From positions 310,001 to 374,000 of the forward strand of contig NC_017455.1 of the NCBI RefSeq assembly GCF_000165465.1: 64,000 bases of DNA, written 5' to 3'. Positions 1-64,000 of this stretch are shown in pieces. Below the pieces are notes generated by a model, which did not search any database, was not told the DNA's origin, and saw only the letters and a list, made by a program, of their open reading frames with translations. Both the position numbers and the translations under genes were made by a program. The DNA is from Halanaerobium praevalens DSM 2228. Its GTDB lineage: Bacteria > Bacillota > Halanaerobiia > Halanaerobiales > Halanaerobiaceae. How positions within the stretch are numbered: the first letter of the stretch is position 1; each line of letters opens with the position of its first letter.

Positions 1-567
1 ACTTTTTGGTTATATAAAAAGAAACTTATTCCTATCTTTTTGATTGCTTTAATAGTGATAGTGTTATTAGCACCAGCTGCTATTCAGGACCGGATAATTA
101 GTATTACAGATTTAAAAAATAATAAAAGTAATACAACCCGTTTAGGTTTATGGAAGAGTGCTTTAATTATTTTTAAAGATAATCCTGTTAATGGTGTAGG
201 TATTAATAATTTTCGGCCAGCTTATAAATCTGGTTATGAACAGGAAGGTGTTCCACCTTTTTCTCATGCTCATAATTCATACCTTAATTTTCTATCTGAG
301 ACTGGAATTCTTGGCTTTTCTGCTTTAATTTATTTATTTTTTGATATTTTAAAATATTTATATTTAGCATATAAAAAAATTGAAGATAAATTTTCTAAGT
401 TATTTATTTTAAGTGTTTTTTCTTCCTTTGTAGGAGCCTTTGTTATTCAGGGAATGACAGAATCCAATTTTTCAAAATCAGTAGTAGGTAGAACTCTCTG
501 GTTTTTAATTGCTCTAGCTGTAATTATAGTTCAAATTAATGAGCAAAAAGCTGAACTATCAAATTGA
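1..567 (+). CDS. O-antigen ligase / polymerase-like membrane protein, 3' part only
   Basis: The reading frame is open from base 1, so the gene starts before the window; 188 codons are visible. The segment has alternating hydrophobic helices and a soluble loop. The loop holds WKSALIIFKDNPVNGVGINN and HAHNSYLNFLSETG, the conserved His-containing signature of the Wzy_C / O-antigen ligase family. Members of that family join or polymerise lipid-linked glycans in the membrane. It is followed 17 bases later by a sugar-kinase gene and then by glycosyltransferases, which supports a role in surface polysaccharide or LPS assembly. I cannot tell ligase from polymerase on this fragment. Confidence 0.75.
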   Translation, partial: TFWLYKKKLIPIFLIALIVIVLLAPAAIQDRIISITDLKNNKSNTTRLGLWKSALIIFKDNPVNGVGINNFRPAYKSGYEQEGVPPFSHAHNSYLNFLSETGILGFSALIYLFFDILKYLYLAYKKIEDKFSKLFILSVFSSFVGAFVIQGMTESNFSKSVVGRTLWFLIALAVIIVQINEQKAELSN

Positions 568-584
568 AATAGGGGAGTTCAATA

Positions 585-1403
585 ATGAAAATTAAAAATA
601 AAAAATCAGATGGAATAGATTTTTATTATAATAAAAAAGCTTCAAATGAAATGCTAGAAATGACTAAATATTGTTTGAGAAATAAAAGAATTGATAAAAA
701 AAAATTTGAATTAATAAAAAAAGGTAACCAGCGAGAGGTATATAAAGCCATTATTGATTCAGAAAGTTATTATTTTAAAAAATATTGTTATCGCAGTTTT
801 GATAAAAAACTAAAAAATATCTTCAGAAAATCAGCTGCTTATAATTCTTTTAAGCTCAGTAATGATTTAATTGAAAATGGTATTTCAGTAGTTAAACCTG
901 TATTAGCAGCTGAAATCAAACATAACCACCTTACTGTTGATAGTGTATTTATCACCAAGGATTTTGGTGGGACAGATTTACAGCAATTTTTGGCTGAGCA
1001 AGATTATTCTGCAGCAGAAAAAGAAGAAATTATTATTAGTTTAGCTAAGTTATGGAGTAAATTATATAAAAACAATTATCTTAATGGAGATCCAAATCTA
1101 CCTGGGGTACTACTTAATTTTGATGATAAATTAAAATTATCCTTAGTGGATTTAGATAATTTTAGGCAGTCAATTTATTTAACTAAAAAAAGAATTATTC
1201 GAAATCTAGCTAAGTTTAATGCTCACAGTTATTCAGGTCTTGCTAAAATGGGAAGCAAAAAGCTAAAAAGTGCAGATCGGAAATTATTTTTGCAGCATCT
1301 CATAAGGAATTATAAGAGATTAGAAAAAATGAATCTTTACCAGGCTATTCAAGCTGAAACATTTAATATTTTAAAGGCCTGGGGAAAAAGTGAATTGATA
1401 TAA
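585..1403 (+). CDS. LPS-core-type sugar kinase (WaaP/Kdo kinase-like)
   Basis: This 272-residue protein has a degenerate protein-kinase-like fold. A glycine-poor nucleotide loop (KKGNQREVYKA, near residues 45-55) is followed by the candidate ATP-binding lysine in YYFKKY. The catalytic-loop equivalent is YLNGDPNLPGVLL (near 165-177), with Asp in the HGDxxxxN-like position, and the metal-binding Asp is in LVDLDNFR. The family phosphorylates heptose or Kdo in the LPS inner core. The catalytic loop has NGD instead of HGD, so specificity is uncertain. The ATG is preceded by AGGGGAG. It lies in the same polysaccharide gene string as its neighbours and resembles in role, but not closely in sequence, the kinase at 5837-6655. 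Confidence 0.65.
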   Translation: MKIKNKKSDGIDFYYNKKASNEMLEMTKYCLRNKRIDKKKFELIKKGNQREVYKAIIDSESYYFKKYCYRSFDKKLKNIFRKSAAYNSFKLSNDLIENGISVVKPVLAAEIKHNHLTVDSVFITKDFGGTDLQQFLAEQDYSAAEKEEIIISLAKLWSKLYKNNYLNGDPNLPGVLLNFDDKLKLSLVDLDNFRQSIYLTKKRIIRNLAKFNAHSYSGLAKMGSKKLKSADRKLFLQHLIRNYKRLEKMNLYQAIQAETFNILKAWGKSELI

Positions 1404-1444
1404 AAAATCCCAAAAGGAGGAAGAGAGAAATTAATATTATTTAT

Positions 1445-2566
1445 ATGTATGATAGAAAATGGCCTTCTAAATGTCCAGGTATTAATTTTTGTACATCTAC
1501 TTGTGATGGTATTTCTAAATATTCTACAACTGATAATATATTTTTATTTGCTGTAAATAATACTAATGAAAGAGATATAACTGAAATATTATCTAATGAA
1601 TTTAACATAAACCCAAGAAGAAATTTCAAAATAAAACTTTTTAAGAAGTATATTTCAAGAACTAAGTTTATTTTATATTTAAATTTCATGAAAGGGTTTA
1701 TAAAACTTAATAGAAGTAAGAAAATTGATGTTATAATAACTAGGAATACTAAGTTACTACCATTTTTATTTCTATTAAAGAAATTATATAATATAAAAAT
1801 TGTATTTGAAACACACCATATATATGCAGCGCCACATTTAAGGGAGAAAAAGAATAGGAAAAAAGAAGTAAAAATACAAAAAAAAATATTACCTAAAATT
1901 GATGGTATAATATGTTTGCATAATCCTCAAAAAGAAATTTTAAAACAGAACATATCGCAAAAAAATTATCTTATTGCTAGACCTGGAATTTATAGTAAAA
2001 AGAAAAATAATAATTGGAATAAAAAATATATTGGATATGTAGGATCTTTAAGCAAAAATAAAGGAGTAGAAGAAATTTTTTATGCTTATAGCAAAATTAA
2101 AAATAATTCTATTAAGTTACTAATTGTAGGGGGTAAAAAGAATAATTTAAAAAAATGTCATAGATTGGTTGAAAAATTAGGCATTTCAGATAGTGTTAAA
2201 TTTACAGGATGGGTAAATCAAAAAAAGTTAGATTATTATTTATCTCAAATTAAAATTGGTATTGTTCCTGCAATTGATAATTTTTATAATAACTATGTAA
2301 GTTCACCTGTTAAAATATTTGATTATTTTTCTTATTCTATACCTGTAATTGGAAGCGATATTAAATCAATTAGAGATATTGTGACTAACGATTGTGGGTT
2401 ATTTTATAAAAAAGGGAAAACAGGAGAATTAACAAATCAAATGGATAGATTAAATAAAGATAGAAATTTGTACAATGAATTAAAAAATAATATTCAGAAA
2501 AGACAAAATGATTTATTATGGGAAAAAAGAGGAAAAAAAATAATAAATTTTTTAGAAAAAATATAG
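1445..2566 (+). CDS. Glycosyltransferase family 4
   Basis: The C-terminal half is a clear GT-B donor-binding domain: IGYVGSLSKNKGVEEIFYAY, LLIVGG, VKFTGW and the SPVKIFDYFSYSIPVIGSD region, which carries the acceptor-side acidic motif. The enzyme should transfer a sugar from a nucleotide donor to a growing surface glycan on the cytoplasmic face. The ATG at 1445 is 24 bases from the only good ribosome-binding site (AAGGAGG, 1414-1420). It would also remove the first beta strand, so the true start may be ATT at 1430 (product beginning MNIIYMYDRKWP). The gene looks richer in AAA/ATA codons than its neighbours, as if of different origin; that is an impression and was not counted. Confidence 0.8.
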   Translation: MYDRKWPSKCPGINFCTSTCDGISKYSTTDNIFLFAVNNTNERDITEILSNEFNINPRRNFKIKLFKKYISRTKFILYLNFMKGFIKLNRSKKIDVIITRNTKLLPFLFLLKKLYNIKIVFETHHIYAAPHLREKKNRKKEVKIQKKILPKIDGIICLHNPQKEILKQNISQKNYLIARPGIYSKKKNNNWNKKYIGYVGSLSKNKGVEEIFYAYSKIKNNSIKLLIVGGKKNNLKKCHRLVEKLGISDSVKFTGWVNQKKLDYYLSQIKIGIVPAIDNFYNNYVSSPVKIFDYFSYSIPVIGSDIKSIRDIVTNDCGLFYKKGKTGELTNQMDRLNKDRNLYNELKNNIQKRQNDLLWEKRGKKIINFLEKI

Positions 2567-2590
2567 TAATAGTGATGGTGATAGATTGAT

Positions 2591-3742
2591 ATGAAAATAG
2601 CACTGATACATAAAAAATATACTACCCATGGCGGAACAGAAAGATATATGGTTGGTTTATCAAAATTTTTAGTTCAAAAAGGCCATGAAGTACATGTTAT
2701 AACTGGAAATGTTGATGAAAGCTCTAAAGCAGAAGGAGTTATCTATCATCTTGTTTCTGCCTGGGGAAAGCATTTAGGAATAGATAAACATATATTTGCT
2801 AAAGCTGCCAAAAAAGAAGTTGAAAAATATAACTTTGATATAATTCAAAGTTTTTCGAGGTTAGGTTTTGGAGATGTTATTCGAATTGGTGGAGGCTGTC
2901 ATCAAGTTTTTTTGTATAAATATTTAAGTAGTCTAGAAAATAAAATTTATAAATTTAAAAAGAAAATTGAATATAAATTATCTTTACAGGATTACTTTAC
3001 AAGATATTATGAAGCAAAGGATTTTGAAAAAGGTAATTATAAAAAAATAGTTGCAGTTTCACAAATGGTTAAAGATGATATTATTAAGCTTTATGATGTT
3101 CCAGCAGATGATATAATTGTTAATCATAATGGTGTGAATTTAGAAAAATTTAATTTAAATAACAAAGATAAGTTTTCTCAAGCAATTAGAAAAAAACATA
3201 ATTTTACTAAAAATGACTATGTTTTATTATTTTTAGGAACTGGATTTAAAAGAAAAGGGTTAAAATATGTATTAGAAGCACTTAAAAATTTAGAAAATGC
3301 CAAGCTGATGATAGTTGGTAAGGGTGATATAGATAAATTTAAATCTAAAGCCGAAGAATTGTCTGTTTTAGATAGATGTAGATTTATTGGTCCAGTAAGA
3401 GAAGTAGAAAAATATTATGCGGCAGCTGATGTTTTTGTATTTCCGTCTACTTATGATCCCTGTGCTAATGTTACTTTAGAAGCAATGGCTTCTGGTTTGC
3501 CAGTAATTACTACTGAAGATAACGGTGCTTCCGGAGTAATTGATAAAAATCAAAATGGATATATTTTAGAAGTAGCTGATGATGTAAAAAAAATGGTTGA
3601 ATATATAAAAAAACTTAAGAATAATAAAGTAAGACGAACTTTTTCTGAGCAAGCAAGTGCTAAAATGCAAAATCATAGTAAAAAAGATAATTACCAAAAA
3701 ATGTTGGATTTTTATAAAAAAGAAGAGGGTTGTAAATTATAA
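2591..3742 (+). CDS. Glycosyltransferase family 4 (WaaG-like)
   Basis: This 383-residue GT-B enzyme has a complete N-terminal acceptor domain that starts MKIALIHKKYTTHGGTERYM, the glycine-rich opening typical of GT4 enzymes. The C-terminal donor domain contains LLFLGTGFKRKGLKYVLEAL, VGKG, FIGPVREVEKYYAAADVFVFPS and ATLEAMA-like VTLEAMASGLPVITT. The layout matches LPS core glucosyltransferase WaaG/RfaG, although the donor sugar cannot be read from sequence. Its stop codon TAA shares one base with the next ATG (TAATG), which indicates translational coupling to the next glycosyltransferase. It lies in the surface-glycan operon. Confidence 0.85.
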   Translation: MKIALIHKKYTTHGGTERYMVGLSKFLVQKGHEVHVITGNVDESSKAEGVIYHLVSAWGKHLGIDKHIFAKAAKKEVEKYNFDIIQSFSRLGFGDVIRIGGGCHQVFLYKYLSSLENKIYKFKKKIEYKLSLQDYFTRYYEAKDFEKGNYKKIVAVSQMVKDDIIKLYDVPADDIIVNHNGVNLEKFNLNNKDKFSQAIRKKHNFTKNDYVLLFLGTGFKRKGLKYVLEALKNLENAKLMIVGKGDIDKFKSKAEELSVLDRCRFIGPVREVEKYYAAADVFVFPSTYDPCANVTLEAMASGLPVITTEDNGASGVIDKNQNGYILEVADDVKKMVEYIKKLKNNKVRRTFSEQASAKMQNHSKKDNYQKMLDFYKKEEGCKL

Positions 3743-4860
3743 TGAAAAATATTTTAATTATGAATACGGGAACAGGTTGGGGTGGTTTAGAGGCCTGGTT
3801 TTATAAAACTGCTGCTGCATTACAAAAAAGAGATTATAATATATTTATTTTAGCTAAAACTGATTCTAAATTTTATTATAAATCTATTGCACAGGATTTT
3901 AATGTTACAGGCATAGATCATATTGGTGACGGAACATTTTTAAATCCAGCAAGAATTGGTTTTTTAGTTAAGTACCTGAAAAAAAATAAAATTGATGCCA
4001 TCTTTTTGGCTCAATCATCTCATTTTAAATATGGTTCAATAGCTGGTAAGATTGCTGGTACAGAAAAAATTATTTATCGCAGAGCGATTGCTAAACCTAT
4101 AAAAAATAAGTTTTATAATCGTTTATTTTTAAAATACTTTATTACAGATTTTATGTCAATTTCCAAAATTACACGAGATATGAATTTGCAAGATATCCCA
4201 GCGGGTGTTTTGGATAAAAGTAAACAAAAATTAGTTTATAAAGGTGTTAAAAAGGATAATTTTTTAGAACCTGAAATCAAGTTTGATTTGAGAGATGAAT
4301 TTGAAATCAAAAAGGATGAACTAATTTTAGTAAATATCGGCAGAATGTGTCGTCAAAAAGCTCAGCAATATTTAATTGAAGCTCTGCCCAAAGTTATCGA
4401 AAAACATCAAAATTTCAAGGTGTTATTTGTTGGTAAATTAGGTGGTAAAGAAAATAAGTATAAAAAATTAGCCGAAGAACTTGGGGTCAAAGATAACGTT
4501 ATTTTTACTGGTTTTAGAAAAGATATACCATCTATTTTAAAACAGGCTGATTTTATGGTCCATACTGCTATTTATGAGGGTGGATCTCCCTGGGTAATCT
4601 TGGAGGCAATGATGGCAGGTTTGCCAATAGTTTCTACAGAAGCAATCACTATTCCAGAATTTGTGCAGGACGGAGTTAATGGATATTTGGCAGAAAATAA
4701 AAATCCTGAAGATATTGCTAATCAAGTTATCAAGATGATAGAAAACAAGGATAGGGTTAAGATGGGTCAAAAATCAGCAGAAATTGCTGCTGAGAAATAT
4801 ACCTTTAAAAAAATGATTGATAATATTGAAGAAAAAATTTTTAATAAAACATTAAATTAA
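3742..4860 (+). CDS. Glycosyltransferase family 4
   Basis: The product is 372 residues. The N-terminus (ILIMNTGTGWGGLEAWFYKTA) is the glycine-rich start of the acceptor domain. The donor domain follows, with LVNIGRMCRQKAQQYLIEAL, LFVGKLGG, VIFTGFRKDIPSILKQADF and the SPWVILEAMMAGLPIVST motif, whose glutamate contacts the donor nucleotide-sugar. The role is inferred to be addition of one residue in the LPS-core or O-glycan chain. It starts on the last base of the preceding stop codon and is followed after 15 bases by the epimerase, so it is part of one transcription unit. Confidence 0.85.
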   Translation: MKNILIMNTGTGWGGLEAWFYKTAAALQKRDYNIFILAKTDSKFYYKSIAQDFNVTGIDHIGDGTFLNPARIGFLVKYLKKNKIDAIFLAQSSHFKYGSIAGKIAGTEKIIYRRAIAKPIKNKFYNRLFLKYFITDFMSISKITRDMNLQDIPAGVLDKSKQKLVYKGVKKDNFLEPEIKFDLRDEFEIKKDELILVNIGRMCRQKAQQYLIEALPKVIEKHQNFKVLFVGKLGGKENKYKKLAEELGVKDNVIFTGFRKDIPSILKQADFMVHTAIYEGGSPWVILEAMMAGLPIVSTEAITIPEFVQDGVNGYLAENKNPEDIANQVIKMIENKDRVKMGQKSAEIAAEKYTFKKMIDNIEEKIFNKTLN

Positions 4861-4875
4861 TTTGGGGTGATATAA

Positions 4876-5820
4876 TTGAAACATTTAATTACAGGAGCAG
4901 CAGGTTTTATTGGTTCTAATTTAGCCAAGGAACTATTAAATGCAGGTGAAGAAGTAATTGGTATAGATTGTTTTACAGATTATTATTCTCGTGATTTGAA
5001 AGAAAGAAATATAAAAAATATATTAGATAATCCTAACTTTACTTTTTTAGAAAAAGATCTTTTGCAGATTAATTTAAAAAAGCTATTAAAAGATATAGAT
5101 TATATATATCATCAGGCTGCTCAAGCTGGAGTTCGATCAAGCTGGGGAGAGGATTTTGAAATATATAATCAAAACAATATTCTTTTAACTCAAAAATTAT
5201 TGGAGGCGGCCAGAGAAGCTGAGCAATTAAAGAAATTTGTTTATGCCTCATCTTCTTCAGTCTATGGTGATACAGATCAGCTGCCAATGCAGGAAAAAAA
5301 TAGATTACAGCCAGTTTCTCCTTATGGAGTTTCTAAGTTGGCTGGAGAAAATTTAGCTTATTTATATTATAAAAACTTTAAGGTACCTACAGTTTCACTG
5401 CGTTATTTTACTGTTTATGGTCAGGGCCAGCGTCCTGATATGGCTTTTCATATTTTTATTAAAGCTTTTTTAACAGGTAAAGAAATTAATATTTTTGGTG
5501 ACGGCAAACAGAGTCGAAATTTTACTTATGTTGGTGACATTGCACGAGCTAATATTTTAGCTGCTCAAAAAGCTCCAGCTGGTGAAATTATTAATATTGG
5601 CGGTTCGGGTAAAGGAATAGTTTTAAATGATACTCTTGATTTAATTAAAGAGCTTACAAATTGTAATACTAAAATTAATTATACATCAAAAGTTAAGGGA
5701 GATGTAAAACATACTTCTGCTGACACTTCTAAAGCTAAAAAACTATTGGGTTATCAGCCACAAGTATCATTTAAAGAAGGCTTAAAAAGAGAAGTGGAAT
5801 GGCTGCAGGAAATTTACTAA
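4876..5820 (+). CDS. NAD-dependent nucleotide-sugar epimerase (SDR family)
   Basis: This is a 314-residue extended short-chain dehydrogenase. GAAGFIGSNLAKELL near residue 7 is the NAD-binding GxxGxxG. SSSSVYG and the catalytic YGVSK (Tyr/Lys) lie near residues 125-155, and the LRYFTVYGQGQRPDMA region binds the nucleotide-sugar. This pattern fits UDP-glucuronate 4-epimerase or UDP-glucose/GalNAc 4-epimerases, which make nucleotide sugars for the neighbouring glycosyltransferases. The exact substrate cannot be fixed. The start is TTG at 4876, preceded by GGGGTGATATAA; no ATG near the N-terminus would keep the first beta strand. Confidence 0.85.
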   Translation: MKHLITGAAGFIGSNLAKELLNAGEEVIGIDCFTDYYSRDLKERNIKNILDNPNFTFLEKDLLQINLKKLLKDIDYIYHQAAQAGVRSSWGEDFEIYNQNNILLTQKLLEAAREAEQLKKFVYASSSSVYGDTDQLPMQEKNRLQPVSPYGVSKLAGENLAYLYYKNFKVPTVSLRYFTVYGQGQRPDMAFHIFIKAFLTGKEINIFGDGKQSRNFTYVGDIARANILAAQKAPAGEIINIGGSGKGIVLNDTLDLIKELTNCNTKINYTSKVKGDVKHTSADTSKAKKLLGYQPQVSFKEGLKREVEWLQEIY

Positions 5821-5836
5821 ATTGGGATGAAATATT

Positions 5837-6655
5837 ATGAACTTAAAAAGTAATTCTTTTCTAAACTACGAAAAAAAAGGGGTTAAGATTACTATTCGTA
5901 GTGATCTTAATCCAAAATGGGTAGAATCCTTTTTAGATGAATTTTGTTTTGGCTTAGAAAATAAATCTAGAAATGAAAAAGTTTTATATGATAAAAGAAA
6001 TACAATCACTAAAATAAATGATCAGATTTTAAAAAAAGAAATAGCAGTTAAAGAATTTCATTTAACTAAAACTTATGATCAACTTCGTTTTAGAATGCTG
6101 CCATCTAAAGCAGAGCGTTCACTCAACCTTGCTAGAGCTTTAGAGAAGATTGGCCTCCAAACACCTGCTCCCTTAGCTGTTATTGAAAAAAGGGGTAAGA
6201 CTAATCAACTTATCTTTAGCTATTATATAACTGACTATGTTGATTATGATTTTAATCTGCTCGATATTGCTAAAAATTTTGAACATCCAGAAAGATATAA
6301 AGTTAAAGAATTAATGCCTAAACTGGGTCAAGAAATTAAAAAAATGCACCAGGCAAAGATTGTCCATAATGATTTACATGCAGGTAATATTTTAGTTAAA
6401 GATTTCGAAATTAAGCCTAAATTATATTATATTGATTTAAATCGGGGTAGAATTAAGGAAAATCTTTCACAAAAAGAAAAAATAGATGATCTTAAAAGAT
6501 TGAAATTTACTGAGCAGGAAAAAAAGATTTTATTTAAAAATTATGCTCCAAAAAATTGGAAGTATTATCAAAAAAAAGTTACTAAGGCAAGACAGAAGCG
6601 AAGAAAATTTGTCAAAACTAAAAATAAAATCAGAAAGTTTTTAGGAATAAAATAA
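5837..6655 (+). CDS. LPS core kinase (WaaP/RfaP/Kdo kinase family)
   Basis: This 272-residue kinase has a good lipopolysaccharide-kinase signature. IVHNDLHAGNILV near residues 174-186 is the catalytic HxDLHxxN loop, and LYYIDLNRGRI supplies the metal-binding Asp. The ATP-binding lysine is probably in LKKEIAVKEFH. It should phosphorylate an inner-core sugar of a lipid-anchored saccharide in the cytoplasm. It is the last gene of the polysaccharide cluster and its stop codon is embedded in a terminator hairpin. Together with the 585-1403 gene it brackets the three glycosyltransferases. Core phosphorylation is a trait of outer-membrane cells. Confidence 0.8.
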   Translation: MNLKSNSFLNYEKKGVKITIRSDLNPKWVESFLDEFCFGLENKSRNEKVLYDKRNTITKINDQILKKEIAVKEFHLTKTYDQLRFRMLPSKAERSLNLARALEKIGLQTPAPLAVIEKRGKTNQLIFSYYITDYVDYDFNLLDIAKNFEHPERYKVKELMPKLGQEIKKMHQAKIVHNDLHAGNILVKDFEIKPKLYYIDLNRGRIKENLSQKEKIDDLKRLKFTEQEKKILFKNYAPKNWKYYQKKVTKARQKRRKFVKTKNKIRKFLGIK

Positions 6656-6697
6656 GGCTAATTAGATTAAATTAAGTTAGTCTTATTATTTTTGATT
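6651..6697 (+). terminator. Rho-independent terminator of the polysaccharide cluster
   Basis: AATAAGGCTAA (6651-6661) can pair with TTAGTCTTATT (6677-6687), with one G-U pair. ATTTTTGATTT follows. The 5' arm includes the stop codon of the kinase gene. Confidence 0.6.
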
Positions 6698-6732
6698 TAA
6701 AATTCACAATAATCAAATTTTATTTTTAAATA

Positions 6733-6760
6733 TAAAAAAAGACAGCCTATTGACTGCCTT
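6733..6760 (-). terminator. Terminator of the tRNA-Glu gene
   Basis: On the minus strand AGGCAG pairs with CTGTCT (one G-U) across an 8-base loop and is followed by seven T residues (A run at 6734-6740 on the plus strand). It lies just downstream of the tRNA. Confidence 0.7.
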
Positions 6761-6770
6761 AATCACAAAA

Positions 6771-6846
6771 TGGTACCCTCAAGGGGATTCGAACCCCTGC
6801 CGCCAGGATGAAAACCTGGTGTCCTAGACCCCTAGACGATGAGGGC
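6771..6846 (-). tRNA. tRNA-Glu (anticodon TTC)
   Basis: The reverse complement folds as a full 76-base tRNA. The acceptor stem GCCCTCA pairs with TGAGGGT. The anticodon stem is CCAGG/CCTGG with loop TTTTCAT, giving anticodon TTC, and the T arm is AGGGG TTCGAAT CCCCT. The 3' CCA is encoded (TGG at 6771-6773 on the plus strand). Confidence 0.97.
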
Positions 6847-6879
6847 AAAACCTATACAGTTTTGTTGACTGCAATAAAT

Positions 6880-6908
6880 ATAATAGCACAGGTTGCTTAT
6901 TTAGTCAA
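6880..6908 (-). promoter_or_regulatory. Sigma-A-type promoter of tRNA-Glu
   Basis: Read on the minus strand there is TTGACT, a 17-base spacer and TATTAT, ending about 33 bases upstream of the tRNA 5' end. Confidence 0.8.
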
Positions 6909-7070
6909 GAAAAATACAAAAGAAATATTATTTAGAATTTTTAGTTTTAATTTTAAATTGTTTTAATTAGTCAAAATCAACTTTTAAGTTTTTAAATAAG
7001 AATAATTACTTTTAAAAAAAGGAGGAAAAAAACTAATCTAGAATAGTATATTTAGAGAGAAAACTATTAT

Positions 7071-7098
7071 TTGACTTAAAATTGATTATAAATATAAA
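7071..7098 (+). promoter_or_regulatory. Probable promoter of the flavoprotein gene
   Basis: TTGACT (7071-7076) and TATAAA (7093-7098) are separated by 16 bases, 32 bases before the ATG at 7130. The rest of 6909-7129 holds only an unused AAAGGAGG-like stretch near 7014-7025 with no start codon behind it. Confidence 0.55.
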
Positions 7099-7129
7099 TT
7101 ATTTAAAATATTAATTAGGAGGAATTAAA

Positions 7130-8476
7130 ATGAAAATTGCAGTAATTGGAGCAGTTGCAGCTGGAACTAGTGCAGCAGCTAAAGCACGGAGAACAAACAA
7201 AGAAGCAGAGATAGTTGTTTTCGAAAAAGGAATTGACATTTCTTATGCTGGTTGTGGTCTACCCTATTATATATCCGATATAATAGAAGAAAGAGATCAA
7301 CTTTTAGCTTTTACTGCTCAGACTTTTGCCGATAAATATGGAGTTGAGCTTAGAACAGAGCATGAAGTTAAAGAAATTGATCCAGCTAAAAAAATGATTT
7401 ACTATGATCATTTAGCGGAATCTAAAAAAGGTGGTTATGAATATGATAAATTAATAATAGCTACAGGAGCAACTGCTATTGAGCCTCCTTTTCCTGGTTT
7501 AGAATTGAATAATATTTTCACTTTACGCTCTGTTAATAGTGCTGATAAAATTAAAGCAGCTGTAAATTCTGGTCAAGTTAAAAAAGCAACAATTATTGGA
7601 GCAGGACTAATTGGATTAGAAATGGCAGAAGCTTTTAGTGAGCGAGGAATAGAAGTTACTGTGGTTGAATTACAAGAACAAGTATTACCACAATTCAGTC
7701 CAGAAATGGCAGAGCTTGTAGCAGAACATCTAGAAGCAAAAGGGGTAAAACTAATTTTAGGTGATGGGGTTGACCATTTTGCGGGAGAAAAAGAATTAGC
7801 AAAAGTAGTTACAGCTTCTGGTAAAGAAATTGAGGCTGATTTAGCTTTGCTTTCAATTGGAATTAAAGCAGAAACAGAACTTGCTCAAAAAGCAGGAATA
7901 GAAGTTGGAGAAAGTGGAGCAATTAAAGTTAATCAAAAATTAGAAACTAACCTTAAAGATATTTATGCAGCAGGAGATTGTGCAGAATCTACTGATCTTT
8001 TAACAAATAAACCAGTTTGGATTCCTTTAGGTTCAACAGCAAATAAACAGGGAAGAACCGCTGGTGAAAATGCAGCTGGGGGAGATGCTAAACATTATGG
8101 TATTTTAAAGACAGGTATTACTAAAATCTTTGATTTAACAGCAGCTACTACAGGTTTAACATTAGAAGAAGCCGAAGCTGCTGGTATTGATGCTTTTGAA
8201 GTTAAAATAAAAGCTCGTAATCATGCTGGTTATTACCCTGGAGCAGCTCCAATTCATCTTAAAGGAGTATTTGAAAAAGAAAGTGGAGTTATTGTTGGAG
8301 CAGAAGTGATTGGTGGTAGTGGTTCAGATAAGAGGATTGATGTCTTAGCTACAGCCATTTATAATCGGATGACAGCTGATGAGTTATTTCAGGTTGATCT
8401 CGCTTATGCTCCTCCTTATTCAAGTCCTAAAGATCCAGCTGCTGTTTTAGGTATGGTAGCAGCTAAAAAACTTTAA
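7130..8476 (+). CDS. CoA-disulfide reductase / NADH oxidase-like flavoprotein
   Basis: The product is 448 residues, the usual length for this FAD-dependent pyridine-nucleotide disulfide oxidoreductase group. The N-terminal FAD motif is GAVAAGTSAAAKARR. The redox cysteine lies in SYAGCGLPYYI (near residue 43), the single-Cys signature of CoA-disulfide reductases and water-forming NADH oxidases. GAGLIGLEMAEAF near residue 160 binds NAD(P)H, and IYAAGDCAE is the second FAD motif. The C-terminal dimerisation domain ends with AYAPPYSSPKDP, also typical. It probably protects an anaerobe from oxygen or keeps CoA reduced; which of the two cannot be decided. AGGAGG precedes the ATG. It is convergent with the next gene and shares its terminator. 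Confidence 0.8.
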   Translation: MKIAVIGAVAAGTSAAAKARRTNKEAEIVVFEKGIDISYAGCGLPYYISDIIEERDQLLAFTAQTFADKYGVELRTEHEVKEIDPAKKMIYYDHLAESKKGGYEYDKLIIATGATAIEPPFPGLELNNIFTLRSVNSADKIKAAVNSGQVKKATIIGAGLIGLEMAEAFSERGIEVTVVELQEQVLPQFSPEMAELVAEHLEAKGVKLILGDGVDHFAGEKELAKVVTASGKEIEADLALLSIGIKAETELAQKAGIEVGESGAIKVNQKLETNLKDIYAAGDCAESTDLLTNKPVWIPLGSTANKQGRTAGENAAGGDAKHYGILKTGITKIFDLTAATTGLTLEEAEAAGIDAFEVKIKARNHAGYYPGAAPIHLKGVFEKESGVIVGAEVIGGSGSDKRIDVLATAIYNRMTADELFQVDLAYAPPYSSPKDPAAVLGMVAAKKL

Positions 8477-8508
8477 ATTTAGAGAGAAACTTTGTAAATG
8501 AAAGCTTA

Positions 8509-8541
8509 AAAAGAAGGGAGCTTTTGCTCCCTTTATTTTTA
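8509..8541. terminator. Bidirectional terminator between convergent genes
   Basis: AAGGGAGC (8514-8521), a TTTT loop and GCTCCCTT (8526-8533) form a perfect 8-bp stem. It is followed by TATTTTT on the plus strand and by CTTTTT on the minus strand, so it can stop both the flavoprotein and the shell-protein transcripts. Confidence 0.85.
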
Positions 8542-9099
8542 AGTTAATATTTTTGCTATTAATTTTGGTTCAGGACTTGAAATTAAGGCTTTAGAAATTA
8601 AATGCTTATTACCTAAAGCAGATTCTACTGCTTTAATAGCCTGTTTACAGGCTTCATTTTCTCCACTGAAAATAACAAAACCTTTACCACCAATAGCCAT
8701 TGCTAATTTAAGTTCTAATAGTTCAACTTCAGCTGCCTTAACTGCAATATCAGCAGCCTGAATTGTAGAACTAATATTAATATATTCTAAAATTCCTAGA
8801 GAATCAGTTATATCTTTTTTCTTTCTTTTTTTTAATAAAAGCTCTTTAACTTGTTGATTAATATTTGCTAGCAAAAAATGATTAACTAAAGCTTTTTTGT
8901 TTTTAGCAATTTCTAAGCCAGAATTTAAGGCAGTTTCTACAGCACTAACACTACCTGCAAATAAAACACTATATTTACCAGGACAGATAAATTTAGAATG
9001 AACTATTTCTACTGCAGCTGTTTTTAAAATTTGATCTGCAGTTTCAATTCCAACCGCTATTTTGGAAAATTCTATTAAAGCTAAACTATTATTATTCAT
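8539..9099 (-). CDS. PduT-type tandem-BMC shell protein, divergent copy
   Basis: This 186-residue protein has two BMC domains in tandem (about residues 5-85 and 97-180), so trimers act like one hexagonal shell tile. Domain 1 carries HSKFICPGKYS with Cys39. In PduT-family proteins this Cys-Pro-Gly-Lys motif at the pore binds a [4Fe-4S] cluster, so electron transfer across the shell is a likely function. A lysine-rich linker (LLLKKRKKKDI) joins the domains and is unusual for the family. A GTG at 9106-9108 lies inside the Shine-Dalgarno (AAAAGGTGG), so the ATG at 9099 is the better start. The gene is divergent from eutS and is a paralogue of the gene at 25814-26362. Confidence 0.85.
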   Translation of the reverse strand: MNNNSLALIEFSKIAVGIETADQILKTAAVEIVHSKFICPGKYSVLFAGSVSAVETALNSGLEIAKNKKALVNHFLLANINQQVKELLLKKRKKKDITDSLGILEYINISSTIQAADIAVKAAEVELLELKLAMAIGGKGFVIFSGENEACKQAIKAVESALGNKHLISKALISSPEPKLIAKILT

Positions 9100-9208
9100 T
9101 TTGACCACCTTTTTTAAAATTAATTTAGTTGTTCTAATGCTTATATTTTAGCAAAAGAGGCAAAAATCCTTTAAAAAAATAAAAACTTGAGTTAATTGCT
9201 AAAAGTTC

Positions 9209-9237
9209 TTGCTTTTACTAACTTATTATGATACAAT
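9209..9237 (+). promoter_or_regulatory. Promoter of the eutS-eutW transcript
   Basis: TTGCTT (9209-9214), a 17-base spacer and TACAAT (9232-9237) lie just upstream of the hairpin leader. Transcription would start near 9245. The remaining part of the intergenic stretch on the minus side (9100-9208) shows no convincing consensus promoter. Confidence 0.65.
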
Positions 9238-9260
9238 TTTTCTAAGAAAAATGAATAGTA

Positions 9261-9350
9261 GATTGCACAATGGAGTGTGATCATAACTAATAAGCAAAGA
9301 AGCTTGTAGAAAAGGGATATTTATGTCCTTTTTATACAGGCTTTTACTAT
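9261..9350 (+). promoter_or_regulatory. EutV (ANTAR) antitermination leader of eutS
   Basis: Two hairpins with six-base loops precede a terminator. Hairpin P1 is GATTGCAC (9261-9268), loop AATGGA, GTGTGATC (9275-9282). Hairpin P2 is ATAAGC (9290-9295), loop AAAGAA, GCTTGT (9302-9307). Both loops have A at position 1 and G at position 4, the known recognition features of ANTAR-domain antiterminators such as EutV. The 3' arm of P2 is also the 5' arm of a 16-bp terminator, GCTTGTAGAAAAGGGA (9302-9317) with TCCTTTTTATACAGGC (9326-9341), one mismatch, then TTTTACTATTTTTT. Binding of EutV to P1-P2 would therefore prevent the terminator. The identification rests on structure drawn by eye. Confidence 0.85.
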
Positions 9351-9385
9351 TTTTTGAGAAAAAAGTTTCAAAATGGAGGGTTCTT

Positions 9386-9748
9386 ATGGGAGAAAAAGAA
9401 GAAGTTGTAGAAAAACAAAGGATAATTCAGGAATTTGTACCTGGAAAACAGGTGACTTTAGCACATATAATTGCTAATCCCCAAGAAGGGATTTATCAGA
9501 AATTAGGTTTAGTTGATCAGGTAAATGATGCAATAGGAATTTTGACTATTACTCCCAGTGAAGCTTCAATTATTGCAGCCGATGTTGCCACAAAGGCAGC
9601 GGGTATCGAAATAGGCTTTATAGACCGTTTCAGTGGTTCTTTAGTAATTACTGGAGATGTAGCAAGTGTTGAATCATCAGTTAAAGAAATTATGAATATT
9701 TTACAGAATATATTAGATTTTACTCCAGCTAAAATTACTCGAACATAA
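9386..9748 (+). CDS. eutS: EutS/PduU-type circularly permuted BMC shell protein
   Basis: The 120-residue product begins with the extended N-terminus [21 protein letters not shown], which forms the beta barrel cap of EutS/PduU. A BMC domain with permuted order follows ([31 protein letters not shown]). It forms hexameric tiles of the ethanolamine microcompartment shell. A longer frame opens at 9323, but that ATG sits in the loop of the leader terminator. The ATG at 9386 has GGAGG seven bases upstream and matches the family's N-terminus. It is first of the eutS-P-V-W operon and is controlled by the leader at 9261-9350. Confidence 0.93.
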
Positions 9749-9766
9749 CAATAGGTGAGCACTTAA

Positions 9767-10195
9767 ATGAAAAAAGCAATGTTGATTGGAAAAAGTGGTA
9801 GTGGAAAAACTACCTTAATTCAGCTTTTAAGTTCGGAAAAAATAAGGTATAATAAAACACAGGCAATGGAATATTATCCAGAATTTATTGATACACCTGG
9901 TGAATACATTGAAAGTAGGCGTTATTATAATGCTATTATTTCTTCAGTAGACCAATGTGAAAACATGGTTTTAGTTCAAGCAGCTACTGATCATGATAGT
10001 GTTTTTCCGCCGAATTTTGCTAAAACTTTTAATCAAAATATTTTGGGTGTAATAACTAAAATAGATAAAGATTCTGCCCAAATAGAACAAGCAGAAAAAA
10101 TTCTGCAAAGAGCAGGAGTTAATAAAATTTTCAAAATTAGCTCTATCACAAAAGAAGGCTTAGCAGAATTAAAAAAGTATTTAAAAATAAAATGA
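9767..10195 (+). CDS. eutP: EutP/PduV-like small GTPase
   Basis: The 142-residue protein has the GTPase/P-loop motif GKSGSGKTT near residue 8, a DTPGE G3 motif near 43 and TKID as G4 near 104. It has the size and order of EutP, an accessory nucleotide-binding protein of ethanolamine operons; some family members act as acetate kinase, and others are linked to microcompartment positioning. It follows eutS by 18 bases and precedes eutV. Confidence 0.88.
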   Translation: MKKAMLIGKSGSGKTTLIQLLSSEKIRYNKTQAMEYYPEFIDTPGEYIESRRYYNAIISSVDQCENMVLVQAATDHDSVFPPNFAKTFNQNILGVITKIDKDSAQIEQAEKILQRAGVNKIFKISSITKEGLAELKKYLKIK

Positions 10196-10218
10196 TTTAG
10201 GTGAGAAAGGGGAAGACT

Positions 10219-10803
10219 ATGGGAAAGAAAATAGTAATAGCCGATGATGAACCTATTACTATCATGGATATCTCAGAGATTTTGACTGAGGAAGGTTACA
10301 ATGTGGTAGCTGAAGTCTCAGATGGTTTTGATGCTATTGAAGCTTGTCGTCAGCACAAACCTGATCTTGCTCTACTTGACATTAAAATGCCACTTTTAAG
10401 TGGGATTAAGGCAGCTAGGATTATTAAAGAAGAAGAATTAGCTGAAACAATAGTTTTTTTAACTGCCTATAGTAACAAAGATTTTATCAGTCAGGCAAAA
10501 GAGGTAGGTATAATGGGTTATTTAGTTAAGCCTGTAGATAAAGCAAGCTTATTACCTGTAATAGAACTTGCCATTGCTAAAGGCGAAGAAATGGTAGATA
10601 TTAAAGAAAATATTAAAGTTTTAAAAAGTAAATTAGAAAAAAGAAAATTAATCAGCAGAGCTAAAGGGATTTTAATGGATTCTGAAGGCCTCTCGGAAGA
10701 AGCAGCTTATAATAAAATTCGGAAATTAAGTATGGATAAAAGATGTTCAATGAAGGAGATAGCTCATGTAATTATTATTAACAATAATTGCCTGGGTAAT
10801 TAG
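10219..10803 (+). CDS. eutV: EutV response regulator with ANTAR RNA-binding output domain
   Basis: The receiver domain (residues 1-120) has acidic residues D9-D10, phospho-acceptor D54 in LALLDIKMPL and the conserved lysine in GYLVKPVD. The C-terminal part (about 135-190) is an ANTAR domain, with SRAKGILMDSEGLSEEAAYN and RCSMKEIAHVII. Phosphorylated EutV dimerises and binds paired hexaloop hairpins to stop terminator formation; candidate targets are the leaders at 9261 and 12251. A GTG at 10201 lies within an AGGTGAGAAAGGGGAAG ribosome-binding stretch, so ATG 10219 is chosen. The sensor kinase gene starts two bases after the stop. Confidence 0.93.
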   Translation: MGKKIVIADDEPITIMDISEILTEEGYNVVAEVSDGFDAIEACRQHKPDLALLDIKMPLLSGIKAARIIKEEELAETIVFLTAYSNKDFISQAKEVGIMGYLVKPVDKASLLPVIELAIAKGEEMVDIKENIKVLKSKLEKRKLISRAKGILMDSEGLSEEAAYNKIRKLSMDKRCSMKEIAHVIIINNNCLGN

Positions 10804-10804
10804 A

Positions 10805-12223
10805 ATGCTCAGAGAACTTTGTCAAAAAGAGACCAGACTTAGTGAACAGGATATTGAACAGTTAGAAAAATTAGCTGAGCAATTACCGAGAATTGCTAAT
10901 TTAGTTAAAGCTGATGTTTTTATTGATTGTCCAATTGATGATCCAGATGCTCTTTTAGTTGTGGCTGAAGCAAAACCTCGAGGAGCAAAAGCGATTTCTA
11001 ATTATCAAGGATCTGTTGTAGGTGAGTTAGCTGTTAGAACTAATGAGCCAGCTGCTCTAAGAACAATGGAAACTGGAGTTGGAACTCGAGATTTAAAAGC
11101 TTTAACCCAAGAAAATAAAAAGGTAAAACAAAATGTAGAGCCAATTAAAAATAAGTTAGGTAAAGTAATAGGTGTTCTCATTATGGAGCGCGATATTACA
11201 GCTGATATTAAAAAGAATAAGCAGATGGAAATTTTAACTGAAACAACAGAACAACTTTCAGATTTACTTTCATTAGATGAATCTGAAGATGTGATTGCTA
11301 ATTATATTAATGATGCAATTATTATTTTTAATAGCCAAGGTTATGCTAAATATGCTAATACTGTTGCTAAAAAATTATATTCTGATTTAGGCTATAAAGA
11401 TCAAATTAAAGGAATGCATTTTAATAATTTAACCCTAGGCCAAAAACAGTTTAGAGAATTAGCAATAGAAGTGAATTCAACCGAAAGTTTTGAAGTTAGT
11501 CTTAGTGATATGATTTTAAAAGTAAATTATTCTATGATGTACGGCAAAGATAATGTTGCTGGTTTAGTTATGTTAATTAAGGATATTACTGAAGTTAAGA
11601 AAAAAGAGAAAAAGTTAGTTTTAAAATCAGTTGCTCTAGAAGAAATACATCATCGAGTAAAGAATAATCTGCAGATGATAGCTAGCTTGCTGCGTTTGCA
11701 AGCACGTCGAGTTGATAATCAAGAAGGGCGACAAGCTCTAATAGTTAGTATTAACAGGATCTTAAGTATTGCAGTTACTCATGATATACTTTCTCAAAAT
11801 GAAATAAACGAAGTCTATATTAAAAGTATTTTAAATAAAATTATTGAAAACACCGCTGCTTATTTTTTAAATGAGCATAAAAATATTGAGATCAAATTAT
11901 TAGGAGATAATTTTATTATTGATTCTGAAAAAGCAACTTCGATTGCTTTAGTAGTTAATGAACTTTTACAAAATGCTTTAAAACATGCTTTTGAAGATCA
12001 AAAAGATGGTTTGATCAAGGTTAAAATTTATCAAGGTAATAATTATTCTAATATTACAATTAGTGATAATGGTTTAGGTTTTAATATTGAAGAAGTAAAG
12101 AAAAATCGTTTAGGTTTTAAAATTGTAAAAACAATTGTTAATGATAAATTAGGTGGACATTTAGATTTAGAATCAAGTCAACAGGGAACAAAAATTGTTT
12201 TTGATTTTAAAAATGAAATTTAA
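10805..12223 (+). CDS. eutW: EutW sensor histidine kinase
   Basis: The 472-residue kinase has no membrane segment, so it senses a cytoplasmic signal. Residues 1-140 match the N-terminal sensor domain shared by EutW and PdtaS (H_kinase_N type; FIDCPIDDPDALLVVAEAKP). A PAS-like region follows (about 165-270). The HisKA_2-type phosphotransfer helix is EEIHHRVKNNLQMIASLLRLQ, with HH near residue 284. The ATPase domain has NELLQNALKHAF and DNGLGF motifs. In known systems EutW autophosphorylates with ethanolamine and passes phosphate to EutV. There is no strong ribosome-binding site before ATG 10805, so coupling to eutV translation is likely. Confidence 0.92.
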   Translation: MLRELCQKETRLSEQDIEQLEKLAEQLPRIANLVKADVFIDCPIDDPDALLVVAEAKPRGAKAISNYQGSVVGELAVRTNEPAALRTMETGVGTRDLKALTQENKKVKQNVEPIKNKLGKVIGVLIMERDITADIKKNKQMEILTETTEQLSDLLSLDESEDVIANYINDAIIIFNSQGYAKYANTVAKKLYSDLGYKDQIKGMHFNNLTLGQKQFRELAIEVNSTESFEVSLSDMILKVNYSMMYGKDNVAGLVMLIKDITEVKKKEKKLVLKSVALEEIHHRVKNNLQMIASLLRLQARRVDNQEGRQALIVSINRILSIAVTHDILSQNEINEVYIKSILNKIIENTAAYFLNEHKNIEIKLLGDNFIIDSEKATSIALVVNELLQNALKHAFEDQKDGLIKVKIYQGNNYSNITISDNGLGFNIEEVKKNRLGFKIVKTIVNDKLGGHLDLESSQQGTKIVFDFKNEI

Positions 12224-12250
12224 TTTAAAAATTATACAAATAAATAATTA

Positions 12251-12340
12251 CAAAACACAATGGGGTGTTTTGCAAAGGCAATGGGGCCAGTTTAGGGATA
12301 ACTATGTTTAGATGTTATCCTAAGCTGGCCTATTTTTTAT
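12251..12340 (+). promoter_or_regulatory. EutV (ANTAR) antitermination leader of the eutA operon
   Basis: P1 is CAAAACAC (12251-12258), loop AATGGG, GTGTTTTG (12265-12272), a perfect 8-bp stem. P2 is GGC (12277-12279), loop AATGGG, GCC (12286-12288), a short stem. Both six-base loops have A1 and G4. The P2 3' arm is shared with a strong terminator: GGCCAGTTTAGGGATAAC (12285-12302) pairs with GTTATCCTAAGCTGGCC (12314-12330) and is followed by TATTTTTTAT. No promoter is visible in 12224-12250, so it may regulate read-through from eutW into eutA. Confidence 0.88.
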
Positions 12341-12379
12341 AAAAAAGTTAAAACTCTAGTTAAACTTGGAGGTGAGAAC

Positions 12380-13813
12380 TTGGATAAAATTTTAAGTGTT
12401 GGCATTGATATTGGTACCTCAACAACTCAAGTTATATTTAGTGAAATAACTTTAGAAAATATGGCTTCAGGCTTTACCGTCCCTAGAATTAATATTATTG
12501 ATAAAGAAGTTATTTATAAAAGCAATATTTATTTTACTCCCTTAATTTCTCAAACTGAAATTAATGGTGAAAAGATAAAAGAAATTGTAGAAAAAGAATT
12601 TAAAGAGGCCGGAATTGATAAAGAAAAAGTTAGTACTGGAGCTGTCATTATAACTGGTGAAACAGCCCGCAAAAAAAATGCTAGCTTAATTTCTGCACAA
12701 CTCAGTGATTTAGCTGGAGATTTTGTGGTAGCAACTGCTGGTCCAGATTTAGAATCTATTATTGCTGGTAAAGGAGCAGGAGCAGCCCAGTTATCAAAAA
12801 AAGAAAATAGAATAGTTATTAATTTTGATATAGGAGGTGGTACTACAAACATATCCGTTTTTGATTCAGGTGAGATTATTGATACAGCTTGTTTAGATAT
12901 TGGTGGTCGTTTAATTAAATTTGATCAAGATAATCAAATAATTTATGTAGCCGAAAAAATCAAAAAGTTAGCTGCTGAAATTGGGATTGAAATTAAAGAA
13001 AATACTCAATTAAAACAGTCTGATCTGAAAAAGATAACTGAAAAAATGGCAGCAATCTTAGTCGAAACAGTTGCTGCAAAAGAAAAAAGTGATCTTTATC
13101 AGTACTTAATAACTAATCACGGTTTAAGCCAGAAAATTGAGCCAGATTACATCTCATTTTCTGGAGGAGTAGCTGATTATATAGGCCAAGAAATTGAGCC
13201 AGGAGAAAACATTTTTGCTTTCAACGATATTGGTATACTTTTGGCCCAACAAATAACTCAATCTCCACTTTACCAAGATTATAAAATAGTAAAAGCAGCT
13301 GAAACAATTAGGGCAACAGTAGTTGGAGCAGGTAGTCATACCACTGATATTAGTGGTAGTACTATTACTTATAATGGAGATGTTTTCCCTCTGAAAAATG
13401 TTCCTATTATTAAAATTACAGCTAAAGAAGAAAAAGCTGACTCAGCTGAATTAATCGAGATTATTAAGAAAAAGCTGGATTGGTTTGATTTAGAATCAGA
13501 ACTACAGCCAGTTGCTCTAGCTTTAAAAGGAAAAAGCAATTTTTCTTTTAAAGAAATTACCGAATTAGCCAAAATTATAGTTAGTGGAATGGATACTATT
13601 ATTTCAAATCAACTTCCCTTAATCATTATTTTAGAAAATGATGCTGCTAAAGTTTTAGGGCAGACAATTAACCGTCTTTTAGAAAAGAAAGAAAATATTA
13701 TTTCTTTAGATGGGATTAAAGTAAATAATGGTGATTATATTGATATTGGTAAACCTTTGGCTAAAGGAAAAGTAGTGCCAGTAATAATTAAGACTTTAAT
13801 TTTTGGCAAATAA
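12380..13813 (+). CDS. eutA: EutA, ethanolamine ammonia-lyase reactivating factor
   Basis: The 477-residue product belongs to the actin/Hsp70-like ATPase superfamily. The phosphate-1 loop is VGIDIGTSTTQVIF at residues 7-20, the second loop NFDIGGGTTNISVF is near 150, and a GAGSHTTDISG motif lies near 314. EutA exchanges inactivated cobalamin in EutBC for fresh adenosylcobalamin at the cost of ATP. The start is TTG at 12380 behind GGAGGTGAGAAC. It is the first gene after the terminator-bearing leader and lies directly upstream of eutB and eutC, its target enzyme. Confidence 0.93.
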   Translation: MDKILSVGIDIGTSTTQVIFSEITLENMASGFTVPRINIIDKEVIYKSNIYFTPLISQTEINGEKIKEIVEKEFKEAGIDKEKVSTGAVIITGETARKKNASLISAQLSDLAGDFVVATAGPDLESIIAGKGAGAAQLSKKENRIVINFDIGGGTTNISVFDSGEIIDTACLDIGGRLIKFDQDNQIIYVAEKIKKLAAEIGIEIKENTQLKQSDLKKITEKMAAILVETVAAKEKSDLYQYLITNHGLSQKIEPDYISFSGGVADYIGQEIEPGENIFAFNDIGILLAQQITQSPLYQDYKIVKAAETIRATVVGAGSHTTDISGSTITYNGDVFPLKNVPIIKITAKEEKADSAELIEIIKKKLDWFDLESELQPVALALKGKSNFSFKEITELAKIIVSGMDTIISNQLPLIIILENDAAKVLGQTINRLLEKKENIISLDGIKVNNGDYIDIGKPLAKGKVVPVIIKTLIFGK

Positions 13814-13836
13814 TAAAATGAGGAGTGTTTAAGAAG

Positions 13837-15216
13837 ATGAAATTAAAATGCAAATTATTTGGCGATGTCTATCAGTTTGATAGTGTAAAGGAGGTGCTGG
13901 GTAAAGCAAACGAAATTAAATCTGGAGATCAATTAGCAGGTGTAGCAGCGGAATCTGTAACAGAAAGAATTGCAGCTAAAACTGTACTTGCAAACCTAAG
14001 TCTTTCAGATCTTCGTAATAACCCAGTTGTTCCTTATGAAGAAGATGAAGTAACTAGAATTATCCAGGATGATGTTAATGAAAGAATTTATGGTGAAATC
14101 AAAAACTGGACTGTTTCTGAATTAAGAGAATGGATTTTAAGTGATGAGGTTAATGGTAGTGATATTAGAAGAATCAGTCGTGGTTTAACAAGTGAGATGG
14201 TAGCAGCAGTAACAAAATTAATGTCTGACCTTGACTTAATTTATGGTGCTAAGAAGATAGTAGTTACAGCTCATTGTAATACTACTATTGGTAAACCAGG
14301 AACTTTATCTTTTAGATTACAGCCTAATCACCCAACAGATAATATTGATGGAATTATTCCTTCAATGATGGAAGGTTTTTCTTATGGTGCAGGAGATGCA
14401 GTTTTAGGTTTAAACCCTGTTGATGATAGTCAAAGTAGTGTTACTACTATTTTAAATAAATTTGATGAGTTTAAAAGAGAGTGGGAAATCCCAACTCAAA
14501 TATCTGTTTTAGCACATATGACAACTCAGATGAAGGCAATTAAAGCTGGAGCACCAGCTGATTTGATTTTCCAAAGTATTGCTGGTTCTGAAAAAGGAAA
14601 TGAAGCTTTTGGTGTAACTGCAGATTTAATTGAAGAAGCAAGACAGCTTGCTTTAAAAGAAGGTACTGCAACTGGTCCTAATGTAATGTATTTTGAAACA
14701 GGTCAGGGAGCAGAGCTTTCTTCAGATGCTCACTTTGGAGCAGACCAGTTAACTATGGAAGCTAGATGTTATGGTCTTGCTAAAAGATTTGATCCATTTA
14801 TTGTTAACACAGTAGTAGGATTTATTGGACCAGAATATTTATATGATGGTAAGCAAATGGTTAGAGCTGGTTTAGAAGATCACTTTATGGGTAAATTAAG
14901 TGGTATTTCAATGGGTGTAGATGTTTGCTATACAAACCACATGAAAGCAGACCAAAATGATTTAGAAAGATTAGGTGTACTCTTAGCAAATGCTGGTTGT
15001 AACTATTTAATTGGAGTACCTGTTGGTGACGATATTATGCTTAATTATCAGTCTGCTGGTTACCATGAAGCACAAGCAATTAGAGAAACTGTTGGCTTAA
15101 GACCTATCCCTGAGTTTGAAGCTTGGTTAGAAAAGATGGGAATTATGAAAAATGGTAAATTAACAGATAAAGCTGGCGATGCTTCTATATTTTTGAAAAA
15201 TGGAGAGGTGAAGTAA
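13837..15216 (+). CDS. eutB: Ethanolamine ammonia-lyase large subunit
   Basis: The 459-residue protein aligns from end to end with EutB (453 residues in E. coli, from memory). It starts MKLKCKLFGDVYQF and contains RNNPVVPYEEDEVTRIIQDD, LIYGAKK, FETGQGAELS, TMEARCYGLAKRFDPF and VGFIGPEYLY. It forms the TIM-barrel catalytic subunit that converts ethanolamine to acetaldehyde and ammonia using adenosylcobalamin radical chemistry in the microcompartment lumen. A GTG at 13825 overlaps the Shine-Dalgarno GAGGAG, and the ATG at 13837 restores the family N-terminus. Confidence 0.97.
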   Translation: MKLKCKLFGDVYQFDSVKEVLGKANEIKSGDQLAGVAAESVTERIAAKTVLANLSLSDLRNNPVVPYEEDEVTRIIQDDVNERIYGEIKNWTVSELREWILSDEVNGSDIRRISRGLTSEMVAAVTKLMSDLDLIYGAKKIVVTAHCNTTIGKPGTLSFRLQPNHPTDNIDGIIPSMMEGFSYGAGDAVLGLNPVDDSQSSVTTILNKFDEFKREWEIPTQISVLAHMTTQMKAIKAGAPADLIFQSIAGSEKGNEAFGVTADLIEEARQLALKEGTATGPNVMYFETGQGAELSSDAHFGADQLTMEARCYGLAKRFDPFIVNTVVGFIGPEYLYDGKQMVRAGLEDHFMGKLSGISMGVDVCYTNHMKADQNDLERLGVLLANAGCNYLIGVPVGDDIMLNYQSAGYHEAQAIRETVGLRPIPEFEAWLEKMGIMKNGKLTDKAGDASIFLKNGEVK

Positions 15217-16116
15217 ATGATATCTGAAAGAGATTTAAGAGATATTGTTAAAGAAGTTTTAAAAGAAGTTGGAGCAGATAATCCTAAGACAGTTGAAAAG
15301 GTAGAAAATGAAGTACAATCAGCAGTTTCAGGTACAAGTACTGAAGTAGAAAGTGGAGTTATTGCTGATATTACTGAAGTAGATTTAAAGAAGGAACTTT
15401 TAGTACCAAACCCTGCAGATGAAAAAGCAATTTTAAATCTAAAAGCTAATACTTCTGCTAGACTTGGTGTTTGGAGAACCGGACCTCGTTACAAAACTCA
15501 GACATTATTAAGATTTAGATCTGACCATGCAGCTGCAATGGATGCAGTATTTACTGATGTTTCAGATGAAATCATCGAAGAAATGGACTTATTTAGAGTT
15601 CAGACTAAGTGTCAGGATAAAGATGAGTTTTTAACTAGACCTGATTTAGGTCGTCAATTTGATGAAGAAAACTTAGCTAAGATTAAAGAAAATTGTAAAG
15701 ACAAGCCTAAAGTACAAATTTATGTAGCGGATGGTTTAAGTTCTACAGCAATTGAAGCTAATTTAAGAGATGTTTTCCCAGCAATTAAGCAGGGTCTAGA
15801 AGGTTATAACTTAGAAATTGGAACTCCTTTCTTTGTTAAATACGGTAGAGTAGCAACTATGGATGCAATTTCAGAATGCTTAGATGCTGATGTAAGTTGT
15901 GTTCTTATTGGTGAGCGCCCTGGTTTAGCAACTGCCGAAAGTATGAGCTGTTATATGGCTTATGATGCAAAAGTAGGTATGCCAGAAGCAAATAGAACAG
16001 TTATTTCTAATATTCACTCTGGTGGTACACCAGCAGTTGAAGCAGGAGCACATATTGCAGATGTTATTAAAGCTATGTTAGATCAAAAGGCAAGTGGACT
16101 TGATTTAGATATTTAA
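15217..16116 (+). CDS. eutC: Ethanolamine ammonia-lyase small subunit
   Basis: The 299-residue subunit completes the EutBC lyase and forms part of the cobalamin pocket. Family markers include [42 protein letters not shown] and [21 protein letters not shown]. The N-terminal about 20 residues form an amphipathic helix ([13 protein letters not shown]), followed by a flexible Ser/Glu-rich linker; this is the layout of an encapsulation peptide that targets cargo to the shell. The ATG directly abuts the eutB stop codon, so the two subunits are translationally coupled; GGAGAGG precedes it. Confidence 0.96.
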
Positions 16117-16136
16117 TTAAAGGAGGAAAATTAGTT

Positions 16137-16790
16137 ATGAGAAATGATCCCTTATATGGAGAAGTTTTAAGTGTTAAATTAATTCCTAATGTTAGTCCTG
16201 ATTTGAAAAAAGAATTAAAATTAAATGATGATCAGCGCAGTGTAGGTATGATTACCTGTGATATTGATGATGTTGGTTATACAGCTATTGATGAAGCAAC
16301 TAAAAAAGCAATGGTGGATGTTGTTTATGCTACCTCATTTTATGGTGGAGCAGATAATGCAAGCCAAAAATTAGCAGGTGAGTTTATCGGAATTATTGCT
16401 GGTCCTAGCCCTGCTGAAGTAAAAAGTGGTTTAAACGCAGCTGTTCAGTTTATTGAAAATGATGCTTGCTTCTATAGTGCAAATGAAGATGGAAGTATCT
16501 GCTATTATAATCACTGCGTTTCTAGAACTGGTACTTATTTATCAGAAACTGCTGGAATTCCAGAAGGCCAGGCACTTGCTTATTTAATTGCACCACCGAT
16601 TGAATCGATTTATGCTTTAGATGCTGCTTTAAAAGCAGCTAATGTTGAAATGGTAACTTTCTTTGGTCCCCCATCTGAAACAAACTTTGGTGGAGGTTTA
16701 CTAACTGGAAGTCAGTCAGCCTGTAAAGCAGCCTGTGATGCATTTGCTGCAGCAGTAAAATCTGTTGCTGATAATCCAGTAAGTTACTAA
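16137..16790 (+). CDS. eutL: EutL tandem-BMC shell protein
   Basis: The 217-residue protein has the characteristic EutL opening (MRNDPLYGEVLSVKLIPNVS) and two permuted BMC domains. EutL trimers carry a large gated pore and ethanolamine-binding small pores; it is a conserved facet protein of ethanolamine microcompartments. The motif FYSANEDGSICYYNHCVSRTG in the middle contains conserved Cys/His residues. AAAGGAGG precedes the ATG. It follows eutC by 20 bases within the operon. Confidence 0.94.
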   Translation: MRNDPLYGEVLSVKLIPNVSPDLKKELKLNDDQRSVGMITCDIDDVGYTAIDEATKKAMVDVVYATSFYGGADNASQKLAGEFIGIIAGPSPAEVKSGLNAAVQFIENDACFYSANEDGSICYYNHCVSRTGTYLSETAGIPEGQALAYLIAPPIESIYALDAALKAANVEMVTFFGPPSETNFGGGLLTGSQSACKAACDAFAAAVKSVADNPVSY

Positions 16791-16808
16791 TTATAAGGAG
16801 AGGTTAAA

Positions 16809-17474
16809 ATGAGCAATACTGCACTTGGACTAATAGAAACATATGGTTACACTGCTTCAGTAGAGGCTGCAGATGTCTGCTTAAAAGCTGCTAATGTTAG
16901 CCTTTCAGCCTGCAAAAAAGTTAGAGGTGGATTGGTTACAATTGAAATAATAGGAGATGTTGGTGCTGTTAAAGCAGCAATTGATGCTGCAGAAGCAGCA
17001 GTTCCCAGAGTTGGAAAATTAATTTCAACTCATGTAATTCCACGTCCAGCAGCAGAGCTCGATTCTATTTTAGGAGATAATAGTTTTAACTCGAAAACTG
17101 GCTCTGAGACTGAAAAAGAAGCACAAAAAGTAGAAAAGTCAGATCAAGCTGAAGTTGAAGCTGAAAATGAAGTTAAAACTGACAAAAAATCAGAAGCAAA
17201 GACTAAAGCTGAGACTAAAACTGATGCTCAGCCAGATTCTAGTTTAGAATCTAAGCAGAATAAAAAAGAAAAATCAAAGCCAAAAAAAGAAAAATCTGAG
17301 TCAAAAAAACAGCTAACTAAAAAAGAATTAAAAGAGCATAAGGTAGTTGAGCTGCGTTCTTTGGCTAGAGAAATAAAAAATATTAAACTAACTAATAAAG
17401 AAATTAAATATGCCCGTAAAAAAGAACTAATCAAAGCAATTTTAGATGCAAAAAGTAAAAGGAGTGATACTTAG
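16809..17474 (+). CDS. BMC-H shell protein with long charged linker and SAP/Rho-N-like tail (EutK-like)
   Basis: Residues 1-90 are a standard BMC-H domain ([49 protein letters not shown]). Residues about 100-170 form a low-complexity linker of alternating Glu, Lys, Ser and Thr. Residues about 172-220 form a compact helical tail, with LTKKELKEHKVVELRSLARE and ARKKELIKAILDA, that resembles SAP or Rho N-terminal nucleic-acid-binding helical modules. Enterobacterial EutK also has a BMC domain plus a C-terminal nucleic-acid-binding-type fold, but with a winged-helix character. Function of the tail is unproven. The stop codon overlaps the next gene's GTG by one base. Confidence 0.8.
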   Translation: MSNTALGLIETYGYTASVEAADVCLKAANVSLSACKKVRGGLVTIEIIGDVGAVKAAIDAAEAAVPRVGKLISTHVIPRPAAELDSILGDNSFNSKTGSETEKEAQKVEKSDQAEVEAENEVKTDKKSEAKTKAETKTDAQPDSSLESKQNKKEKSKPKKEKSESKKQLTKKELKEHKVVELRSLAREIKNIKLTNKEIKYARKKELIKAILDAKSKRSDT

Positions 17475-18943
17475 TGTTAGAAGATAGAGATTTAAAATCA
17501 ATTCAAATGGCAAGGAATTTGGTGCAAAAAGCAAAAAAGGCACAAAAAGAATTAGCAGAATATAGTCAAGAACAAATAGATAATTTAGTATCTGAGTTAG
17601 CAAAGGCAGCAGCAGCAGAAGCTCAGCCTTTAGCTGAGTTAGCAGTTAAAGATACTGGAATGGGTATAGTAGAAGATAAAGTAGAAAAAAATCTACTAGC
17701 TAGTACTGGTCTCTGGGATTATATTAAGGATATGAAAACAGTAGGTGTTGTTAGAGAAGATAGAGAAAAGAAAATTACTGAAGTAGCAAGCCCAATGGGA
17801 GTAATTGCAGCTTTAGTTCCTTCTACTAATCCAACTTCAACAACTATCTATAAATCATTAATTTCCTTAAAAGCAGCTAATGCAATTATCTTTAGTCCTC
17901 ATCCTTCTGCTCAAGAGTGTATTCAAAAAGCAGTAGATGTACTAAATAAAAAATTAGCAGAATTAGGTGCTCCAGAAGGACTAATTGGTTGCATGGATAT
18001 AGTTAGTCTTGAAGGAACAAGCGAACTAATGAGTCATGAAGATGTTTCCTTAATCTTAGCTACTGGTGGTTCAGCAATGGTTAAAGCCGCTTATAGCTCT
18101 GGAACTCCTGCTTTAGGTGTAGGTCCTGGTAACGTACCAGCCTTTATTGAAAGAAGTGCTGACCTAGATAAAGCTGTAGCAAGAATTATGCAGAGTAAAA
18201 CTTTTGATAATGGAACAATTTGTGCTTCTGAGCAGTCTGTTATAGTAGAAAGCTGCATTAAAGATGAAGTAGTTGAACTATTTAAAAAAGAAAACGCCTA
18301 CTTTCTCGATGCAGATGAGAGCAAAAAAGTTGAGGATGCTATCCAACCGGCGCACGGTGGGCTTAATGCAGCTATAGTTGGTAAATCAGCTCAAAAGATT
18401 GCTGAAATTGCAGGAATTGAGGTGCCAAGCAACTGCCGTGTTCTAATTAGTGAAACAGGTGGTGTTGGTCCTGATTATCCATTCTCTAGAGAAAAATTAG
18501 CTCCACTCTTAGGTTTCTATACAGTAGAAAACTGGGAAGAAGCGTGTGACTTATCAATGGAAATTCTAAATTATGGTGGACTTGGTCACTCTTTAGGAAT
18601 TCATAGTAAAAATGAAGAGGTTATTAGAGCTTTCTCACTTAAAAAACCTACTTCTAGAATGTTAGTTAATACTCCTACAGCTCTTGGAGCAACAGGAAAA
18701 ACTACTAACTTAGCTCCATCATTTACTTTAGGCTGTGGTTCTAAAGGTGGTAATGCTACTTCTGATAACATAACACCACTTAACTTATTTGATCGCAGAA
18801 GAATTGCTTATGGAGTTAGAGATGTAGAAACTTCTACACCTCAAACTCAAACTGCAACTTCTAATTCTAATCTTAAAGATAGTGGAGAAGAAGAATTAGA
18901 CATTATTATCGATAAGATCTTAGAAAAATTATCTCAGAAATAA
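17474..18943 (+). CDS. eutE: CoA-acylating acetaldehyde dehydrogenase
   Basis: The 489-residue aldehyde dehydrogenase has catalytic Cys near residue 250 in FDNGTICASEQS, an NAD-binding region with VPSTNPTSTTIYKSL, and a GPGNVPAFIERSADLDKA motif. These are typical of EutE/PduP enzymes, which oxidise acetaldehyde to acetyl-CoA with NAD+ inside the shell. It is about 20 residues longer than enterobacterial EutE; the C-terminus is an acidic amphipathic helix (EEELDIIIDKILEKLSQK) after a Thr/Ser linker, which looks like an encapsulation peptide. GTG is the start codon, behind AAAAGGAGTGATAC. Confidence 0.94.
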   Translation: MLEDRDLKSIQMARNLVQKAKKAQKELAEYSQEQIDNLVSELAKAAAAEAQPLAELAVKDTGMGIVEDKVEKNLLASTGLWDYIKDMKTVGVVREDREKKITEVASPMGVIAALVPSTNPTSTTIYKSLISLKAANAIIFSPHPSAQECIQKAVDVLNKKLAELGAPEGLIGCMDIVSLEGTSELMSHEDVSLILATGGSAMVKAAYSSGTPALGVGPGNVPAFIERSADLDKAVARIMQSKTFDNGTICASEQSVIVESCIKDEVVELFKKENAYFLDADESKKVEDAIQPAHGGLNAAIVGKSAQKIAEIAGIEVPSNCRVLISETGGVGPDYPFSREKLAPLLGFYTVENWEEACDLSMEILNYGGLGHSLGIHSKNEEVIRAFSLKKPTSRMLVNTPTALGATGKTTNLAPSFTLGCGSKGGNATSDNITPLNLFDRRRIAYGVRDVETSTPQTQTATSNSNLKDSGEEELDIIIDKILEKLSQK

Positions 18944-19016
18944 GCTGAATATAATTAGGTATTAACTTAGAAATAAGTCAAAAATAAATTAAAAATAAAC
19001 TTAGGAGGAATATATA

Positions 19017-19295
19017 ATGGCAAATTCAAATGCATTAGGATTAATCGAAACAAGAGGTTTAGTTGGATCAGTAGAGGCAGCAGACGCAATGGTGAAAGCA
19101 GCTAATGTTACTTTAATCGGTAAAGAGCATGTAGGTGGCGGACTTGTAACTGTTATGGTTAGAGGTGATGTTGGTGCAGTTAAAGCAGCAACAGACGCTG
19201 GTGCAGCAGCAGCAGAAAGAGTTGGAGAATTAATTTCTGTTCATGTAATTCCAAGACCACACAATGAAGTTGAAATTATTTTACCACAAAAATAA
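19017..19295 (+). CDS. eutM: EutM-type hexameric BMC-H shell protein
   Basis: This 92-residue single BMC domain is close to EutM/Pdu[57 protein letters not shown] and [14 protein letters not shown]. It forms the main hexagonal tiles of the shell; the residues near GGGLV line the small central pore for substrate passage. A strong AGGAGG lies before the ATG and a GC-rich hairpin after the stop, as expected for the most abundant protein of the operon. Its closest relative in the window is the gene at 22992-23285. Confidence 0.95.
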
Positions 19296-19305
19296 TAAAT
19301 AATAC

Positions 19306-19345
19306 TTTAGCCGGGCCAGCATTAAGTTGTTTGGCCCGGATTAAA
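19306..19345 (+). other. GC-rich intercistronic hairpin after eutM
   Basis: CCGGGCC (19311-19317) pairs with GGCCCGG (19333-19339), extended by A/T pairs outside. No T run follows on the plus strand (ATTAAAAAAGG follows), so it is probably not an efficient terminator. It may protect the eutM messenger 3' end or set lower expression of eutT onward. Confidence 0.6.
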
Positions 19346-19361
19346 AAAGGAATGATTTACT

Positions 19362-20180
19362 GTGGATTTAATAACCGAAAGTAAACTTAGAGAACTAGCT
19401 AAAAAAAGTGGTTTAGAAAATTTAGAGATCAAAGAAAACACTATTATTACACCTTCTGCTCGCCAGTATTTAAGAGATAAAAAAATAAAATTACCTGGTG
19501 AAAAGCAAAAAAAAGCAGAAGCTAGTAAAGAAAAAACTAAAAACCAGTCAGAAACAAAAACAAATGATTCAGATCAAATTAGCAAAGGTAGAGCTAAAGT
19601 TGATAAAAAGTCAGCTGATTTTAAATATCAATCATATTATTCTGGAGCTTATTTTAAAGAAAAACCAGAAGCTATGACTCAAATATTTGCTAATAAATTA
19701 GTTTACAAAGATCATCCACTTATTGAATACCGAGGTAAATTGGATAGTTTCCAATCTCAAATTTTAGAAGTGATGCTAGTAGTTGAAACAGAAGAAATTC
19801 CTGGGCTTTATCAGGACTTAGAAGAAAGCTTAGAGATTATGAGAAATGTCTTAGCAGCTGAAGTAAGAGATCAAGAATTAAAGTTAGACACTATAATCGG
19901 TCTCACAGCAGCAGAGATAAGAGCAAGATCGCATAATCCACAAAAATATTTCTCTGTTAAACATATTTTACCAAGTACAGATCTGGGGAAAATTTTAATC
20001 AAATTAAATAGTTTGCGTAGTTCTGTCCGTGAGGTAGAAATTGCAGCAGTTAAAGCTTTTAGAGATGAAAAAGGAATTAAGCGTCCAGATATTATTAAGG
20101 CTTTAAATAGGATGAGTAGTGTTTTTTATGTAATGATGTGTAAATATCAAGCTGGAAAATATAAAAAAGAGGTGATTTGA
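19362..20180 (+). CDS. eutT: EutT-type ATP:cob(I)alamin adenosyltransferase
   Basis: The 272-residue protein matches EutT in order and length: ITPSARQYLRDKKIKL near residue 30, a charged linker, a helical core with YRGKLDSFQSQILEVML, GLTAAEIRARSHNPQ, and RPDIIKALNRMSSVFYVMM near the C-terminus. It makes adenosylcobalamin for EutBC. The enterobacterial enzymes carry a His-Cys-Cys-Cys metal motif after the linker; here that segment (KYQSYYSGAYFKEKPEAM) contains no cysteine. The start is GTG behind AAGGAATGA. Its stop codon TGA overlaps the ATG of pduL. Confidence 0.9.
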   Translation: MDLITESKLRELAKKSGLENLEIKENTIITPSARQYLRDKKIKLPGEKQKKAEASKEKTKNQSETKTNDSDQISKGRAKVDKKSADFKYQSYYSGAYFKEKPEAMTQIFANKLVYKDHPLIEYRGKLDSFQSQILEVMLVVETEEIPGLYQDLEESLEIMRNVLAAEVRDQELKLDTIIGLTAAEIRARSHNPQKYFSVKHILPSTDLGKILIKLNSLRSSVREVEIAAVKAFRDEKGIKRPDIIKALNRMSSVFYVMMCKYQAGKYKKEVI

Positions 20181-20836
20181 TGGAAGAACAAGCATTAAGA
20201 AAAGAAATTAAAAACTTGATTTTAAAAATGCGTGAAGACAATCAGAAAAATTTAATTCCCATTGAGGCCTCAGGTAGACATATACATTTAAGTCAAGCAG
20301 ATGTTGAAAAATTATTTGGTGAAGGCTATCAATTAACTCCCCGCAGAGAACTTTCTCAACCAGGTCAATTTTTGGCAGAAGAGAAACTGCGTTTAATTGG
20401 ACCTAAAAGTGTAGTGAAAAATGTTGCAGTTTTAGGACCAGCTAGAAAATCAACACAGGTAGAGCTTTCTCAGACTGATGCAGTTGGTCTAGGAGTTAAA
20501 GCACCTTTAAGATTATCTGGTAATACTGAAGATACAGCCTCTCTTTTTATTGCATCTGCTAAAAATGTCGTTAAACTTGAGGAAGGTGCAATTATTGCTA
20601 AAAGACATATTCACATGACTCCAGAAGATGCAGCTAAATTAGATGTAGAAGATGGAGAAATTGTTAATGTTGAGGCATTAACAACTAGACCTGTAATTTT
20701 CAAAGATGTTTTAGTAAGGGTAAATGAAAATTATAAATTGAATATGCACTTAGATTATGATGAAGCTAATGCCTGTTTATTACAAAAAGGTGATTGTGGT
20801 AAAGTAATTAAAACAGGAAAACATGCTAATGATTGA
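20180..20836 (+). CDS. pduL: PduL-type phosphotransacylase
   Basis: The 218-residue product has two PduL beta-barrel domains with the metal-binding histidine motifs ASGRHIHLSQADVE (near residue 32) and AKRHIHMTPEDA (near 140), plus MHLDYDEANAC near the C-terminus. It exchanges CoA for phosphate to give acetyl-phosphate, recycling CoA inside the shell, and here takes the role that EutD has in enterobacteria. The N-terminal helix EIKNLILKMRE resembles an encapsulation peptide. The ATG at 20180 overlaps the eutT stop and has GAGGTG upstream; a TTG one codon earlier is less likely. Confidence 0.94.
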   Translation: MEEQALRKEIKNLILKMREDNQKNLIPIEASGRHIHLSQADVEKLFGEGYQLTPRRELSQPGQFLAEEKLRLIGPKSVVKNVAVLGPARKSTQVELSQTDAVGLGVKAPLRLSGNTEDTASLFIASAKNVVKLEEGAIIAKRHIHMTPEDAAKLDVEDGEIVNVEALTTRPVIFKDVLVRVNENYKLNMHLDYDEANACLLQKGDCGKVIKTGKHAND

Positions 20837-21662
20837 TTTAAAAAAAGTAGATGAGCTAGTAAAAAAAGTTGAAGCAAGTCGACATCAGAACCTCAATTGT
20901 GATGGTGAAAAATTAAATGCTGCCGAGCTTAAAGTAGGGGTAGACCTTGGTACAGCATATATTGGAATTGTTGTTTTAAATGCTGACAATCAACCTTTAG
21001 CTTGCGAATTAGAAGCAGCCGAAGTTGTAAGAGATGGTTTAGTTGTGGACTATATGGGAGCAATTACTATAGTTAGAAGACTAAAAGAAAAACTGGAAAA
21101 CAGACTTGGAGTAGAACTTCAACAAGCTGCTATTGCAGTTCCATCAGAAACATCTGAAGCTGATAGTAAAACTCATAAACATGTTGTAGAGGCAACAGGA
21201 ATGGAAGTTCTAAATACTTTAGATGAACCATCAGCAGCTAACTCTGTTTTAAATGTAAAAAATGGAGCAGTAGTTGATATTGGTGGTGGAACAACTGGTA
21301 TTTCCATTTTTGAAAATGGTGAGTTAGTAAAGACCGCTGATGAAGCAACAGGTGGAACTCATTTAACTTTAACTATTGCTGGTAACTATAAAATTGATTT
21401 TGCAGAAGCAGATAAATTAAAAGTAGACCCAGCCAAACAAGCAGATGTTTATTCTATTGTACTGCCAGTGCTTAATAAAATTGGGAGTATAGTAAAAGAT
21501 AAAGCAGCTGAGCATCAAGTTGAAGAATTATATCTTGTTGGAGGTACTAGCTGTTTAAAGGGAATAGAAAAAGCTATTGAATCAGAAACAGCGATTAAAA
21601 GCTTTAAACCAGAAAATCCCTTTTTAGTAACCCCACTTGGTATAGCCTTAAACTGTTTGTAA
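20829..21662 (+). CDS. eutJ: EutJ, Hsp70/actin-like chaperone
   Basis: The product is 277 residues, with the actin-like ATPase motifs VGVDLGTAYIGIVVL near residue 37, VVDIGGGTTGISIFENG near 146 and LVGGTSCLKGIEKAI near 235. EutJ is a conserved member of ethanolamine operons and is thought to assist assembly or maintenance of the lyase or compartment. The coding region overlaps the end of pduL by 8 bases. ATG 20829 is preferred over ATG 20823 because of its better spacing from CAGGAAA. Confidence 0.92.
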   Translation: MIDLKKVDELVKKVEASRHQNLNCDGEKLNAAELKVGVDLGTAYIGIVVLNADNQPLACELEAAEVVRDGLVVDYMGAITIVRRLKEKLENRLGVELQQAAIAVPSETSEADSKTHKHVVEATGMEVLNTLDEPSAANSVLNVKNGAVVDIGGGTTGISIFENGELVKTADEATGGTHLTLTIAGNYKIDFAEADKLKVDPAKQADVYSIVLPVLNKIGSIVKDKAAEHQVEELYLVGGTSCLKGIEKAIESETAIKSFKPENPFLVTPLGIALNCL

Positions 21663-21686
21663 TTTTAAAGTCGGAGGTGATTATCT

Positions 21687-22382
21687 TTGCAAAAAGAAGA
21701 GTTTATTGAAACTATTGTGAAAGAAGTTTTAAAAAAATTGAATGATCAATCTGACAACTCAAAAAATGAATTCGAGAAAGAAAAGATTTTATTAAGTCAA
21801 AAAGCAGATTTTCAATTTGCTCAGTCCTTTAGAGAAAAATATGAATTAATTGAAATAGAAGCAGAAAATGAAGTTGCTGATTTTGCAGATGTAGAAAATT
21901 TGATTATTACCCAGCTGGATCTTAAAAGCTTAATTGAACTTGCAGAATTAATTCAAGTTGAGGCTCAACTTGAATTTATAGTTAAATTTCTGTTTGAGGG
22001 TAAAAACATTTATATAATTGAAGAGGGTCTAAGTTACCGCAATTATCATGGTAATGTACCTCAAGCTTTATATGATAAATTAATTAAAGCTGAGGAAAAA
22101 TTAAAAAGTTATGGTTTTGTTTTTCTAGGCTTAAATCAATTAGCAGCTGAATTAGAAATGAAAAATGAGTCTAAAAATTCTACTCCTAATCATTTAGAAA
22201 CTAAAACACAGAGCGAATATTTTAGACTTGATAAAAAACTGATTGACTTATCTATAATTCAAAAACTTTATCAAAAAAATCATTCTAAATTTGAAATTCC
22301 CCAAAGTAGTATAGTAACCGCACTAGCAAAAGACTATATTAAAGATCAAAAAATTGAGATAGAATATATAGAAGGAAGGTAG
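21687..22382 (+). CDS. Ethanolamine-operon conserved hypothetical protein
   Basis: The 231-residue protein has no motif I can assign to a catalytic family. It resembles in size and position a conserved hypothetical family that recurs in Firmicute ethanolamine operons (TIGR02536-like, from memory). The N-terminus (EFIETIVKEVLKKLN) is an amphipathic helix like that of EutC and is followed by a polar linker, so it may be cargo targeted to the lumen. The middle region has alternating hydrophobic segments consistent with an alpha/beta fold (LIITQLDLKSLIELAELIQ; KFLFEGKNIYIIEEGL). TTG at 21687 is the start behind CGGAGGTGATTATC. Function unknown. Confidence 0.7.
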   Translation: MQKEEFIETIVKEVLKKLNDQSDNSKNEFEKEKILLSQKADFQFAQSFREKYELIEIEAENEVADFADVENLIITQLDLKSLIELAELIQVEAQLEFIVKFLFEGKNIYIIEEGLSYRNYHGNVPQALYDKLIKAEEKLKSYGFVFLGLNQLAAELEMKNESKNSTPNHLETKTQSEYFRLDKKLIDLSIIQKLYQKNHSKFEIPQSSIVTALAKDYIKDQKIEIEYIEGR

Positions 22383-22388
22383 TTTACA

Positions 22389-22676
22389 ATGATTATTGGT
22401 AAAGTAATTGGTAATGTCTGGGCAACTAGAAAAGATGAAAACTTAAATGGATTTAAGTTTATGGTAGTTGAGCCTTTGGATCACAGCAGCCGTGAAATTA
22501 ACAAATCTACTTTTGTAGCTGTTGATCAAATCGGAGCTGGAGTTGGCGAGACTGTTTTAGTTGTTAATGGTAGTTCAGCTCGCCGCAGTTTATGTCAGGG
22601 AGATCTACCAGTTGATGCTTCAATTATTGGAATTATAGACAAAGTTGAGATTAGTCCAGAATTTAAAGATGACTAA
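22389..22676 (+). CDS. eutN: EutN/CcmL-type BMC-P vertex protein
   Basis: The 95-residue protein is a single EutN/CcmL beta-barrel: IIGKVIGNVWATRKDENLNG, FMVVEPLD, VAVDQIGAGVGETVLVVNGSSARR and DASIIGIIDKVEI. Pentamers of this family cap the twelve vertices of the polyhedral shell. It is the only BMC-P gene in the window, so it must serve every vertex. It lies six bases after the preceding stop; GGAAGG precedes the ATG. Confidence 0.94.
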   Translation: MIIGKVIGNVWATRKDENLNGFKFMVVEPLDHSSREINKSTFVAVDQIGAGVGETVLVVNGSSARRSLCQGDLPVDASIIGIIDKVEISPEFKDD

Positions 22677-22717
22677 AAATTTTCTTTAGCCGAATGAAAT
22701 TAAGTGAGGGGATAAAA

Positions 22718-22978
22718 GTGGCAAAAAATTTAATTACTAAAAAAACTTTAAATAAAAAAGCTTTAGCTGAGTCATCACTGATTTATATTTTCGCAGATGA
22801 TTTAATTACCCCAGGAGCTAAAGATTTAATTCGTGAAAAAAAATTAAGATGTAAATATATAAAAAAAGAAGAACTAAAAGTAGAAATTAGAAAAATTATT
22901 GAAGAACTAACTACAGATCAGTTTAGTTCAGAAAAAAAGGAAAAAATTATAAAAAGTATTTTAGCTAAAATAATTTAA
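22718..22978 (+). CDS. Small eut-operon protein with an ITPxAxxxxREKxL motif
   Basis: The 86-residue basic protein contains [25 protein letters not shown]. This recalls the short N-terminal segment shared by EutT (here ITPSARQYLRDKKIKL) and EutQ. The C-terminus is helical ([14 protein letters not shown]) and could bind a shell or enzyme partner. GTG 22718 is preferred over ATG 22694 because GAGGGGAT lies just before it. It sits between eutN and a BMC-H gene. I do not recognise a function; it may be a reduced EutQ-like or PduM-like structural factor. Confidence 0.65.
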
Positions 22979-22991
22979 GGAGGAATTTATT

Positions 22992-23285
22992 ATGGCTTCT
23001 AGAGAAGCATTAGGAAAAGTAGAAACAAGAGGTTTGGTAGCATCAATTGAAGCAGCAGATGCAATGGTTAAAGCAGCAAATGTTACTTTAATTGGCAAAG
23101 AGTTAATTGGTAGTGGTTATGTAACAGTGATGGTTCGCGGAGATGTTGGTGCAGTTAAAGCAGCTACAGATGCAGGTGCAGCTGCAGCAGCTAATATTGG
23201 AGAGTTAGTTTCTGTACATGTTATTCCAAGACCACACACTGAACTTGACGCAATTTTACCTCAAAGCCCTGAAAGTGCTGAGTAA
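22992..23285 (+). CDS. Second EutM/PduA-type BMC-H shell protein
   Basis: The product is 97 residues, a single BMC domain very similar to the 19017-19295 protein ([63 protein letters not shown]). A visible difference is at the pore loop: IGSGYV here, in place of VGGGLV. The two paralogues could form mixed facets with different pore properties. AAGGAGG precedes the ATG. A 52-base gap with no clear hairpin separates it from eutH. Confidence 0.93.
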
Positions 23286-23337
23286 CTTTAAAAATAATTT
23301 AAATTTAAAAATACAGTAAAAAAAGGAGAAAACATAT

Positions 23338-24456
23338 ATGAGTGTAAATGAAATTATTGTCCATATTATGGTATTGTTCATGATTTTAGGTGCCTTAGAC
23401 AAAATTATCGGGAATAAATATGGTTTAGGTGCTAAATTTGATGAAGGTATAGAATCTATGGGTCCTCTGGCAGTAGCTATGGTTGGTGTAGTATCTCTAG
23501 CTCCAGTTTTAGCTAATATTTTAAGACCAATCGTTGTTCCTCTTTATTCATTTTTAGGTGCTGATCCAGCTATGTTTGCTGGTTCATTACTTGCTAATGA
23601 TATGGGTGGATATCCTCTAGCAATGGAGTTAGCACAGACTCAAGAAGCTGGCCTTTTTTCTGGTCTGATTTTAGGGGCTATGCTTGGTCCAACAATCGTT
23701 TTTACAATTCCTGTAGCTTTAGGAATTATTGATAAAAAAGATCATCAGTTTTTAGCTAAAGGTGTTTTAGCTGGGATTATTACAATTCCAATTGGTTGTT
23801 TAGTTGGTGGTTTTGTAGCAGGTTTTGATATGGGAATGATTATTAGTAATTTGCTTCCTATTATTTTAGTTTCTGCTCTAATTGCAATTGGTTTATGGAT
23901 AATGCCAGAAAAAATGATCAAAGGTTTTACCCATTTTGGTAGAGGGGTAGTAATTGTAATTACTATTGGAACAGCTGCTATTATTACTGAAACTTTAACA
24001 GGTATTGTTATTATTCCTGGTATGGCACCTGTTTGGGATGGAATTGAAATTGTAGGAAGTATAGCTATTATGTTAGCTGGAGCTTTCCCAATGGTTCATT
24101 TTATTACTAAAGTATTTAAAAAGCCTTTACTGAAAGCTGGTAAAGCTCTTGGAATGAACGAGAATGGCTCAGCCGGTATGATTGCAACTATGGCTAATGT
24201 TATTCCAATGTTTAAAATTCTAAACCAAATGGAAGATAAAGGAAAAGTATTAAACATAGCTTTTGCTGTAAGTGCTGCCTTTGTTTTTGGAGACCACTTA
24301 GGTTTTACTGCTGGGGTAAATAGAGAAATGATTTTCCCAATGATGGTTGGTAAGTTAGTAGCTGGTCTTACAGCTGTAATGCTTGCTCTTTATATTGCTA
24401 ATAAAGTCGAAGTAAATATTGAGACTGAAAGTGAAGTTTCTGAAAAAACAAATTAG
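23338..24456 (+). CDS. eutH: EutH ethanolamine permease
   Basis: The 372-residue membrane protein has about ten or more hydrophobic segments and EutH-specific text such as GAKFDEGIESMGPLAVAMVG, LLANDMGGYPLAMELA and FVFGDHLGFTAGVN. It imports ethanolamine (or facilitates ethanolamine diffusion at low pH) across the cytoplasmic membrane and supplies the microcompartment. AAAAGGAG precedes the ATG at suitable spacing. It is followed after 23 bases by pduS. Confidence 0.95.
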   Translation: MSVNEIIVHIMVLFMILGALDKIIGNKYGLGAKFDEGIESMGPLAVAMVGVVSLAPVLANILRPIVVPLYSFLGADPAMFAGSLLANDMGGYPLAMELAQTQEAGLFSGLILGAMLGPTIVFTIPVALGIIDKKDHQFLAKGVLAGIITIPIGCLVGGFVAGFDMGMIISNLLPIILVSALIAIGLWIMPEKMIKGFTHFGRGVVIVITIGTAAIITETLTGIVIIPGMAPVWDGIEIVGSIAIMLAGAFPMVHFITKVFKKPLLKAGKALGMNENGSAGMIATMANVIPMFKILNQMEDKGKVLNIAFAVSAAFVFGDHLGFTAGVNREMIFPMMVGKLVAGLTAVMLALYIANKVEVNIETESEVSEKTN

Positions 24457-24479
24457 TTTTCATAAAAGGAGTAGTTTTT

Positions 24480-25817
24480 ATGAATATAATTGAAAAAATA
24501 GCTAAGGCAGGTGTTGTGGGAGCCGGTGGTGCCGGCTTCCCAACCCATGTTAAATATGATTGTGAAGCAGAATATCTAATCATCAATGGGGCTGAATGTG
24601 AGCCATTATTACAGACAGATAAATTTTTGATGCGAGAATTTGCAGCTGAGATTTTGGAAGCAATAGTAATGGTTGCTGAAAATATTGGTGCTCAAAAAAT
24701 AGTTTTTGCTACTAAAAAGAAATATACTAAAGAAATTGCTTGTCTTGAAAAAATAATTGCAGAAAAAAATTATAAAAACATAGAATTATTTTTAATGGAT
24801 AGTTATTATCCAGCTGGTGATGAGCAAATTTTAGTTTATGAGGTTACAGAAAGAATTGTACCTGAAGGTGGAATTCCACTCCAAGTTGGAGTAGTAGTGA
24901 CAAATGTAGGTACTTTATATAATAGTTATCGAGCAGTTAAAGATTTGCCAGTAACTGATAAATATGTTTCAGTTTTAGGAGAAGTAAATGACCCGAGAAT
25001 TATTCAGGTTCCACTTGGAACTTCAGTTAAAGATTGTATAGCAGCTGCTGGTGGCAGTACAATTAATGATTATGCAGTTATAGTTGGAGGGCCAATGATG
25101 GGAACTAATTTAGTTGGTTCTGAAATAGATCAGGCAGTAATTACTAAAACTGATGGGGCAATAATTGTAGTGCCTCGAAATAATTTTGTCATAGAAAGAA
25201 ATAAGCAGAGTATTGAGCATATTAAAAATAAAGCTAAGGCAGCCTGTATTCAGTGTAGTTTATGTACTGAATATTGTCCTCGCTATTTAATTGGACATGA
25301 GCTAGAACCACATCGGATTATGAGGGCCTTATCTTATAATGAAGATGCAGAAGTTTTAAAAGAAGCTCAAATCTGCTGTGAATGTGGAATTTGCGAATTG
25401 TATGCCTGTCCAATGGGGCTTTCACCACGCTTAGTTAATGTTTATTTTAAAAATAAAATTAAAGAAAAGTTTGAGAGCAGTCAAGATCAATTAAAAGCTC
25501 ATCCAATGCGTGATTATCGTAAAATTCCTACTGCTAGACAAACTGCTAGGTTAGATTTAGATAAATATGATCATCAAGCTTTAGCAGAAACTTTAAAAGT
25601 AGATGTTAAAGAAGTGAAAATTCCTTTAAAACAACATATTGGAGCACCAGCTGTGTTTAATTTAGAAAAAGGGGCAGTTGTTAAAAAAGGAGAGCTTTTG
25701 GCAGCAGCAAAAGCAGATAGTTTAAGTGTTAATATTCATGCTAGTTTAGATGCTCAAATAGTAGAAGTTAATGATCAATATATTAAACTTAAAGCTAAGG
25801 ATGAGGTGGTATCATGA
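24480..25817 (+). CDS. pduS: PduS-like Fe-S flavoprotein (cobalamin reductase / RnfC-like)
   Basis: The 445-residue protein starts with the RnfC/PduS NADH-FMN domain (AGVVGAGGAGFPTHVKY). An SLBB domain follows, then two [4Fe-4S] sites: CIQCSLCTEYC near residues 254-264 and CCECGICELYAC near 299-310. It ends with a barrel-sandwich domain. In the propanediol system PduS reduces cob(III)/cob(II)alamin and docks on PduT, and here it would feed EutT. Its stop overlaps the pduT start by four bases (ATGA), the tightest coupling in the operon. Confidence 0.9.
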   Translation: MNIIEKIAKAGVVGAGGAGFPTHVKYDCEAEYLIINGAECEPLLQTDKFLMREFAAEILEAIVMVAENIGAQKIVFATKKKYTKEIACLEKIIAEKNYKNIELFLMDSYYPAGDEQILVYEVTERIVPEGGIPLQVGVVVTNVGTLYNSYRAVKDLPVTDKYVSVLGEVNDPRIIQVPLGTSVKDCIAAAGGSTINDYAVIVGGPMMGTNLVGSEIDQAVITKTDGAIIVVPRNNFVIERNKQSIEHIKNKAKAACIQCSLCTEYCPRYLIGHELEPHRIMRALSYNEDAEVLKEAQICCECGICELYACPMGLSPRLVNVYFKNKIKEKFESSQDQLKAHPMRDYRKIPTARQTARLDLDKYDHQALAETLKVDVKEVKIPLKQHIGAPAVFNLEKGAVVKKGELLAAAKADSLSVNIHASLDAQIVEVNDQYIKLKAKDEVVS

Positions 25818-26362
25818 TTATAGCAATTGGCTTGCTCGAATTTAATTCTATCAGTCAGGGAATTAAAGTGGCAGACATCATGAAAAAAGCAGCAGATATT
25901 GAAATTATTATGGCCCAACCGACCTGTCCTGGTAAATATACAGTTTTAATTTCAGGTAGTGTTAGTTCGGTTAATGCTTCAGTTAAGAGTGGAGTTGCAG
26001 AAAGTGGTCCTTTTTTAGTAGATCATATGGTGATACCAAGAATTCATCATCAGCTCTTAAGTGCAATGAATGGAACAACTGAGATCGGAGATGTAAATGC
26101 AGTCGGAGTTTTAGAATATTTTAGTGTTGCCAGTGCTATTTTTGGTGCCGACGCAGCTGTTAAAGCAGCTGAAATTAATTTAATGCAGGTCAGATTAGCA
26201 ACTGGACTTGGAGGTAAAGCATATGTAACCTTTAGTGGTGATGTTGGTGCAGTTGAACAGGCATTAGAAGCTGGAGCTGCAGCAAATGAAGATAATGGTA
26301 TGCTTTATAATAAGATAATGATTTCTTCTCCAGATAAAGATTTATTTAAAACATTATTATAA
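25814..26362 (+). CDS. pduT: PduT-type tandem-BMC Fe-S shell protein
   Basis: The 182-residue protein has two BMC domains (residues about 3-85 and 98-180). Cys38 in AQPTCPGKYTVLISG is at the position that coordinates the pore [4Fe-4S] cluster in PduT. It should relay electrons through the shell to or from PduS, with which it is translationally coupled. The second domain carries GLGGKAYVTFSGDVGAVEQAL. It differs from the minus-strand paralogue at 8539-9099 by lacking the Lys-rich interdomain linker. Confidence 0.92.
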   Translation: MIIAIGLLEFNSISQGIKVADIMKKAADIEIIMAQPTCPGKYTVLISGSVSSVNASVKSGVAESGPFLVDHMVIPRIHHQLLSAMNGTTEIGDVNAVGVLEYFSVASAIFGADAAVKAAEINLMQVRLATGLGGKAYVTFSGDVGAVEQALEAGAAANEDNGMLYNKIMISSPDKDLFKTLL

Positions 26363-26380
26363 GTAGGGGAGGAAGAAAAA

Positions 26381-27520
26381 ATGAACGCTTATAACTTTGA
26401 ATTTCAAATTAAGACAAAAATTAAATTTGGTAGAAATAAAATTACAGAAATCCCTGCCATTTTAAGAAAAGAAAATAGAAAAAAATTAATGATTGTAGTT
26501 GATCAGGGAATTAAACAGGCTGGTATTTTAGCTAAGGTCACAGATGCTTTAGCTGATCAAGTAGACTATTGTATTTTTGATCAAGTTGAGCCTGATCCAA
26601 CCTTAGCAATTGTTAGTGCAGGTGTACAATATGCAGTTGAAGAAGAGGCTGATGCGATTTTAGCTGTTGGTGGTGGTAGTCCAATTGATAGTGCTAAAGC
26701 AATTAGATCAGCTTTAGAAAGCGAAAAAATGGATACAGAGGCTGAATTAACTAGCCGCCAATGTCTTTTAATTACTGTTCCCACAACTTCTGGTTCTGGG
26801 AGTGAAGTAACTAAAACTATAGTTATTACTGATTCTCATAACAAACATAAATTTGCAGCTACTTCAGATGAGTTAGCTCCTGAAATAAGTATTGTGGATC
26901 CAGAATTAACTAGAACCTTACCAGCAAGTTTAACTGCTATTGGTGGAATGGATGCTTTAAGTCACTGTGTAGAAGCTTATACTTCTAAAGATGCAGTTTT
27001 ACCTTTTGAAATGATTGCAACTAAAGGAATCCAAATGGTTAATGATAATTTAAGACCAGCAGTTGGTAATCCTGATAATATGGATGCTCGGACAGGAATG
27101 TCTTTAGCTAGTCTTTTTGGAGGAATAGCTTTTAGTAATTGTGGTTTAGGATTAGTTCATGCTATTGCTCATCCTTTAGGTGGAAAGTATAAAATACCAC
27201 ACGGTTTGGTAAATTCAATGATTTTAGCTGAGGTTATGAATTTTAATCTAATCTCTAATCCAGCTAAATTTGCTAATATTGCTCGTTTAATGGGTGTAGA
27301 TACAAGTCAAATGACTGAAATGGAAGCAGCTCATCGATCAATAGAAGAAGTACGTAATTTAGTTTCTGATATCTCGATCCATAGTACTTTAAGTGATTTT
27401 GGAATTGAAAATTTAGAAGAGATAGCAGAACTTGCTCTAGAAGAAAAAGTAATGTTAAAAAGTAATCCGCGTCCTGTGCGTAAAGAAGATATTGTTCAAA
27501 TTTTAGAGAATCTGCTTTAA
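26381..27520 (+). CDS. eutG: Iron-containing alcohol dehydrogenase
   Basis: The 379-residue group III alcohol dehydrogenase has the NAD-binding GGGSPIDSAKAIR near residue 94, the PTTSGSGSEVT signature near 130, and metal-binding residues in GGMDALSHCVEAY and LVHAIAHPLGGKYKIPHG. It reduces acetaldehyde to ethanol and regenerates NAD+ for EutE, closing the redox cycle in the lumen. No clear encapsulation extension is seen. It is the last gene of the locus; a strong terminator follows. Confidence 0.9.
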   Translation: MNAYNFEFQIKTKIKFGRNKITEIPAILRKENRKKLMIVVDQGIKQAGILAKVTDALADQVDYCIFDQVEPDPTLAIVSAGVQYAVEEEADAILAVGGGSPIDSAKAIRSALESEKMDTEAELTSRQCLLITVPTTSGSGSEVTKTIVITDSHNKHKFAATSDELAPEISIVDPELTRTLPASLTAIGGMDALSHCVEAYTSKDAVLPFEMIATKGIQMVNDNLRPAVGNPDNMDARTGMSLASLFGGIAFSNCGLGLVHAIAHPLGGKYKIPHGLVNSMILAEVMNFNLISNPAKFANIARLMGVDTSQMTEMEAAHRSIEEVRNLVSDISIHSTLSDFGIENLEEIAELALEEKVMLKSNPRPVRKEDIVQILENLL

Positions 27521-27561
27521 AATTTGTTTGAAATCCTAAAATTTAACTGTTACTTAAAATT

Positions 27562-27640
27562 AAAGATGAAGCAGTTTTAAAACTGAGTTTAAGTTTTAGC
27601 TTAATTATCAGTTAGAAATTGTTTCATCTTTTTTTGTTCT
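27562..27640 (+). terminator. Terminator of the ethanolamine operon
   Basis: AAAGATGAAGCAGTTT (27562-27577) pairs with AAATTGTTTCATCTTT (27616-27631) using two G-U pairs. It is followed by a run of T residues. The 38-base loop can fold further. Confidence 0.8.
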
Positions 27641-27662
27641 TTACTAGTTAATCTGTTATAAT
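27634..27662 (+). promoter_or_regulatory. Promoter of the DUF134 gene
   Basis: TTGTTC (27634-27639), a 17-base spacer and a perfect TATAAT (27657-27662) lie immediately behind the eut terminator. Confidence 0.7.
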
Positions 27663-27715
27663 AGATATAGTAAAGTAGTTTACTAGACTTTAATTAGGTA
27701 ACAGGAGTGAAAAAT

Positions 27716-28111
27716 ATGGCTCGACCAACTAAGGATCGAATAATTGAAAAATTACCTGAGATTAGATTTTTTAAACCAGCAGGTGTTCCTAATCAGCAGT
27801 TAGAGACAGTCGAAATGACAATGGAAGAAGTGGAAGCTTTAAGGTTGAAAGAAATAGAAGCTTTAACTCAGGCAGAAGCCGCTGAACTAATGAATGTTTC
27901 TCGCCCTACTTTTCAAAGAGTTTTAAGTTCAGCTCGCCAGAAGGCCGCAGAAGCTTTAACTTGTGGGAAAGCAATTAAATTTAAGGGTGGAGATTATAGA
28001 TTAGTTAAGCCTAAACACTGTCATCAGTGTGGTAAGCGGATGAGGAGACATAAAGCTAATAAAAAAAGAAAAAATACTAAGCAAAATTCTTGTCCTAATT
28101 GTACTGATTAG
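27716..28111 (+). CDS. DUF134-family putative DNA-binding protein
   Basis: The 131-residue protein starts MARPTKDRIIEKLPEIRFFKPAGVP, the invariable opening of the DUF134 family. A sigma-70 region-4-like helix-turn-helix follows, with LTQAEAAELMNVSRPTFQRVLSSARQKAAEAL near residues 58-89. The C-terminus has a Cys/His-rich patch (HCHQCGKRM and NSCPNC) that could bind zinc or an Fe-S cluster. It is probably a small transcription regulator. The longer GTG frame from 27707 overlaps the ribosome-binding site CAGGAGTG, so ATG 27716 is used. Its target is not evident. Confidence 0.85.
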   Translation: MARPTKDRIIEKLPEIRFFKPAGVPNQQLETVEMTMEEVEALRLKEIEALTQAEAAELMNVSRPTFQRVLSSARQKAAEALTCGKAIKFKGGDYRLVKPKHCHQCGKRMRRHKANKKRKNTKQNSCPNCTD

Positions 28112-28137
28112 TTTTCAGGCTAAAAATTAAAATTTTA

Positions 28138-28166
28138 TTGACAATTTGTTTAAATTTATTTATAAT
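28138..28166 (+). promoter_or_regulatory. Consensus promoter of the purine permease
   Basis: TTGACA (28138-28143) and TATAAT (28161-28166) are separated by exactly 17 bases. This is a perfect sigma-A consensus, about 70 bases before the riboswitch aptamer. Confidence 0.88.
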
Positions 28167-28238
28167 TAAGTATGAATTGAATTTTAATTATTAACAAAGT
28201 TTCAGTTAATTTTTAGAAATATTAAAATTAAAAATAGA

Positions 28239-28305
28239 CCTCGTATAATTGTGATAATATGGTTCACGAGTTTCTAGTGTCAGCCGATAACTGGCAACTA
28301 TGAGG
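28239..28305 (+). promoter_or_regulatory. Purine riboswitch aptamer, guanine type
   Basis: P1 is CCTCGTA (28239-28245) with TATGAGG (28299-28305). The conserved TATAATT junction, loop AATATGG, GTTTCTA junction, P3 TGTCAG/CTGGCA with loop CCGATAA, and ACTATG closing junction match the purine class. The specificity base (position 74 of the xpt numbering) is C28298, predicting guanine or hypoxanthine rather than adenine. It controls the NCS2 permease gene. Confidence 0.93.
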
Positions 28306-28414
28306 GAAATAAATTATTCGTAATCTGCTTAATTACAGCTGTTTAGCCTATTTGGGTTAAGATTATGTCTAATTTATGCATGGATTTCATGTTTTACTTA
28401 TTGGGTATTTAACT

Positions 28415-28473
28415 AACCCGAGAAGGTAGATTCCTCTTAGTTGAGGTATCTATTTTCTCGGGTTTTATTTTTT
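28415..28473 (+). terminator. Riboswitch terminator
   Basis: AACCCGAGAA (28415-28424) and TTCTCGGGTT (28455-28464) form the base. TAGAT/ATCTA and CCTC/GAGG pair in the middle, and TTTTATTTTTT follows. The stretch 28306-28414 between aptamer and terminator (about 110 bases) has no reading frame and probably holds the antiterminator. Confidence 0.85.
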
Positions 28474-28559
28474 AAGGGGGGAATAAAGACTAAAGCTTTA
28501 AAACTAATAATCAATTTCTATTATAAGATTTTTTAAAAAAATAAGGAGGCATTTAGTTA

Positions 28560-29873
28560 ATGACTAATAATGGGATTTTAGAAAATTTATTTAAATTAAA
28601 AGAAAATAAGACAGATATAAAAACAGAGGTGATTGCTGGAATTACTACTTTTATGACAATGGCTTATATTATTTTTGTTAATCCAGCGATTTTAAGTGAT
28701 GCAGGTATGCCTTTTGATGGTGTTTTTATTGCTACAATTATGGGGGCAGTTCTGGGAACAATGGCAATGGCTCTATTAAGTAATTATCCTTTTGCTTTAG
28801 CTTCTGGGATGGGTTTAAATGCTTTTTTTGCTTATTCGGTTGTTTTAGGCATGGGAGTCACCTGGCAGGCAGCACTTGGTATTATATTTTTTGAAGGTAT
28901 TATTTTTATTATTTTAAGTGTAATTCCTGTTAGAAAGATGATTGTTAACTGTATCCCTATGGCCTTAAAAACAGGAATTAGTACTGGAATTGGACTTTTT
29001 ATAGCTTTTATCGGTTTACAGAATTCGGGGATAGTTGTCCAAAATGATGCTACTTTAGTTGGTTTGGGCCAAGTTTTATCAGGGCCAGGACTTGTTGCTA
29101 TTTTTGGCTTAATTATTACTGGTATTTTACATGCCCGTCAAGTTAAGGGTGCTTTGCTTTGGGGAATTTTAGCTTCTACAGCTTTTGGCTGGATTAATGG
29201 AGTAACCCCTGCTTTTAATGGAATAGTGGCTTTACCACAGTTTAGCGATTGGTCTCAAGTTTTATTTCAACTTGATTTAAAAGCTGCTTTAGATCTGGGA
29301 ATGATTGGAGTTTTACTCTCTTTCCTTTTTGTTGATATGTTTGATACTGCAGGAACTTTAATCGGAGTTAGCCAACAGGCTGGTTATTTGGATGAAAATG
29401 GAGATCTGCCTAAAGCAAGTAAAGCTTTATTAGCAGATGCCATTGGAACAACTGGTGGGGCTTTATTTGGAACATCAACTGTTACAACTTATGTTGAGTC
29501 TGCTTCTGGAGTAGCTGAAGGAGGAAGAACTGGTTTAACTGGAGTTGTTGCTTCTGCTTTATTTTTTGCAGCTTTATTTTTTAAACCTTTAATTGGAATA
29601 GTTCCTAGTGCAGCTACAGCACCTGCTTTAATTATTGTAGGGACAATGATGATGACTAATATTACTAGTCTTGATTGGGATGATTTTACAGAAATCCTGC
29701 CTGCATTTATGACAATAATTGCAATGCCGATGACTTATTCTATTTCGAATGGAATTGCTTTAGGATTTATAACTTATCCTTTACTTAAATTATTTACTGG
29801 TAAAGGAAAAGAGGTGCATTGGTTAGTTTATCTTTTAGGTATAGTATTTGTTTTTTATTTTTTAGTTCATTAA
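28560..29873 (+). CDS. NCS2/AzgA-family guanine-hypoxanthine permease (PbuG-like)
   Basis: The 437-residue polytopic membrane protein starts with the AzgA-group signature KTEVIAGITTFMTMAYIIFVNPAILSDAGMP and contains ALASGMGLNAFFAY, MFDTAGTLIGV and TVTTYVESASGVAEGGRTGLT, all typical of purine-base:cation symporters of the AzgA/PbuG type. The guanine riboswitch upstream fits uptake of guanine or hypoxanthine that is shut down when purines are plentiful. AAGGAGGC precedes the ATG. It is monocistronic. Confidence 0.92.
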   Translation: MTNNGILENLFKLKENKTDIKTEVIAGITTFMTMAYIIFVNPAILSDAGMPFDGVFIATIMGAVLGTMAMALLSNYPFALASGMGLNAFFAYSVVLGMGVTWQAALGIIFFEGIIFIILSVIPVRKMIVNCIPMALKTGISTGIGLFIAFIGLQNSGIVVQNDATLVGLGQVLSGPGLVAIFGLIITGILHARQVKGALLWGILASTAFGWINGVTPAFNGIVALPQFSDWSQVLFQLDLKAALDLGMIGVLLSFLFVDMFDTAGTLIGVSQQAGYLDENGDLPKASKALLADAIGTTGGALFGTSTVTTYVESASGVAEGGRTGLTGVVASALFFAALFFKPLIGIVPSAATAPALIIVGTMMMTNITSLDWDDFTEILPAFMTIIAMPMTYSISNGIALGFITYPLLKLFTGKGKEVHWLVYLLGIVFVFYFLVH

Positions 29874-29952
29874 AAATATAATTTATTTAAAATTAATTTG
29901 CTGATTTTCTTCTTTAAACTAAGCTTAATTACTTTTAATTGATAATAATAGC

Positions 29953-29961
29953 TGATATAAT
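29953..29961 (+). promoter_or_regulatory. Extended -10 promoter of the cupin gene
   Basis: TGATATAAT (TGn plus perfect TATAAT, 29956-29961) has only a weak TTTTAA at -35. It lies about 70 bases before ATG 30031. Confidence 0.55.
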
Positions 29962-30030
29962 TAAATTTAAGTTCAAGTCAATTTTATTGATAATTAAGGA
30001 TGTCTAAAAGTTTAGAGGAGGAATTTAATT

Positions 30031-30381
30031 ATGGAAAAATTTAATTTAGAAGATTATATTACAGTGCCCGGTGAAAGTGTTGCTAAGAGAATTATATATT
30101 CTGATCAAAATACTCTTGCTTTTATTTTAAATATAGCTCCAGGTAAATCATTACCTGATCATACTCATTTTGATTCTACTGTTTTACTGCAGGTAATGAG
30201 TGGTCAGGCAAATTTAATTGTTGATGATAAATCATTTGAGCTGCAAGAACAAGATTTAACTAAAATTGATGGCCCAGAGAAAATGTCCATTGATAATACA
30301 GGGTCTGAAAATTTGGTTCTTTATGTTACTATTTCACCACTTCCAGCTGCTGAAAAATATGCAAAAAATGCTGACTTTTAA
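30031..30381 (+). CDS. Small cupin-fold protein
   Basis: The 116-residue protein is one cupin barrel. The first motif PGKSLPDHTHFDSTVLLQVMSG holds His, His and Gln/Glu-like metal ligands near residues 46-63. The second motif, LTKIDGPEKMSIDNTGSENLVLYVTIS, has Asp-Gly-Pro in place of the usual second histidine, so metal binding may be weak. Function is not predictable; many such cupins are sensors or isomerases. AGGAGG precedes the ATG and a terminator follows, so it is a single-gene unit. Confidence 0.8.
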   Translation: MEKFNLEDYITVPGESVAKRIIYSDQNTLAFILNIAPGKSLPDHTHFDSTVLLQVMSGQANLIVDDKSFELQEQDLTKIDGPEKMSIDNTGSENLVLYVTISPLPAAEKYAKNADF

Positions 30382-30424
30382 TATTAGTTAAAACTCTTAG
30401 TAAAAATAAATAAAGTTTCAAATT

Positions 30425-30458
30425 AACATGCTGGTTTAATAAATCAGCATGTTTTTAT
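30425..30458 (+). terminator. Terminator after the cupin gene
   Basis: AACATGCTG (30425-30433) pairs with CAGCATGTT (30445-30453), with GTTT/AAAT extending inwards. TTTATTT follows. Confidence 0.8.
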
Positions 30459-30528
30459 TTGGGTTAAAAAATTAAAAATTTTTATAGTAATTTATTTAAT
30501 AATTATATTTTTAAAAGAGAATTAAGGC

Positions 30529-30749
30529 ATGAAAAGTATTTTTTTATTATGTTTAGTAGTTTTTTTGTTTTCTATAATTTATTTTAATGTTTGTGCTCAA
30601 AATATTAAAACTGTGGTAGTTGTTGATTTCACAAATGATACGGGATATAGTCTGCTTGATATCGGGGGGAAGCGCAGTTAAATATATGTCTAATTCATTA
30701 ATGAATAAAAATGGGATTCAGCCTGTTGAAAGAAGAAGATTTAAATAAT
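30529..30749 (+). pseudogene. Frameshifted, truncated exported protein (CsgG/FlgT-like N-terminus)
   Basis: ATG 30529 opens a signal peptide (MKSIFLLCLVVFLFSIIYFN, then VCAQN) followed by TVVVVDFTNDTGYSLLDIGG and then a stop at 30679. The +1 frame continues the same protein sense as GSAVKYMSNSLMNKNGIQPV, then ERRRFK, before a second stop near 30749. The switch falls in a run of six G (30664-30669), so one extra G would explain it. VVDFxNxTG followed by an ERRR motif is the usual start of CsgG/curli-assembly-like outer-membrane proteins, which are normally over 200 residues. The rest is missing, so the gene is a remnant. Confidence 0.65.
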
Positions 30750-30806
30750 AAAAGGATTTATTATTTAAATCTTGAATAAATATATTAAAGCAAATTAAAA
30801 TTTAAT

Positions 30807-30883
30807 CTTTTCGGGGTGCCATTATGGCTGAGAGATTTATTCAACTCGTAGAACCTGGTCTGGGTAATTCCAGTGGAGGGAAG
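30807..30883 (+). promoter_or_regulatory. TPP riboswitch (THI element)
   Basis: P1 is CTTTTC (30807-30812) with GGGAAG (30878-30883). The conserved GGGGTGCC, GGCTGAGAG (CTGAGA at 30828-30833), GAACCTG (30851-30857) and TCTGGGTAATTCCAG segments are all present. It senses thiamine pyrophosphate and controls the following transporter operon. Confidence 0.97.
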
Positions 30884-30895
30884 CTAAAAAAATTT

Positions 30896-30927
30896 AAAGC
30901 CTTCCCCTTTATTTGGGAAGGTTTTTT
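30896..30927 (+). terminator. Terminator of the TPP riboswitch
   Basis: AGCCTTCCC (30898-30906) pairs with GGGAAGGTT (30915-30923) before a T run. The 5' arm can instead pair with GGGAAGC (30878-30884), the 3' strand of aptamer P1, giving the classical on/off switch. Confidence 0.9.
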
Positions 30928-30946
30928 GCTTGAAAGGAGTGATTTA

Positions 30947-31255
30947 ATGAAAGCAGCTGTTGATATTCAGTGTTTACCTTTAGGAGCTGTAGCAAAAGAA
31001 GAAATTTATGCTTTAGTTGATCAGGCAATCAAAGTAATAGAAAAAGCAGGACACGATTATACAGTTAGTGCTTTTTCGACAACAATTGAGGGAGATTTAG
31101 AAGAAATTTGGGCTACTGCTTTAGAAGCTCATTTAGCAGTGCAAAAGGCGGCTGGTTCGAATGTGATTAGTTATTTAAAATTAGCTACTGGCCCAGAACT
31201 AGGAACTACTGCTGAAAAATTAGCAAGACAGGTTAAGGCTAAAGAAGATGAATAA
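30947..31255 (+). CDS. MTH1187/YkoF-type thiamine-binding protein
   Basis: The 102-residue protein matches the small MTH1187 family: AAVDIQCLPLGAVAKEEIYALV, YTVSAFSTTIEGDLEEIWATALEAH and ISYLKLATGPE. Relatives bind thiamine or its pyrimidine in the cytoplasm and occur with ThiXYZ transporters. A longer frame beginning at 30824 runs through the riboswitch and is not real. ATG 30947 lies nine bases behind AAAGGAGTG. It overlaps the permease gene by eight bases. Confidence 0.88.
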   Translation: MKAAVDIQCLPLGAVAKEEIYALVDQAIKVIEKAGHDYTVSAFSTTIEGDLEEIWATALEAHLAVQKAAGSNVISYLKLATGPELGTTAEKLARQVKAKEDE

Positions 31256-32024
31256 TTTGAAGCAGAAAATTAATTATTATTTTCCAGTTATTATTTTCTT
31301 TGTTTTAAGTTTAATAAGTTGGGAACTTATAGTTAGGTTTTTAGAAATTAAAAGTTGGATTTTACCAGCCCCAAGTGCTATTTTTATGGAAATTATAAAT
31401 ACACGTTCTTTATTAATTCAGCATTCTTTTAGAACTTTGTTTGAAGCAATTGGCGGCTTAACTATTTCAGCTCTAGCTGGACTTTTAGTTGGGGCTATAA
31501 TTTTTAGATTTAAAATTTTAGCCAGAACTCTTTATCCTTTAATGGTTATCTCACAAACTGTGCCCATTGTTGTTTTAATTCCTTTGCTTGTTATTTGGTT
31601 TGGTTTTGGTATCTTGCCTAAATTATTAATTGTAATTTTAGCTTGTTTTTTTCCAGTTGCAGTTAATACAGTTGATGGTCTCAATCAAGCTGATCAGGCT
31701 AAAATTAATTTACTAAAAGCAATGGGGGCCTCAACTTGGCAGATTTTTTTAAAACTTAGAGTGCCAACTGCTTTACCTATGATTTTTAGTGGACTTAAAA
31801 TTTCTGCTACTTATTCAGTCATGGCAGCTGTTGTGGCCGAATGGATGGGAAGTGATCTAGGTTTAGGAGTATTTATAGTTCGTTCTTCAAATTCTTACTT
31901 AACGTCCAGGGTCTTTGCTGGCATAGCTCTTGTTTCTTTATTTTCAATAATTTTATTTCAATTAGTTAATTTTTTAGAAAAAATAATAATACCTGGTCCT
32001 AAAAAGAAAAAGGAGGAAATTTAA
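31248..32024 (+). CDS. thiX: Thiamine/pyrimidine ABC transporter permease (ThiX-like)
   Basis: The 258-residue permease has six hydrophobic segments and the BPD_transp_1 signature MGASTWQIFLKLRVPTALPMI with its EAA-loop form. It belongs to the nitrate/taurine-type (NMT1-linked) importer class. The upstream TPP riboswitch and the neighbouring ThiY-like binding protein indicate import of hydroxymethylpyrimidine or its formylamino precursor. Its start overlaps the preceding gene, and no strong ribosome-binding site is seen. Confidence 0.85.
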   Translation: MNNLKQKINYYFPVIIFFVLSLISWELIVRFLEIKSWILPAPSAIFMEIINTRSLLIQHSFRTLFEAIGGLTISALAGLLVGAIIFRFKILARTLYPLMVISQTVPIVVLIPLLVIWFGFGILPKLLIVILACFFPVAVNTVDGLNQADQAKINLLKAMGASTWQIFLKLRVPTALPMIFSGLKISATYSVMAAVVAEWMGSDLGLGVFIVRSSNSYLTSRVFAGIALVSLFSIILFQLVNFLEKIIIPGPKKKKEEI

Positions 32025-32025
32025 A

Positions 32026-32994
32026 ATGAAGAAGATAATTTTAATTGTTTTAATTTTGAGCTTAAGCCTTAGTTTTACAGTTGGAGCAGCAGAAGTAGAT
32101 TTTTTACTTGACTGGGTTCCAAACACTAACCATACAGGGCTTTTTGTGGCAGAAGAACTTGGCTGGTTTGAGCAAAAAAATATAGATATAAATTTTATAG
32201 AACCAGGAACTAATATGTCAGTTGAGCAGGTAGTTGGTGCTGGTCGGGCTGATTTTGGTATTAGTTTTCAAGAGTGGGTTACTCCAGCTAGAATTCAGGG
32301 GGTACCAATTGTATCTTTAGCAGCAGTTGTTCAGCACAATAGTTCTGGTTTTGCCCTTTTAGAAGACCAAAATGTTAAAACACCAGCTGATTTAACTGGA
32401 TTAGAATATGGTGGCTGGGGTATGGAAATTGAAAAGGCAATTATTAAATCGATAGTTGAAGGGAGTGGAGGGGATTTTTCCGAGATAGATTTTGTTAATA
32501 TTGGTAGTGGAGATTTGCTTTCAATGTTAGCTAGTAATAAGTTTGACTTTAGCTGGATTTTTTATGCAGCTGACGGTATCCAAGCTGAGATGAGGGATTT
32601 AGATTTAAAGATTTTTATGCTTGAAGATTATCAAGAATATGTACCAGATTATTATACTCCGATTATTATTAGTTCAGAAAAAATGATTGCAAAAAATCCC
32701 AAATTAGTCCGTGAATTTATGGCTGTAGTTCAAAGGGGATATAATTATGCAGCTGCAAATCCAGAAAAAGCAGCCGAAATTTTGCATAAAAGAGTTCCCG
32801 AAAGCAGTTTAGAATTTCTAACTAAAAGTCAAAAATGGTTAAGTCCTCGCTATCAAGCAGAAGCAGATTATTGGGGCCAGCAAAAACTTGAAGTTTGGCA
32901 GGAATTTGGAGACTGGATGGCGGAGCAAGGACTAATTTCTGAAAAATTTGAAGCAGAAAAAGCTTTTACAAACCAATTTTTGCTTAATAATTAA
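32026..32994 (+). CDS. thiY: Thiamine-pyrimidine precursor-binding protein (ThiY/NMT1 family)
   Basis: The 322-residue protein has a signal peptide (MKKIILIVLILSLSLSFTVGA) without a lipobox cysteine. The NMT1/THI5-like fold follows: VDFLLDWVPNTNHTGLFVAEELGWFEQ, the hallmark opening of pyrimidine-binding ThiY proteins, then GADFGISFQEWVTPARIQG-like text and WYYAADG-like WIFYAADG. It is inferred to bind formylaminopyrimidine or HMP outside the cytoplasmic membrane. AAAGGAGG precedes the ATG, one base after the permease stop. Confidence 0.9.
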   Translation: MKKIILIVLILSLSLSFTVGAAEVDFLLDWVPNTNHTGLFVAEELGWFEQKNIDINFIEPGTNMSVEQVVGAGRADFGISFQEWVTPARIQGVPIVSLAAVVQHNSSGFALLEDQNVKTPADLTGLEYGGWGMEIEKAIIKSIVEGSGGDFSEIDFVNIGSGDLLSMLASNKFDFSWIFYAADGIQAEMRDLDLKIFMLEDYQEYVPDYYTPIIISSEKMIAKNPKLVREFMAVVQRGYNYAAANPEKAAEILHKRVPESSLEFLTKSQKWLSPRYQAEADYWGQQKLEVWQEFGDWMAEQGLISEKFEAEKAFTNQFLLNN

Positions 32995-33031
32995 AATTAT
33001 TTTTAAAATTTTTGCAGTAGAAGGTGTAAAA

Positions 33032-33790
33032 ATGAAAGAATCTTTATTAGAAATAAAAAATATAGCTTATAATTATCAAGAAGAAGATCAAGTTTTACCT
33101 GTTCTCAAAAATATTAATTTAAATGCTGCTCAGGGAGAGTTTATTTGTCTTATTGGCCCTAGCGGCTGTGGTAAAACAACTCTTTTTAATATTCTAGTCG
33201 GCTTGGAGCAACCAGATCAGGGTCAGATAATTTTGTCTGGCCAAGAGATAACAGCAACTAGAGGCCATATTGCTTATATGCCCCAAAAAGATTTACTTTT
33301 TCCCTGGCGCACTATAATGGAAAATTTACTTTTAGGAGTAGAAATTAACAAGGGTGATCTGAAAGCAGCTCGTATTGAAGCTGAGCATCTCTTACCTTTA
33401 TTTGGTTTAGAGGGCTTTGCCAAAAAATACCCGGAGCAATTATCAGGAGGGATGAAGCAAAGAGCTGCTCTTTTGCGAACTGTATTAACTCATCACAAAA
33501 TTTTGGCTTTAGATGAGCCTTTTGGAGCTTTAGATGCTCTAACAAGGTCTAAAATGCAAAAATGGATTTTATCCATTCAGGCTAAACTAAATAAAACTAT
33601 TCTATTTATAACCCATGATATAGAAGAAGCTATAATTTTGGCAGATAAAGTTATTTTAATTGATGGTCGGCCAGGAACTATTAGCAAAAAACAAAAAATA
33701 GATCTGCCTTATCCCCGAGATAAAACTGATCCCAAATTTGTTGCTTATCAAAAAGAACTTTTAGCTAGCTTAAGTGCGAATCAAGGTTGA
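33032..33790 (+). CDS. thiZ: ABC transporter ATP-binding subunit (ThiZ-like)
   Basis: The 252-residue ATPase has Walker A GPSGCGKTTLF near residue 43, Q-loop MPQKDLLFPW, signature LSGGMKQRAAL, Walker B ILALDEPFGALD and switch His in FITHDIEEA. It energises the pyrimidine importer. A frame starting at 32948 overlaps thiY, but the ATG at 33032 has GAAGGTG upstream and begins the normal KESLLEIKNIAYNYQ strand. It is the last gene of the TPP-controlled operon; no strong terminator is seen before the next promoter. Confidence 0.9.
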   Translation: MKESLLEIKNIAYNYQEEDQVLPVLKNINLNAAQGEFICLIGPSGCGKTTLFNILVGLEQPDQGQIILSGQEITATRGHIAYMPQKDLLFPWRTIMENLLLGVEINKGDLKAARIEAEHLLPLFGLEGFAKKYPEQLSGGMKQRAALLRTVLTHHKILALDEPFGALDALTRSKMQKWILSIQAKLNKTILFITHDIEEAIILADKVILIDGRPGTISKKQKIDLPYPRDKTDPKFVAYQKELLASLSANQG

Positions 33791-33835
33791 TTTTAAAACT
33801 GCTGATTTTTATTTGCTGATAATTCTTAATATTTG

Positions 33836-33844
33836 TGTTATAAT
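33836..33844 (+). promoter_or_regulatory. Extended -10 promoter of ahcY
   Basis: TGTTATAAT (TGn followed by TATAAT at 33839-33844) lies 41 bases before the ATG at 33885. No good -35 element is present at 17 bases. Confidence 0.6.
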
Positions 33845-33884
33845 AAGTGTGTTAAATCTTCAGTTAATAAAAGGAGGCTAAAAG

Positions 33885-35138
33885 ATGAGAACAAAATCAA
33901 CTATTCGAAACCCTGACTTAGCAGAAAAAGGTTGGCGTAAAATTGAATGGGTAGCAGATAAAATGGATATTTTAAATGAAATTTTAAAAGAACATAAAGA
34001 TTCAAAGCCCCTAGCAGGGAAACAGGTGGTAATCTGCTTACATTTAGAAGCTAAAACTGCTTATTTGGCTTATGTAATTAGTCAGCTTGGAGCAGATGTT
34101 GCAATTGCAGGCAGTAATCCCCTTTCGACTCAAGATGATGTAGCTGCTGGTTTGGCTGCTCAAGGAATAACAGTTCATAGTTGGTATAATTCAACTCCAA
34201 CTGAATACAAAGAGCACTTAAATAAAGTTTTAAATGCAGAACCGGACTTAATTATAGATGATGGTGGTGATTTAGTTGAGATGCTGCACCAAACAAGAAA
34301 AGAACTTCTGCCAAATATTATCGGTGGAGCAGAAGAAACTACAACTGGGATTCATAGATTAGAGGCTATGGAAGCTGATGGAAGTTTGGCTTTTCCAATG
34401 ATGGCAGTAAATGATGCTAAGTCTAAATCACTTTTTGATAACCGTTATGGGACAGGTCAGTCTGTTTGGGATGGAATTATGAGAACAACTAATTTAGTAG
34501 TAGCAGGTAAAACTGTAGTTGTAGCTGGTTATGGTTGGTGTGGTAAAGGTGTTGCTATGCGGGCTAAAGGCCTTGGAGCTAGAGTTATAGTCACAGAAAT
34601 TGATCCAGTTAAAGCAAGTGAAGCGTGGATGGATGGTTTTGCGGTAATGCCAATGGAAGCAGCTGCTAAAAAAGGAGATTTCCTGATTACTGTTACAGGT
34701 TGTAAAGATGTAATCGCCGAGAAGCATTTAAAAGTAATGAAAGATGGCGCTGTTTTAGCTAATGCAGGTCATTTTGATTTAGAGGTTTCTAAACCTGCTT
34801 TAAATAAATTAGCAGTTGAAGTGAGTGAAGCTCGAGAAAATATTAAAAGATTTAAACTAGAAGATGGAAGACAACTCTATTTGTTAGCAGAAGGGCGACT
34901 GGTTAATCTGGCAGCTGCAGATGGACATCCAGCTGAAATAATGGATATGACTTTTGCCCTTCAATTATCTTCTTTACTTTACCTGATTGAAAATCCAAAT
35001 TTAGATGCTCAAGTTTATAATATTCCTGATGATATAGATCAGATGGTAGCAGAATATAAACTTAAATCTTTAGGCATAGAAATTGATCAATTAACTCAAG
35101 CTCAAAAAAATTATCTTAATAGTTGGACTAATCAATAG
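33885..35138 (+). CDS. ahcY: Adenosylhomocysteinase (S-adenosylhomocysteine hydrolase)
   Basis: The 417-residue protein is a full-length SAH hydrolase of the shorter bacterial/archaeal type: CLHLEAKTAYLAYVISQLGADV, DDGGDLV, GGAEETTTGIHRL, then the NAD-binding VVVAGYGWCGKGVAMRAKGLGARV near residue 205 and the VTGCKDVI and NAGHFD motifs. It splits SAH into adenosine and homocysteine, recycling the methylation by-product. AAGGAGGC precedes the ATG. It appears monocistronic, although the nucleotidase gene follows. Confidence 0.93.
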   Translation: MRTKSTIRNPDLAEKGWRKIEWVADKMDILNEILKEHKDSKPLAGKQVVICLHLEAKTAYLAYVISQLGADVAIAGSNPLSTQDDVAAGLAAQGITVHSWYNSTPTEYKEHLNKVLNAEPDLIIDDGGDLVEMLHQTRKELLPNIIGGAEETTTGIHRLEAMEADGSLAFPMMAVNDAKSKSLFDNRYGTGQSVWDGIMRTTNLVVAGKTVVVAGYGWCGKGVAMRAKGLGARVIVTEIDPVKASEAWMDGFAVMPMEAAAKKGDFLITVTGCKDVIAEKHLKVMKDGAVLANAGHFDLEVSKPALNKLAVEVSEARENIKRFKLEDGRQLYLLAEGRLVNLAAADGHPAEIMDMTFALQLSSLLYLIENPNLDAQVYNIPDDIDQMVAEYKLKSLGIEIDQLTQAQKNYLNSWTNQ

Positions 35139-35266
35139 TATTACTTATTAGAAATATTAAATAAATTAGATACCATTTGGCTGAAAATATTAATAAGTTA
35201 ATAACTAATTTTAGTGAACTTTTCACTAAAAGTAGAGAGAAATAATTTTTAAAAGGAGGAGTTAAT

Positions 35267-38200
35267 TTGTTTAAAAAAAGAAAAATATTGCTGTTCACAG
35301 TTATTCTGACTTTAAGTTTTATGATGCTCATGGGTGGAGTTATTTCTGCCAGAGATTTAACAGTAATTGCAACAAGTGATATTCATGGAGCAATTTATCC
35401 CTGGTCTTATAAAATTGGAGAAGCTGATGATATTGGACTGGCCAAAATTGCCGCTATGGTAAAAGAGGCTAGAGCAGAAAATCCAAATCTGCTTTTAGTT
35501 GATGCTGGTGATACAATACAGGGTAATACGATGACTTCCTTTTTTAAAGACCGGCGTGATGTAGTTCATCCAATGATGAAAGTTATGAATGAGATGGGCT
35601 ATGATGCAATGGTTTTAGGTAATCATGAGTTTAATTTTGGTTTAGAAAAACAGCAAGAAATTTTAGCAGATGCTAAATTTCCGATTTTATCTGCTAATAC
35701 TATAGTTAAAAAGACTGGTAAACCATTTGCTCACCCTTATACTATCAAAGAGGTTGCTGGAATTAAAATTGGTATTTTAGGCTTAACAACTACCAATATT
35801 CCAATTTGGGATGGAGATAAAGTAGCAAGTTTAGAATTTAGAGATATGGATCAAGTAGCTGCTGATTATATACCAGAATTAAAAGAAAAAGCAGATATAA
35901 TTATAGCTTTGGCTCATGCAGGTTTAGATGGTCGCTATGATAAGAGTGGTGGAGATAAAGCTCGAAAAATTGCTGAAAATAATCCAGAAATCGATCTCTT
36001 AATAACCGGCCATGATCATGATTCAGTTAACCAGGTAATTAATGGAGTTCTAGTAATGGCTGCAGAAGATGCAGGAGAACAGGCTTCTAAAATTAAAATG
36101 AGCTTATCTCAAAAAAATGGGAAATGGGTTGTTGATAGTAAAAGTGGTACCCATTTAGCAGCTGAAGATTATGAAGCAGATCCAGAAATTTTGGCTGTTG
36201 CTAAACCTTATCATCAAGCAGTAGTCGAATATGTAAATACTCCAATCGGTTATGCAACTGGTGATTTCACTCCTGAGCCTAAAGTAGAGGGAATCCCAGC
36301 AGCTCAAGTTCAAGATACAGCACTTGTTGATTTAATTAATAGAGTTCAATTAAAAAATGCAGAAGCTGACATTTCTTCAGCCGCTTTATTTATAGCTGAT
36401 TCAACAATTGATAAAGGGCCAGTTTCTATAAAAGATGCTGCTCGTATTTATAAATATAGTAATACTCTTTATGGTGTTAAAATTAGTGGCAAAGAATTAA
36501 AAAAATATTTAGAGTCAACAGTAGCTTATTATAATACTTATCAACCTGGAGATATTACCATTAGTTTTAATCCTGAAATTAGAGGTTATGCTTATGATAT
36601 GTTCCAGGGAATTGATTATAAAATTGATATTTCTCAGCCAGTAGGCAATAGAATTAAGGATTTAAAATATGAGGGAAAAGCAATAAAAGATGATCAAACA
36701 TTTAAATTAGCTTTAAATAATTATCGTTACAGCGGCCTTCATTCTAGTGGAATTATTTCTAATGAGCCTTATTATAAATCAGAGGCTGGAATTAGAGAAA
36801 TGATTATTGAATATATTGATCAAAAAGAAAAAATCGATCCTGTAGTAGATCATAATTGGGAAATAGTTGGAGCTAATTTAGACCATGCTCACCAAGCAGA
36901 AGCTTTAAGCTTAATTAATAATGGGGTTCTAAAAATTCCAGCTGTAAACCGCTCTTGGAATGCAGAAAGTATAAATTTAGAAGCTAGAGCAAGAAAAATG
37001 GATTTAACTAAAGCAATAGTTAGAATGTTTAACTATGATTTACCAGCTAAAATAGAAAATCCCAGTTTTAGTGGACTTGAAGCTGGAGATTTAGCTTATG
37101 CGGAGGCCGCTTTAAAAGCTGGTTTTGTAAAAGCCAATAATGGTGATTTTGAAGCAAATAAGGTTTTAAGCCGTCAAGAAGCAGCAATTATGTTAGTTGA
37201 AGGAATGAGAATTGCTGATCAAGCTGATACTTCTATTTTAAATCAATTTAAAGATGAAAATAAAATTGTAAATGATCCAGATCAGCGAGCTAAACTAGCT
37301 TTAGCTGTTGAAATGGGACTTTTAGTTGGTAGAGAAAATAAGATGCTGGCTCCTGATAAAACAATGAAATTTGGTGAAATGGCTGCAATGCTGCATCGTG
37401 TTCAAAATAATTATCAGCAGCTAGATGTTTTATCAACAAATGATTTCCACGGTAAAGTTGAAGCTGGTTATGAAGCAGGTGCTGCCAAATTAATGGGAGC
37501 AATTAAACATTATCGAAGTGCAAACCCTAAAGCTACAATTTTAGTTGATGGAGGAGACTCTTATCAAGGTACTCCAATTTCTAGTTTAAATAATGCTAAA
37601 CCGGTAATTGAGTTTATGAATGAAGCCCGTTATTCTGCTCAGGCAGTTGGTAACCATGAATTTGATTGGGGAATTGATGAGCTAAAAAGAATTAATAGTA
37701 AAACTTATTTCCCTATGTTAGCTGCTAATATAGTTGATAAAGATACTGGAGAATTAGTTGATTGGGTAAAGCCAACTCAGATTATTCCAGCAGCAGGTTA
37801 TAAAGTTGGTTTAATTGGAATTGCAACACCTGATACTGAGAGTACTACTATGCCTTCTAATATAGCAGAACTTGATTTTACTGATCCAGCTATTGCAATT
37901 AAAAAATATACTAAAGAGTTAAGAAAAAAAGGAGTAGATATGGTTTTTGTTGTTAGTCATTTACCTGGAACAACTAATTATGATACAGGCCAGGTAAGTG
38001 GGGAATTAGTTGAGACAGCAAAACAAGTTGAGGTTACAGGTATAATTGGTGGCCATAGTCATCATACTGTAACTGCTATTGTTAATGGAAATCCAATTGT
38101 AGAGGCCTATAAACACGGGCGTGAACTTGGAAATCTTAGATATTTTATTAATAAAAAGACTAAAAAAATATATAGTGCAATGCCTATGAGTCATCCAGTT

Positions 38201-38878
38201 CGTAAAAGTGTAATTAAGATTAAAGAAGATCCCGAAATAAAAGCAATGGTAAAGAAATATCAAAAAGAACTAGAACCTATTATGTCTGAAGTTCTAATTG
38301 AATCAGATTCAAAATTAGTTAGTAACTATGATACTATTTCTAAAGTTGGAGCTTTAACAACTGATTCTATGGCGGCTGAGGTAAAAGCAGATATTGCTTT
38401 CCAAAATCCTGGTGGATTAAGAATTGATCTTCCTCAGGGAAAAATTAATGTCGGTCATATTTATGAACTTTTACCTTTTGGAAATACCATTGTAAGTGGA
38501 GAAATGACAGGAAAACAAATTGTTTCTGTCTTAGAACAAAGTCTTACTTTCAATAAAGGAATGTTACAGCATTCTGGCCTAAAAGTAGAATATGATCCAG
38601 AGCTGCCTAAATATGAGCGAGTAGTTTCAGTTAAACTTGCTGATGGCAGTCCTCTAAAAATGAATCAGAAATATAGAGTTGCTACTAATAACTTTTTGGC
38701 TGAAGGTGGAGACGGTTTTAAGACCTTTAATGAAATTGAATTTAAGGAAAGCTATATTAAAGTTAGAGATGCTTTAATTAAGCATTTACGTCAGTTAGAA
38801 GAAATAAAAGTTAAACCTGAAAATAGAGTGATTGAGGTTGATCAGAGTGCAGGCTTAAGAATTAGGTATGCAGCTTAA
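35267..38878 (+). CDS. Tandem 5'-nucleotidase/cyclic phosphodiesterase with S-layer-like repeats
   Basis: The 1203-residue protein has a signal peptide and two complete UshA-type units. Unit 1 has metallophosphatase motifs SDIHGAIYPW, DAGDTIQGN, LGNHEFNFG and GHDHD (residues about 30-250), then a 5_nucleotid_C domain. Residues about 560-725 look like S-layer homology repeats (ARKMDLTKAIVRMF; LSRQEAAIMLVEGM; KFGEMAAMLHRV), so the protein may be bound to the cell wall. Unit 2 repeats the pattern (STNDFHGK, DGGDSYQGT, VGNHEFDWG, GHSHH) with its own C-domain (LPFGNTIVSGEMTG; LAEGGDGF). It probably hydrolyses extracellular nucleotides. TTG 35267 follows AAGGAGGAG. Confidence 0.88.
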   Translation: MFKKRKILLFTVILTLSFMMLMGGVISARDLTVIATSDIHGAIYPWSYKIGEADDIGLAKIAAMVKEARAENPNLLLVDAGDTIQGNTMTSFFKDRRDVVHPMMKVMNEMGYDAMVLGNHEFNFGLEKQQEILADAKFPILSANTIVKKTGKPFAHPYTIKEVAGIKIGILGLTTTNIPIWDGDKVASLEFRDMDQVAADYIPELKEKADIIIALAHAGLDGRYDKSGGDKARKIAENNPEIDLLITGHDHDSVNQVINGVLVMAAEDAGEQASKIKMSLSQKNGKWVVDSKSGTHLAAEDYEADPEILAVAKPYHQAVVEYVNTPIGYATGDFTPEPKVEGIPAAQVQDTALVDLINRVQLKNAEADISSAALFIADSTIDKGPVSIKDAARIYKYSNTLYGVKISGKELKKYLESTVAYYNTYQPGDITISFNPEIRGYAYDMFQGIDYKIDISQPVGNRIKDLKYEGKAIKDDQTFKLALNNYRYSGLHSSGIISNEPYYKSEAGIREMIIEYIDQKEKIDPVVDHNWEIVGANLDHAHQAEALSLINNGVLKIPAVNRSWNAESINLEARARKMDLTKAIVRMFNYDLPAKIENPSFSGLEAGDLAYAEAALKAGFVKANNGDFEANKVLSRQEAAIMLVEGMRIADQADTSILNQFKDENKIVNDPDQRAKLALAVEMGLLVGRENKMLAPDKTMKFGEMAAMLHRVQNNYQQLDVLSTNDFHGKVEAGYEAGAAKLMGAIKHYRSANPKATILVDGGDSYQGTPISSLNNAKPVIEFMNEARYSAQAVGNHEFDWGIDELKRINSKTYFPMLAANIVDKDTGELVDWVKPTQIIPAAGYKVGLIGIATPDTESTTMPSNIAELDFTDPAIAIKKYTKELRKKGVDMVFVVSHLPGTTNYDTGQVSGELVETAKQVEVTGIIGGHSHHTVTAIVNGNPIVEAYKHGRELGNLRYFINKKTKKIYSAMPMSHPVRKSVIKIKEDPEIKAMVKKYQKELEPIMSEVLIESDSKLVSNYDTISKVGALTTDSMAAEVKADIAFQNPGGLRIDLPQGKINVGHIYELLPFGNTIVSGEMTGKQIVSVLEQSLTFNKGMLQHSGLKVEYDPELPKYERVVSVKLADGSPLKMNQKYRVATNNFLAEGGDGFKTFNEIEFKESYIKVRDALIKHLRQLEEIKVKPENRVIEVDQSAGLRIRYAA

Positions 38879-38910
38879 ATAAACTGATTTTATTTTCTTT
38901 TTACTTTTTT

Positions 38911-38954
38911 TAGTACCTGGTTATAGTGAATTGATTCACTATAACCAGGTACTA
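38911..38954. repeat. Palindromic repeat, copy 1
   Basis: A 44-bp perfect palindrome with 21-bp arms and a TG centre, containing GTACCTGGTTATAGTGAAT and its complement. It lies between the convergent nucleotidase and UbiA genes. A T run precedes it and ATTTATTTT follows, so it could also act as a weak plus-strand terminator. Confidence 0.9.
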
Positions 38955-38956
38955 AT

Positions 38957-39859
38957 TTATTTTATAAATAAAAAAGAGAGCAGTTGGATTAAGCCAAAGC
39001 TTAAATGAAGTTTATTTGTAATAGGAACTCCAATTTTTTCTGCCTGAGCTACATTCTGATAGGCCTTATAAGCTAAAGGAATTGTTATTAAAGTTAAAAG
39101 TGAGCTGAGAGGATAAAGATTTAAAATAACAAATAAAATTGTTAAAGAGTAGGCAGAAATTAATAAAATTAAATAAATTAATTTTGCTTTTTCAAAACCA
39201 ATTCTCACAGTCATAGTTTTAATTTTTAATTTACTGTCTCTTTTATAATCTCTTAACTCATTACTTAGCATTAAAACAGGGATTAAAAGACTAATTGGTA
39301 AACCCAGAACTATGGGACGCCAAGAATAATAATTGCTAAAAACAAGATAACTGCCTAAAACCATTAGGGGACCCATTAAAATAAAAGAAAGAGGAGTACC
39401 AAGACCTCTTTTTTTATAAACAATTGGTTCTCCAGTATAGGCATAACCTCCAATAAGGCCTAAAATACCAATTAAAAAAAGTTTAGTAGTTGTAATTGAG
39501 ATAAGATAAAGGCCCATTAGAGCTGTTATTAAAAATGATAAAATACCCAGTAAAAAGATTAAAATATCAAAAGCATGTCTCTTTTTACCTAAAAATTTAT
39601 ATTTTTGACCATCAACAAAATGAAGATTTTTGTATTCACATTCAAAATAATCATTAATAAAATTAGTACCTGTTTGGACAAATAATCCAGCTAAAGTTAC
39701 TAAAAAAATTAATTTGAGATCAAAAGTTAAATTCTCGCTAAATAGTTTACTTTCTAGATGAGCAATGGCCATTCCTAAAGTAGTAGAATATAGGGCTAAG
39801 GTTAAGGAAAGAGGACGTGAAGCTTTCCAAACTTCTTTTAATAATTTAATTTTTTTCAA
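38957..39859 (-). CDS. UbiA-family prenyltransferase (MenA-like)
   Basis: The 300-residue membrane protein has about eight or nine hydrophobic segments. The first prenyl-diphosphate motif is NFINDYFECEYKN near residue 72; it is less acidic than the usual NDxxDxxxD. The second, SNELRDYKRDSKLKIKT, near 193 matches the DxxxD form. The start WKASRPLSLTLALYSTTLG resembles MenA, which prenylates dihydroxynaphthoate for menaquinone, but the altered first motif leaves the substrate open. The start is TTG at 39857-39859 on the minus strand, behind AAAGGAGG. It stands alone between two palindromic repeats. Confidence 0.78.
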   Translation of the reverse strand: MKKIKLLKEVWKASRPLSLTLALYSTTLGMAIAHLESKLFSENLTFDLKLIFLVTLAGLFVQTGTNFINDYFECEYKNLHFVDGQKYKFLGKKRHAFDILIFLLGILSFLITALMGLYLISITTTKLFLIGILGLIGGYAYTGEPIVYKKRGLGTPLSFILMGPLMVLGSYLVFSNYYSWRPIVLGLPISLLIPVLMLSNELRDYKRDSKLKIKTMTVRIGFEKAKLIYLILLISAYSLTILFVILNLYPLSSLLTLITIPLAYKAYQNVAQAEKIGVPITNKLHLSFGLIQLLSFLFIK

Positions 39860-39938
39860 AATAAAACCTCCTTTCTTTAATTTCAATATTTTTATTGTTT
39901 CATAATTATTTTTAAAATGCAATTTTGTGGGGATGGTT

Positions 39939-39992
39939 TATATTGGTACCTGGTTATAGTGAATTAATTCACTATAACCAGGTACCAATATA
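39939..39992. repeat. Palindromic repeat, copy 2
   Basis: A 54-bp perfect palindrome with 27-bp arms. The core GGTACCTGGTTATAGTGAAT is identical to copies 1 and 3. It lies between the divergent UbiA and ABC-transporter genes. Confidence 0.92.
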
Positions 39993-40074
39993 TTTAAATA
40001 TAATCTTTAAAAGTTGGCATAAAAGCTATATAATAAATTTATATATTATAAATTAAATTTTAGGAGGAATAATA

Positions 40075-40971
40075 ATGAAAAGAGTATTTATTTTATTATT
40101 AACAGTTTTATTTTTATTTAGCTTATTTTCGGGAAATATAATCGCAGCTGAAATGAGTTTAGAAATTGGAATTATGCCAGCAGTAGATTCAGCTCCGATT
40201 TTATTGGCTCAGCATAAAGGATATTTTGCTGAAGAAGGTTTAGATCTCAAAGTTGATATTTATACAAATGCAGTTAATAGACAGACAGCATTACAAACTA
40301 ATACAATTGATGGAGCAATGACTGATTTAATTGCTTTTGTCAATAATGTGAATAACGGATTTCCAGTTAAAATCACAACAAGTACAGATGGAAGCTTTCC
40401 AATTTTAATCAGCAAAAATTTTCAAGAAAAAGAAACAGTAAAGATTGGGATGATGGAAGTAAGTGTTTCCAACTTTTTATCTGAACAATTTTTAAGCTCA
40501 GATTACATATTAAATAAAATCTTCATCCCTGCAATTCCAGCTCGTTTAGAAATGGTTAAATCTGGGCAGCTCGAAATGGCAGTAATTCCAGAACCTTTAG
40601 CGTCCACAGCTGAATTAAATGGTTTAGAAAAAAGAGTTTATAAAAATAAATATGATTTTATGCCAGAAGCAATGATTTTTACTGAGACTGCTCTTAAAGA
40701 AAAAGATCCAGCTATTAAGGCCTTCCATACAGCCTATAATAAAGCTGTAAAAGAGATTAAAAAAGATGATAGTGAAGCTAGAGAAATTTTAATAAAAAGC
40801 CTTGGTTTACCTGAAAAAATAAAAGACTTAATTGCAATGCCTGAATATCATTTAACCCGACTTCCTTCACCAGAATATTTAAATCGGGTGATTAATTGGA
40901 TTGAAAAAACTAATAATAGTCAAATTAATATTGATTACCAAGAGGTAGTAGAAGGGAAGTATAGTTTTTAA
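40075..40971 (+). CDS. NMT1/TauA-type ABC substrate-binding protein, substrate unknown
   Basis: The 298-residue protein has a signal peptide (KRVFILLLTVLFLFSLF) and the periplasmic-binding fold of the SsuA/TauA/NMT1 class: LEIGIMPAVDSAPILLAQHKGYFAEEGLDLK and TDGAMTDLIAF-like DGAMTDLIAFVNNVNNGF. The substrate could be a sulfonate, a vitamin precursor or another small organic molecule; there is no riboswitch here to decide. AGGAGG precedes the ATG. A weak TTTAAA-17-TATAAT promoter lies near 40003-40031. Its stop overlaps the ATPase start by one base. Confidence 0.82.
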   Translation: MKRVFILLLTVLFLFSLFSGNIIAAEMSLEIGIMPAVDSAPILLAQHKGYFAEEGLDLKVDIYTNAVNRQTALQTNTIDGAMTDLIAFVNNVNNGFPVKITTSTDGSFPILISKNFQEKETVKIGMMEVSVSNFLSEQFLSSDYILNKIFIPAIPARLEMVKSGQLEMAVIPEPLASTAELNGLEKRVYKNKYDFMPEAMIFTETALKEKDPAIKAFHTAYNKAVKEIKKDDSEAREILIKSLGLPEKIKDLIAMPEYHLTRLPSPEYLNRVINWIEKTNNSQINIDYQEVVEGKYSF

Positions 40972-41723
40972 TGATTAAAGTAAATGACCTTAGTTTTGCC
41001 TATGAAAAAGAAAAAGTATTAAAAAATATTAATTTTGAATTAGAAAAAGGAGAAAGTCTTGCCATTATTGGTTCTTCTGGTTGTGGCAAGACAACTTTGC
41101 TTTATCTATTAGCTGGTTTAGAAAAATCAACAAGAGGTAAAATCCTCATCAATTCTCAGCCTTTAACAGAAATCAGAGCTAAAAGTGGTGTTATCCTACA
41201 GGATTACGGACTTTTTCCTTGGAAATCAGTTTATCATAATCTAGCTTTAGGGCTTAAAATTAGAGGAATTAACAAAAATAAGATTAAAACTAAGGTGAAT
41301 TTTGTTCTAAAAAAGCTTAAAATATTCAAATTTAAGGACAAATATCCAGCTGAATTAAGTGGTGGTCAAAAACAACGAGTAGCAGTTGGCCGCTCACTTA
41401 TTTTAGAACCTGATTTATTATTAATGGATGAACCATTTTCAGCTTTAGATGCTTTAACAAGAGAAGAGATGCAAAATTTGATTTTGAAAATTCACCAACA
41501 AGAAGATTTAACTTTTGTGTTGGTAACTCATGATATTAGAGAAGCTGCTTTTTTGGGAAAGAAAATTGCTGTAATTAAAGCAGGTAAAATAGTTAAAATC
41601 CTAGAAAATCCTTATTTTGGAGAAAAAAATTTAAGAGAAAAACAAGAATTTTTTAATCTGCAGAAAAAATTGCGTCATCTAATGGGTCTAAAGAGTGGAG
41701 ACGAAATAAGAGATGAAAAATAA
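40971..41723 (+). CDS. ABC transporter ATP-binding subunit (SsuB/TauB-like)
   Basis: The 250-residue ATPase has Walker A GSSGCGKTTLL near residue 36, Q-loop LQDYGLFPWK, signature LSGGQKQRVAVG, Walker B LLLMDEPFSALD and switch VTHDIREA. It energises the importer with the binding protein before it and the permease after it. The ATG overlaps the upstream TAA and the 3' end overlaps the permease gene by 11 bases, so all three are coupled. Confidence 0.9.
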   Translation: MIKVNDLSFAYEKEKVLKNINFELEKGESLAIIGSSGCGKTTLLYLLAGLEKSTRGKILINSQPLTEIRAKSGVILQDYGLFPWKSVYHNLALGLKIRGINKNKIKTKVNFVLKKLKIFKFKDKYPAELSGGQKQRVAVGRSLILEPDLLLMDEPFSALDALTREEMQNLILKIHQQEDLTFVLVTHDIREAAFLGKKIAVIKAGKIVKILENPYFGEKNLREKQEFFNLQKKLRHLMGLKSGDEIRDEK

Positions 41724-42453
41724 TAAATTTAAAGATTTATATGCTCTGATTTTAATTATAATGATTTGGTATTTACTTTACTTTATTTTTGATTCAGCAA
41801 TTATTAGTTCACCAACAGCAGTTTTTAAAGTTTTTATCACTAATTTTAGTAGTGAAATTATGCTGCATTTATTAATGAGTTTTTATCGAATTATAACAGC
41901 AGTGACTATTTCATTGGTTTTAGGAGTGGGAATTGGTCTTTTAATGGGAATGCAGCATAGGATTGATAATTTTCTAGCTCCTATTATTTATTTGCTGTAT
42001 CCAATTCCTAAAATTGCTTTTTTACCTGTTTTTATGCTTTTATTTGGTTTAGCTGATTTATCTAAAATAATTCTGTTAATCGTTATCATTATTTTTCAAA
42101 TTATAGTAACTACTCGGGATGGAGTCAAGGGAATTGATAGTCGATATTTTGCTTCAGCTCGTTCCCTTGGAATGGATAAAATTGATATTTATTATCATTT
42201 AGTTTTACCTGCAATTTTACCTGGTATTTTAACTGCCTTAAGAATTACAATTGGAACCAGTATAGCTGTTTTGTTTTTTGCTGAAAATTTTGCTGTTAAA
42301 TATGGTATTGGCTATTATATAATGAATAGTTGGTCGATGGTTAATTATTTAAAAATGTATAGTGGTATTATCGCAGTTAGCCTGTTAGGATACCTTTTAT
42401 TTAAATTAATAGATTTATTAGAAGATAAATTTTGCAGCTGGCAGAAGTCTTAA
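41713..42453 (+). CDS. ABC transporter permease (SsuC/TauC-like)
   Basis: The 246-residue protein has six hydrophobic segments and the BPD_transp_1 loop ARSLGMDKIDIYYHLVLPAILPGI. It forms the membrane channel of the second NMT1-type importer in the window. The gene begins inside the ATPase gene and ends 18 bases before palindromic repeat copy 3, so the three-gene operon is bracketed by repeats. Confidence 0.88.
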   Translation: MKNNKFKDLYALILIIMIWYLLYFIFDSAIISSPTAVFKVFITNFSSEIMLHLLMSFYRIITAVTISLVLGVGIGLLMGMQHRIDNFLAPIIYLLYPIPKIAFLPVFMLLFGLADLSKIILLIVIIIFQIIVTTRDGVKGIDSRYFASARSLGMDKIDIYYHLVLPAILPGILTALRITIGTSIAVLFFAENFAVKYGIGYYIMNSWSMVNYLKMYSGIIAVSLLGYLLFKLIDLLEDKFCSWQKS

Positions 42454-42470
42454 TGTATAATTTATTTATT

Positions 42471-42520
42471 TATTGGTACCTGGTTATAGTGAATAATTTC
42501 ACTATAACCAGGTACCAATA
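42471..42520. repeat. Palindromic repeat, copy 3
   Basis: A 50-bp inverted repeat with perfect 23-bp arms (core GGTACCTGGTTATAGTGAA) around TAAT. It lies directly behind the ABC permease gene. The rest of 42521-42620 shows no other feature. Confidence 0.92.
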
Positions 42521-42632
42521 CGATAAGCCCAATATAAAAATAATAGTGTAAGCAATAATACAGAAAATTATAACTAAAGCTGATATTTTATAATTAGTAA
42601 GTAAATAAAGCTTAAGTTGAGGAGGGAAATAA

Positions 42633-42824
42633 ATGAAAAATGTAGGCCAAATTGATAAATGGTTGCGAATTATTGTTGGTATTATTCTACTTTCAATGTT
42701 TTTCTTTGGTCAAGGAAATTCTTATGCATTTTTAATTTTTGGAATTATTGCTCTCTATACAGGTTTAACAAGAAATTGTATGTTGTATAAACTTTTGGGA
42801 ATTAATACTCGAAAGGATAAATAG
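42633..42824 (+). CDS. Small DUF2892 membrane protein
   Basis: The 63-residue protein has the pattern of DUF2892: NVGQIDKWLRIIVGIILLS, a second hydrophobic segment (AFLIFGIIALYTGLT), and RNCMLYKLLGINT. The family forms two membrane helices and is sometimes fused to rhodanese domains (YgaP). The Asn-Cys motif near the C-terminus is conserved in the family. GAGGAGGG precedes the ATG. Function unknown. Confidence 0.85.
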   Translation: MKNVGQIDKWLRIIVGIILLSMFFFGQGNSYAFLIFGIIALYTGLTRNCMLYKLLGINTRKDK

Positions 42825-42961
42825 TTAATTTAATGGCCTAGACTAATGATTAGGATAATAAAAATATATTTTTAAATAAATTTTATTTTAAAGTAAATGC
42901 ATACTTATTTTAATAAAGTTTTTAATTAAAATTTTACAAAAAAATTTGGGAGGTATAAATA

Positions 42962-43588
42962 ATGACTAATTTATTGATCACATATTATAGTTCTTATGGA
43001 CATATGTTTAAGATGGCCCAGGCAGCTAGAGATGCTGCAGCTGAACATGATGATTATCAGGTCAAACTTCGTAAAATACCTGAGTTAGAAGCTGCTGAAA
43101 AAGCAATGTCAAGCCAAGATCCCTACTTAGCAGCTCAAAAAGAGCAGGCTGAAATAACTGAAGTAAGCTTAGATGATTTAGAATGGGCTGATGGTATTGT
43201 TTGGGGTATTCCAACCAGATTTGGTAATATGCCAGCTCAAGTTAAACAATTTATTGATACTGCTGGCGGGCTTTGGGCCGAAGGTAAACTTGAAGATAAG
43301 GCAACAGGTATTATGAGCAGCACAAATACTATCCATGGTGGTCAAGAGAGTACAATTTTAACTTCAATGATGCCTTTACTCCATTTTGGAATGATTTATG
43401 TGGGTTCCACTTATGGCCAAAACCCAGAATTGAGTCAAGATAAAATACAAGGTGGTTCACCTTATGGTCCTTCTACAATTGCTGGTAGTGATGGGAGTAA
43501 ATCGCCAACAGAAGGTGACTTAAAGATGGCTGGAAGACTTGCTAAAAGAGTTGCCAGAGTCGCTAAAGGTATTAACTTAACTAAGTAA
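42962..43588 (+). CDS. wrbA: WrbA-type NAD(P)H:quinone oxidoreductase
   Basis: The 208-residue flavodoxin-like protein has the FMN phosphate loop YYSSYGHMFKMA at the N-terminus, GIPTRFGNMPAQVKQFIDT near residue 85, and MSSTNTIHGGQESTILTSMM and GGSPYGPSTIAG near the C-terminus, all classic WrbA. It carries out two-electron quinone reduction and limits oxidative stress. GGGAGG precedes the ATG. It is a single-gene unit with its own terminator. Confidence 0.93.
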   Translation: MTNLLITYYSSYGHMFKMAQAARDAAAEHDDYQVKLRKIPELEAAEKAMSSQDPYLAAQKEQAEITEVSLDDLEWADGIVWGIPTRFGNMPAQVKQFIDTAGGLWAEGKLEDKATGIMSSTNTIHGGQESTILTSMMPLLHFGMIYVGSTYGQNPELSQDKIQGGSPYGPSTIAGSDGSKSPTEGDLKMAGRLAKRVARVAKGINLTK

Positions 43589-43650
43589 TTAATTTTGTTA
43601 TTAGAAATATCCTTTTTATTAAATTAAAATAATAAATTTTATGCTACTCT

Positions 43651-43681
43651 AAAACCTCAGTTTTTAAACTGAGGTTTTTTC
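43651..43681 (+). terminator. Terminator after wrbA
   Basis: AAAACCTCAGTTT (43651-43663) and AAACTGAGGTTTT (43666-43678) form a perfect 13-bp stem with T residues following. Confidence 0.92.
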
Positions 43682-43749
43682 TATAGCTTAAAAGGATAAT
43701 TTATTTACTTTTATTGATTATAATATTTAATAAAAAAGATTAAAGTTAA

Positions 43750-43779
43750 TTGTAAATTCAGTCTAATTAATGATAAAAT
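43750..43779 (+). promoter_or_regulatory. Weak candidate promoter of the Wadjet operon
   Basis: TTGTAA (43750-43755) and TAAAAT (43774-43779) are 18 bases apart, 38 bases before the jetA ATG. Other AT-rich candidates exist nearby. Confidence 0.3.
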
Positions 43780-43816
43780 TAATTTATTCAATAAAACTAA
43801 AGTTGGAGAGGATTTT

Positions 43817-45307
43817 ATGGAAAGAGCCAACATCGGTCTAAATGAAAGGCTAAAGAAAACCAAAGCTATAGCAGAATTGGGGCAGGGAATGGATACTGGT
43901 TCTTTAAGAGATTATGCCCATCAAATTGCTCTTTATCTTTTGCTGAAAGTTTTTAAAAGAGAAATTAATAATAATAACCAGCGCAGTCGCAGTGATTTAA
44001 TTCAAATGACTATAGAAATTTTAAAAGAGATGGAGCTTCAGATAAAATTAGAAGAGGTTGCAAGGTTGGTAGATGGTGTTCTTTATGCAGGTGATCCTAA
44101 AAAACAATCATATTTTAAATTTAAACTTTATGATCAAAAAAGCCAAAGTTTTAAAGATTTTAAGTACCGTTATTTAATCCCTGACCGAGAATATTCCAAA
44201 TGGGAACAAGGTGGAAAAACTATTTATCGTTTATCTGATATTTCACAAGAAATAATTTTTATTACTCGTGAAATTCTGCAAGAGTTTGGCTTTGATTTAG
44301 AACAATTTTATACACTGCAGTTAATAAAAAATGGGAATTTTAAAGAGGCTAAAGGTAGTGTCAGTAATTTAATTGCACGTGTACAAAATTTAATAAAAAA
44401 AGAAAAAGATTGGCGGGAAGACATATTACGCAATCCAGGCCTCATATTTTCTGCTTATAAAGAAAGGCGTCGAAAAACAGAAGCTCAAGTTAGAGAACAG
44501 TTTGCAGAAGAGAAAAAAGTATTTAGTGATATCTTTATTTGGCAAGAAAGACTTAATAATTTTGAAACTGCTGCTAAAAAAGAAGGAGAACTTTTATTTA
44601 AAGAATTAGAGCGGGCCCGAGAACTTCATGACCTTTTAGCTGATCTTACAGTTTCTAATTTAGCTTTAGAATTTAGATTACGCCGAGAAAGTCCTGAGCT
44701 TTTTTGGCAAACTTCACAACTTAGTTTTAAAAAAGATTTTTGGCAGAATACAATTGTTAAATCTGGATTAGCTAAAATTGATGATTTAGAAAAAATATTA
44801 AAACCACTTTTTTCTCCTCAACAAGACTTTATTTTTCCTTTAGATTGGGCTTGGTCTGAACAGCAATTATATAGGGAATTAGCAGAGGAACAAACAGATA
44901 TTGAGCCAATAGAAATTGAAGCAGCACCTAAAAGACAAATTGACTGGGAGCTTGTCGTCGAACTTTGGCAGGATGTTTTTAAGCAATTATTAGTCAAAGG
45001 AGAATTTAATTTAATTCAACTTAATCATTTGAGTTTAGCAGAAAAAGAAAAGTGGTTAAGTCAAAAAATTAATTTAGAATTATTTATGATGTTTATTGTT
45101 ACTAAGCTCGAACTTAAAGTAAAAAAAGATTATAAAGTTTTGGATGAGCGCTTAATACTTTTTAACAAATTAATTGAGCTTAAGCCAAAATTAGCCAACT
45201 TAGCCGGCCGACAAATTTCTGCAGAGCTTGTAGATGCTAAGCAAAGAGTAAATTTACTTGATCAGTTTGTTATTTCAGCTTATAAAATTTATCTGGAGGC
45301 AGATTAA
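43817..45307 (+). CDS. jetA: Wadjet JetA (MukF/kleisin-like subunit)
   Basis: The 496-residue protein is mostly helical. The N-terminal region (DTGSLRDYAHQIALYLLLKVF, LIQMTIEILKEM, YRLSDISQEIIFITREILQEFGF) resembles the winged-helix and MukF-like part of JetA/MksF. A long helical linker (residues about 190-290, KERRRKTEAQVREQFAEEKK) follows. In Wadjet complexes JetA is the kleisin that bridges JetC heads and recruits JetB. The assignment rests mainly on gene order with JetB, JetC and JetD and on overall architecture. Its stop is one base before the jetB ATG. GGAGAGG precedes ATG 43817. Confidence 0.8.
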   Translation: MERANIGLNERLKKTKAIAELGQGMDTGSLRDYAHQIALYLLLKVFKREINNNNQRSRSDLIQMTIEILKEMELQIKLEEVARLVDGVLYAGDPKKQSYFKFKLYDQKSQSFKDFKYRYLIPDREYSKWEQGGKTIYRLSDISQEIIFITREILQEFGFDLEQFYTLQLIKNGNFKEAKGSVSNLIARVQNLIKKEKDWREDILRNPGLIFSAYKERRRKTEAQVREQFAEEKKVFSDIFIWQERLNNFETAAKKEGELLFKELERARELHDLLADLTVSNLALEFRLRRESPELFWQTSQLSFKKDFWQNTIVKSGLAKIDDLEKILKPLFSPQQDFIFPLDWAWSEQQLYRELAEEQTDIEPIEIEAAPKRQIDWELVVELWQDVFKQLLVKGEFNLIQLNHLSLAEKEKWLSQKINLELFMMFIVTKLELKVKKDYKVLDERLILFNKLIELKPKLANLAGRQISAELVDAKQRVNLLDQFVISAYKIYLEAD

Positions 45308-45308
45308 A

Positions 45309-46073
45309 ATGGGATTTAAACAAGAAGATTTAGAAAAAGGAGCAGCGCTCTTTTTTAAGCTTTTAGCAGAACAAATAATTTCTATCTCTGACCCCTTAGC
45401 AGAAGCATATAGTAAAAATAGTGAAATACATAATATTGTTCACACAATGGCTGCTGAGGCTGGTTTAAGAGTTTTTTCAACTCCGAAAAATGTACATTTA
45501 GTTTCTAGAGCTAGAGACTCTAATTTTGCTAATTCTTATACGCAGATGAAAGCAAAATATCCAGGTTTAACAAGAAAGCGCAAATTTTATTTAGCAAATA
45601 TAATAATTTCTATTTTTTTAGCTGAAATTGATAAAGAAAATCATATCAGAATTAGATGGGAAGAAGAAGGTGTTTCCTATTATCATCTGGCAGATTTAGT
45701 GACAGCAACTTTAAAAAGCTGGTTAAAACGTCAAAGTGAAGAAGATTGTTTTAGTGAAAACTGGGCCCTTGCAGTGGAAGAAGTAGGAGAATTATGGTTA
45801 ACTGAGTTTAGCCCCTATCGCTTAAATAAAGATGATAAAATTGAAGTTACTAGAACTAAAAACAATCAGCTTTCCTTTATTAATACTGCTTTAAAACCTT
45901 TAGTTAAACAAGGTTTAATTATAGATCAAAAAGATGAATTGAAACTTATTCCCAAGCCAGAACTATATGAACGTTTAGATGATCTTTACCATAAGCAGGA
46001 GCGCTATAAAAAATTTCAAAAATTAATAAGAGAAAGTCGCGAAGAATTAGAGGAGGAAAAGAAAAATGCCTAG
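45309..46073 (+). CDS. jetB: Wadjet JetB (MukE-like kleisin-associated subunit)
   Basis: The 254-residue protein has winged-helix-like segments (RKFYLANIIISIFLAEIDKENHIRI; LSFINTALKPLVKQGLIIDQKDELKLI) of the kind found in MukE/JetB, which bind the kleisin. The earlier frame start at 45258 lies inside jetA; ATG 45309 follows TGGAGGCAG. The 3' end overlaps jetC by eight bases, which implies balanced production of the complex. Confidence 0.8.
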   Translation: MGFKQEDLEKGAALFFKLLAEQIISISDPLAEAYSKNSEIHNIVHTMAAEAGLRVFSTPKNVHLVSRARDSNFANSYTQMKAKYPGLTRKRKFYLANIIISIFLAEIDKENHIRIRWEEEGVSYYHLADLVTATLKSWLKRQSEEDCFSENWALAVEEVGELWLTEFSPYRLNKDDKIEVTRTKNNQLSFINTALKPLVKQGLIIDQKDELKLIPKPELYERLDDLYHKQERYKKFQKLIRESREELEEEKKNA

Positions 46074-49000
46074 GCTGAATAAAATTAGAATTACTGGTAA
46101 CCGTTATGATGGTTTTAAAAAACAGTATCGTAATTCAATTTTTAGTTTAGATTCAAAGCATACACTTTTTACATTGCAAAATGGGAGTGGAAAAGGGGCA
46201 ATGCTCCAGTTGATATTTCAGCTTTTACTTCCTGGTACTGCTTGGGGAAGCCAAAATGGTAATCAGTTAGAAAACATGTTCTATAATCGTTACGGAGAAT
46301 TTAGACAATATACTTTTCATGTTGTACTTGAATGGAGTTTAGAGGGATCTGAGAATAAAAAATTACTTAGTGGAATTTGTGTTTCAGCTAATCAACATAA
46401 ATTAGCAGGTGAAGAAGAACTCAAAATTGGTTTAAAATATTTTCTTTATACACATCAATATCAAAACAGAAGTCAATTTAGTTTAAAAAATTTACCTCTT
46501 TATCAGGAAGAAAAAGATAAAGTTCTGCAATATGATGAAATGGAAAAATTTGTTGATCAAAATAGGGCTGAACTAGTTAAATATTATAAAAGTTCAGTTT
46601 CTACTCCTAACTCTGAATATTATCAGTACCTAAGCAGTCATGGTATTTATCGTTCCGAGTGGGAAATCATGAAAAATATTAATCGCAGTGAAGGTGCACT
46701 AGAAAGACATTTTGCTAAAGCTAAAGATAATCAAGCTCTTTTTGATCAAATAATAATTCCAGCTGTGAGTGAAAGTATTAGTTATCATGATCAAGGTCAG
46801 AAAAAATCTTTAATTAATCTTTTTATAAATAATATAGAAATCGCTCAAGATTTGCCAGAATTATTATCTAGGGCTGATGATTTAAAAAAATTGGATTATT
46901 TAGTTGAGCCACTTTTACAAAATAGCCAAAAAGGACTGCGTTTACAAAATACAAAAGTAATGATTAGAGAGCGGGGAAATAATTATTTAAGAGGAATAGA
47001 AACCCGCTTATCCTTTTTAGAGAATGAATTAAGCCGCAGTCAGGCAGAAAAAGTTAAAACTAAAAAAAGTATTAAAAATCTTAAATTTGAAGCTGAAAAT
47101 CTTAAATATGTTAAAAAATTGCGAGAATTAAAAAAATTACAAACAAACTTAGAGAGCAGTTTAATCAAAAAATCTGAGTCTGAAAAAACCTTAGCTGAAA
47201 TTAAAGCTGAAAAATTACATTTAAAATTGAATCAAAAATATATCAAATTTGAAAAACTCAAAACAGAAATAGAACAACAAAAGATTAAAATTGATTTACT
47301 TAAAAAAAGACCAGAGTTTAATGATTTAGAGATTCAAATTAAAGATTTAAAAACAGAAATAGCGGCAGCAAGCTTAGACTTAAATACTAAAATCAAAAAA
47401 TCTTTTACTGCTTATTATTCTTATCATAATTATTTAACTAAAGAGTTAAAAAGAATGGAGAATAAAGAGGATGAGCTAGAGCAGCAGTTTAGATCTAAAC
47501 AGAAAATCAAGATTGACTATGAACAGCAAGCAAGAAACTTAAAAACAGAAAAAAATAAATTAGCTAGTTTTTTTAATTCTTTAGAATTAGAGACTCCAGC
47601 TTATTTACTCCAAAATTTAGAAAAGAAAGAGCAAAAATTAGATTCAAAGTTAGAAAAAATAGAAGAAAATTTAAAGGCAGAAACTAAAGCAGCAGCACAT
47701 TTGGAAAATGAAAAACATCAAGTAGAAATTAAATTAGCTAAACAAAAATCTCAAGTTGATAATTTACAAATTAGTTTAAAAGATCAAAAAGAGGCAGAAG
47801 AAGATCTTTATTTAAAGATCTTAAAAAGCTTAAACTTAGACCAATTAGATGAATTTTATAGTAAAAAGTGGCTGCAGCAGAAGAACAAGAAAATTTTACA
47901 AATAATTAAAGCAAAAGAAAAACGTTTACAGAAATTAAGTGCTAAAAGTTTTGAATTGCAGCTTGATTTAAATTTAAATGATCAAGAATACTGGATTGCT
48001 AGTTTAGAACAGAAGCGGCTTTATCAAAAAATAAAAGAACTTGATATTTCTGTTTATTATGGTTCTCAATTTCTATTGGAAATGGTTGAAGATAGTCAAA
48101 AATACTTAAATGACTATCCACTTTTACCATATGGCCTAGTTATTATTAATCAGCTAGATTGGAAAAAGATAAAAGACAATATTTCACCAACCCAAATTTT
48201 TCATTCTGCAGTACCTATTTTTATTAATAATCAATTAGATCAAGTTGATTTCAGACTTCCTTTTAAGTTAGTCACAGGTCAAGAAAAAAATTTTATTAAA
48301 GCAAATAAAAATTTTGAAGATTGGTCTCAAGCTTTAAAAGATAAAGAATCAGAGTTTCAAGCAACAATTACTATTTTAGAAAATAAATTAAAAAAATTAA
48401 AAAAAATAAATTATCAAGCAGAAGCTAAACTGCAAAAAAAATCAGCTTCTGATTTAAAAATAGAAATGGAAACAGCAGCAGTAGAATTAGAAAATTTAGA
48501 AAAAGAAATTAAAAATTTAGCAGATAAAATTGAAATTAAAAATAAAAAAATTAGTGAATTAAAGCAAAAATATACTAAGACAGAGAATAAATTAAAAAAT
48601 TTGAAAGATAAAAAGCAAAAAGTTGATATTTTTTTAGAAGCAAATAAAAATTTAGAGGCTAAAAAAGCTCGCTATCAAAAAACTTTAGCTGAGCTTGAAA
48701 ATTTAAAACAATTAAGTTTGGAAAACAAAAATAAATGGCGGAGAATTCATGAAAATAAAGTGCAATTGAATAATGACTATCAGCAGTGGTCAAAAAAATA
48801 TTATAAGTTTAGTACTGAATTAAAACAAATGCTAGCAAAAGAAGCATTTAAATTAAAAACTGATTTTAAAACAAAAGATTTAAATCTTTTTGCTAATCCA
48901 GAATATCCAGATTTTTATAATTTTGAGCAGCATCATAGTTATCAAAAATATGAAAGAATTATTCAGTTAAAAGAAAAAGAAGCTGACAAAGAGGCTAATT

Positions 49001-50550
49001 TAAAGTATTTAGAGCTGGATTTAAAAAATAAATCAGCAGAACTAGATCAGCTTAGAAATGAATTAGCTCAGCTAGCAGCTGACTGGGAACAGAGAGAATA
49101 TAGTTTTAAAAATTTAAGACAAATAGAATTTGCTTTAGCAGAGCTGAAAACTCAATTAAATAAAATTGAAGCAGAAACTGAAGCATTAAAAGAAGATATT
49201 ATTATCAAAAAAACTAAATTACAAGAAAAAAAAGAACATTTAAGAGAAAGAGCTGCTGAAATTAAAGCACGTTTTCATTGTTCTGTTAAAAATTGGGAAA
49301 ATATTGAACTCAAGCCCAAAAAATTAGAAATCAAAAATCAATTAAAGGAAAATAAAGAATATCTTTTTAAATTAGAAAATATGATTTCAAATTATCAAGA
49401 AAAATTAGGAGAATATCGAGATTATAAGGGTAAGTTAGATTATTATGAGCTTAATTCAGCTAAAGGTGAATTAAATGCTGGAGTTAAGGCTGATCTTAAA
49501 GATTCGCCGGCAGCGGTTGTAAATGATTGGATAGCTGATTATAGGAAGAATAAAGCTAAAATTAAGTCTTTAAGAGAAAAAATTGAAAATAATTTTTATC
49601 AATTTAAAAATGATGTTCAAGTTAGTCTAGAAAATAATTATTTTAAAAATAAAGTCAAAGAAAATTTATTGCAGAATTTTAAGGCTAATGCTTATCAATA
49701 TAATTTAGAAGCTCTTAATATCTTTAAAGAATATATAAATCATGCTTTAAATGATCTTTCTCATGCTCGAGATAAAGCTGAAGAAGCTAGAAATTATTGG
49801 GCAGAGCGTTCTGCTCTTCATGTGATGAGATTAATTAATTCGATGCAAGATATGATTAGCAAGATGGTTTATTATAATCAAAAGGGGATTGCTTTTCCTT
49901 TGGTAAAATTAAGAAGAACTGATCTGCTACCTGATGATAAGAAGGAAATTATATTTGAGCTTAGCCAATATTTTTTAGAACTAATTACTAAATTTAAAGA
50001 GCAAGATATTGAAATTGAAAAATTATCAGAGTCTAAACTTGAAAAGTATTGTGGAGATACTGCTCTCTTTTCTCGGGCACTGAGGGGTCGTTATCCAGTG
50101 CTTCAGGTTTATAAGATGACAGAGAAAAATGAATTTTTATATGCTAAACCACAATCTTATTTTTATTCAGACTGGGAATCTGTTATTAAGGGTAAAGGAA
50201 AAGCTACTGAAGGAAGTGGGGGCCAATCACTTTCGATTAATGCTTTTATGATGATGATGCTTTTAAATTATAAAAAACAAAATTTAGCTCGCACAAATCC
50301 TTGGACAACTCTTTTTTTAGATAATCCTTTTGGTAAAGCTTCAGCAGCTCATGTTTTAGATCCTATTTTTAAAATTGCTGATAAATTAAATTTTCAACTA
50401 ATTGCTTTTGCTGCTCCTGAAATTATTAAAAGTGAAATTAGTGAACGTTTTCCAGTTTTTTGGGCCTTAGAAGTTGCCCATGATGATCAAAATCGAGGAA
50501 CTATTGCGGGGGAGTTGGCTTCTGGTGCTCGAAAAAGAAAATTGGATTAA
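46066..50550 (+). CDS. jetC: Wadjet JetC (SMC/MukB-like ATPase)
   Basis: This 1494-residue SMC-like protein has an N-terminal Walker A region, LFTLQNGSGKGAMLQ, with Lys43 followed by Gly instead of Ser/Thr. A coiled coil runs for roughly 1000 residues of Lys/Glu-rich heptads, broken near 660-760 by a hinge-like globular segment. The ABC signature is GSGGQSLSINAF near residue 1382 and Walker B is TTLFLDNPFG near 1415, with Asn after the Asp. In Wadjet, JetABC extrudes DNA loops and senses small circular plasmids, which JetD then cuts. GAGGAGG precedes the ATG. It overlaps jetB, and jetD starts within it. Confidence 0.88.
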   Translation: MPRLNKIRITGNRYDGFKKQYRNSIFSLDSKHTLFTLQNGSGKGAMLQLIFQLLLPGTAWGSQNGNQLENMFYNRYGEFRQYTFHVVLEWSLEGSENKKLLSGICVSANQHKLAGEEELKIGLKYFLYTHQYQNRSQFSLKNLPLYQEEKDKVLQYDEMEKFVDQNRAELVKYYKSSVSTPNSEYYQYLSSHGIYRSEWEIMKNINRSEGALERHFAKAKDNQALFDQIIIPAVSESISYHDQGQKKSLINLFINNIEIAQDLPELLSRADDLKKLDYLVEPLLQNSQKGLRLQNTKVMIRERGNNYLRGIETRLSFLENELSRSQAEKVKTKKSIKNLKFEAENLKYVKKLRELKKLQTNLESSLIKKSESEKTLAEIKAEKLHLKLNQKYIKFEKLKTEIEQQKIKIDLLKKRPEFNDLEIQIKDLKTEIAAASLDLNTKIKKSFTAYYSYHNYLTKELKRMENKEDELEQQFRSKQKIKIDYEQQARNLKTEKNKLASFFNSLELETPAYLLQNLEKKEQKLDSKLEKIEENLKAETKAAAHLENEKHQVEIKLAKQKSQVDNLQISLKDQKEAEEDLYLKILKSLNLDQLDEFYSKKWLQQKNKKILQIIKAKEKRLQKLSAKSFELQLDLNLNDQEYWIASLEQKRLYQKIKELDISVYYGSQFLLEMVEDSQKYLNDYPLLPYGLVIINQLDWKKIKDNISPTQIFHSAVPIFINNQLDQVDFRLPFKLVTGQEKNFIKANKNFEDWSQALKDKESEFQATITILENKLKKLKKINYQAEAKLQKKSASDLKIEMETAAVELENLEKEIKNLADKIEIKNKKISELKQKYTKTENKLKNLKDKKQKVDIFLEANKNLEAKKARYQKTLAELENLKQLSLENKNKWRRIHENKVQLNNDYQQWSKKYYKFSTELKQMLAKEAFKLKTDFKTKDLNLFANPEYPDFYNFEQHHSYQKYERIIQLKEKEADKEANLKYLELDLKNKSAELDQLRNELAQLAADWEQREYSFKNLRQIEFALAELKTQLNKIEAETEALKEDIIIKKTKLQEKKEHLRERAAEIKARFHCSVKNWENIELKPKKLEIKNQLKENKEYLFKLENMISNYQEKLGEYRDYKGKLDYYELNSAKGELNAGVKADLKDSPAAVVNDWIADYRKNKAKIKSLREKIENNFYQFKNDVQVSLENNYFKNKVKENLLQNFKANAYQYNLEALNIFKEYINHALNDLSHARDKAEEARNYWAERSALHVMRLINSMQDMISKMVYYNQKGIAFPLVKLRRTDLLPDDKKEIIFELSQYFLELITKFKEQDIEIEKLSESKLEKYCGDTALFSRALRGRYPVLQVYKMTEKNEFLYAKPQSYFYSDWESVIKGKGKATEGSGGQSLSINAFMMMMLLNYKKQNLARTNPWTTLFLDNPFGKASAAHVLDPIFKIADKLNFQLIAFAAPEIIKSEISERFPVFWALEVAHDDQNRGTIAGELASGARKRKLD

Positions 50551-51685
50551 GCTGTTTAATAATTTTAAAAAAACAGAGCTTAAAAAAAGAAAACGATTTA
50601 ATTTAAATGACTTAGAAGTTTATATCAAAGAAAAATTAGGAGGGGCTGCTTTTTATCAAGCTGCTGGAGGCTATCAAAAGTTTTTTCAGCTTTTAAAAAA
50701 ATTAGAAGCTGATAAACAAATTAGCGCAATTAAAAGTTCTGATTTCAACCAACGCCGCCCTCAGCTTAAAAAGCGCTGGACATTAATAGAAGAGAAATTT
50801 TCAGGCTGGTCAGATAAGGATATTGTCAAACTTTCGCGGCTGCTGGATCTCAGCTATTATCTTAAAAGAAGCAAAAAACAGACTCCAAAATTGAAAATAA
50901 TGCTTTTTAAAATAGCTAAATTTTTAAAAAATAAGCAGGAGCGCGAATGGGCCAGCAGAGAAGAGCGTTCTTTAGAGTTGTTTGGAGATGAAAAATTTCT
51001 AAATCAAAGTCAAGGTAAAAAATTATTAACTAATTTAAAATTAAATTTAGTTGATTTAAAGGCTGAGCATTATAAGCATCTTTTTGTTTACTGGACTTTA
51101 AATCCTACTCAAATTAATAATATCTTAATTATGGAAAATCATTCTGCTTTTATAGGAGCTAAAAAAGCTTTGGCAGCTGGAATTAATATTTTTAATCAAA
51201 ATTTTGATACTGTAATTTATGGCCAAGGCAAAAAAATTGTTAGAAGTTTTTCTTTTTTAGAAGAACTTTTGGGACTAAAACCAGTCGAAGAAAATCAATC
51301 TTATTTAACAAATGAATTAACAAAGGCAGAAGAAAAATTAAAAGACGAAGCTCTTCGGGCTAAGCTTAATATTTATTATGCAGGTGATTTAGATCCAGAA
51401 GGATTAGCTATTTATACAAGTTTGAAAGCTAAATATCCTAAATTTAAAATTAAACTTTTAGGGGAATATTACCAATTACTTTTTAGACTAAATAAGGGAC
51501 CTTATCCTTGTCAAAATAAGCAGCAGAAAAATATAAAAGTTCTCAAAGAAGTGATAAGAGAGCTGAAGCAGGCTAGTTTTGAAGACTTAAGCTTGGACTT
51601 TGAAAATCTTTGGTCTAAAAATTTAAGACTGCCCCAGGAATTAATTACTTTAGAAGTTTTAAAAAAATTCAAAGAGATTAATTAA
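50525..51685 (+). CDS. jetD: Wadjet JetD (TOPRIM nuclease subunit)
   Basis: The 386-residue protein has a basic helical N-terminal domain and a C-terminal TOPRIM-like domain. The catalytic-glutamate motif is ILIMENHSAFIGAKK near residue 200 and the metal-binding Asp motif is YYAGDLDPEGLAIY near 283. This looks more like the DUF2220-type JetD than DUF2399. JetD cleaves plasmid DNA after JetABC stalls on a small circle. The longer frame begins at 50474, but GTG 50525 follows GGGGGAG by ten bases. It overlaps jetC by 26 bases. The subtype of the system is left open. Confidence 0.85.
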   Translation: MLEKENWIKLFNNFKKTELKKRKRFNLNDLEVYIKEKLGGAAFYQAAGGYQKFFQLLKKLEADKQISAIKSSDFNQRRPQLKKRWTLIEEKFSGWSDKDIVKLSRLLDLSYYLKRSKKQTPKLKIMLFKIAKFLKNKQEREWASREERSLELFGDEKFLNQSQGKKLLTNLKLNLVDLKAEHYKHLFVYWTLNPTQINNILIMENHSAFIGAKKALAAGINIFNQNFDTVIYGQGKKIVRSFSFLEELLGLKPVEENQSYLTNELTKAEEKLKDEALRAKLNIYYAGDLDPEGLAIYTSLKAKYPKFKIKLLGEYYQLLFRLNKGPYPCQNKQQKNIKVLKEVIRELKQASFEDLSLDFENLWSKNLRLPQELITLEVLKKFKEIN

Positions 51686-51706
51686 CTATTAGTTTTGGCT
51701 TAATTA

Positions 51707-51715
51707 TGCTATAAT
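51707..51715 (+). promoter_or_regulatory. Extended -10 promoter of the diguanylate cyclase gene
   Basis: TGCTATAAT lies 22 bases after jetD and 68 bases before the ATG at 51783. No good -35 element is visible. Confidence 0.55.
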
Positions 51716-51782
51716 TAAGAAATAATCTTATTAAGAAAAAATATTAAAAAGAATAGATTAATTAAATTAAGGAGAAATAGAG

Positions 51783-52862
51783 ATGGAAATTAAAGATAAG
51801 GTGAGACTTAGCTTAGAAACAAAAATATTTAAAACTATTTTGATTTTTAATATAATAATTTCCATAATAAATATAGTAACAAATTCATTAATTGGTTTTA
51901 GTTTTTGGATTAGTCTCAAATGGGTAGCTCTATCTATTTTGGCTTTAGCTATTTTAGTTTTGAGTAGAAAGAAAAATTTTAGGCAATTTCAGTTTAGATT
52001 AAGTTATTTTTTGTTTTTAATTTTTGTATTTTTTCCTTTTGGCTGGTTCCAATCTGGAGGTAGTTCTAATAATAGCTTAGCTTATATTTTCTTAACTACA
52101 ATTGCAATTTCTTTTTTATTTAAAAGAGGTAAAGTAAGAGATTTTCTTTTTTTTAGCTTAGTTTTAATTTTTATAATGCTTTATTGTATAGAATTTTTTT
52201 ATCCTCATTTAATAATTTTTCATAGTCAAGAATCTCAGTTTTATGATCGTTTAATTCAAATCCCTTTAATTTTATATGCTTCTTATCTAATGTTAGAAAG
52301 GTTTTCTGATGCCTATAATCAGGAAAAAGATAATTTGAAATTATTGACTAAAAAATTAAGACTTGCTAATCAAAAATTAGAAAATATTGCTCACCGTGAT
52401 CCTTTAACTAAAAAATATAATCGGCGGGCTTTTGACCAAGAGATAAAATCTATTTTTAAAGAGAAGTTACAGTTGCAAAAAAAGATTACTTTGGTTTTAA
52501 TAGATGTTGATAACTTTAAAGATATAAATGATAATTATGGTCATGATAAAGGAGATGAGGTATTAGTTTTAATTTCCCAACGTTTAGAAACTTTTATGCC
52601 AGCTCAAAGCTTAATAGCACGTTGGGGTGGAGATGAGTTTGCAGTTATTAGTTATGAAGATGAATATCAGACTCAACTTTATTTAGAAAAATATTACCGT
52701 GAAATGGAAAATCTAAGTACAGAACTTGGCTTTAAAATTAGTTTTAGTGCTGGTTTAAGCTGTTTAAATCAAAAAGATACTGTAAAAAAAATTTTTCAAA
52801 GAGTAGATAAGCTATTATATGAGTCAAAAAGAGAAGGTAAGGCAAGATATAAATTATCTTAG
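51783..52862 (+). CDS. Membrane diguanylate cyclase (GGDEF)
   Basis: The 359-residue protein has six or so hydrophobic segments in residues 15-180, a short coiled linker (KEDNLKLLTKKLRLANQKLENIAHRDPLTK-like; DPLTKKYNRRAFD marks the domain start near 210), and a GGDEF domain with an intact RWGGDEFA active-site loop near 280-285. It should make cyclic di-GMP. No EAL domain is attached, and the inhibitory RxxD site is not obvious. GGAGAAATAG precedes the ATG. It is monocistronic; a terminator follows. Confidence 0.93.
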   Translation: MEIKDKVRLSLETKIFKTILIFNIIISIINIVTNSLIGFSFWISLKWVALSILALAILVLSRKKNFRQFQFRLSYFLFLIFVFFPFGWFQSGGSSNNSLAYIFLTTIAISFLFKRGKVRDFLFFSLVLIFIMLYCIEFFYPHLIIFHSQESQFYDRLIQIPLILYASYLMLERFSDAYNQEKDNLKLLTKKLRLANQKLENIAHRDPLTKKYNRRAFDQEIKSIFKEKLQLQKKITLVLIDVDNFKDINDNYGHDKGDEVLVLISQRLETFMPAQSLIARWGGDEFAVISYEDEYQTQLYLEKYYREMENLSTELGFKISFSAGLSCLNQKDTVKKIFQRVDKLLYESKREGKARYKLS

Positions 52863-52889
52863 ATTATAAGATATAATATTAATTAAAAA

Positions 52890-52916
52890 AGCAGTTCTCG
52901 CTGAGGGCTGTTTTTA
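52890..52916 (+). terminator. Terminator after the diguanylate cyclase gene
   Basis: AGCAGTTCTC (52890-52899), loop GCT and GAGGGCTGTT (52903-52912) pair completely when G-U pairs are allowed. TTTAAATT follows. Confidence 0.7.
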
Positions 52917-52933
52917 AATTGGAGGTTATAAAA

Positions 52934-53905
52934 ATGAACATTGTAGCTTTAGATGCTTATGCTTTAACTCCAGGGGATTTAAAATGGAAGCAAATAAAAG
53001 AACTAGGAGAAATTGAGATTTACCAAAGTACTTCCGAAGCTGAAATTATTAAAAGAGCTGTGGGAGCAGATATTTTGTTAATTAATAAAACACCTTTAAA
53101 AAGTAAAACAATTGAGTCTTTAAAAAACTTAAAGTATATAGGAGTTTTATCAACTGGTTATAATATAGTTGATTTAAAAGCAGCCAGTGCTAATGATATT
53201 ATAGTTACTAATATTCCTGATTATGGGACTGATTCTGTTGCTCAATTTGTTTTTGCTTTATTATTAGAACTAACTCAACAGGTTGGCTATCATAATCAGC
53301 AGGTGAAAGCTGGAGCTTGGACTGAAAAAAAATATTTATCTTTTTGGGATTATCCTTTAATTGAGTTAAAAAACAAGGTTTTGGGGATTGTTGGCTTTGG
53401 CAATATTGGTCAGCGAACAGCTGCATTAGCTTTGAGTTTTGGCATGGAAGTAATAGCTTTTGATCCAAATCCAAAAGTGAAAATTAATGATCCAGAAATT
53501 AAAACAGAAAAAATAAAATTTCTTAGTTTAGAAGAACTTTATTCTCAAAGTGATGTAATTAGTTTGCATTGTCCTTTAAATGATTCAACAAGAGAAATGA
53601 TTGACCAAAAAGCAATTGCAAAGATGAAAGCAGGTGTAATTATTATTAATACTGCTCGCGGTCCTTTGATTGTAGAAGCTGATTTAGCAGCTGCCTTAAA
53701 AAATTCTCAAGTCAAAGCCGCTGCTTTGGATGTTTTAGCAGCTGAGCCGCCGGCAGATTCAAATCCACTTTTAAACTCTAAAAAGACCATTATAACTCCA
53801 CATATAGCTTGGGCGACTGAAGAAGCGCGAGAACGTTTGATGACTATTGCTTATCATAATCTTAAAAAATTTATGGAGGGCCAAGTAATTAATCAAGTTA
53901 ATTAA
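52934..53905 (+). CDS. D-2-hydroxyacid dehydrogenase (glycerate dehydrogenase-like)
   Basis: The 323-residue enzyme has the NAD-binding motif GIVGFGNIGQRTAAL near residue 150. The catalytic residues are Arg in INTARGPLIVEADL, Glu in the LAAEPP region and His in TPHIAWAT. The substrate end resembles hydroxypyruvate reductase/glycerate dehydrogenase. The glycerate kinase gene 13 bases downstream supports interconversion of hydroxypyruvate and D-glycerate. ATG 52934 is chosen because the preceding TTG lies in the GGAGG ribosome-binding site. Confidence 0.88.
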   Translation: MNIVALDAYALTPGDLKWKQIKELGEIEIYQSTSEAEIIKRAVGADILLINKTPLKSKTIESLKNLKYIGVLSTGYNIVDLKAASANDIIVTNIPDYGTDSVAQFVFALLLELTQQVGYHNQQVKAGAWTEKKYLSFWDYPLIELKNKVLGIVGFGNIGQRTAALALSFGMEVIAFDPNPKVKINDPEIKTEKIKFLSLEELYSQSDVISLHCPLNDSTREMIDQKAIAKMKAGVIIINTARGPLIVEADLAAALKNSQVKAAALDVLAAEPPADSNPLLNSKKTIITPHIAWATEEARERLMTIAYHNLKKFMEGQVINQVN

Positions 53906-53918
53906 GGAGGTAATTTAA

Positions 53919-55064
53919 TTGAATATTTTAGTTGCTCCTGATTCATTTAAAGGATCTTTGACTGCTTTAGAGGTAGCTGAAAATATTAAAGAAGGGATTA
54001 AAATTGCTGTTCCCCAAGCTAAAGTTGAGCTGCTGCCAATGGCTGATGGAGGAGAGGGAACAGTTCAGGCTTTAGTTGATGCTACTGGAGGCCAGATTAT
54101 AAAAACTAAAGTGACAGGTCCTTTAGGAGCCAAAGTTGATTCTTTTTATGGTCTCTTAGGTAATAATAAGACTGCAGTGATCGAAATGGCAGCTGCTTCT
54201 GGACTTCTTTTGGTGCCTAAAGACCAAAGAAATCCTCTCAAGACTACTACTTATGGAACTGGAGAATTAATTAAATCTGCTTTGGATCAGGGAGCTGAAA
54301 AAATTATTATTGGAATTGGGGGCTCAGCTACTAATGATGCTGGAGTTGGGATGGCCCAAGCACTGGGTGCTCAAATTCTTAATGCAGCAGGTCAGCAGAT
54401 AGGTTTTGGCGGTGGTAGTTTAGATCAGATAGCAAAAATTGATTTAGAGGGCTTAGATCCTCGACTGGAAAAAACAGAAATTTTAACTGCTTGCGATGTT
54501 GATAATCCACTTTTTGGTCAAAATGGAGCAGCTTATATTTATGCTCCTCAAAAAGGTGCTGATTCTAAAATGGTTAAAAAACTTGATCAAAAGCTGCGCT
54601 ATTTTAATCAGAAGTTAATTGAAGAATTAGGGGAAAACATTAATGAAATTCCTGGAGCTGGAGCGGCAGGAGGCTTAGGAGCTGGTTTATTAGCTTTTTT
54701 AGAAGCTGATTTGAAAGCTGGAATTAAAATAATACTTGAGCTTCTTAATTTTGAAAAAAAGTTAGAAAATGTCGATTTGGTAATTACAGGAGAAGGCTGT
54801 TTAGATGCCCAAAGTCTGAATGGCAAAGTACCAGTTGGGGTTGCACATGCTGCTGCCCCAAAAGAAATCCCAGTTATTGCTATTGCAGGTTCTTTAGGCC
54901 CCAAAGCTGATAAAATTTTAGCCGAAGGTGTTAATTCATATTTTTCAATTATAAATAAGCCAGCAACTTTAGCTGAAATAATTGATCAGACTCCAGAGTT
55001 AATAGTTTCTTTAAGTGAGCAGATAATGAGAACAATTTTATTGGTACCGGGTACAGAAAAATAA
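53919..55064 (+). CDS. garK: Glycerate 2-kinase (GarK/GlxK family)
   Basis: The 381-residue kinase begins ILVAPDSFKGSLTALEVAENI and contains MADGGEGTVQ, GIGGSATNDAGVGMAQALGAQ and GAAGGLGAGLLAFL, all specific to the GlxK/GarK family. It phosphorylates D-glycerate to 2-phosphoglycerate and feeds glycolysis. TTG 53919 is the start, behind AAGGAGG. The last eight codons (LLVPGTEK) lie inside a GGTACC-type repeat that starts at 55041, so the C-terminus may have been changed by repeat insertion. Confidence 0.92.
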   Translation: MNILVAPDSFKGSLTALEVAENIKEGIKIAVPQAKVELLPMADGGEGTVQALVDATGGQIIKTKVTGPLGAKVDSFYGLLGNNKTAVIEMAAASGLLLVPKDQRNPLKTTTYGTGELIKSALDQGAEKIIIGIGGSATNDAGVGMAQALGAQILNAAGQQIGFGGGSLDQIAKIDLEGLDPRLEKTEILTACDVDNPLFGQNGAAYIYAPQKGADSKMVKKLDQKLRYFNQKLIEELGENINEIPGAGAAGGLGAGLLAFLEADLKAGIKIILELLNFEKKLENVDLVITGEGCLDAQSLNGKVPVGVAHAAAPKEIPVIAIAGSLGPKADKILAEGVNSYFSIINKPATLAEIIDQTPELIVSLSEQIMRTILLVPGTEK

Positions 55065-55153
55065 AAAAATAAGTAGAAGGCTGAATACAAAAGCTGGTAT
55101 GTCAGGCTTCTACTTTAACTAAGTGATAAAAATAACTTTAACCAGGTACCAAC
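55041..55153. repeat. GGTACC-ended repeat with internal hairpin (diverged relative of the palindrome)
   Basis: The element begins TTGGTACCGGGT and ends in ACCAGGTACCAA, imperfect inverted ends that share the GGTACCTGGTTA core of the palindromes at 38911-42520. Inside, AAGTAGAAG (near 55071) pairs with CTTCTACTT, with CTGA/TCAG further in, forming a hairpin that may also end the garK transcript. Confidence 0.65.
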
Positions 55154-55159
55154 AAGCAA

Positions 55160-56152
55160 TTATTTGGCCATAATTGCTTCAATAGCAGCTAGCTCTTCAT
55201 TATTAAATCTTATATTGTTTAAACTACCAACATTTTCAATAATTTGCTCTACTTTGCTTGTTCCCACTAAAACTGAAGTAGCACCTTGTTCTAGAACCCA
55301 GGCTAAGGCCATTTGAGATAAGCTCTGGTTGCGATCAGCTGCAATTTGATTTAGCTTTTCAACTTTTTTTAATTTTTCAGCAGTAATACTATCTTTTTTA
55401 AGAAAGCCACTTTCTTTAGCAGCTCTCGAATCTGCTGGAATTCCATCTAAATATTTATCAGTTAATAATCCTTGCGCTAGAGGAGAATAAATAATCGAGC
55501 CTAAGCTCATTTCTTTTAATTTGGCCAAGAGATTTTCTTTTTCAGACCAACGATCAAAAATAGAATAGTTATACTGGTTTAAAAGTAAATCGATTCCCAT
55601 ATTTTCAGCAATTTCTACTGCTTTTTTAGTTTGTTGAGCATTATAATTTGAGATTCCAACATATAAGGCTTTTCCCTGTTTTTGAATCTGTTTTAAAGCT
55701 CCAATTGTTTCTTTAAGTGGTGTATCTGGATCAGGTCGGTGATGATAAAAGATATCTACATAATCAAGGCCCATTCTACTTAAACTTTGATCAATACTGG
55801 AAATTAAATATTTACGAGAGCCCCAATTTCCATATGGACCAGGCCACATATAATAACCAGCTTTAGAAGAAATAATTAGCTGATCTCGATATGGTTTAAA
55901 ATCCTTTTCCAGCAAAATCCCCATTGTTTCCTCAGCTGAACCAGCTGGAGGTCCATAATTATTGGCTAAATCAAAATGAGTTATGCCTAAATCAAAAGCT
56001 TTTTGCAGCATTTTCCTTGCATTTTCTAAACTGTCAACTCCGCCAAAGTTATGCCAGAGGCCTAAAGAAATAGCTGGTAATTTAAGTCCGCTGTCTCCAA
56101 CATAATTATAATTCATTTTTTGATAACGATCTTCTGCAGCTAAATAAGGCAT
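55160..56152 (-). CDS. Aldo/keto reductase (YghZ-like)
   Basis: The 330-residue TIM-barrel oxidoreductase contains LGLWHNFG near residue 31, FDLANNYGPPAGSAEE with the catalytic Asp and Tyr, the Lys in IISSKAGY, the His in IFYHHRPD and the NADP-binding segment VLVGTSKVEQI. It resembles YghZ/GPR-type reductases that act on glyceraldehyde 3-phosphate or methylglyoxal. AGGAGGAG precedes the ATG. It is convergent with the glycerate kinase gene and lies between two diverged repeats. Confidence 0.9.
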   Translation of the reverse strand: MPYLAAEDRYQKMNYNYVGDSGLKLPAISLGLWHNFGGVDSLENARKMLQKAFDLGITHFDLANNYGPPAGSAEETMGILLEKDFKPYRDQLIISSKAGYYMWPGPYGNWGSRKYLISSIDQSLSRMGLDYVDIFYHHRPDPDTPLKETIGALKQIQKQGKALYVGISNYNAQQTKKAVEIAENMGIDLLLNQYNYSIFDRWSEKENLLAKLKEMSLGSIIYSPLAQGLLTDKYLDGIPADSRAAKESGFLKKDSITAEKLKKVEKLNQIAADRNQSLSQMALAWVLEQGATSVLVGTSKVEQIIENVGSLNNIRFNNEELAAIEAIMAK

Positions 56153-56207
56153 TTTATCTCCTCCTATTTGAGATTAGCTTTTACTGTTTAAAATTATTAT
56201 AACATAA

Positions 56208-56253
56208 TTAGTACCAGGTACAAGTTATTTTTTTCACTTTAACCAGGTACCAA
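56208..56253. repeat. Diverged GGTACC repeat
   Basis: TTAGTACCAGGTACAAG at the left and CTTTAACCAGGTACCAA at the right are imperfect inverted ends around a T run. It is a shorter asymmetric member of the same repeat family. Confidence 0.6.
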
Positions 56254-56260
56254 AAAGTTA

Positions 56261-56291
56261 AAAAAAAGACTCTAGTTTTAAAACTAGAGCC
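56261..56291 (-). terminator. Terminator of the 56364-56954 gene
   Basis: On the minus strand GGCTCTAGTTTT and AAAACTAGAGTC form a stem that is followed by seven T residues (A run at 56261-56267 on the plus strand). Confidence 0.85.
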
Positions 56292-56363
56292 TTTAGCGAT
56301 ATATTGAAAGTTAGTTAGGAGTTGATCATAATTTTAAATAATAATTGAGATTAAAGTCAAAGC

Positions 56364-56954
56364 TTATTTAGCTTTTATAAATTCTATAAACTGATCAGTT
56401 TGATCTTTAATATTTGTCATTTCTTTTTCAGATTTTTGGCCAATAACAGCTTCTTGATTAACTAGTAATAAATTAAATTCTTTAGTATTAGCAAAAGCTT
56501 CTAAATCTGCTTTAACTTTATCCATAATAAATGGGTAATAATTTTTCTTTAATTCGTTTAGTTTTTTTGCTTCATTTTCTTCATCTTTAATATTTTCTTT
56601 TTCAACTTTATATTCTTCATAGATAGATTTAGTTTCTGGGTGAGCTGCCATTAATTTTTCAAAATCAATTTTAGCAGCTGAGTGATCTTTATTTTCCATT
56701 TCAGCTTCCTCAGCTTGATCAGTTTTTAATTCTTTTGGCATTTCTACTTCATTTAAGGTTTCAGCTTCAATATCAGTATCTGTTTTTTCATTGTTAATTT
56801 CATCTTTGGCAGATTGCTCAGAATTTATATTTTCAGTTATTTCAAACTTATTGTTTGTTTCTGGCTCCTCAGTTTTGTTTTTAGCATAAATTACCCCACT
56901 AAATATAATTAAGACTGCTAAACCAATTGCAATTATTTTTTTTCTGTTATTCAT
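56364..56954 (-). CDS. Membrane-anchored acidic protein of unknown function
   Basis: The 196-residue protein has an N-terminal hydrophobic helix (KIIAIGLAVLIIFSGVIYA) with no following cysteine or clear cleavage site, so it is probably a signal anchor. Residues about 30-95 are a Glu/Asn/Lys-rich disordered stretch. The C-terminal part (IDFEKLMAAHPETKSIYEEYKVEKENIKDEENEAKK and KVKADLEAFANTKEFNLLLVNQEAVIG) is a charged helical region reminiscent of OmpH/Skp-like chaperones, but too short to assign. ATG 56954 is preferred, nine bases from GAAAGG. Its promoter carries the direct repeats at 57075-57106. Confidence 0.7.
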   Translation of the reverse strand: MNNRKKIIAIGLAVLIIFSGVIYAKNKTEEPETNNKFEITENINSEQSAKDEINNEKTDTDIEAETLNEVEMPKELKTDQAEEAEMENKDHSAAKIDFEKLMAAHPETKSIYEEYKVEKENIKDEENEAKKLNELKKNYYPFIMDKVKADLEAFANTKEFNLLLVNQEAVIGQKSEKEMTNIKDQTDQFIEFIKAK

Positions 56955-57064
56955 AATTATCATCCTTTCGTTTTTTTTAAAAAAATATTTTTTGAAAGCT
57001 AAATCGTGAAATTAAAAAATGAAATTAATTTTCAAGTTTGGCTTTATCACCTCCGGCAACTAAT

Positions 57065-57106
57065 ATAATAGCAAGCAAATTTAAGCAAAGTATGAGCAAA
57101 GTTTGA
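57065..57106 (-). promoter_or_regulatory. Candidate activator-dependent promoter with three direct repeats
   Basis: On the plus strand GCAAATTTAA (57075-57084), GCAAAGTATGA (57085-57095) and GCAAAGTTTGA (57096-57106) repeat with a 10-11 bp period. A minus-strand -10 TATTAT lies at 57065-57070 and no -35 match is present; the repeats occupy that place. This is the layout of OmpR/PhoB-family activation sites. The regulator at 60050 is the nearest candidate. Confidence 0.5.
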
Positions 57107-57186
57107 ATTATTATTTAAATTTATTAATTAGTGAAATTATATTTAAATTAATTAAAATTTATTTCGATCAAATTTTAGTTCTTAAA

Positions 57187-57215
57187 TTGACTAAAAGATT
57201 TATATAATATAATAT
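57187..57215 (+). promoter_or_regulatory. Promoter of the nucleotidase-domain/two-component operon
   Basis: TTGACT (57187-57192) is followed by TAATAT at 17 bases (57210-57215), and by an overlapping TATAAT at 15 bases. Confidence 0.6.
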
Positions 57216-57253
57216 GGAACTGAAATGACTTGAGATAAAGGAGAATGATAATT

Positions 57254-58174
57254 TTGAAAAAGTTAATTATTTGTTTAGTTTTTTTAACTATCTTAACTGC
57301 AAATACAATTTCAGCAGCTGCAGCTGTTGATAAAAAAATTGAATTAAATGGGGAATCAATTAATTTAGAAGATGATGAACAAATCATGAAATTAAAAGAA
57401 GAAATAGAAAAAAAGAGTGAAAAAGAAAAAGACATGATTATTGGCAGTACAGTTATATTTTTAAATGGTCAAGAAAACCATATTAGAAATAGTGAAAGTA
57501 ATTTGGGCTGTTTAATCACTGATGCAGTTTTAGCTAAAACAAAGGCTGAAGCAGTAATCATTAATAGCAGAACAATTAATGCTTCAATTGCTAAAGGCTT
57601 AATTAGTATGCGAGATATAAAAAGAGCTCTACCGGCTCAAGATGAAATAATAATAAAAGAAATAAAAGGTTCAAAATTAGTTGAAGTATTAGAGCATTCA
57701 ATTTCAAAATACCCTGAGAATGCTAGCTTTTTTCCTCAATTAAGTGGAATCAAAATTATTTTTGCAGAAATTGAGGGAGCAGCAAATAAGATTTTAAAAG
57801 TTTTAGTTAATTCCAAGCCTCTAAAAGAAAATAAATATTATTTAATTGCAACTAATGATTCTTTAGCTCAAGGGGGAGATGGGTTCAAAAAGCTGGCCCA
57901 GGCTAAAAAAATTAAAAATTCAGGTCGGCTTGATCAAATTTTTAAAGAATATTTACAGGAAAAAGAGATTATTGAAAAAGTTAAAGCTAATCGAATTATA
58001 GCTGTTTCTAAAGTTGGTAATAATTATTTTTATCGAATTCAAAAAGGAGATTATCTTTATTTAATTGCCAATAAATTTTCAGTTTCAGTTAAAAAAATTA
58101 TGCAGGCTAATAATTTAAAAAATATAAGTCTGATTTATGAAGGCCAAAAATTGATTATTCCTGGATTAAGGTGA
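57254..58174 (+). CDS. Exported orphan 5'-nucleotidase C-terminal domain with LysM
   Basis: The 306-residue protein has a signal peptide (KKLIICLVFLTILTANTISAA). Residues about 80-245 form a 5_nucleotid_C domain (NLGCLITDAVLAKTKAEAVI, RTINASIAKGLISMRDIKRALP and LIATNDSLAQGGDGFKKL). Residues about 258-304 form a LysM repeat that binds peptidoglycan or chitin-type glycans. The metallophosphatase domain that normally precedes the C-domain is absent, so catalysis alone is unlikely; a ligand-binding role is possible. TTG 57254 lies ten bases from AGGAG; ATG 57245 is too close. A sensor kinase follows by seven bases. Confidence 0.82.
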   Translation: MKKLIICLVFLTILTANTISAAAAVDKKIELNGESINLEDDEQIMKLKEEIEKKSEKEKDMIIGSTVIFLNGQENHIRNSESNLGCLITDAVLAKTKAEAVIINSRTINASIAKGLISMRDIKRALPAQDEIIIKEIKGSKLVEVLEHSISKYPENASFFPQLSGIKIIFAEIEGAANKILKVLVNSKPLKENKYYLIATNDSLAQGGDGFKKLAQAKKIKNSGRLDQIFKEYLQEKEIIEKVKANRIIAVSKVGNNYFYRIQKGDYLYLIANKFSVSVKKIMQANNLKNISLIYEGQKLIIPGLR

Positions 58175-58181
58175 GTTAAAA

Positions 58182-59963
58182 ATGAAATTTAATTTAGAAA
58201 AAGATAGTTTTTTTACTAAACTAATTTTTAGATTTTTAATAATTACTATGATTGTTGTTTTAATTTTTGGATTTTCAGTAATTACTTATTTTAAAACATT
58301 TTTTATTGAACAAAAAGAGGCTCAGATTCATAAAAATAGCAATGCAGTGATTGATTATTTAGCTGAATCAAAAATAGAAAATAATAAACAAGAAATTGTA
58401 AACTGGCTTAGTATAATTGGTCAATTAAATGAAGGTCACGCTTGGCTTGTAAATGAAAAAGGAGTTTTAGAATATAGTTATCCCTATTCTTTTGATGAAA
58501 AAAAAGTTTTTTCAGGGTATGAAACTATTTTTGCTGGTAATTCAATTGCTCGTGAAATTAATAGTGATGATTTTGAAATCACAATGCAGTTTGTCGGTCT
58601 GCCTGTTAAATATCAGGGAGAAGTAATAGCTGCTTTATTGGTTTTTACTCCAGTTGAAGAAATAAACTCTATAATAGAACATGTATTTAAAATTATGCTC
58701 TCTATTTCACTATTTGCACTATTTTTTATACTTTTTATTTCTTATTATTTTTCTCGTTCTTTAGCTAAACCATTACATAATATGGGGCTGGTAGCTTCCC
58801 AAATAAGTCAAGGTAAATATGGTAAAAAAGTGGAAATCAAAGAAAAAGGAGCTAGCCAAGAAGTAAAGATTCTTTCCGAAAGTATTAATTTAATGTCTCA
58901 GAAATTAAAACAGACTATTGAGAGCTTAGCTGAAGAAAAAAATAAGTTAAAATATGTATTATCAGGTATGGCAGAGGGAATTATTGCTGTAAATCATTTA
59001 GGTGAAATTATCTTGACAAATAAGGCAGCAGCAGAAATATTTGATTTTAAAGCTGATTTGCAAGGGGAGAAGATAACTGAAGTTAATTTGGATTCAGAAG
59101 TAAAAGAAAATTTTAAGCAAATTATAGCTTCTGAAAGCTTTGCTAGTAAACAATTAGTAATTAGTAGAGAAAAAACAAAAGAATATTATTTAGTTCATTT
59201 AACTGAGATTAAACTGCAGGATGATCAATTTTGGGGTGGAGTAGCAATTTTTCATGATATTAGTGAAAGATATCGCTTTGAAAAATTACAGCGAGAGTTT
59301 GTGGCTAATGTTTCACATGAACTAAAAAGTCCTTTAACTTCAATCAAAGGCTCAGCTGAAATACTTTTAGATGGAATTATAGAAAATGAGGCTCAACAAA
59401 AGGAATATTTAAAAATGATTTTAAAAGAAAGCAATAGTTTAGCTCATTTAATAGATGAAACTTTAACTTTAGCTGAAATTGATTCTGGTGGGGTTGAATT
59501 AAACAAAGAAAAAATAAAAGTAAAAACTCTTTTTCAGGATTTAGAAATATTTTTTGATAATATAAAAAAAGAAGAACAGAGTTTAGAATTTGAATTTGAA
59601 GCTGATTTAGAGCTTTATGCTAATCGAGAAAAAATAAGGCAGGTTTTAATTAATTTATTAACAAATAGTGTTAAATATTCAGCTAAAAAAGGAAAAATAA
59701 AGTTAAAGGCCTTGCAAATGGCTGAAAAGATTAAAATTTCAGTATCAGATAATGGCATTGGAATTCCTAAAGCAGAACAAAAAAATATTTGGGAGCGTTT
59801 TTATAAAATAGATAAAGCTAGGACTCCTGGTGAAAGAAGTAGTGGTCTGGGCTTAGCAATAGTTAAGCAGATAATCCAAGAACACCAAGGAAAATTAGCT
59901 TTAAAAAGCCAAGTTGGCGAGGGCTCTACTTTTAGTTTTATACTGCCAAATAAAGTAGATTAA
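58182..59963 (+). CDS. PhoR/WalK-type sensor histidine kinase
   Basis: The 593-residue membrane kinase has a first transmembrane helix near residues 14-35, an extracytoplasmic sensor domain (about 36-165) and a second helix near 167-188. A HAMP domain, a PAS domain (GMAEGIIAVNHLGEIILTNKAAAEIF, near 260-330), HisKA with His379 in FVANVSHELKSPLTS, and HATPase with NLLTNSVKYS, DNGIGIP and GLGLAIVK follow. It should phosphorylate the response regulator at 60050. The extracytoplasmic sensor and the adjacent LysM protein suggest a cell-envelope signal. Confidence 0.92.
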   Translation: MKFNLEKDSFFTKLIFRFLIITMIVVLIFGFSVITYFKTFFIEQKEAQIHKNSNAVIDYLAESKIENNKQEIVNWLSIIGQLNEGHAWLVNEKGVLEYSYPYSFDEKKVFSGYETIFAGNSIAREINSDDFEITMQFVGLPVKYQGEVIAALLVFTPVEEINSIIEHVFKIMLSISLFALFFILFISYYFSRSLAKPLHNMGLVASQISQGKYGKKVEIKEKGASQEVKILSESINLMSQKLKQTIESLAEEKNKLKYVLSGMAEGIIAVNHLGEIILTNKAAAEIFDFKADLQGEKITEVNLDSEVKENFKQIIASESFASKQLVISREKTKEYYLVHLTEIKLQDDQFWGGVAIFHDISERYRFEKLQREFVANVSHELKSPLTSIKGSAEILLDGIIENEAQQKEYLKMILKESNSLAHLIDETLTLAEIDSGGVELNKEKIKVKTLFQDLEIFFDNIKKEEQSLEFEFEADLELYANREKIRQVLINLLTNSVKYSAKKGKIKLKALQMAEKIKISVSDNGIGIPKAEQKNIWERFYKIDKARTPGERSSGLGLAIVKQIIQEHQGKLALKSQVGEGSTFSFILPNKVD

Positions 59964-60049
59964 ATTGCTTAAAAGTTAATATTTTTTAATTTGATCATAT
60001 TTTCATCACATAAATTTGATAAATTAGTTGAAGAGAGGTGAAGACTCTA

Positions 60050-60727
60050 ATGGATAAAAAAAAGATTTTAATCATAGATGATGATCTGCAAATAACTAAA
60101 ATTTTAAGAGATTATTTTAATTATGAAAATTTTGAAGTTTTTGTGGCTCATGATGGGCAAAAAGGTTTAGAAAAAATTAACAATTTAGAGATAGATATTA
60201 TAATTTTAGATTTAATGCTGCCTAAAAAAAATGGTTTAGATATTTGCCGTCAATTAAAGCCCCATAACAAAATACCGATTATAATTTTGAGTGCTAAAAA
60301 TCGTGAAAATGATAGAATTAAAGGGCTTGAGTTAGGAGCAGATGATTATGTAACTAAACCATTTAGTCCTAAAGAATTAGTTTTGCGGGTTAAAAACGTT
60401 TTAAAAAGAATTAATAATGATCAAGACCAAAATGAGCTTAGTTTTCCCGATTTAATAATTAATAAAGAGCAAAGATTAGTTAAGGTAAAAAAAGAAGAAA
60501 TTGCTTTAGCACCTAAAGAATTTGATTTACTCTGGCAGCTGGCTTCTTCTCCGAAAACTGTTTTTAGTCGAGAAAAACTATTAGAGTTGGTCTGGGATTT
60601 CGATTATTTTGGTGGGATTAGAACAGTTGATACCCATATTAAATCGATTCGAAATAAATTAGGGGCAGAAGTGGGTAATTATGTGCAGACTGTCTGGGGA
60701 ATTGGTTATAAATTTGGAATCAAATAA
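60050..60727 (+). CDS. OmpR/PhoB-family response regulator
   Basis: The 225-residue protein has a receiver domain with D10-D12, phospho-acceptor D54 in IIILDLMLPKKNG, and Lys in DDYVTKPFSPKEL. A winged-helix DNA-binding domain follows (LAPKEFDLLWQLASSP; TVDTHIKSIRNKLG; VQTVWGIGYKF). It is the partner of the preceding kinase. The GTG at 60038 lies in GAGAGGTGAAG, so ATG 60050 is used. Direct repeats at 57075-57106 are a plausible target. Confidence 0.93.
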   Translation: MDKKKILIIDDDLQITKILRDYFNYENFEVFVAHDGQKGLEKINNLEIDIIILDLMLPKKNGLDICRQLKPHNKIPIIILSAKNRENDRIKGLELGADDYVTKPFSPKELVLRVKNVLKRINNDQDQNELSFPDLIINKEQRLVKVKKEEIALAPKEFDLLWQLASSPKTVFSREKLLELVWDFDYFGGIRTVDTHIKSIRNKLGAEVGNYVQTVWGIGYKFGIK

Positions 60728-60736
60728 AGATTGACT

Positions 60737-60764
60737 GCTGCCAGACTCAGGCAGCTTTATTTTT
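60737..60764 (+). terminator. Terminator of the two-component operon
   Basis: GCTGCC (60737-60742), loop AGACTCA and GGCAGC (60750-60755) are followed by TTTATTTTT. Confidence 0.85.
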
Positions 60765-60896
60765 AGCTTAATTAGATAATATTGGAAAAATAACTTAAAA
60801 TTTCTTCTTAAAAATGATATAATAAGATTAATAAATTTTTTAAATGGAAAAAGTAATAATTAAATTCTAAAAATAGTCTTGGAGAAAGGGGTAGAA

Positions 60897-61442
60897 ATGA
60901 ATAAAGTAGAGCCCATTAGAGATAAAGCAAAAATTGAAGAAATGAAAAATATACTCTTAAAACAGAGCTATCGTAATTATATTCTTTTTGTACTTGGAAT
61001 TAATACCGGTTTGAGAATTAGTGATATGTTAAATCTGAAAGTTCAAGATATCCGCAACCAAAGTCATATTGTTTTAAAAGAACAGAAGACTTCTAAAAAT
61101 AAACGATTTTTGATCAATTCTAAGCTGCGGCAGGAGTTGGAAGCTTATATTAAAGCAATGGCAGCAGAAGAATATTTATTTCAGAGTAGAATTGGTCAGA
61201 ATAAACCTTTATCTCGTTTTCAAGCTTATAGGATTTTTAGTGAGGCGGGGCGTAAAGCTGGTCTGGAAAGTATCGGCTGTCATTCTACCCGCAAAACTTT
61301 TGGCTATCATCATTATAAAAAGAATAAAGATGTAGCTCTGCTGCAGAAAATTTTTAACCATTCTTCTCCTAGTATAACCTTAGATTATATAGGCATTACC
61401 CAAGATATAATGGATAGTTCGATTGAAAAATTTTCTCTTTAA
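60897..61442 (+). CDS. Small tyrosine recombinase / integrase
   Basis: The 181-residue protein consists of the catalytic domain alone. The conserved catalytic residues are visible: R40 in INTGLRISDMLNL, a lysine in the KTSKNKRF beta-hairpin, H129 and R132 in CHSTRKTFGYHH, H155 in IFNHSS and Tyr164 in LDYIGI. The usual N-terminal SAM-like DNA-binding domain is missing, as in a group of small Firmicute integrases. No phage or transposon genes lie beside it, so its element is not apparent. TTG 60879 sits before the ribosome-binding site, so ATG 60897 behind AAAGGGG is used. Confidence 0.85.
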   Translation: MNKVEPIRDKAKIEEMKNILLKQSYRNYILFVLGINTGLRISDMLNLKVQDIRNQSHIVLKEQKTSKNKRFLINSKLRQELEAYIKAMAAEEYLFQSRIGQNKPLSRFQAYRIFSEAGRKAGLESIGCHSTRKTFGYHHYKKNKDVALLQKIFNHSSPSITLDYIGITQDIMDSSIEKFSL

Positions 61443-61599
61443 ATTTAAAGTTAAGGCTTAAATTTTAGTTAGAATATTTTAAAATACTAGATTATAGCTT
61501 GCTAGTAGATAAAATTTAATATTTAAAAATAGATTAGATTAATCTTTTTTAATTTGCTTTTAATGTTGCTCTAAAGTTTTTCTAATTTTGGACTGTTAT

Positions 61600-61731
61600 T
61601 ATGTAGTTAAGCTAAGAGAAAGAAAGTGTTATCCCCTTTTTTAAGCTGCTGCAGAGAGCAGCTCTGACATAAATTAAAAGTATAGATACTTTACTCCTTG
61701 TTTTACCGTCCTTAATTGGGCGGTTTTTTTA
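61600..61731 (+). ncRNA. Candidate structured small RNA
   Basis: The 470-base gap after the integrase holds no reading frame. It contains AGCTGCT, loop GCAGAG, AGCAGCT (61644-61663), then AAGTAT AG ATACTT (61678-61691), then a strong terminator, ACCGTCC and GGGCGGT (61705-61724) with seven or more T. A TATTAT at 61597-61602 could be a -10 element, but the -35 is poor. It could instead be a leftover untranslated region. Confidence 0.35.
61705..61731 (+). terminator. Strong terminator in the integrase-ATPase gap
   Basis: ACCGTCC (61705-61711), TTAATT loop and GGGCGGT (61718-61724) are followed by a T run to 61731. It is too far from the integrase stop to be its obvious terminator. Confidence 0.75.
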
Positions 61732-61883
61732 TTATTTAGAATTTGTTCTAAATATTAAATCTTATTTAGATCAATACAATTAGTTTGATATTTTTATTGA
61801 TATTCTCAGATTAGGACTATATATTTAAGAATCTGAAAAGCAGGCTCTTTAGCAAGAAAAATTATATTTTAAATAAAATGCAT

Positions 61884-61909
61884 AAAAAAAGAGCAGGAAT
61901 ATCTGCTCT
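61884..61909 (-). terminator. Terminator of the AAA-ATPase/nuclease gene
   Basis: On the minus strand AGAGCAG, loop ATATTC and CTGCTCT are followed by T residues (A run at 61884-61890 on the plus strand). Confidence 0.85.
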
Positions 61910-61912
61910 AAT

Positions 61913-63502
61913 TTAATCTATTTCTTCTATTTTAATATCCTGTATATTTCTTTTTTTGGTGTCAAAATTGATGCTGATCAAAACTAATTTTTTATCTTTA
62001 ATTTTAAATTTTTCAGCATAATTTTTATCTTTTATCTGCTGCAGAGCTTTTTCAGCATCCTGATTTGCCTTGAATTCAATAATATAAATATCCGTTTCAG
62101 TTGCAATTGTACAATCTATTCTTCCTTCAGAGCTTAGGACTTCTGAGTAAACATTTAAATTGTTATCTGTTAATAGAGTAGTTATCAGATAAAAAAGACT
62201 GTTGTAATAAGCTTCTCTATTTTGAAGAGATTTTGGGATATTAATATTTATCAGACTGGCAAATATAGATTTTATCTGTTCAATAAATTCTTCAAGATTT
62301 TTATTGATTAATGCTTTTTTTATTCGGTGTACAACCGGAACTGTAATTTTGTTTTGAGAAAATGATTTTGCTAAATTTAGAGTAAATCCATTTTCTACTT
62401 CTTGATTTGGATATCCCATTTTGTATAGCTCTTTACTTTTAATTCCTTTAATTGTTAAATAGCCAGTTTGGAAAAGTAGTGGCACTATTTCAAGATTTTC
62501 AATATCATAAGCCTTAATTTCATTTTTTCCAATTACTACACTTTCTAAACTGCTGATGTCGAAGTTATGGCTTTTAATTAAGTCAATTAAAAAAGTCGGA
62601 GTACCACTTTCAAACCAGTAATTATCAAAATCCAAATTTACTAAAGCATTGCCAACTGAAAAAGGGTTATAAACTTTACTATCTTTTTCTGTAAAACGAA
62701 AACCATTATACATTTGCTTGAACTTTTTTCTGCATTCTGGAATACTTAAATTCTTTTTTTCTGCTAGTTTAGCAAAATATGGTTTGAAATATTTATCCAA
62801 TTCTTCTTCTGTATAACCCATTATTTCAGCAAATTTCACTTTTTGATCAAGTTCAATTAGATTATTTAGAGTAGAAAATATTGATAGCTTACTAAACTTA
62901 GTTACTCCTGTTATAAAAACCTTTTCTAGATAGGGTTCAAGTGGTTTAAGATTGTCATAAAATAGTTTTAAAAATTCTTGATTCTCTAAAGCAATTTCAA
63001 TTTTATTTTTAGAACTTTCAATACCACTTAAATGAGATAATATTGGTTTATCATATTCGTCAATTAATAAGACAACTTTTTTATTAGTTTTTTTAAAGAT
63101 TTTTTTAATTAATTTATTAAATCTAGTTGGTACATAAGTTGAGGTCAGGTCAAGATTATACTCATTAGCATAATCAGCAATTTTTTCGCCTAAGACAATT
63201 TTTAATTGTTCGGTAGTTTGAGAAATTATTTCATTAAAATCCAATCTAATAATAGGATATTTATCCCAATTTAAATCTTGATTTGAAATATAAAGGTCAT
63301 TAAAAAGTTCTTTTTTGCCCTGGTAGAATTTTTCCATAGTATCAACAAAAAGGGTTTTGCCAAAGCGGCGGGGGCGAGAAAGGAAAAAATATGGTTCTTT
63401 ACTATTTACAATTTGATATAAAAATTTGGTTTTATCTACATAAATAAAATCATCTTTGATAATTTCTTCAAAATTTGCTTTTGAAACAGTAATATCCTTC
63501 AT
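61913..63502 (-). CDS. AAA-ATPase-like protein with PD-(D/E)XK nuclease-like domain
   Basis: The 529-residue protein has the AAA-ATPase_like layout. The N-terminal P-loop variant is SRPRRFGKTL (residues 42-51) and the Walker B-like strand is KKVVLLIDEYDKPI near 140. The C-terminal PDDEXK_9-type domain has SSEGRIDCTIATETDIYIIEFKANQDAEKAL (near 470-500), with Asp and Glu-x-Lys residues of the nuclease core. Such proteins are multicopy in anaerobic bacteria; their role is unknown, with mobile-element or defence links suggested. GGAGG precedes the ATG. Confidence 0.88.
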   Translation of the reverse strand: MKDITVSKANFEEIIKDDFIYVDKTKFLYQIVNSKEPYFFLSRPRRFGKTLFVDTMEKFYQGKKELFNDLYISNQDLNWDKYPIIRLDFNEIISQTTEQLKIVLGEKIADYANEYNLDLTSTYVPTRFNKLIKKIFKKTNKKVVLLIDEYDKPILSHLSGIESSKNKIEIALENQEFLKLFYDNLKPLEPYLEKVFITGVTKFSKLSIFSTLNNLIELDQKVKFAEIMGYTEEELDKYFKPYFAKLAEKKNLSIPECRKKFKQMYNGFRFTEKDSKVYNPFSVGNALVNLDFDNYWFESGTPTFLIDLIKSHNFDISSLESVVIGKNEIKAYDIENLEIVPLLFQTGYLTIKGIKSKELYKMGYPNQEVENGFTLNLAKSFSQNKITVPVVHRIKKALINKNLEEFIEQIKSIFASLININIPKSLQNREAYYNSLFYLITTLLTDNNLNVYSEVLSSEGRIDCTIATETDIYIIEFKANQDAEKALQQIKDKNYAEKFKIKDKKLVLISINFDTKKRNIQDIKIEEID

Positions 63503-63525
63503 TTTGACACCTCCAACTTAAACTA

Positions 63526-63554
63526 ATTATACTTTAAATTTTGCTGATTATCAA
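63526..63554 (-). promoter_or_regulatory. Promoter of the AAA-ATPase/nuclease gene
   Basis: On the minus strand TTGATA, a 17-base spacer and TATAAT, ending 24 bases before the ATG. Confidence 0.8.
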
Positions 63555-63654
63555 TTAAACTTAAATATTAGTTTAACTCAAGTATAATATATCACAAAAC
63601 GAACTTGTGTCAATAAAATTCAAGTTAATTCGACAAAAAACAGAGAAATATTAA

Positions 63655-63683
63655 TTGATTTTAAGGCGAGAGTGTATTATAAT
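63655..63683 (+). promoter_or_regulatory. Promoter 1 in the right-end gap
   Basis: TTGATT (63655-63660), 17 bases and TATAAT (63678-63683). No reading frame follows before the window ends. A hairpin TTCTGCAA/TTGCAGAA near 63749-63779 lies downstream. The whole stretch 63503-64000 is without a gene. Confidence 0.65.
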
Positions 63684-63825
63684 AAAAGTTGTTAAGGAAT
63701 TGAACACATCAGTTGAAATATAAACAGAAAATTGATCTGAGCAAGGTTCTGCAAATATATTCAGTGGTTTATTGCAGAATTAAATTTATCAGTTAATTAA
63801 AACATATAAAGAAAAAGAGATTAAA

Positions 63826-63840
63826 TGACAGCCGATGTCA
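63826..63840. promoter_or_regulatory. 15-bp near-palindrome, copy 1
   Basis: TGACAGCCGATGTCA has outer arms TGACA/TGTCA. It shares ATGACA, CCGATGTCACAA and flanks with the copy at 63968, 142 bases away. It may be an operator. Confidence 0.5.
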
Positions 63841-63901
63841 CAATAATTGTTAACTGAAAAGTTTTACTTTAGTATTCGACAAAATTAGCTACTCTAATTA
63901 G

Positions 63902-63930
63902 TTGATGTATTATGAATAATGTTATAAAAT
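63902..63930 (+). promoter_or_regulatory. Promoter 2 in the right-end gap
   Basis: TTGATG (63902-63907), 17 bases and TAAAAT (63925-63930), followed 38 bases later by the second near-palindrome. Confidence 0.4.
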
Positions 63931-63967
63931 AAAGAATGTGAGCGAAATAGAAGTGTTATCTGTAAAA

Positions 63968-63982
63968 TGACATCCGATGTCA
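63968..63982. promoter_or_regulatory. 15-bp palindrome, copy 2
   Basis: TGACATCCGATGTCA is a perfect inverted repeat (TGACATC/GATGTCA) around one base. It is the better copy of the pair and lies at the window's right edge, so its gene is probably outside. Confidence 0.55.
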
Positions 63983-64000
63983 CAAAATATAATCCTAACT

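Follow-up and report, generated by a model that had tools for sequence, protein, structure and literature searches.

The leader in front of eutS in H. praevalens is almost certainly an antitermination switch that would be read by EutV in the manner described for Enterococcus faecalis. We base this reading on features computed here, i.e., the anatomy of the leader, its mutually exclusive folds, its conservation, compensatory change within it, a cognate protein and two strong sites in the genome. The window refers throughout to the whole 64,000-nucleotide stretch of DNA that was analyzed.

Anatomy and alternative folds of the eutS leader

The leader and the genes that surround it comprise the following features.

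9211..9239 (approximate), + strand: probable eutS operon promoter, TTGCTT - 17 nt - TACAAT with an extended -10 (TGATACAAT), from sequence reading
9261..9282, + strand: P1 hexaloop hairpin, GATTGCAC-AATGGA-GTGTGATC, 8 bp, from sequence, folding and covariance model
9283..9289, + strand: linker, 7 nt
9290..9307, + strand: P2 hexaloop hairpin (the antiterminator), ATAAGC-AAAGAA-GCTTGT, 6 bp, from folding and covariance model
9298..9345, + strand: intrinsic terminator hairpin, overlapping P2, from folding
9342-9355, + strand: U-rich tail of the eutS-leader terminator, interrupted (TTTTACTATTTTTT)
9386..9748, + strand: eutS, BMC shell protein, plausible start ATG 9386
9767..10195, + strand: eutP (PF10662, TIGR02528)
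10201..10803, + strand: eutV, response regulator with receiver (D60) and ANTAR domains (PF00072 and PF03861)
10805..12223, + strand: eutW, GAF_PdtaS / HisKA_2 sensor kinase (EIHHRVKNN), from domain matches
12251..12334, + strand: second ANTAR leader, with P1 CAAAACAC-AATGGG-GTGTTTTG and P2 GGC-AATGGG-GCC, from covariance model
within 12251..12334, + strand: eutA-leader terminator, GGGCCAGTTTAGGGATAAC...GTTATCCTAAGCTGGCC, with tail TATTTTTTA
12380..13813, + strand: eutA, first gene after the second leader, followed by eutB, eutC and eutL

The initial annotation had placed two hexaloop hairpins before eutS, with A at position 1 (A1) and G at position 4 (G4) of each loop. Both were recovered, with stems longer than 3 bp (8 and 6 bp) and with A1 and G4 in the loops AATGGA and AAAGAA alike. 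The 7-nt linker falls inside the 5-12 nt range of the E. faecalis eut leaders, in which spacings of 3 or 14 nt are impairing (PMC3369931). When a fragment that excludes the terminator (9255-9310) was folded, P1 and P2 formed together (-15.7 kcal/mol, z -3.9). With the terminator included, the minimum free energy structure retained P1, while P2 gave way to the terminator hairpin (-23.2 kcal/mol, z -6.9). As P2 alone contributes -5.6 kcal/mol and the terminator hairpin is thus far more stable, the default state of the leader is predicted to be off.

The terminator contains 21 pairs with one 1x1 mismatch, or 17 pairs if the four involving the first U run are set aside, a strict count close to the 16 bp that had been claimed. 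Also in agreement with that claim, it takes over the 3' arm of P2 (9302-9307) together with the final P2 loop bases. Given that nucleotides 9298-9307 are common to both structures, P2 and the terminator are mutually exclusive, and the two alternative folds (P1 with P2, or P1 with the terminator) bear out the exclusive arrangement first proposed from the sequence. Termination may be leaky, since the U-tract is interrupted.

Both boxes of the probable promoter are kept in H. congolense, in which the spacer has diverged. A consensus promoter scan did not report this promoter, because its -35 box matches at 3/6 positions and so falls below threshold. Downstream, a Shine-Dalgarno (SD) sequence, GGAGGG (9375-9380), precedes ATG 9386. 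The longer in-frame eutS reading from ATG 9323 begins inside the terminator loop, as had been pointed out, its A being the final base of the 4-nt loop (9320-9323). By sequence, ATG 9386 is therefore the plausible start of eutS, rather than ATG 9323. For eutV, the methionine at codon 7 (ATG 10219) is the likelier start. A divergent tandem-BMC (PduT-like) shell gene (8539-9108, - strand) adjoins the leader and, being divergent, lies outside its control. The window also holds a purine riboswitch (28221-28320), a TPP riboswitch (30802-30898) and a tRNA gene (6774-6846).

Covariance model, conservation and distribution

No Rfam family matched the eutS leader at gathering score, and only irrelevant sub-threshold matches were obtained at E<=10. 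As no ANTAR-target family turned up there, this null result is not evidence against an ANTAR leader, and we therefore built a custom covariance model, R1, whose 44 training leaders came from other genera and included zero Halanaerobium sequences. Both the first scan and the choice of training leaders required A1 and G4 in the two loops; R1 itself tolerates changes at these positions. The search with an ANTAR-target model that the initial annotation had suggested as a check yielded a strong match in the window at the eutS leader (37.3 bits, E 3.3e-7) and another at the eutA leader (12251-12325, 40.7 bits), the next best match scoring 10.9 bits. The eutA leader, which has AATGGG in both loops and a strong terminator, was absent from the initial annotation. 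In H. congolense, the first loop of the corresponding leader (L032:4472-4507) reads GATGAA (A1 to G), with P2 and the terminator identical to those of the window, and so varies naturally at a position that is reportedly required in E. faecalis.

Across the whole single-contig genome of 2,309,262 bp, R1 detected the eutS leader at E 1.2e-5 and the eutA leader at E 1.7e-6. The next-best match (E 0.13) had no overlapping terminator, and weaker genome-wide matches (<=20.4 bits) were dropped on the same ground. The eutS and eutA leaders are the sole two convincing R1 targets in the genome.

We next compared 80 eut loci that contain a EutV relative (L032-L111). R1 found 153 sites at E<=0.01, every one on the sense strand. 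These lay before eutA in 62/80 loci and before eutS in 50/77; two were counted before eutV, and none before eutP, eutW, eutB, eutC or eutL. The first scanner had found leaders before only 27/76 eutS genes; it under-counted homologous leaders because it demanded A1 in both loops.

Related leaders were also inspected for compensatory changes, a further check that had been proposed. Pair counts from one alignment (A4) were biased, since its members had been chosen for long stems, and the covariation test was therefore repeated on a set of 55 leaders for which loop sequence had been the sole basis of selection. In these, P1 pairs 3-6 were paired in 89-98% of leaders, compared with 47-74% after shuffling, and 0/500 shuffles reached the observed values, i.e., compensatory change is present and strong in P1. 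The 138 distinct R1 matches (alignment A5) gave 294 double-change cells against 99 in shuffles, in an alignment that itself leans towards structure. The H. congolense leader carries a one-sided change in P1 with pairing kept. A missing model match and missing covariation were the two computational outcomes that the initial annotation had named as speaking against its reading; both were looked for, and the finding survived.

R1 sites (E<=0.01) were then surveyed in 38 genomes of the order. They occurred only in the window genome, in H. congolense and in a third genome (G005), and these three are the genomes with the closest EutV. Three further Halanaerobium genomes (G011, G013 and G020), whose eutB is 80-86% identical, had neither an ANTAR protein nor an R1 site. 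The genus thus offers a clean natural control, in which eut enzymes without EutV go with absent leaders. Seven further genomes of the order encode distant ANTAR proteins and have no R1 site, indicating that R1 recognizes targets of the EutV class, but not all ANTAR targets.

The arrangement of eut genes varied among these relatives. In G005, the ANTAR leader (L004:2110-2159) lies directly behind a EutV-like gene and ~1.5 kb before eutB, and a EutW-like gene was not found in the 1.4 kb upstream of this leader; the parts are the same, in a different arrangement. G011 and G013 (L141, L142) each carry two adjacent eutB-like genes, ~86% and ~61% identical to EutB of the window, the closer copy with an in-frame TAG counted. 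Control of eut in these two genomes must differ, as they have no ANTAR protein.

EutV, EutW and the proposed switch

The genome encodes both an ANTAR protein and a sensor kinase suited to such a leader. EutV is its only ANTAR-domain protein, eutW (GAF_PdtaS, HisKA_2) follows directly 3' of eutV, and both genes are located between the eutS and eutA leaders. EutV of H. congolense, the nearest named relative, is 97% identical to that of the window. The best PDB match of EutV is the response regulator 6wsh/6ww6 (E 3e-55), whose residue numbering (D54, Y164, M172) identifies it as the E. faecalis EutV described in PMC8934654. That study names 11 RNA-contact residues, of which eight are shared (R142, K143, K149, E160, Y164, R168, M172, R175) and three differ (K147R, N173D, R177S). 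The phospho-acceptor D54 corresponds to D60. The attribution of the leader to EutV, which had been made without database searches, is supported by the covariance model, the compensatory changes and the EutV/EutW pair in the operon.

By analogy with the E. faecalis EutV studies, from which ligand, phosphorylation, binding order and read-through are taken, the switch would work as follows. The transcript would begin near 9245 and by default fold into P1 and the terminator, so that transcription stops ahead of eutS. In the presence of ethanolamine, EutW would phosphorylate EutV at D60; the phosphorylated protein would dimerize and bind the hexaloops via its ANTAR domain, thereby holding P2 and the nucleotides that it has in common with the 5' arm of the terminator. 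Polymerase could then continue into eutS-eutP-eutV-eutW, and the second switch, before eutA, would gate the eutABC part of the operon. EutV-dependent relief of termination has been shown for E. faecalis (PMC8934654; PMC3369931). Because eutVW sit behind the first switch, positive feedback is expected, unless eutVW have an internal promoter.

Might the leader instead be a plain intrinsic terminator or attenuator, in which the two hexaloop hairpins are coincidental? No element of the leader is more stable than the terminator (z -6.9), and hairpins form easily in AT-rich DNA. When the window was dinucleotide-shuffled 60 times, however, a dual hexaloop with any terminator arose as a weak match 0.28 times per shuffle, and zero matches attained the strength of the eutS leader (P1 of at least 6 bp, terminator of -18 kcal/mol or lower). 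Neither would coincidence readily account for an E-value of 3.3e-7 from a model trained on other genera, for compensatory change in P1, which itself lies outside the terminator, or for a leader that is present only where EutV is present. We regard this explanation as very improbable.

It is equally improbable that the site is an ANTAR target acting in another mode, i.e., translation control or sequestration of EutV by a EutX-like sponge. ANTAR targets are known, or have been proposed, to act in both ways (PMC5821096; PMC3369931), but here the overlap between terminator and P2 is precise, the SD sequence lies outside both structures, no B12 aptamer occurs in the vicinity and the site is immediately followed by a gene. 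A leader peptide or a small-molecule riboswitch attenuator is less probable still. ATG 9323 does open a frame into eutS, yet that frame has no credible SD sequence and begins in the terminator loop, and Rfam gave no match at gathering score and only irrelevant ones at E up to 10. Chance hairpins, plain terminator, leader peptide and riboswitch were all rejected as readings of the eutS leader in favor of the EutV switch.

EutX, loop position 1 and comparison with known systems

A 2018 review asked whether EutV loci without a neighboring B12 riboswitch hide EutX elsewhere (PMC5821096). The genome of H. praevalens contains six cobalamin riboswitches; within 1.5 kb of these, neither a dual hexaloop nor an R1 match >11.9 bits was found. 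RF01482 had no match above its cut-off in the genome, and the combination seen in the EutX/Rli55 sponge, with an ANTAR site downstream of an AdoCbl aptamer, was found nowhere genome-wide. Four Paenibacillus/Brevibacillus eut loci served as a control and gave an ANTAR-like site downstream of an AdoCbl aptamer, at 16.7-18.8 bits. These four elements (L087:5224-5556, L099:4995-5436, L103:5247-5569, L105:4505-4836) lie upstream of eut genes and, by sequence, are probable EutX/Rli55-type sponge RNAs. From the genome search and the four positive controls, we conclude that no EutX is recognizable in this complete genome, for which the answer to the question in the review is that search finds none. 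A degenerate or single-hexaloop sponge may still be present.

Among the 138 distinct R1 matches, G4 was invariant in both loops and hexaloop position 2 was almost always A. Position 1 was G in 32 second loops and in three first loops, one of these being the H. congolense eutA leader. The rule for the second loop looks like R-A-N-G. In E. faecalis eutP, a change of A to U at loop position 1 was impairing, and the available part of that work (PMC3369931) contains no test of A to G. We tentatively suggest, as a combined proposal somewhat less likely to hold than to fail, that the EutV system of H. praevalens does without a EutX sponge, AdoCbl thus being either outside eut control or feeding into it by another route, and that throughout the family what is recognized at position 1 of the second loop is a purine and not strictly A.

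The EutV/EutW leaders of E. faecalis (eutP, eutG, eutS, eutA; PMC8934654 for the structure, PMC3369931) share with those of H. praevalens the dual hexaloops with A1 and G4, the short linker, a P2 that overlaps an intrinsic terminator, the cognate EutV/EutW pair and sites before both eutS and eutA. H. praevalens differs in having two sites and not four, in having eutS as its first gene, in the three EutV substitutions noted above and in that no EutX-like, B12-controlled sponge RNA was detected. Motif, operon positions and structure are likewise the same in the leaders of Clostridium, Paenibacillus, Geosporobacter and the other loci compared; unlike H. praevalens, many of these have three sites, one of them further upstream, and in the four checked Paenibacillus/Brevibacillus loci an ANTAR-like site also lies close to an AdoCbl aptamer. 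The AmiR/amiE and NasR/nasF leaders, likened here by description, belong to the same RNA class according to PMC3369931, with input domains and target genes that differ from those of the EutV system.

The eutS leader is an ordinary case of EutV/ANTAR dual-hexaloop antitermination (Ramesh 2012), with no new mechanism, and the site itself leaves current views unchanged. What H. praevalens adds is a EutV regulon that is complete, with two switches, in an anaerobic halophile from beyond the genera studied so far. With one ANTAR protein and two targets, this regulon is very small. The leader is a further, well-supported instance of a mechanism that had been elucidated in Enterococcus and Listeria.

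What the first reader, a model, noticed from the sequence alone, without database searches (positions are those of the whole stretch)
12251..12340. Second EutV leader between eutW and eutA divides the locus into two regulated parts
P1 has a perfect 8-bp stem and P2 a short stem, with identical AATGGG loops; P2 overlaps a 17-bp terminator. No promoter is visible between eutW and this leader. Antitermination may therefore gate read-through from the regulator operon into the 15-kb structural operon, giving a feed-forward circuit in which EutV controls both its own operon and the structural genes.
Basis: partly seen in the sequence, partly recalled or inferred. Interest (0 to 1): 0.7.

Follow-up and report, generated by a model that had tools for sequence, protein, structure and literature searches.

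The report
Second EutV antitermination gate before eutA
Between the ethanolamine-sensing regulator genes and the ethanolamine-breakdown genes of a Halanaerobium-type bacterium lies an RNA on/off switch of a known type, which probably lets transcription run on into the breakdown genes only when the EutV regulator is active; it is a clear but ordinary example of a switch already described in Enterococcus.

Summary
At 12251-12288 lie two hairpins with AATGGG hexaloops (P1 8 bp, P2 3 bp, linker 4 nt); P2 overlaps the 5' arm of an 18-pair terminator (12284-12331, then six U). A strict dual-hairpin pattern occurs only twice in the window, here and before eutS (9261-9304), and never in random sequence. 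A covariance model built only from other bacteria ranks the site first in the whole 2.3-Mb genome. All 34 examined loci with eutW directly before eutA carry the element, P1 beginning at or near the eutW stop codon; most eutA genes in other contexts lack it. The eutS leader has a promoter conserved between two Halanaerobium species; this leader has none above chance. Gated read-through is therefore the best reading. [quoted passage not shown] 'Feed-forward' is loose wording; two gates in series plus positive autoregulation fits better. No EutX-like B12 sponge was found. New member of a known kind; nothing has been measured in this organism.

The parts
9209..9237 (+). Predicted extended -10 sigma-A promoter for leader 1 (TTGCTT-17-TACAAT, TG at 9229-9230)
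   Evidence: Weighted scan score 10.6, p 0.015; the same hexamers and spacing in H. congolense (9.1, p 0.04), at the same distance (-23) from P1
9261..9304 (+). Leader 1 dual hairpin before eutS: P1 GATTGCAC-AATGGA-GTGTGATC, P2 AGC-AAAGAA-GCT
   Evidence: Pattern hit; second-best place in own genome with R1 (30.2 bits, E 0.003) and with the hold-out model R2 (21.7 bits, E 0.15)
9298..9345 (+). Leader 1 terminator stem, overlapping P2
   Evidence: Fold of 9250-9350: -33.5 kcal/mol, z -6.15
9386..9748 (+). eutS (BMC shell protein), first gene of the regulator operon
   Evidence: BMC domain 1e-13; best NCBIfam model EutS, 120.6 bits, just under its cut-off of 123
9767..10195 (+). eutP
   Evidence: Pfam PduV-EutP 1.9e-54
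10219..10803 (+). eutV: receiver plus ANTAR response regulator, the only ANTAR protein of the genome
   Evidence: Pfam Response_reg 3.1e-27 and ANTAR 1.1e-19; one match genome-wide
10805..12223 (+). eutW: PdtaS-type GAF / HisKA_2 sensor kinase
   Evidence: Pfam GAF_PdtaS 2.4e-39, HisKA_2 6.1e-21
12251..12272 (+). Leader 2 P1 hairpin, 8-bp stem, loop AATGGG, closing pairs AC/GT
12277..12288 (+). Leader 2 P2 hairpin, 3-bp stem, loop AATGGG
12284..12339 (+). Intrinsic terminator: stem 12284-12331 (18 pairs) and U tract 12333-12338; its 5' arm overlaps P2
   Evidence: -26.1 kcal/mol
12380..13813 (+). eutA, first gene of the structural operon (TTG start, SD GGAGGTG at 12369-12375)
   Evidence: Pfam EutA 3.9e-197
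12380..27520 (+). Structural operon from eutA to an eutG-like alcohol dehydrogenase
   Evidence: Contiguous + strand genes, gaps 73 nt or less

Best explanation
The element is an ANTAR (EutV) antiterminator site that works as a promoterless gate inside an operon. Transcription starts at the promoter before eutS, passes leader 1, continues through eutS-eutP-eutV-eutW and reaches leader 2. Without active EutV the nascent RNA folds into the terminator at 12284-12339 and transcription stops before eutA. When EutW has phosphorylated EutV, the EutV dimer holds P1 and P2, P2 keeps the terminator's 5' arm occupied, and polymerase runs on into the 15-kb structural operon. The structural genes thus lie behind two EutV gates in series, and EutV also raises its own synthesis at gate 1. 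Shown here: the anatomy, the cognate ANTAR protein, the conservation and covariation of the motif, and the absence of a promoter above chance. Inferred from E. faecalis: EutV binding, antitermination, ethanolamine as the signal. Inferred only: that read-through is the main source of the structural transcript.
For: Dual hexaloops with A1/G4, AC/GT closing pairs and terminator overlap. A model without Halanaerobium ranks the site first in its genome. All 34 examined loci with eutW directly before eutA, this one included, carry it: 25 score with model R2, 13 of them not used to build it, the rest were read directly. A terminator overlapping P2 is found in 20 of 20 diverse loci. P1 begins 0-32 nt after the eutW stop in most and straddles the stop in Listeria-type loci and L048. 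98.6% of cells are paired, 29 with changes on both sides, above all 500 shuffles. Promoter score significant at leader 1 in two species, not at leader 2; among 18 eutW-eutA junctions of other bacteria and Halanaerobium 1 reaches p < 0.05, about what chance gives. A further site lies upstream of eutVW in 11 of 15 such loci. Published E. faecalis eutA site and mechanism (PMC3369931; PMC5821096). F. nucleatum expression splits at eutA (PMC11796344).
Against: No RNA data for this organism. The promoter scan uses an approximate weight matrix from memory, covers sigma-A only, and AT-rich sequence can hold weak starts. In H. congolense the first base of loop 1 is G, not A, a position whose A-to-U change lowered induction in E. 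faecalis. The P1-P2 linker is 4 nt, shorter than the natural 5-12 nt range in E. faecalis, although P1 is longer here. The hold-out score of leader 1 genome-wide is marginal (E 0.15).
Confidence: 0.78

Rival explanations
1. The leader is a true EutV site but is fed by its own, undetected promoter in the 3' end of eutW, so the structural operon is a separately initiated unit in parallel with the regulator operon.
For: Three of the four E. faecalis sites have constitutive promoters (PMC5821096); the eutV-eutA type locus L039 has TTGCAA-17-TATAAT before its eutA leader; the 27 nt between eutW and P1 are AT-rich.
Against: Best score before leader 2 is below the random mean (2.9 against 4.8, p 0.85); the best candidate in H. 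congolense is a different sequence at a different place; in most eutW-eutA loci P1 abuts or overlaps the eutW stop, leaving little or no intergenic room.
Confidence: 0.2
2. The hairpins and terminator are an unregulated attenuator that only lowers structural gene expression relative to the regulators.
For: The terminator is strong (-26 kcal/mol), and no binding or expression data exist for this species.
Against: P1 and the loop bases have no role in plain attenuation, yet they are conserved across Bacillota with covarying stems and are nearly restricted to eutA genes that follow eutV/eutW.
Confidence: 0.02

Closest known systems
E. faecalis eutA leader (one of four EutV-controlled terminators: eutP, eutG, eutS, eutA; PMC3369931, PMC5821096)
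   Same: Site directly before eutA, two hexaloop hairpins with A1/G4, P2 overlapping the terminator, eutVW in the same locus; three of the four E. faecalis sites are reported with promoters (the text read here does not say which one lacks it).
   Different: Here the regulator operon is eutS-eutP-eutV-eutW with one upstream site, and no AdoCbl riboswitch lies in the locus.
eutW-eutA junctions of Lactobacillales and Listeria-type loci (L014, L044-L072)
   Same: Dual hairpin and terminator directly after eutW in every examined case.
   Different: Most of those loci have an upstream gate before eutG and an AdoCbl riboswitch.
F. nucleatum eut locus (PMC11796344)
   Same: Expression boundary lies at eutA: eutS, P, V, W flat or down with ethanolamine, genes from eutA on strongly up, EutV-dependent.
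   Different: The RNA site there was not tested, and the regulator genes are not induced.
EutX / Rli55 sponge RNA (described in PMC5821096)
   Same: Uses the same dual hairpin to hold EutV.
   Different: Its EutV site is not tied to a terminator and follows a B12 riboswitch; nothing like it was found in this genome.

Membership tests
ANTAR (EutV) dual-hairpin antiterminator | Two hairpins with hexanucleotide loops, A at position 1 and G at position 4 | tested here: met
   Both loops AATGGG
ANTAR (EutV) dual-hairpin antiterminator | P1 closing pairs A-U, C-G (AC...GU), sequence-specific in E. faecalis | tested here: met
   CAAAACAC-AATGGG-GTGTTTTG; AC/GT invariant in all 20 aligned leaders
ANTAR (EutV) dual-hairpin antiterminator | Linker between P1 and P2 in the working range (5-12 nt natural in E. 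faecalis; 3 and 14 fail) | tested here: inconclusive
   4 nt counted from the 8-bp stem, 8 nt if only 4 bp of P1 are counted; the published counts depend on stem length
ANTAR (EutV) dual-hairpin antiterminator | P2 overlaps the 5' arm of an intrinsic terminator | tested here: met
   P2 12277-12288, terminator 12284-12331
ANTAR (EutV) dual-hairpin antiterminator | Cognate ANTAR response regulator in the genome | tested here: met
   eutV 1.4 kb upstream, the only ANTAR protein of the genome
ANTAR (EutV) dual-hairpin antiterminator | Phospho-EutV binds and relieves termination | not testable with these tools
   Needs EMSA, in vitro transcription or a reporter
EutX-type B12 sponge | Cobalamin riboswitch followed by a dual hairpin | tested here: not met
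   Six cobalamin riboswitches, none with a dual hairpin within 1.5 kb

The most novel reading that the evidence does not exclude
The whole 15-kb structural operon has no promoter of its own and is transcribed only through two successive EutV antitermination events from the eutS promoter, so that leak and induction multiply; this serial, autoregulated gate is the conserved design of eutV-eutW-eutA loci across Bacillota, and here it works without a EutX-type B12 sponge.
Probability: 0.5. Interest if true: 0.35.

Novelty: new member of a known kind. Interest (0 to 1): 0.24.

Why it matters
It extends the EutV switch to Halanaerobium. The comparison also shows that the eutW-eutA junction is a fixed place for a gate that starts at, or even inside, the end of eutW. 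That makes a simple question testable: are catabolic operons put behind two copies of the same RNA switch in series so that leakiness multiplies down? It also gives a clean case of an ANTAR eut system without a visible B12 sponge, the same gap that is noted for Clostridium (PMC5821096).

Tried and rejected
Rfam at gathering scores gives no match at either leader. Lower-scoring genome matches of the model (L078, L080) were read at the DNA level: no dual hairpin with terminator is evident, and their scores sit at the chance level. A EutX-like element was sought at all six cobalamin riboswitches and not found. The key E. faecalis promoter paper (Baker and Perego 2011) is not held, so which E. faecalis site lacks a promoter was not checked. 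Fusobacterial loci could not be reached with the genome tool, so the F. nucleatum eutA leader was not read.

Full report
What is there. Between the stop codon of eutW (12221-12223) and the TTG start of eutA (12380) lie two hairpins and a terminator. P1 is CAAAACAC-AATGGG-GTGTTTTG (12251-12272), P2 is GGC-AATGGG-GCC (12277-12288), and the terminator stem runs from 12284 to 12331, followed by six U. Folding 12251-12288 gives exactly P1 and P2. Folding on to 12340 replaces P2 by the terminator, at -34.9 kcal/mol against a shuffled mean of -18.6. P2 and the terminator exclude each other, as in the described ANTAR mechanism.

Is it more than chance. A strict pattern (hexaloops with A/G at position 1 and G at position 4, C-G closing, P2 closed by GC/GC, limited linker) hits the window twice, here and before eutS, and not once in 40 random 64-kb sequences with the window's dinucleotide frequencies. 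A covariance model from 20 leaders finds only these two strong places in the genome. Because that model contains the Halanaerobium sequences, a second model was built without them: it still ranks leader 2 first in 2.3 Mb (34.5 bits, E 2e-4). Leader 1 comes second at 21.7 bits, which is marginal on its own (E 0.15), with the next place at 19.3 bits. Stems covary: 98.6% of cells are paired and 29 show changes on both sides, more than in any of 500 shuffles; sliding the partners abolishes this. The alignment was made from hairpins picked by eye, so the percentage paired leans towards the structure; the count of changes on both sides is the better evidence.

The regulator. eutV has receiver and ANTAR domains, eutW a PdtaS-type GAF domain and a HisKA_2 kinase. 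EutV is the only ANTAR protein of the genome, so it is the natural partner of both leaders.

Comparison. EutA loci were collected from 398 genomes of the phylum and about 320 of three orders. In every examined locus with eutW directly before eutA (34 with this one, many of them close Listeria-type relatives) the same element is present: 25 were scored with model R2, 13 of which had not been used to build it, and the others were read directly. In 20 diverse ones a terminator overlapping P2 was found in all 20. P1 starts 0-32 nt after the eutW stop in most, and straddles it in Listeria-type loci and L048. Loci in which eutV lies next to eutA (order W-V-A) also carry it in at least four of six cases. 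Of 22 eutA loci in other contexts only L029 has a convincing match. Thus the leader goes with the EutV system, not with eutA as such. In 11 of 15 extended loci a further site (E 0.1 or better) lies upstream of eutVW, and L088 has the same eutS-eutP-eutV-eutW order as here.

Promoters. The eutS leader has TTGCTT-17-TACAAT with an extended -10, at the same spacing from P1 in H. congolense, although the sequence further upstream differs. Before leader 2 the best score is below the random mean, and the best candidate in H. congolense lies elsewhere. Over 18 eutW-eutA junctions 1 reaches p < 0.05, about what chance gives. This fits supply by read-through. It does not prove it: the matrix is approximate and covers sigma-A only.

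Mechanism. Published work on E. faecalis shows that EutV binds such dual hairpins, that the loop bases, stems and linker matter, and that phosphorylation drives dimerisation and binding (PMC3369931). The same paper names a site before eutA, and a review says that three of the four sites have constitutive promoters (PMC5821096). In Fusobacterium nucleatum the expression boundary lies at eutA and depends on EutV (PMC11796344). By analogy, leader 2 here most likely stops polymerase before eutA unless phosphorylated EutV holds P1 and P2. If leader 2 is fed only from the eutS promoter, the structural genes stand behind two EutV gates in series, and EutV raises its own level at the first. I would not call that feed-forward; it is serial gating with positive autoregulation.

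B12. The genome has six cobalamin riboswitches, none in the window and none with a dual hairpin nearby. Most of the extended comparison loci do have an AdoCbl riboswitch. A EutX-like sponge is therefore not seen here, as reported for Clostridium loci (PMC5821096).

Organism. The closest named relative is H. congolense (EutA 95%), and the size of 2,309,262 bases suggests H. praevalens DSM 2228; that last step is from memory. A 2023 paper reports eutBC in H. congolense and H. praevalens, untested for growth on ethanolamine (PMC10536098). EutW occurs in 2 of 12 genomes of the genus.

Verdict. No literature on ANTAR control in Halanaerobium was found in the held library.

Noticed in passing
L005:4470-4491; also L038, L058 and the P2 of Listeria-type L055: Loop position 1 is G instead of A in several natural leaders, including the H. 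congolense version of this one; published mutants tested A to U only, so a purine may be enough.
   Followed up: partly
window:19296-19361: A G+C-rich hairpin (CCGGGCCA...TGGCCCGG) without a U tract between a BMC shell gene and the cobalamin adenosyltransferase gene, inside the structural operon; perhaps a processing or stabilising element.
   Followed up: no
window:12248-12275 (- strand): P1 followed by a T-rich stretch on the minus strand looks like a weak terminator for antisense transcription into eutW.
   Followed up: no
window:8539-9108 (- strand): A PduT-like two-domain BMC shell gene lies divergent to the eutS leader, outside both regulated units; the H. congolense locus has a different sequence upstream of the leader.
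   Followed up: no
window:28221-28320 and 30802-30898: Purine and TPP riboswitches downstream of the eut locus; a perfect sigma-A consensus (TTGACA-17-TATAAT) lies at 28138-28166, before the purine riboswitch.
   Followed up: no
window:22694-22978: A 94-aa protein with weak similarity only to the EutT N-terminus; no Pfam match.
   Followed up: partly
L029:1350-1391: A dual hairpin before eutA in a G+C-rich genome, where no eutV or eutW was detected within the 1.5 kb upstream.
   Followed up: no

Follow-up and report, generated by a model that had tools for sequence, protein, structure and literature searches.

The jetABCD locus of Halanaerobium praevalens DSM 2228 is, on profile evidence, a complete type III Wadjet system on the Halanaerobium chromosome, and its SMC subunit JetC carries Asn at the position of the catalytic Glu in Walker B. 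The same substitution was found in every type III JetC that could be read. In the branch to which this JetC belongs, the usual Ser/Thr after the Walker A Lys is replaced as well.

Organization of the jetABCD Operon

The window is the whole stretch of DNA that was analyzed, 64,000 nucleotides of contig NC_017455.1 (positions 310,001 to 374,000), and coordinates below are those of the window unless a relative's locus is named. The operon and its upstream hairpin are as follows.

43651..43680, + strand: hairpin and T-run, AAAACCTCAGTTTTTAAACTGAGGTTTTTT, a weak assignment
43817..45307, + strand: jetA, kleisin subunit (MukF-like), 496 aa, ATG start at 43817
45309..46073, + strand: jetB, putative KITE (MukE-like) subunit, 254 aa, ATG start at 45309
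46066..50550, + strand: jetC, predicted SMC ATPase subunit, 1494 aa
50525..51685, + strand: jetD, TOPRIM nuclease, 386 aa, GTG start at 50525

The ATG of jetB lies one base past the jetA stop codon with GGAGG upstream, and the mechanical open reading frame opens at an upstream TTG. The overlaps are 8 bases between jetB and jetC and 26 bases between jetC and jetD, in agreement with an earlier note on this DNA, which had described four coupled genes with these overlaps and a 1494-residue SMC. There were no frameshifts and no internal stops in the four reading frames, and jetC occurs once in the genome, which is a single contig of 2,309,262 bases. The hairpin was read directly in the sequence and is absent from the terminator scanner listing, and its assignment is therefore weak. 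It probably terminates the upstream flavoprotein gene, in which case jetABCD would form its own transcript. The yield of a promoter scan at the operon was no better than chance.

Identification of the Subunits and the Wadjet Type

The four proteins were compared with the PADLOC JetA-D subtype profiles. JetA matched JetA3 over residues 1-495 (E = 1e-189) and JetC matched JetC3 over residues 1-1471 (E = 2.9e-165), while JetB and JetD matched JetB3 (E = 2.1e-95) and JetD3 (E = 1.4e-86) over nearly their full lengths. E-values from 1e-86 to 1e-189, together with the recurrence of the gene set in relatives, are far above chance. The best match outside type III was marginal (JetD2, 1.6e-7), and JetA, JetB, and JetC had no matches to the type I/II PADLOC profiles. 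The earlier note had called the locus a complete Wadjet operon and left its subtype open, the subunits looking diverged from type I; the four type III matches and the intact genes confirm the first statement and settle the second as type III.

JetA had no Pfam match. Its AlphaFold2 model, built like that of JetD on an alignment of relatives, was of moderate quality (mean pLDDT 76, pTM 0.38), and the sole significant match in a fold search of the PDB was to the MukF chains of MukBEF (E = 6e-4), which, for a model of moderate confidence, bears out the kleisin-like reading given before. JetB matched Pfam DUF6063 above the cut-off (E = 1.6e-18), and by its JetB3 and DUF6063 profile matches it is a putative KITE subunit. 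JetD matched Pfam JetD_C, also above the cut-off (6e-9), and its model was confident (pLDDT 92.5). The only PDB matches of this model with E < 1e-3 were MksG 8b7f from C. glutamicum (8e-5) and JetD 7til from P. aeruginosa (6e-4). PDB searches with the JetC and JetD sequences were uninformative; the fold searches with the JetD and JetA models succeeded. The acidic residues of JetD listed below were invariant in 79/79 JetD of types I-III. JetD has the TOPRIM fold, as previously proposed, and the catalytic acids.

51134..51136, + strand: JetD catalytic acid E204
51386..51394, + strand: JetD TOPRIM D288-x-D290
51638..51640, + strand: JetD E372

The system shares with Wadjet type III (PADLOC JetA3/B3/C3/D3) the near-full-length matches, the subunit sizes, the TOPRIM acids of JetD and a DN Walker B. 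With the experimentally characterized Wadjet types I/II and MksBEFG it shares the predicted kleisin-KITE-SMC-TOPRIM set, the ABCD order and the invariant JetD acids, but cross-type profile matches were marginal and limited to JetD, and JetC of types I/II is about 1100-1230 aa, compared to 1494 aa here, with GK[ST] and DE in its Walker motifs. As an operon, jetABCD is ordinary, another representative of the known Wadjet type III. Doron et al. (2018) reportedly included a type III system in their tests.

The ATPase Site of Type III JetC

The nucleotide-binding motifs of JetC were located as follows.

46180..46197, + strand: Walker A, N39-G-S-G-K43-G44, with Gly replacing the usual Ser/Thr after Lys
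50212..50226, + strand: ABC signature G-S-G-G-Q, residues 1383-1387, intact
50320..50334, + strand: Walker B, D1419-N1420-P-F-G, with Asn at the position of the catalytic Glu

An alignment of 32 type III JetC from Bacillota showed no variation at D1419 or N1420, and the Walker B Asp was followed by Asn in 79/79 distinct type III JetC (DNPF in 71 and DNAF in 4, the others being DNLF, DNPY, and DNIF). The Asn was found again in 11/11 further, divergent sequences that were readable. In total, 90/90 distinct readable type III JetC had Asn at this position, compared to DE in 10/10 JetC of types I/II that had been retrieved likewise. The type III sample was from Bacillota only, its sequences having been retrieved by PADLOC or JetC searches. 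Since the Asn is common to every type III JetC read, it is no bar to membership of the type.

Gly followed the Walker A Lys in 59/79 type III JetC, namely one 58-member branch and the sequence of locus L067; those outside this set had GKS or GKT. The branch, which includes the JetC of the window, was supported by an SH-aLRT of 100 with the variable Walker A residue masked from the tree, and it spans Halanaerobiales, Clostridia, Bacillus, Cytobacillus, and Paenibacillus. The distant type III JetC of L067 (positions 6258-10691, genome G127) lies on a long branch outside the main GKG branch and its placement is unsure; its Gly may represent either a second origin or a misplacement in the tree. 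In locus L071, an apparent Pro in this position was a regular-expression mis-hit in the loop NSDGKP, and the true motif is NGGGKS.

Profile-profile alignment of the C-lobes paired LFLDNPFGKAS with FVVIDEAFLKS of types I/II (E 3e-6) and placed N1420 on the Glu of DEAF, and in the N-lobes NGSGKG was paired with GSGKS (E 3.5e-11). This pairing with GKS and DE, and the invariance of the substitutions over many independent genomes, ruled out a sequencing or alignment artefact as the source of GKG and DN. K43 and D1419 are present together with the GSGGQ signature, and both lobes of JetC are strongly conserved overall. A candidate for a type III-specific compensating acid, E89, was rejected: it is conserved, but types I/II have a Glu at the aligned position, and it is therefore not a specific replacement. 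E1452, a further candidate, was invariant in a nine-sequence alignment of GKG sequences; the corresponding stretch in types I/II is APTEK-like. No mention of the DN motif or the Walker A pattern of type III JetC was found among the open-access papers covered by the literature search.

Proposed Mechanism

JetABCD of types I/II cuts circular and not linear DNA, for which it requires ATP and a JetC with a functional ATPase (PMC10586767). Loop extrusion, size sensing and cutting would carry over from the type I/II work by analogy, and homology predicts the detection and cutting of small circular DNA by the present locus. In the mechanism we propose, JetC (SMC), JetA (kleisin), and JetB (KITE) would form a nucleotide-gated DNA-handling complex, which would recognize small closed circular DNA and pass it to JetD. 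The TOPRIM nuclease would then make a double-strand cut, and plasmids would be excluded. JetC would still cycle ATP, with the hydrolysis step rewired or slower. It is highly probable that the locus is a type III Wadjet operon of this kind, in which JetABC senses, JetD cuts and JetC cycles.

Because cleavage depends on ATP and a working JetC ATPase (PMC10586767), the type III Walker pattern was unexpected for a loop-extruding sensor. The changes in the two Walker motifs should slow hydrolysis or stop it, and they are at odds with a loop-extrusion motor unless another residue compensates. We tentatively suggest, as an idea with somewhat less than an even chance, that type III Wadjet SMCs act without the canonical ABC hydrolysis chemistry, either by means of an undescribed catalytic residue or by recognizing plasmids without processive, hydrolysis-driven loop extrusion.

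It is rather unlikely, though worth weighing, that type III JetC is not a hydrolyzing motor, and that ATP binding clamps the heads while the shape of the DNA licenses JetD in a one-shot, Lamassu-like manner. The universal Walker B Asn, set against DE in types I/II, speaks for such a clamp, as does the additional loss of the Walker A Ser/Thr in the window's branch, and the Glu-to-Gln change in Lamassu LmuB has been taken as a sign of low or no hydrolysis (PMC10586767). LmuB is, like JetC, an SMC-like defence ATPase in which the Walker B Glu is replaced (Gln there, Asn here); as compared from the literature only (PMC10586767), it differs in being much shorter and in having no such kleisin, KITE, or TOPRIM partners. 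However, the Lys, the Asp and the signature of the ATPase site are retained in strongly conserved lobes, type I depends on a working ATPase to sense size and shape (PMC10586767), and JetC may use an alternative catalytic residue. We infer that JetC cycling is retained but rewired, and favor this over ATP binding alone because the circle-measuring mechanism seems to need turnover.

Gene Order and Loss of jetD in Relatives

The gene order A-B-C-D was found in a Halanaerobiales clade (L048-L058), whereas the remaining type III loci in which jetD was detected, L113 and L060 among them, had the order D-A-B-C. These were from Clostridia, Bacilli, and deeper branches and included one Halanaerobiales MAG outside this clade. 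Since the ABCD rows form one supported clade of 11 (SH-aLRT 100), the difference is most simply explained if jetD moved once.

In the Paenibacillus branch, 16 of the 22 rows were without a full jetD beside jetABC.

jetD-less loci: L062, L125, L127, L130, L132, L133, L138, L139, L146, L149, L153, L154, L156, L159, L162, L164
jetD-bearing loci: L142, L151, L155, L157, L160, L163

A tblastn-like search of 15 jetD-less Paenibacillus genomes revealed no intact JetD and only one 30-residue remnant, and remnants of jetD containing stops were found just upstream of jetA in L062, L130, L132, L146, L153, and L164. The interspersion of jetD-bearing and jetD-less loci on the tree suggests several independent losses. 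The jetABC genes of the jetD-less loci are intact, and in pairs of these loci the dN/dS of jetA, jetB, and jetC was 0.02-0.12, which is purifying selection. JetABC thus seems to keep a nuclease-independent function in Paenibacillus and, as it persists without jetD in many of them, may have a role besides plasmid cutting.

Distribution, Genomic Site and Selection

The same four-gene set was found in at least 10 other Halanaerobiales genomes, the nearest relatives being in Halanaerobium species. JetC was present in 14/38 genomes of the order and in 7/11 other genomes of the genus. A contig search with a JetC alignment as query found relatives, while one with JetD alone returned none; the full range of type III JetC made an alignment too heterogeneous for scanning. 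Plasmid records searched for type III JetC gave only two weak, partial matches, and there is accordingly no sign that the GKG branch travels on plasmids.

The genomic site was compared between positions 42962-53905 of the window and the orthologous intervals L196-L207. The flanking genes are as follows.

42962-43588: flavoprotein gene, upstream flank of the operon
51783-52862: membrane-type GGDEF (diguanylate cyclase) gene, in the same direction as jetD and about 100 bases past it
52919-53905: 2-hydroxyacid dehydrogenase gene, downstream flank, beyond the GGDEF gene

No GGDEF gene adjoined jetD in the congeners examined, and the one in the window is therefore probably unrelated to Wadjet. Orthologues of the flavoprotein and the 2-hydroxyacid dehydrogenase flank Wadjet in G010, G012, G015, and G016 with varying cargo between them, and the same flanks were found without Wadjet in G014 and G018. 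In G020 the flanks are parted only by a HepT/MNT (nucleotidyltransferase) toxin-antitoxin pair (L199, 3235-4040) and Wadjet lies elsewhere, while in G015 such a pair is directly upstream of jetA (L203, 3219-4015). In Halanaerobium this appears to be a variable position of the chromosome that accepts defence genes. Wadjet occupies the same site in several members of the genus and is missing in others, as is usual for defence genes.

Two congener pairs, L108/L112 and L105/L109, had usable synonymous divergence and were informative for dN/dS. The values were 0.035-0.058 for jetA, 0.012-0.052 for jetB, 0.074-0.075 for jetC, and 0.154-0.236 for jetD. Wadjet is maintained in Halanaerobium, and JetD evolves fastest. 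In another member of the Halanaerobiales, the jetC of L058 (10022-12177, G005) is split by an inserted, insertion-sequence-like ORF of 431 aa, and this interrupted copy is therefore probably dead.

Distinction From Chromosomal Condensins

JetABC is homologous to MukFEB. The fold of JetA resembles that of MukF and the three-subunit logic is shared with the MukBEF/MksBEF condensins, which differ in being without a nuclease partner and are not at the jetABCD locus. If this homology is taken together with the selection on jetABC in those Paenibacillus in which jetD is lost or decayed (dN/dS 0.02-0.12), the operon might be read as a chromosome-organizing, MksBEF-like condensin to which JetD is incidental. 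We regard this as very improbable. At 1.01 Mb, about 0.65 Mb from the Wadjet locus at 0.36 Mb, the genome carries ScpA and its own canonical Smc, whose 1206-aa frame contains GPNGSGKS and LSGGE; moreover, Halanaerobium has an intact JetD that is subject to purifying selection, and the locus is missing in 4/11 other genomes of the genus. The separate Smc/ScpA and the patchy occurrence indicate that jetABCD is not the chromosomal condensin, and the Wadjet assignment of the earlier note stands. Even less credible is an inactive relic with a degenerate ATPase: JetC has lost two canonical catalytic positions, but the substitutions do not vary within entire clades whose members share as little as about 24% identity, all 1494 codons are open, dN/dS is low, and in L058, a relative that does seem broken, the decay looks quite different.

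Implications

The accepted model treats Wadjet as a loop extruder that runs on ATP and measures DNA, and a whole type without the catalytic Glu, in the GKG branch also without the Walker A metal ligand, allows a direct test of this model. The question posed is whether plasmid recognition needs hydrolysis, or whether type III hydrolyzes ATP in another way. If type III does recognize plasmids without processive, hydrolysis-driven loop extrusion, it would be a second SMC route to tell small circles from chromosomes. The jetD-less Paenibacillus loci are natural material for studying the role of JetABC without the nuclease. The hosts of the present operon are salt-loving anaerobes without genetic tools, and removing it could ease their transformation, if the system works as expected.
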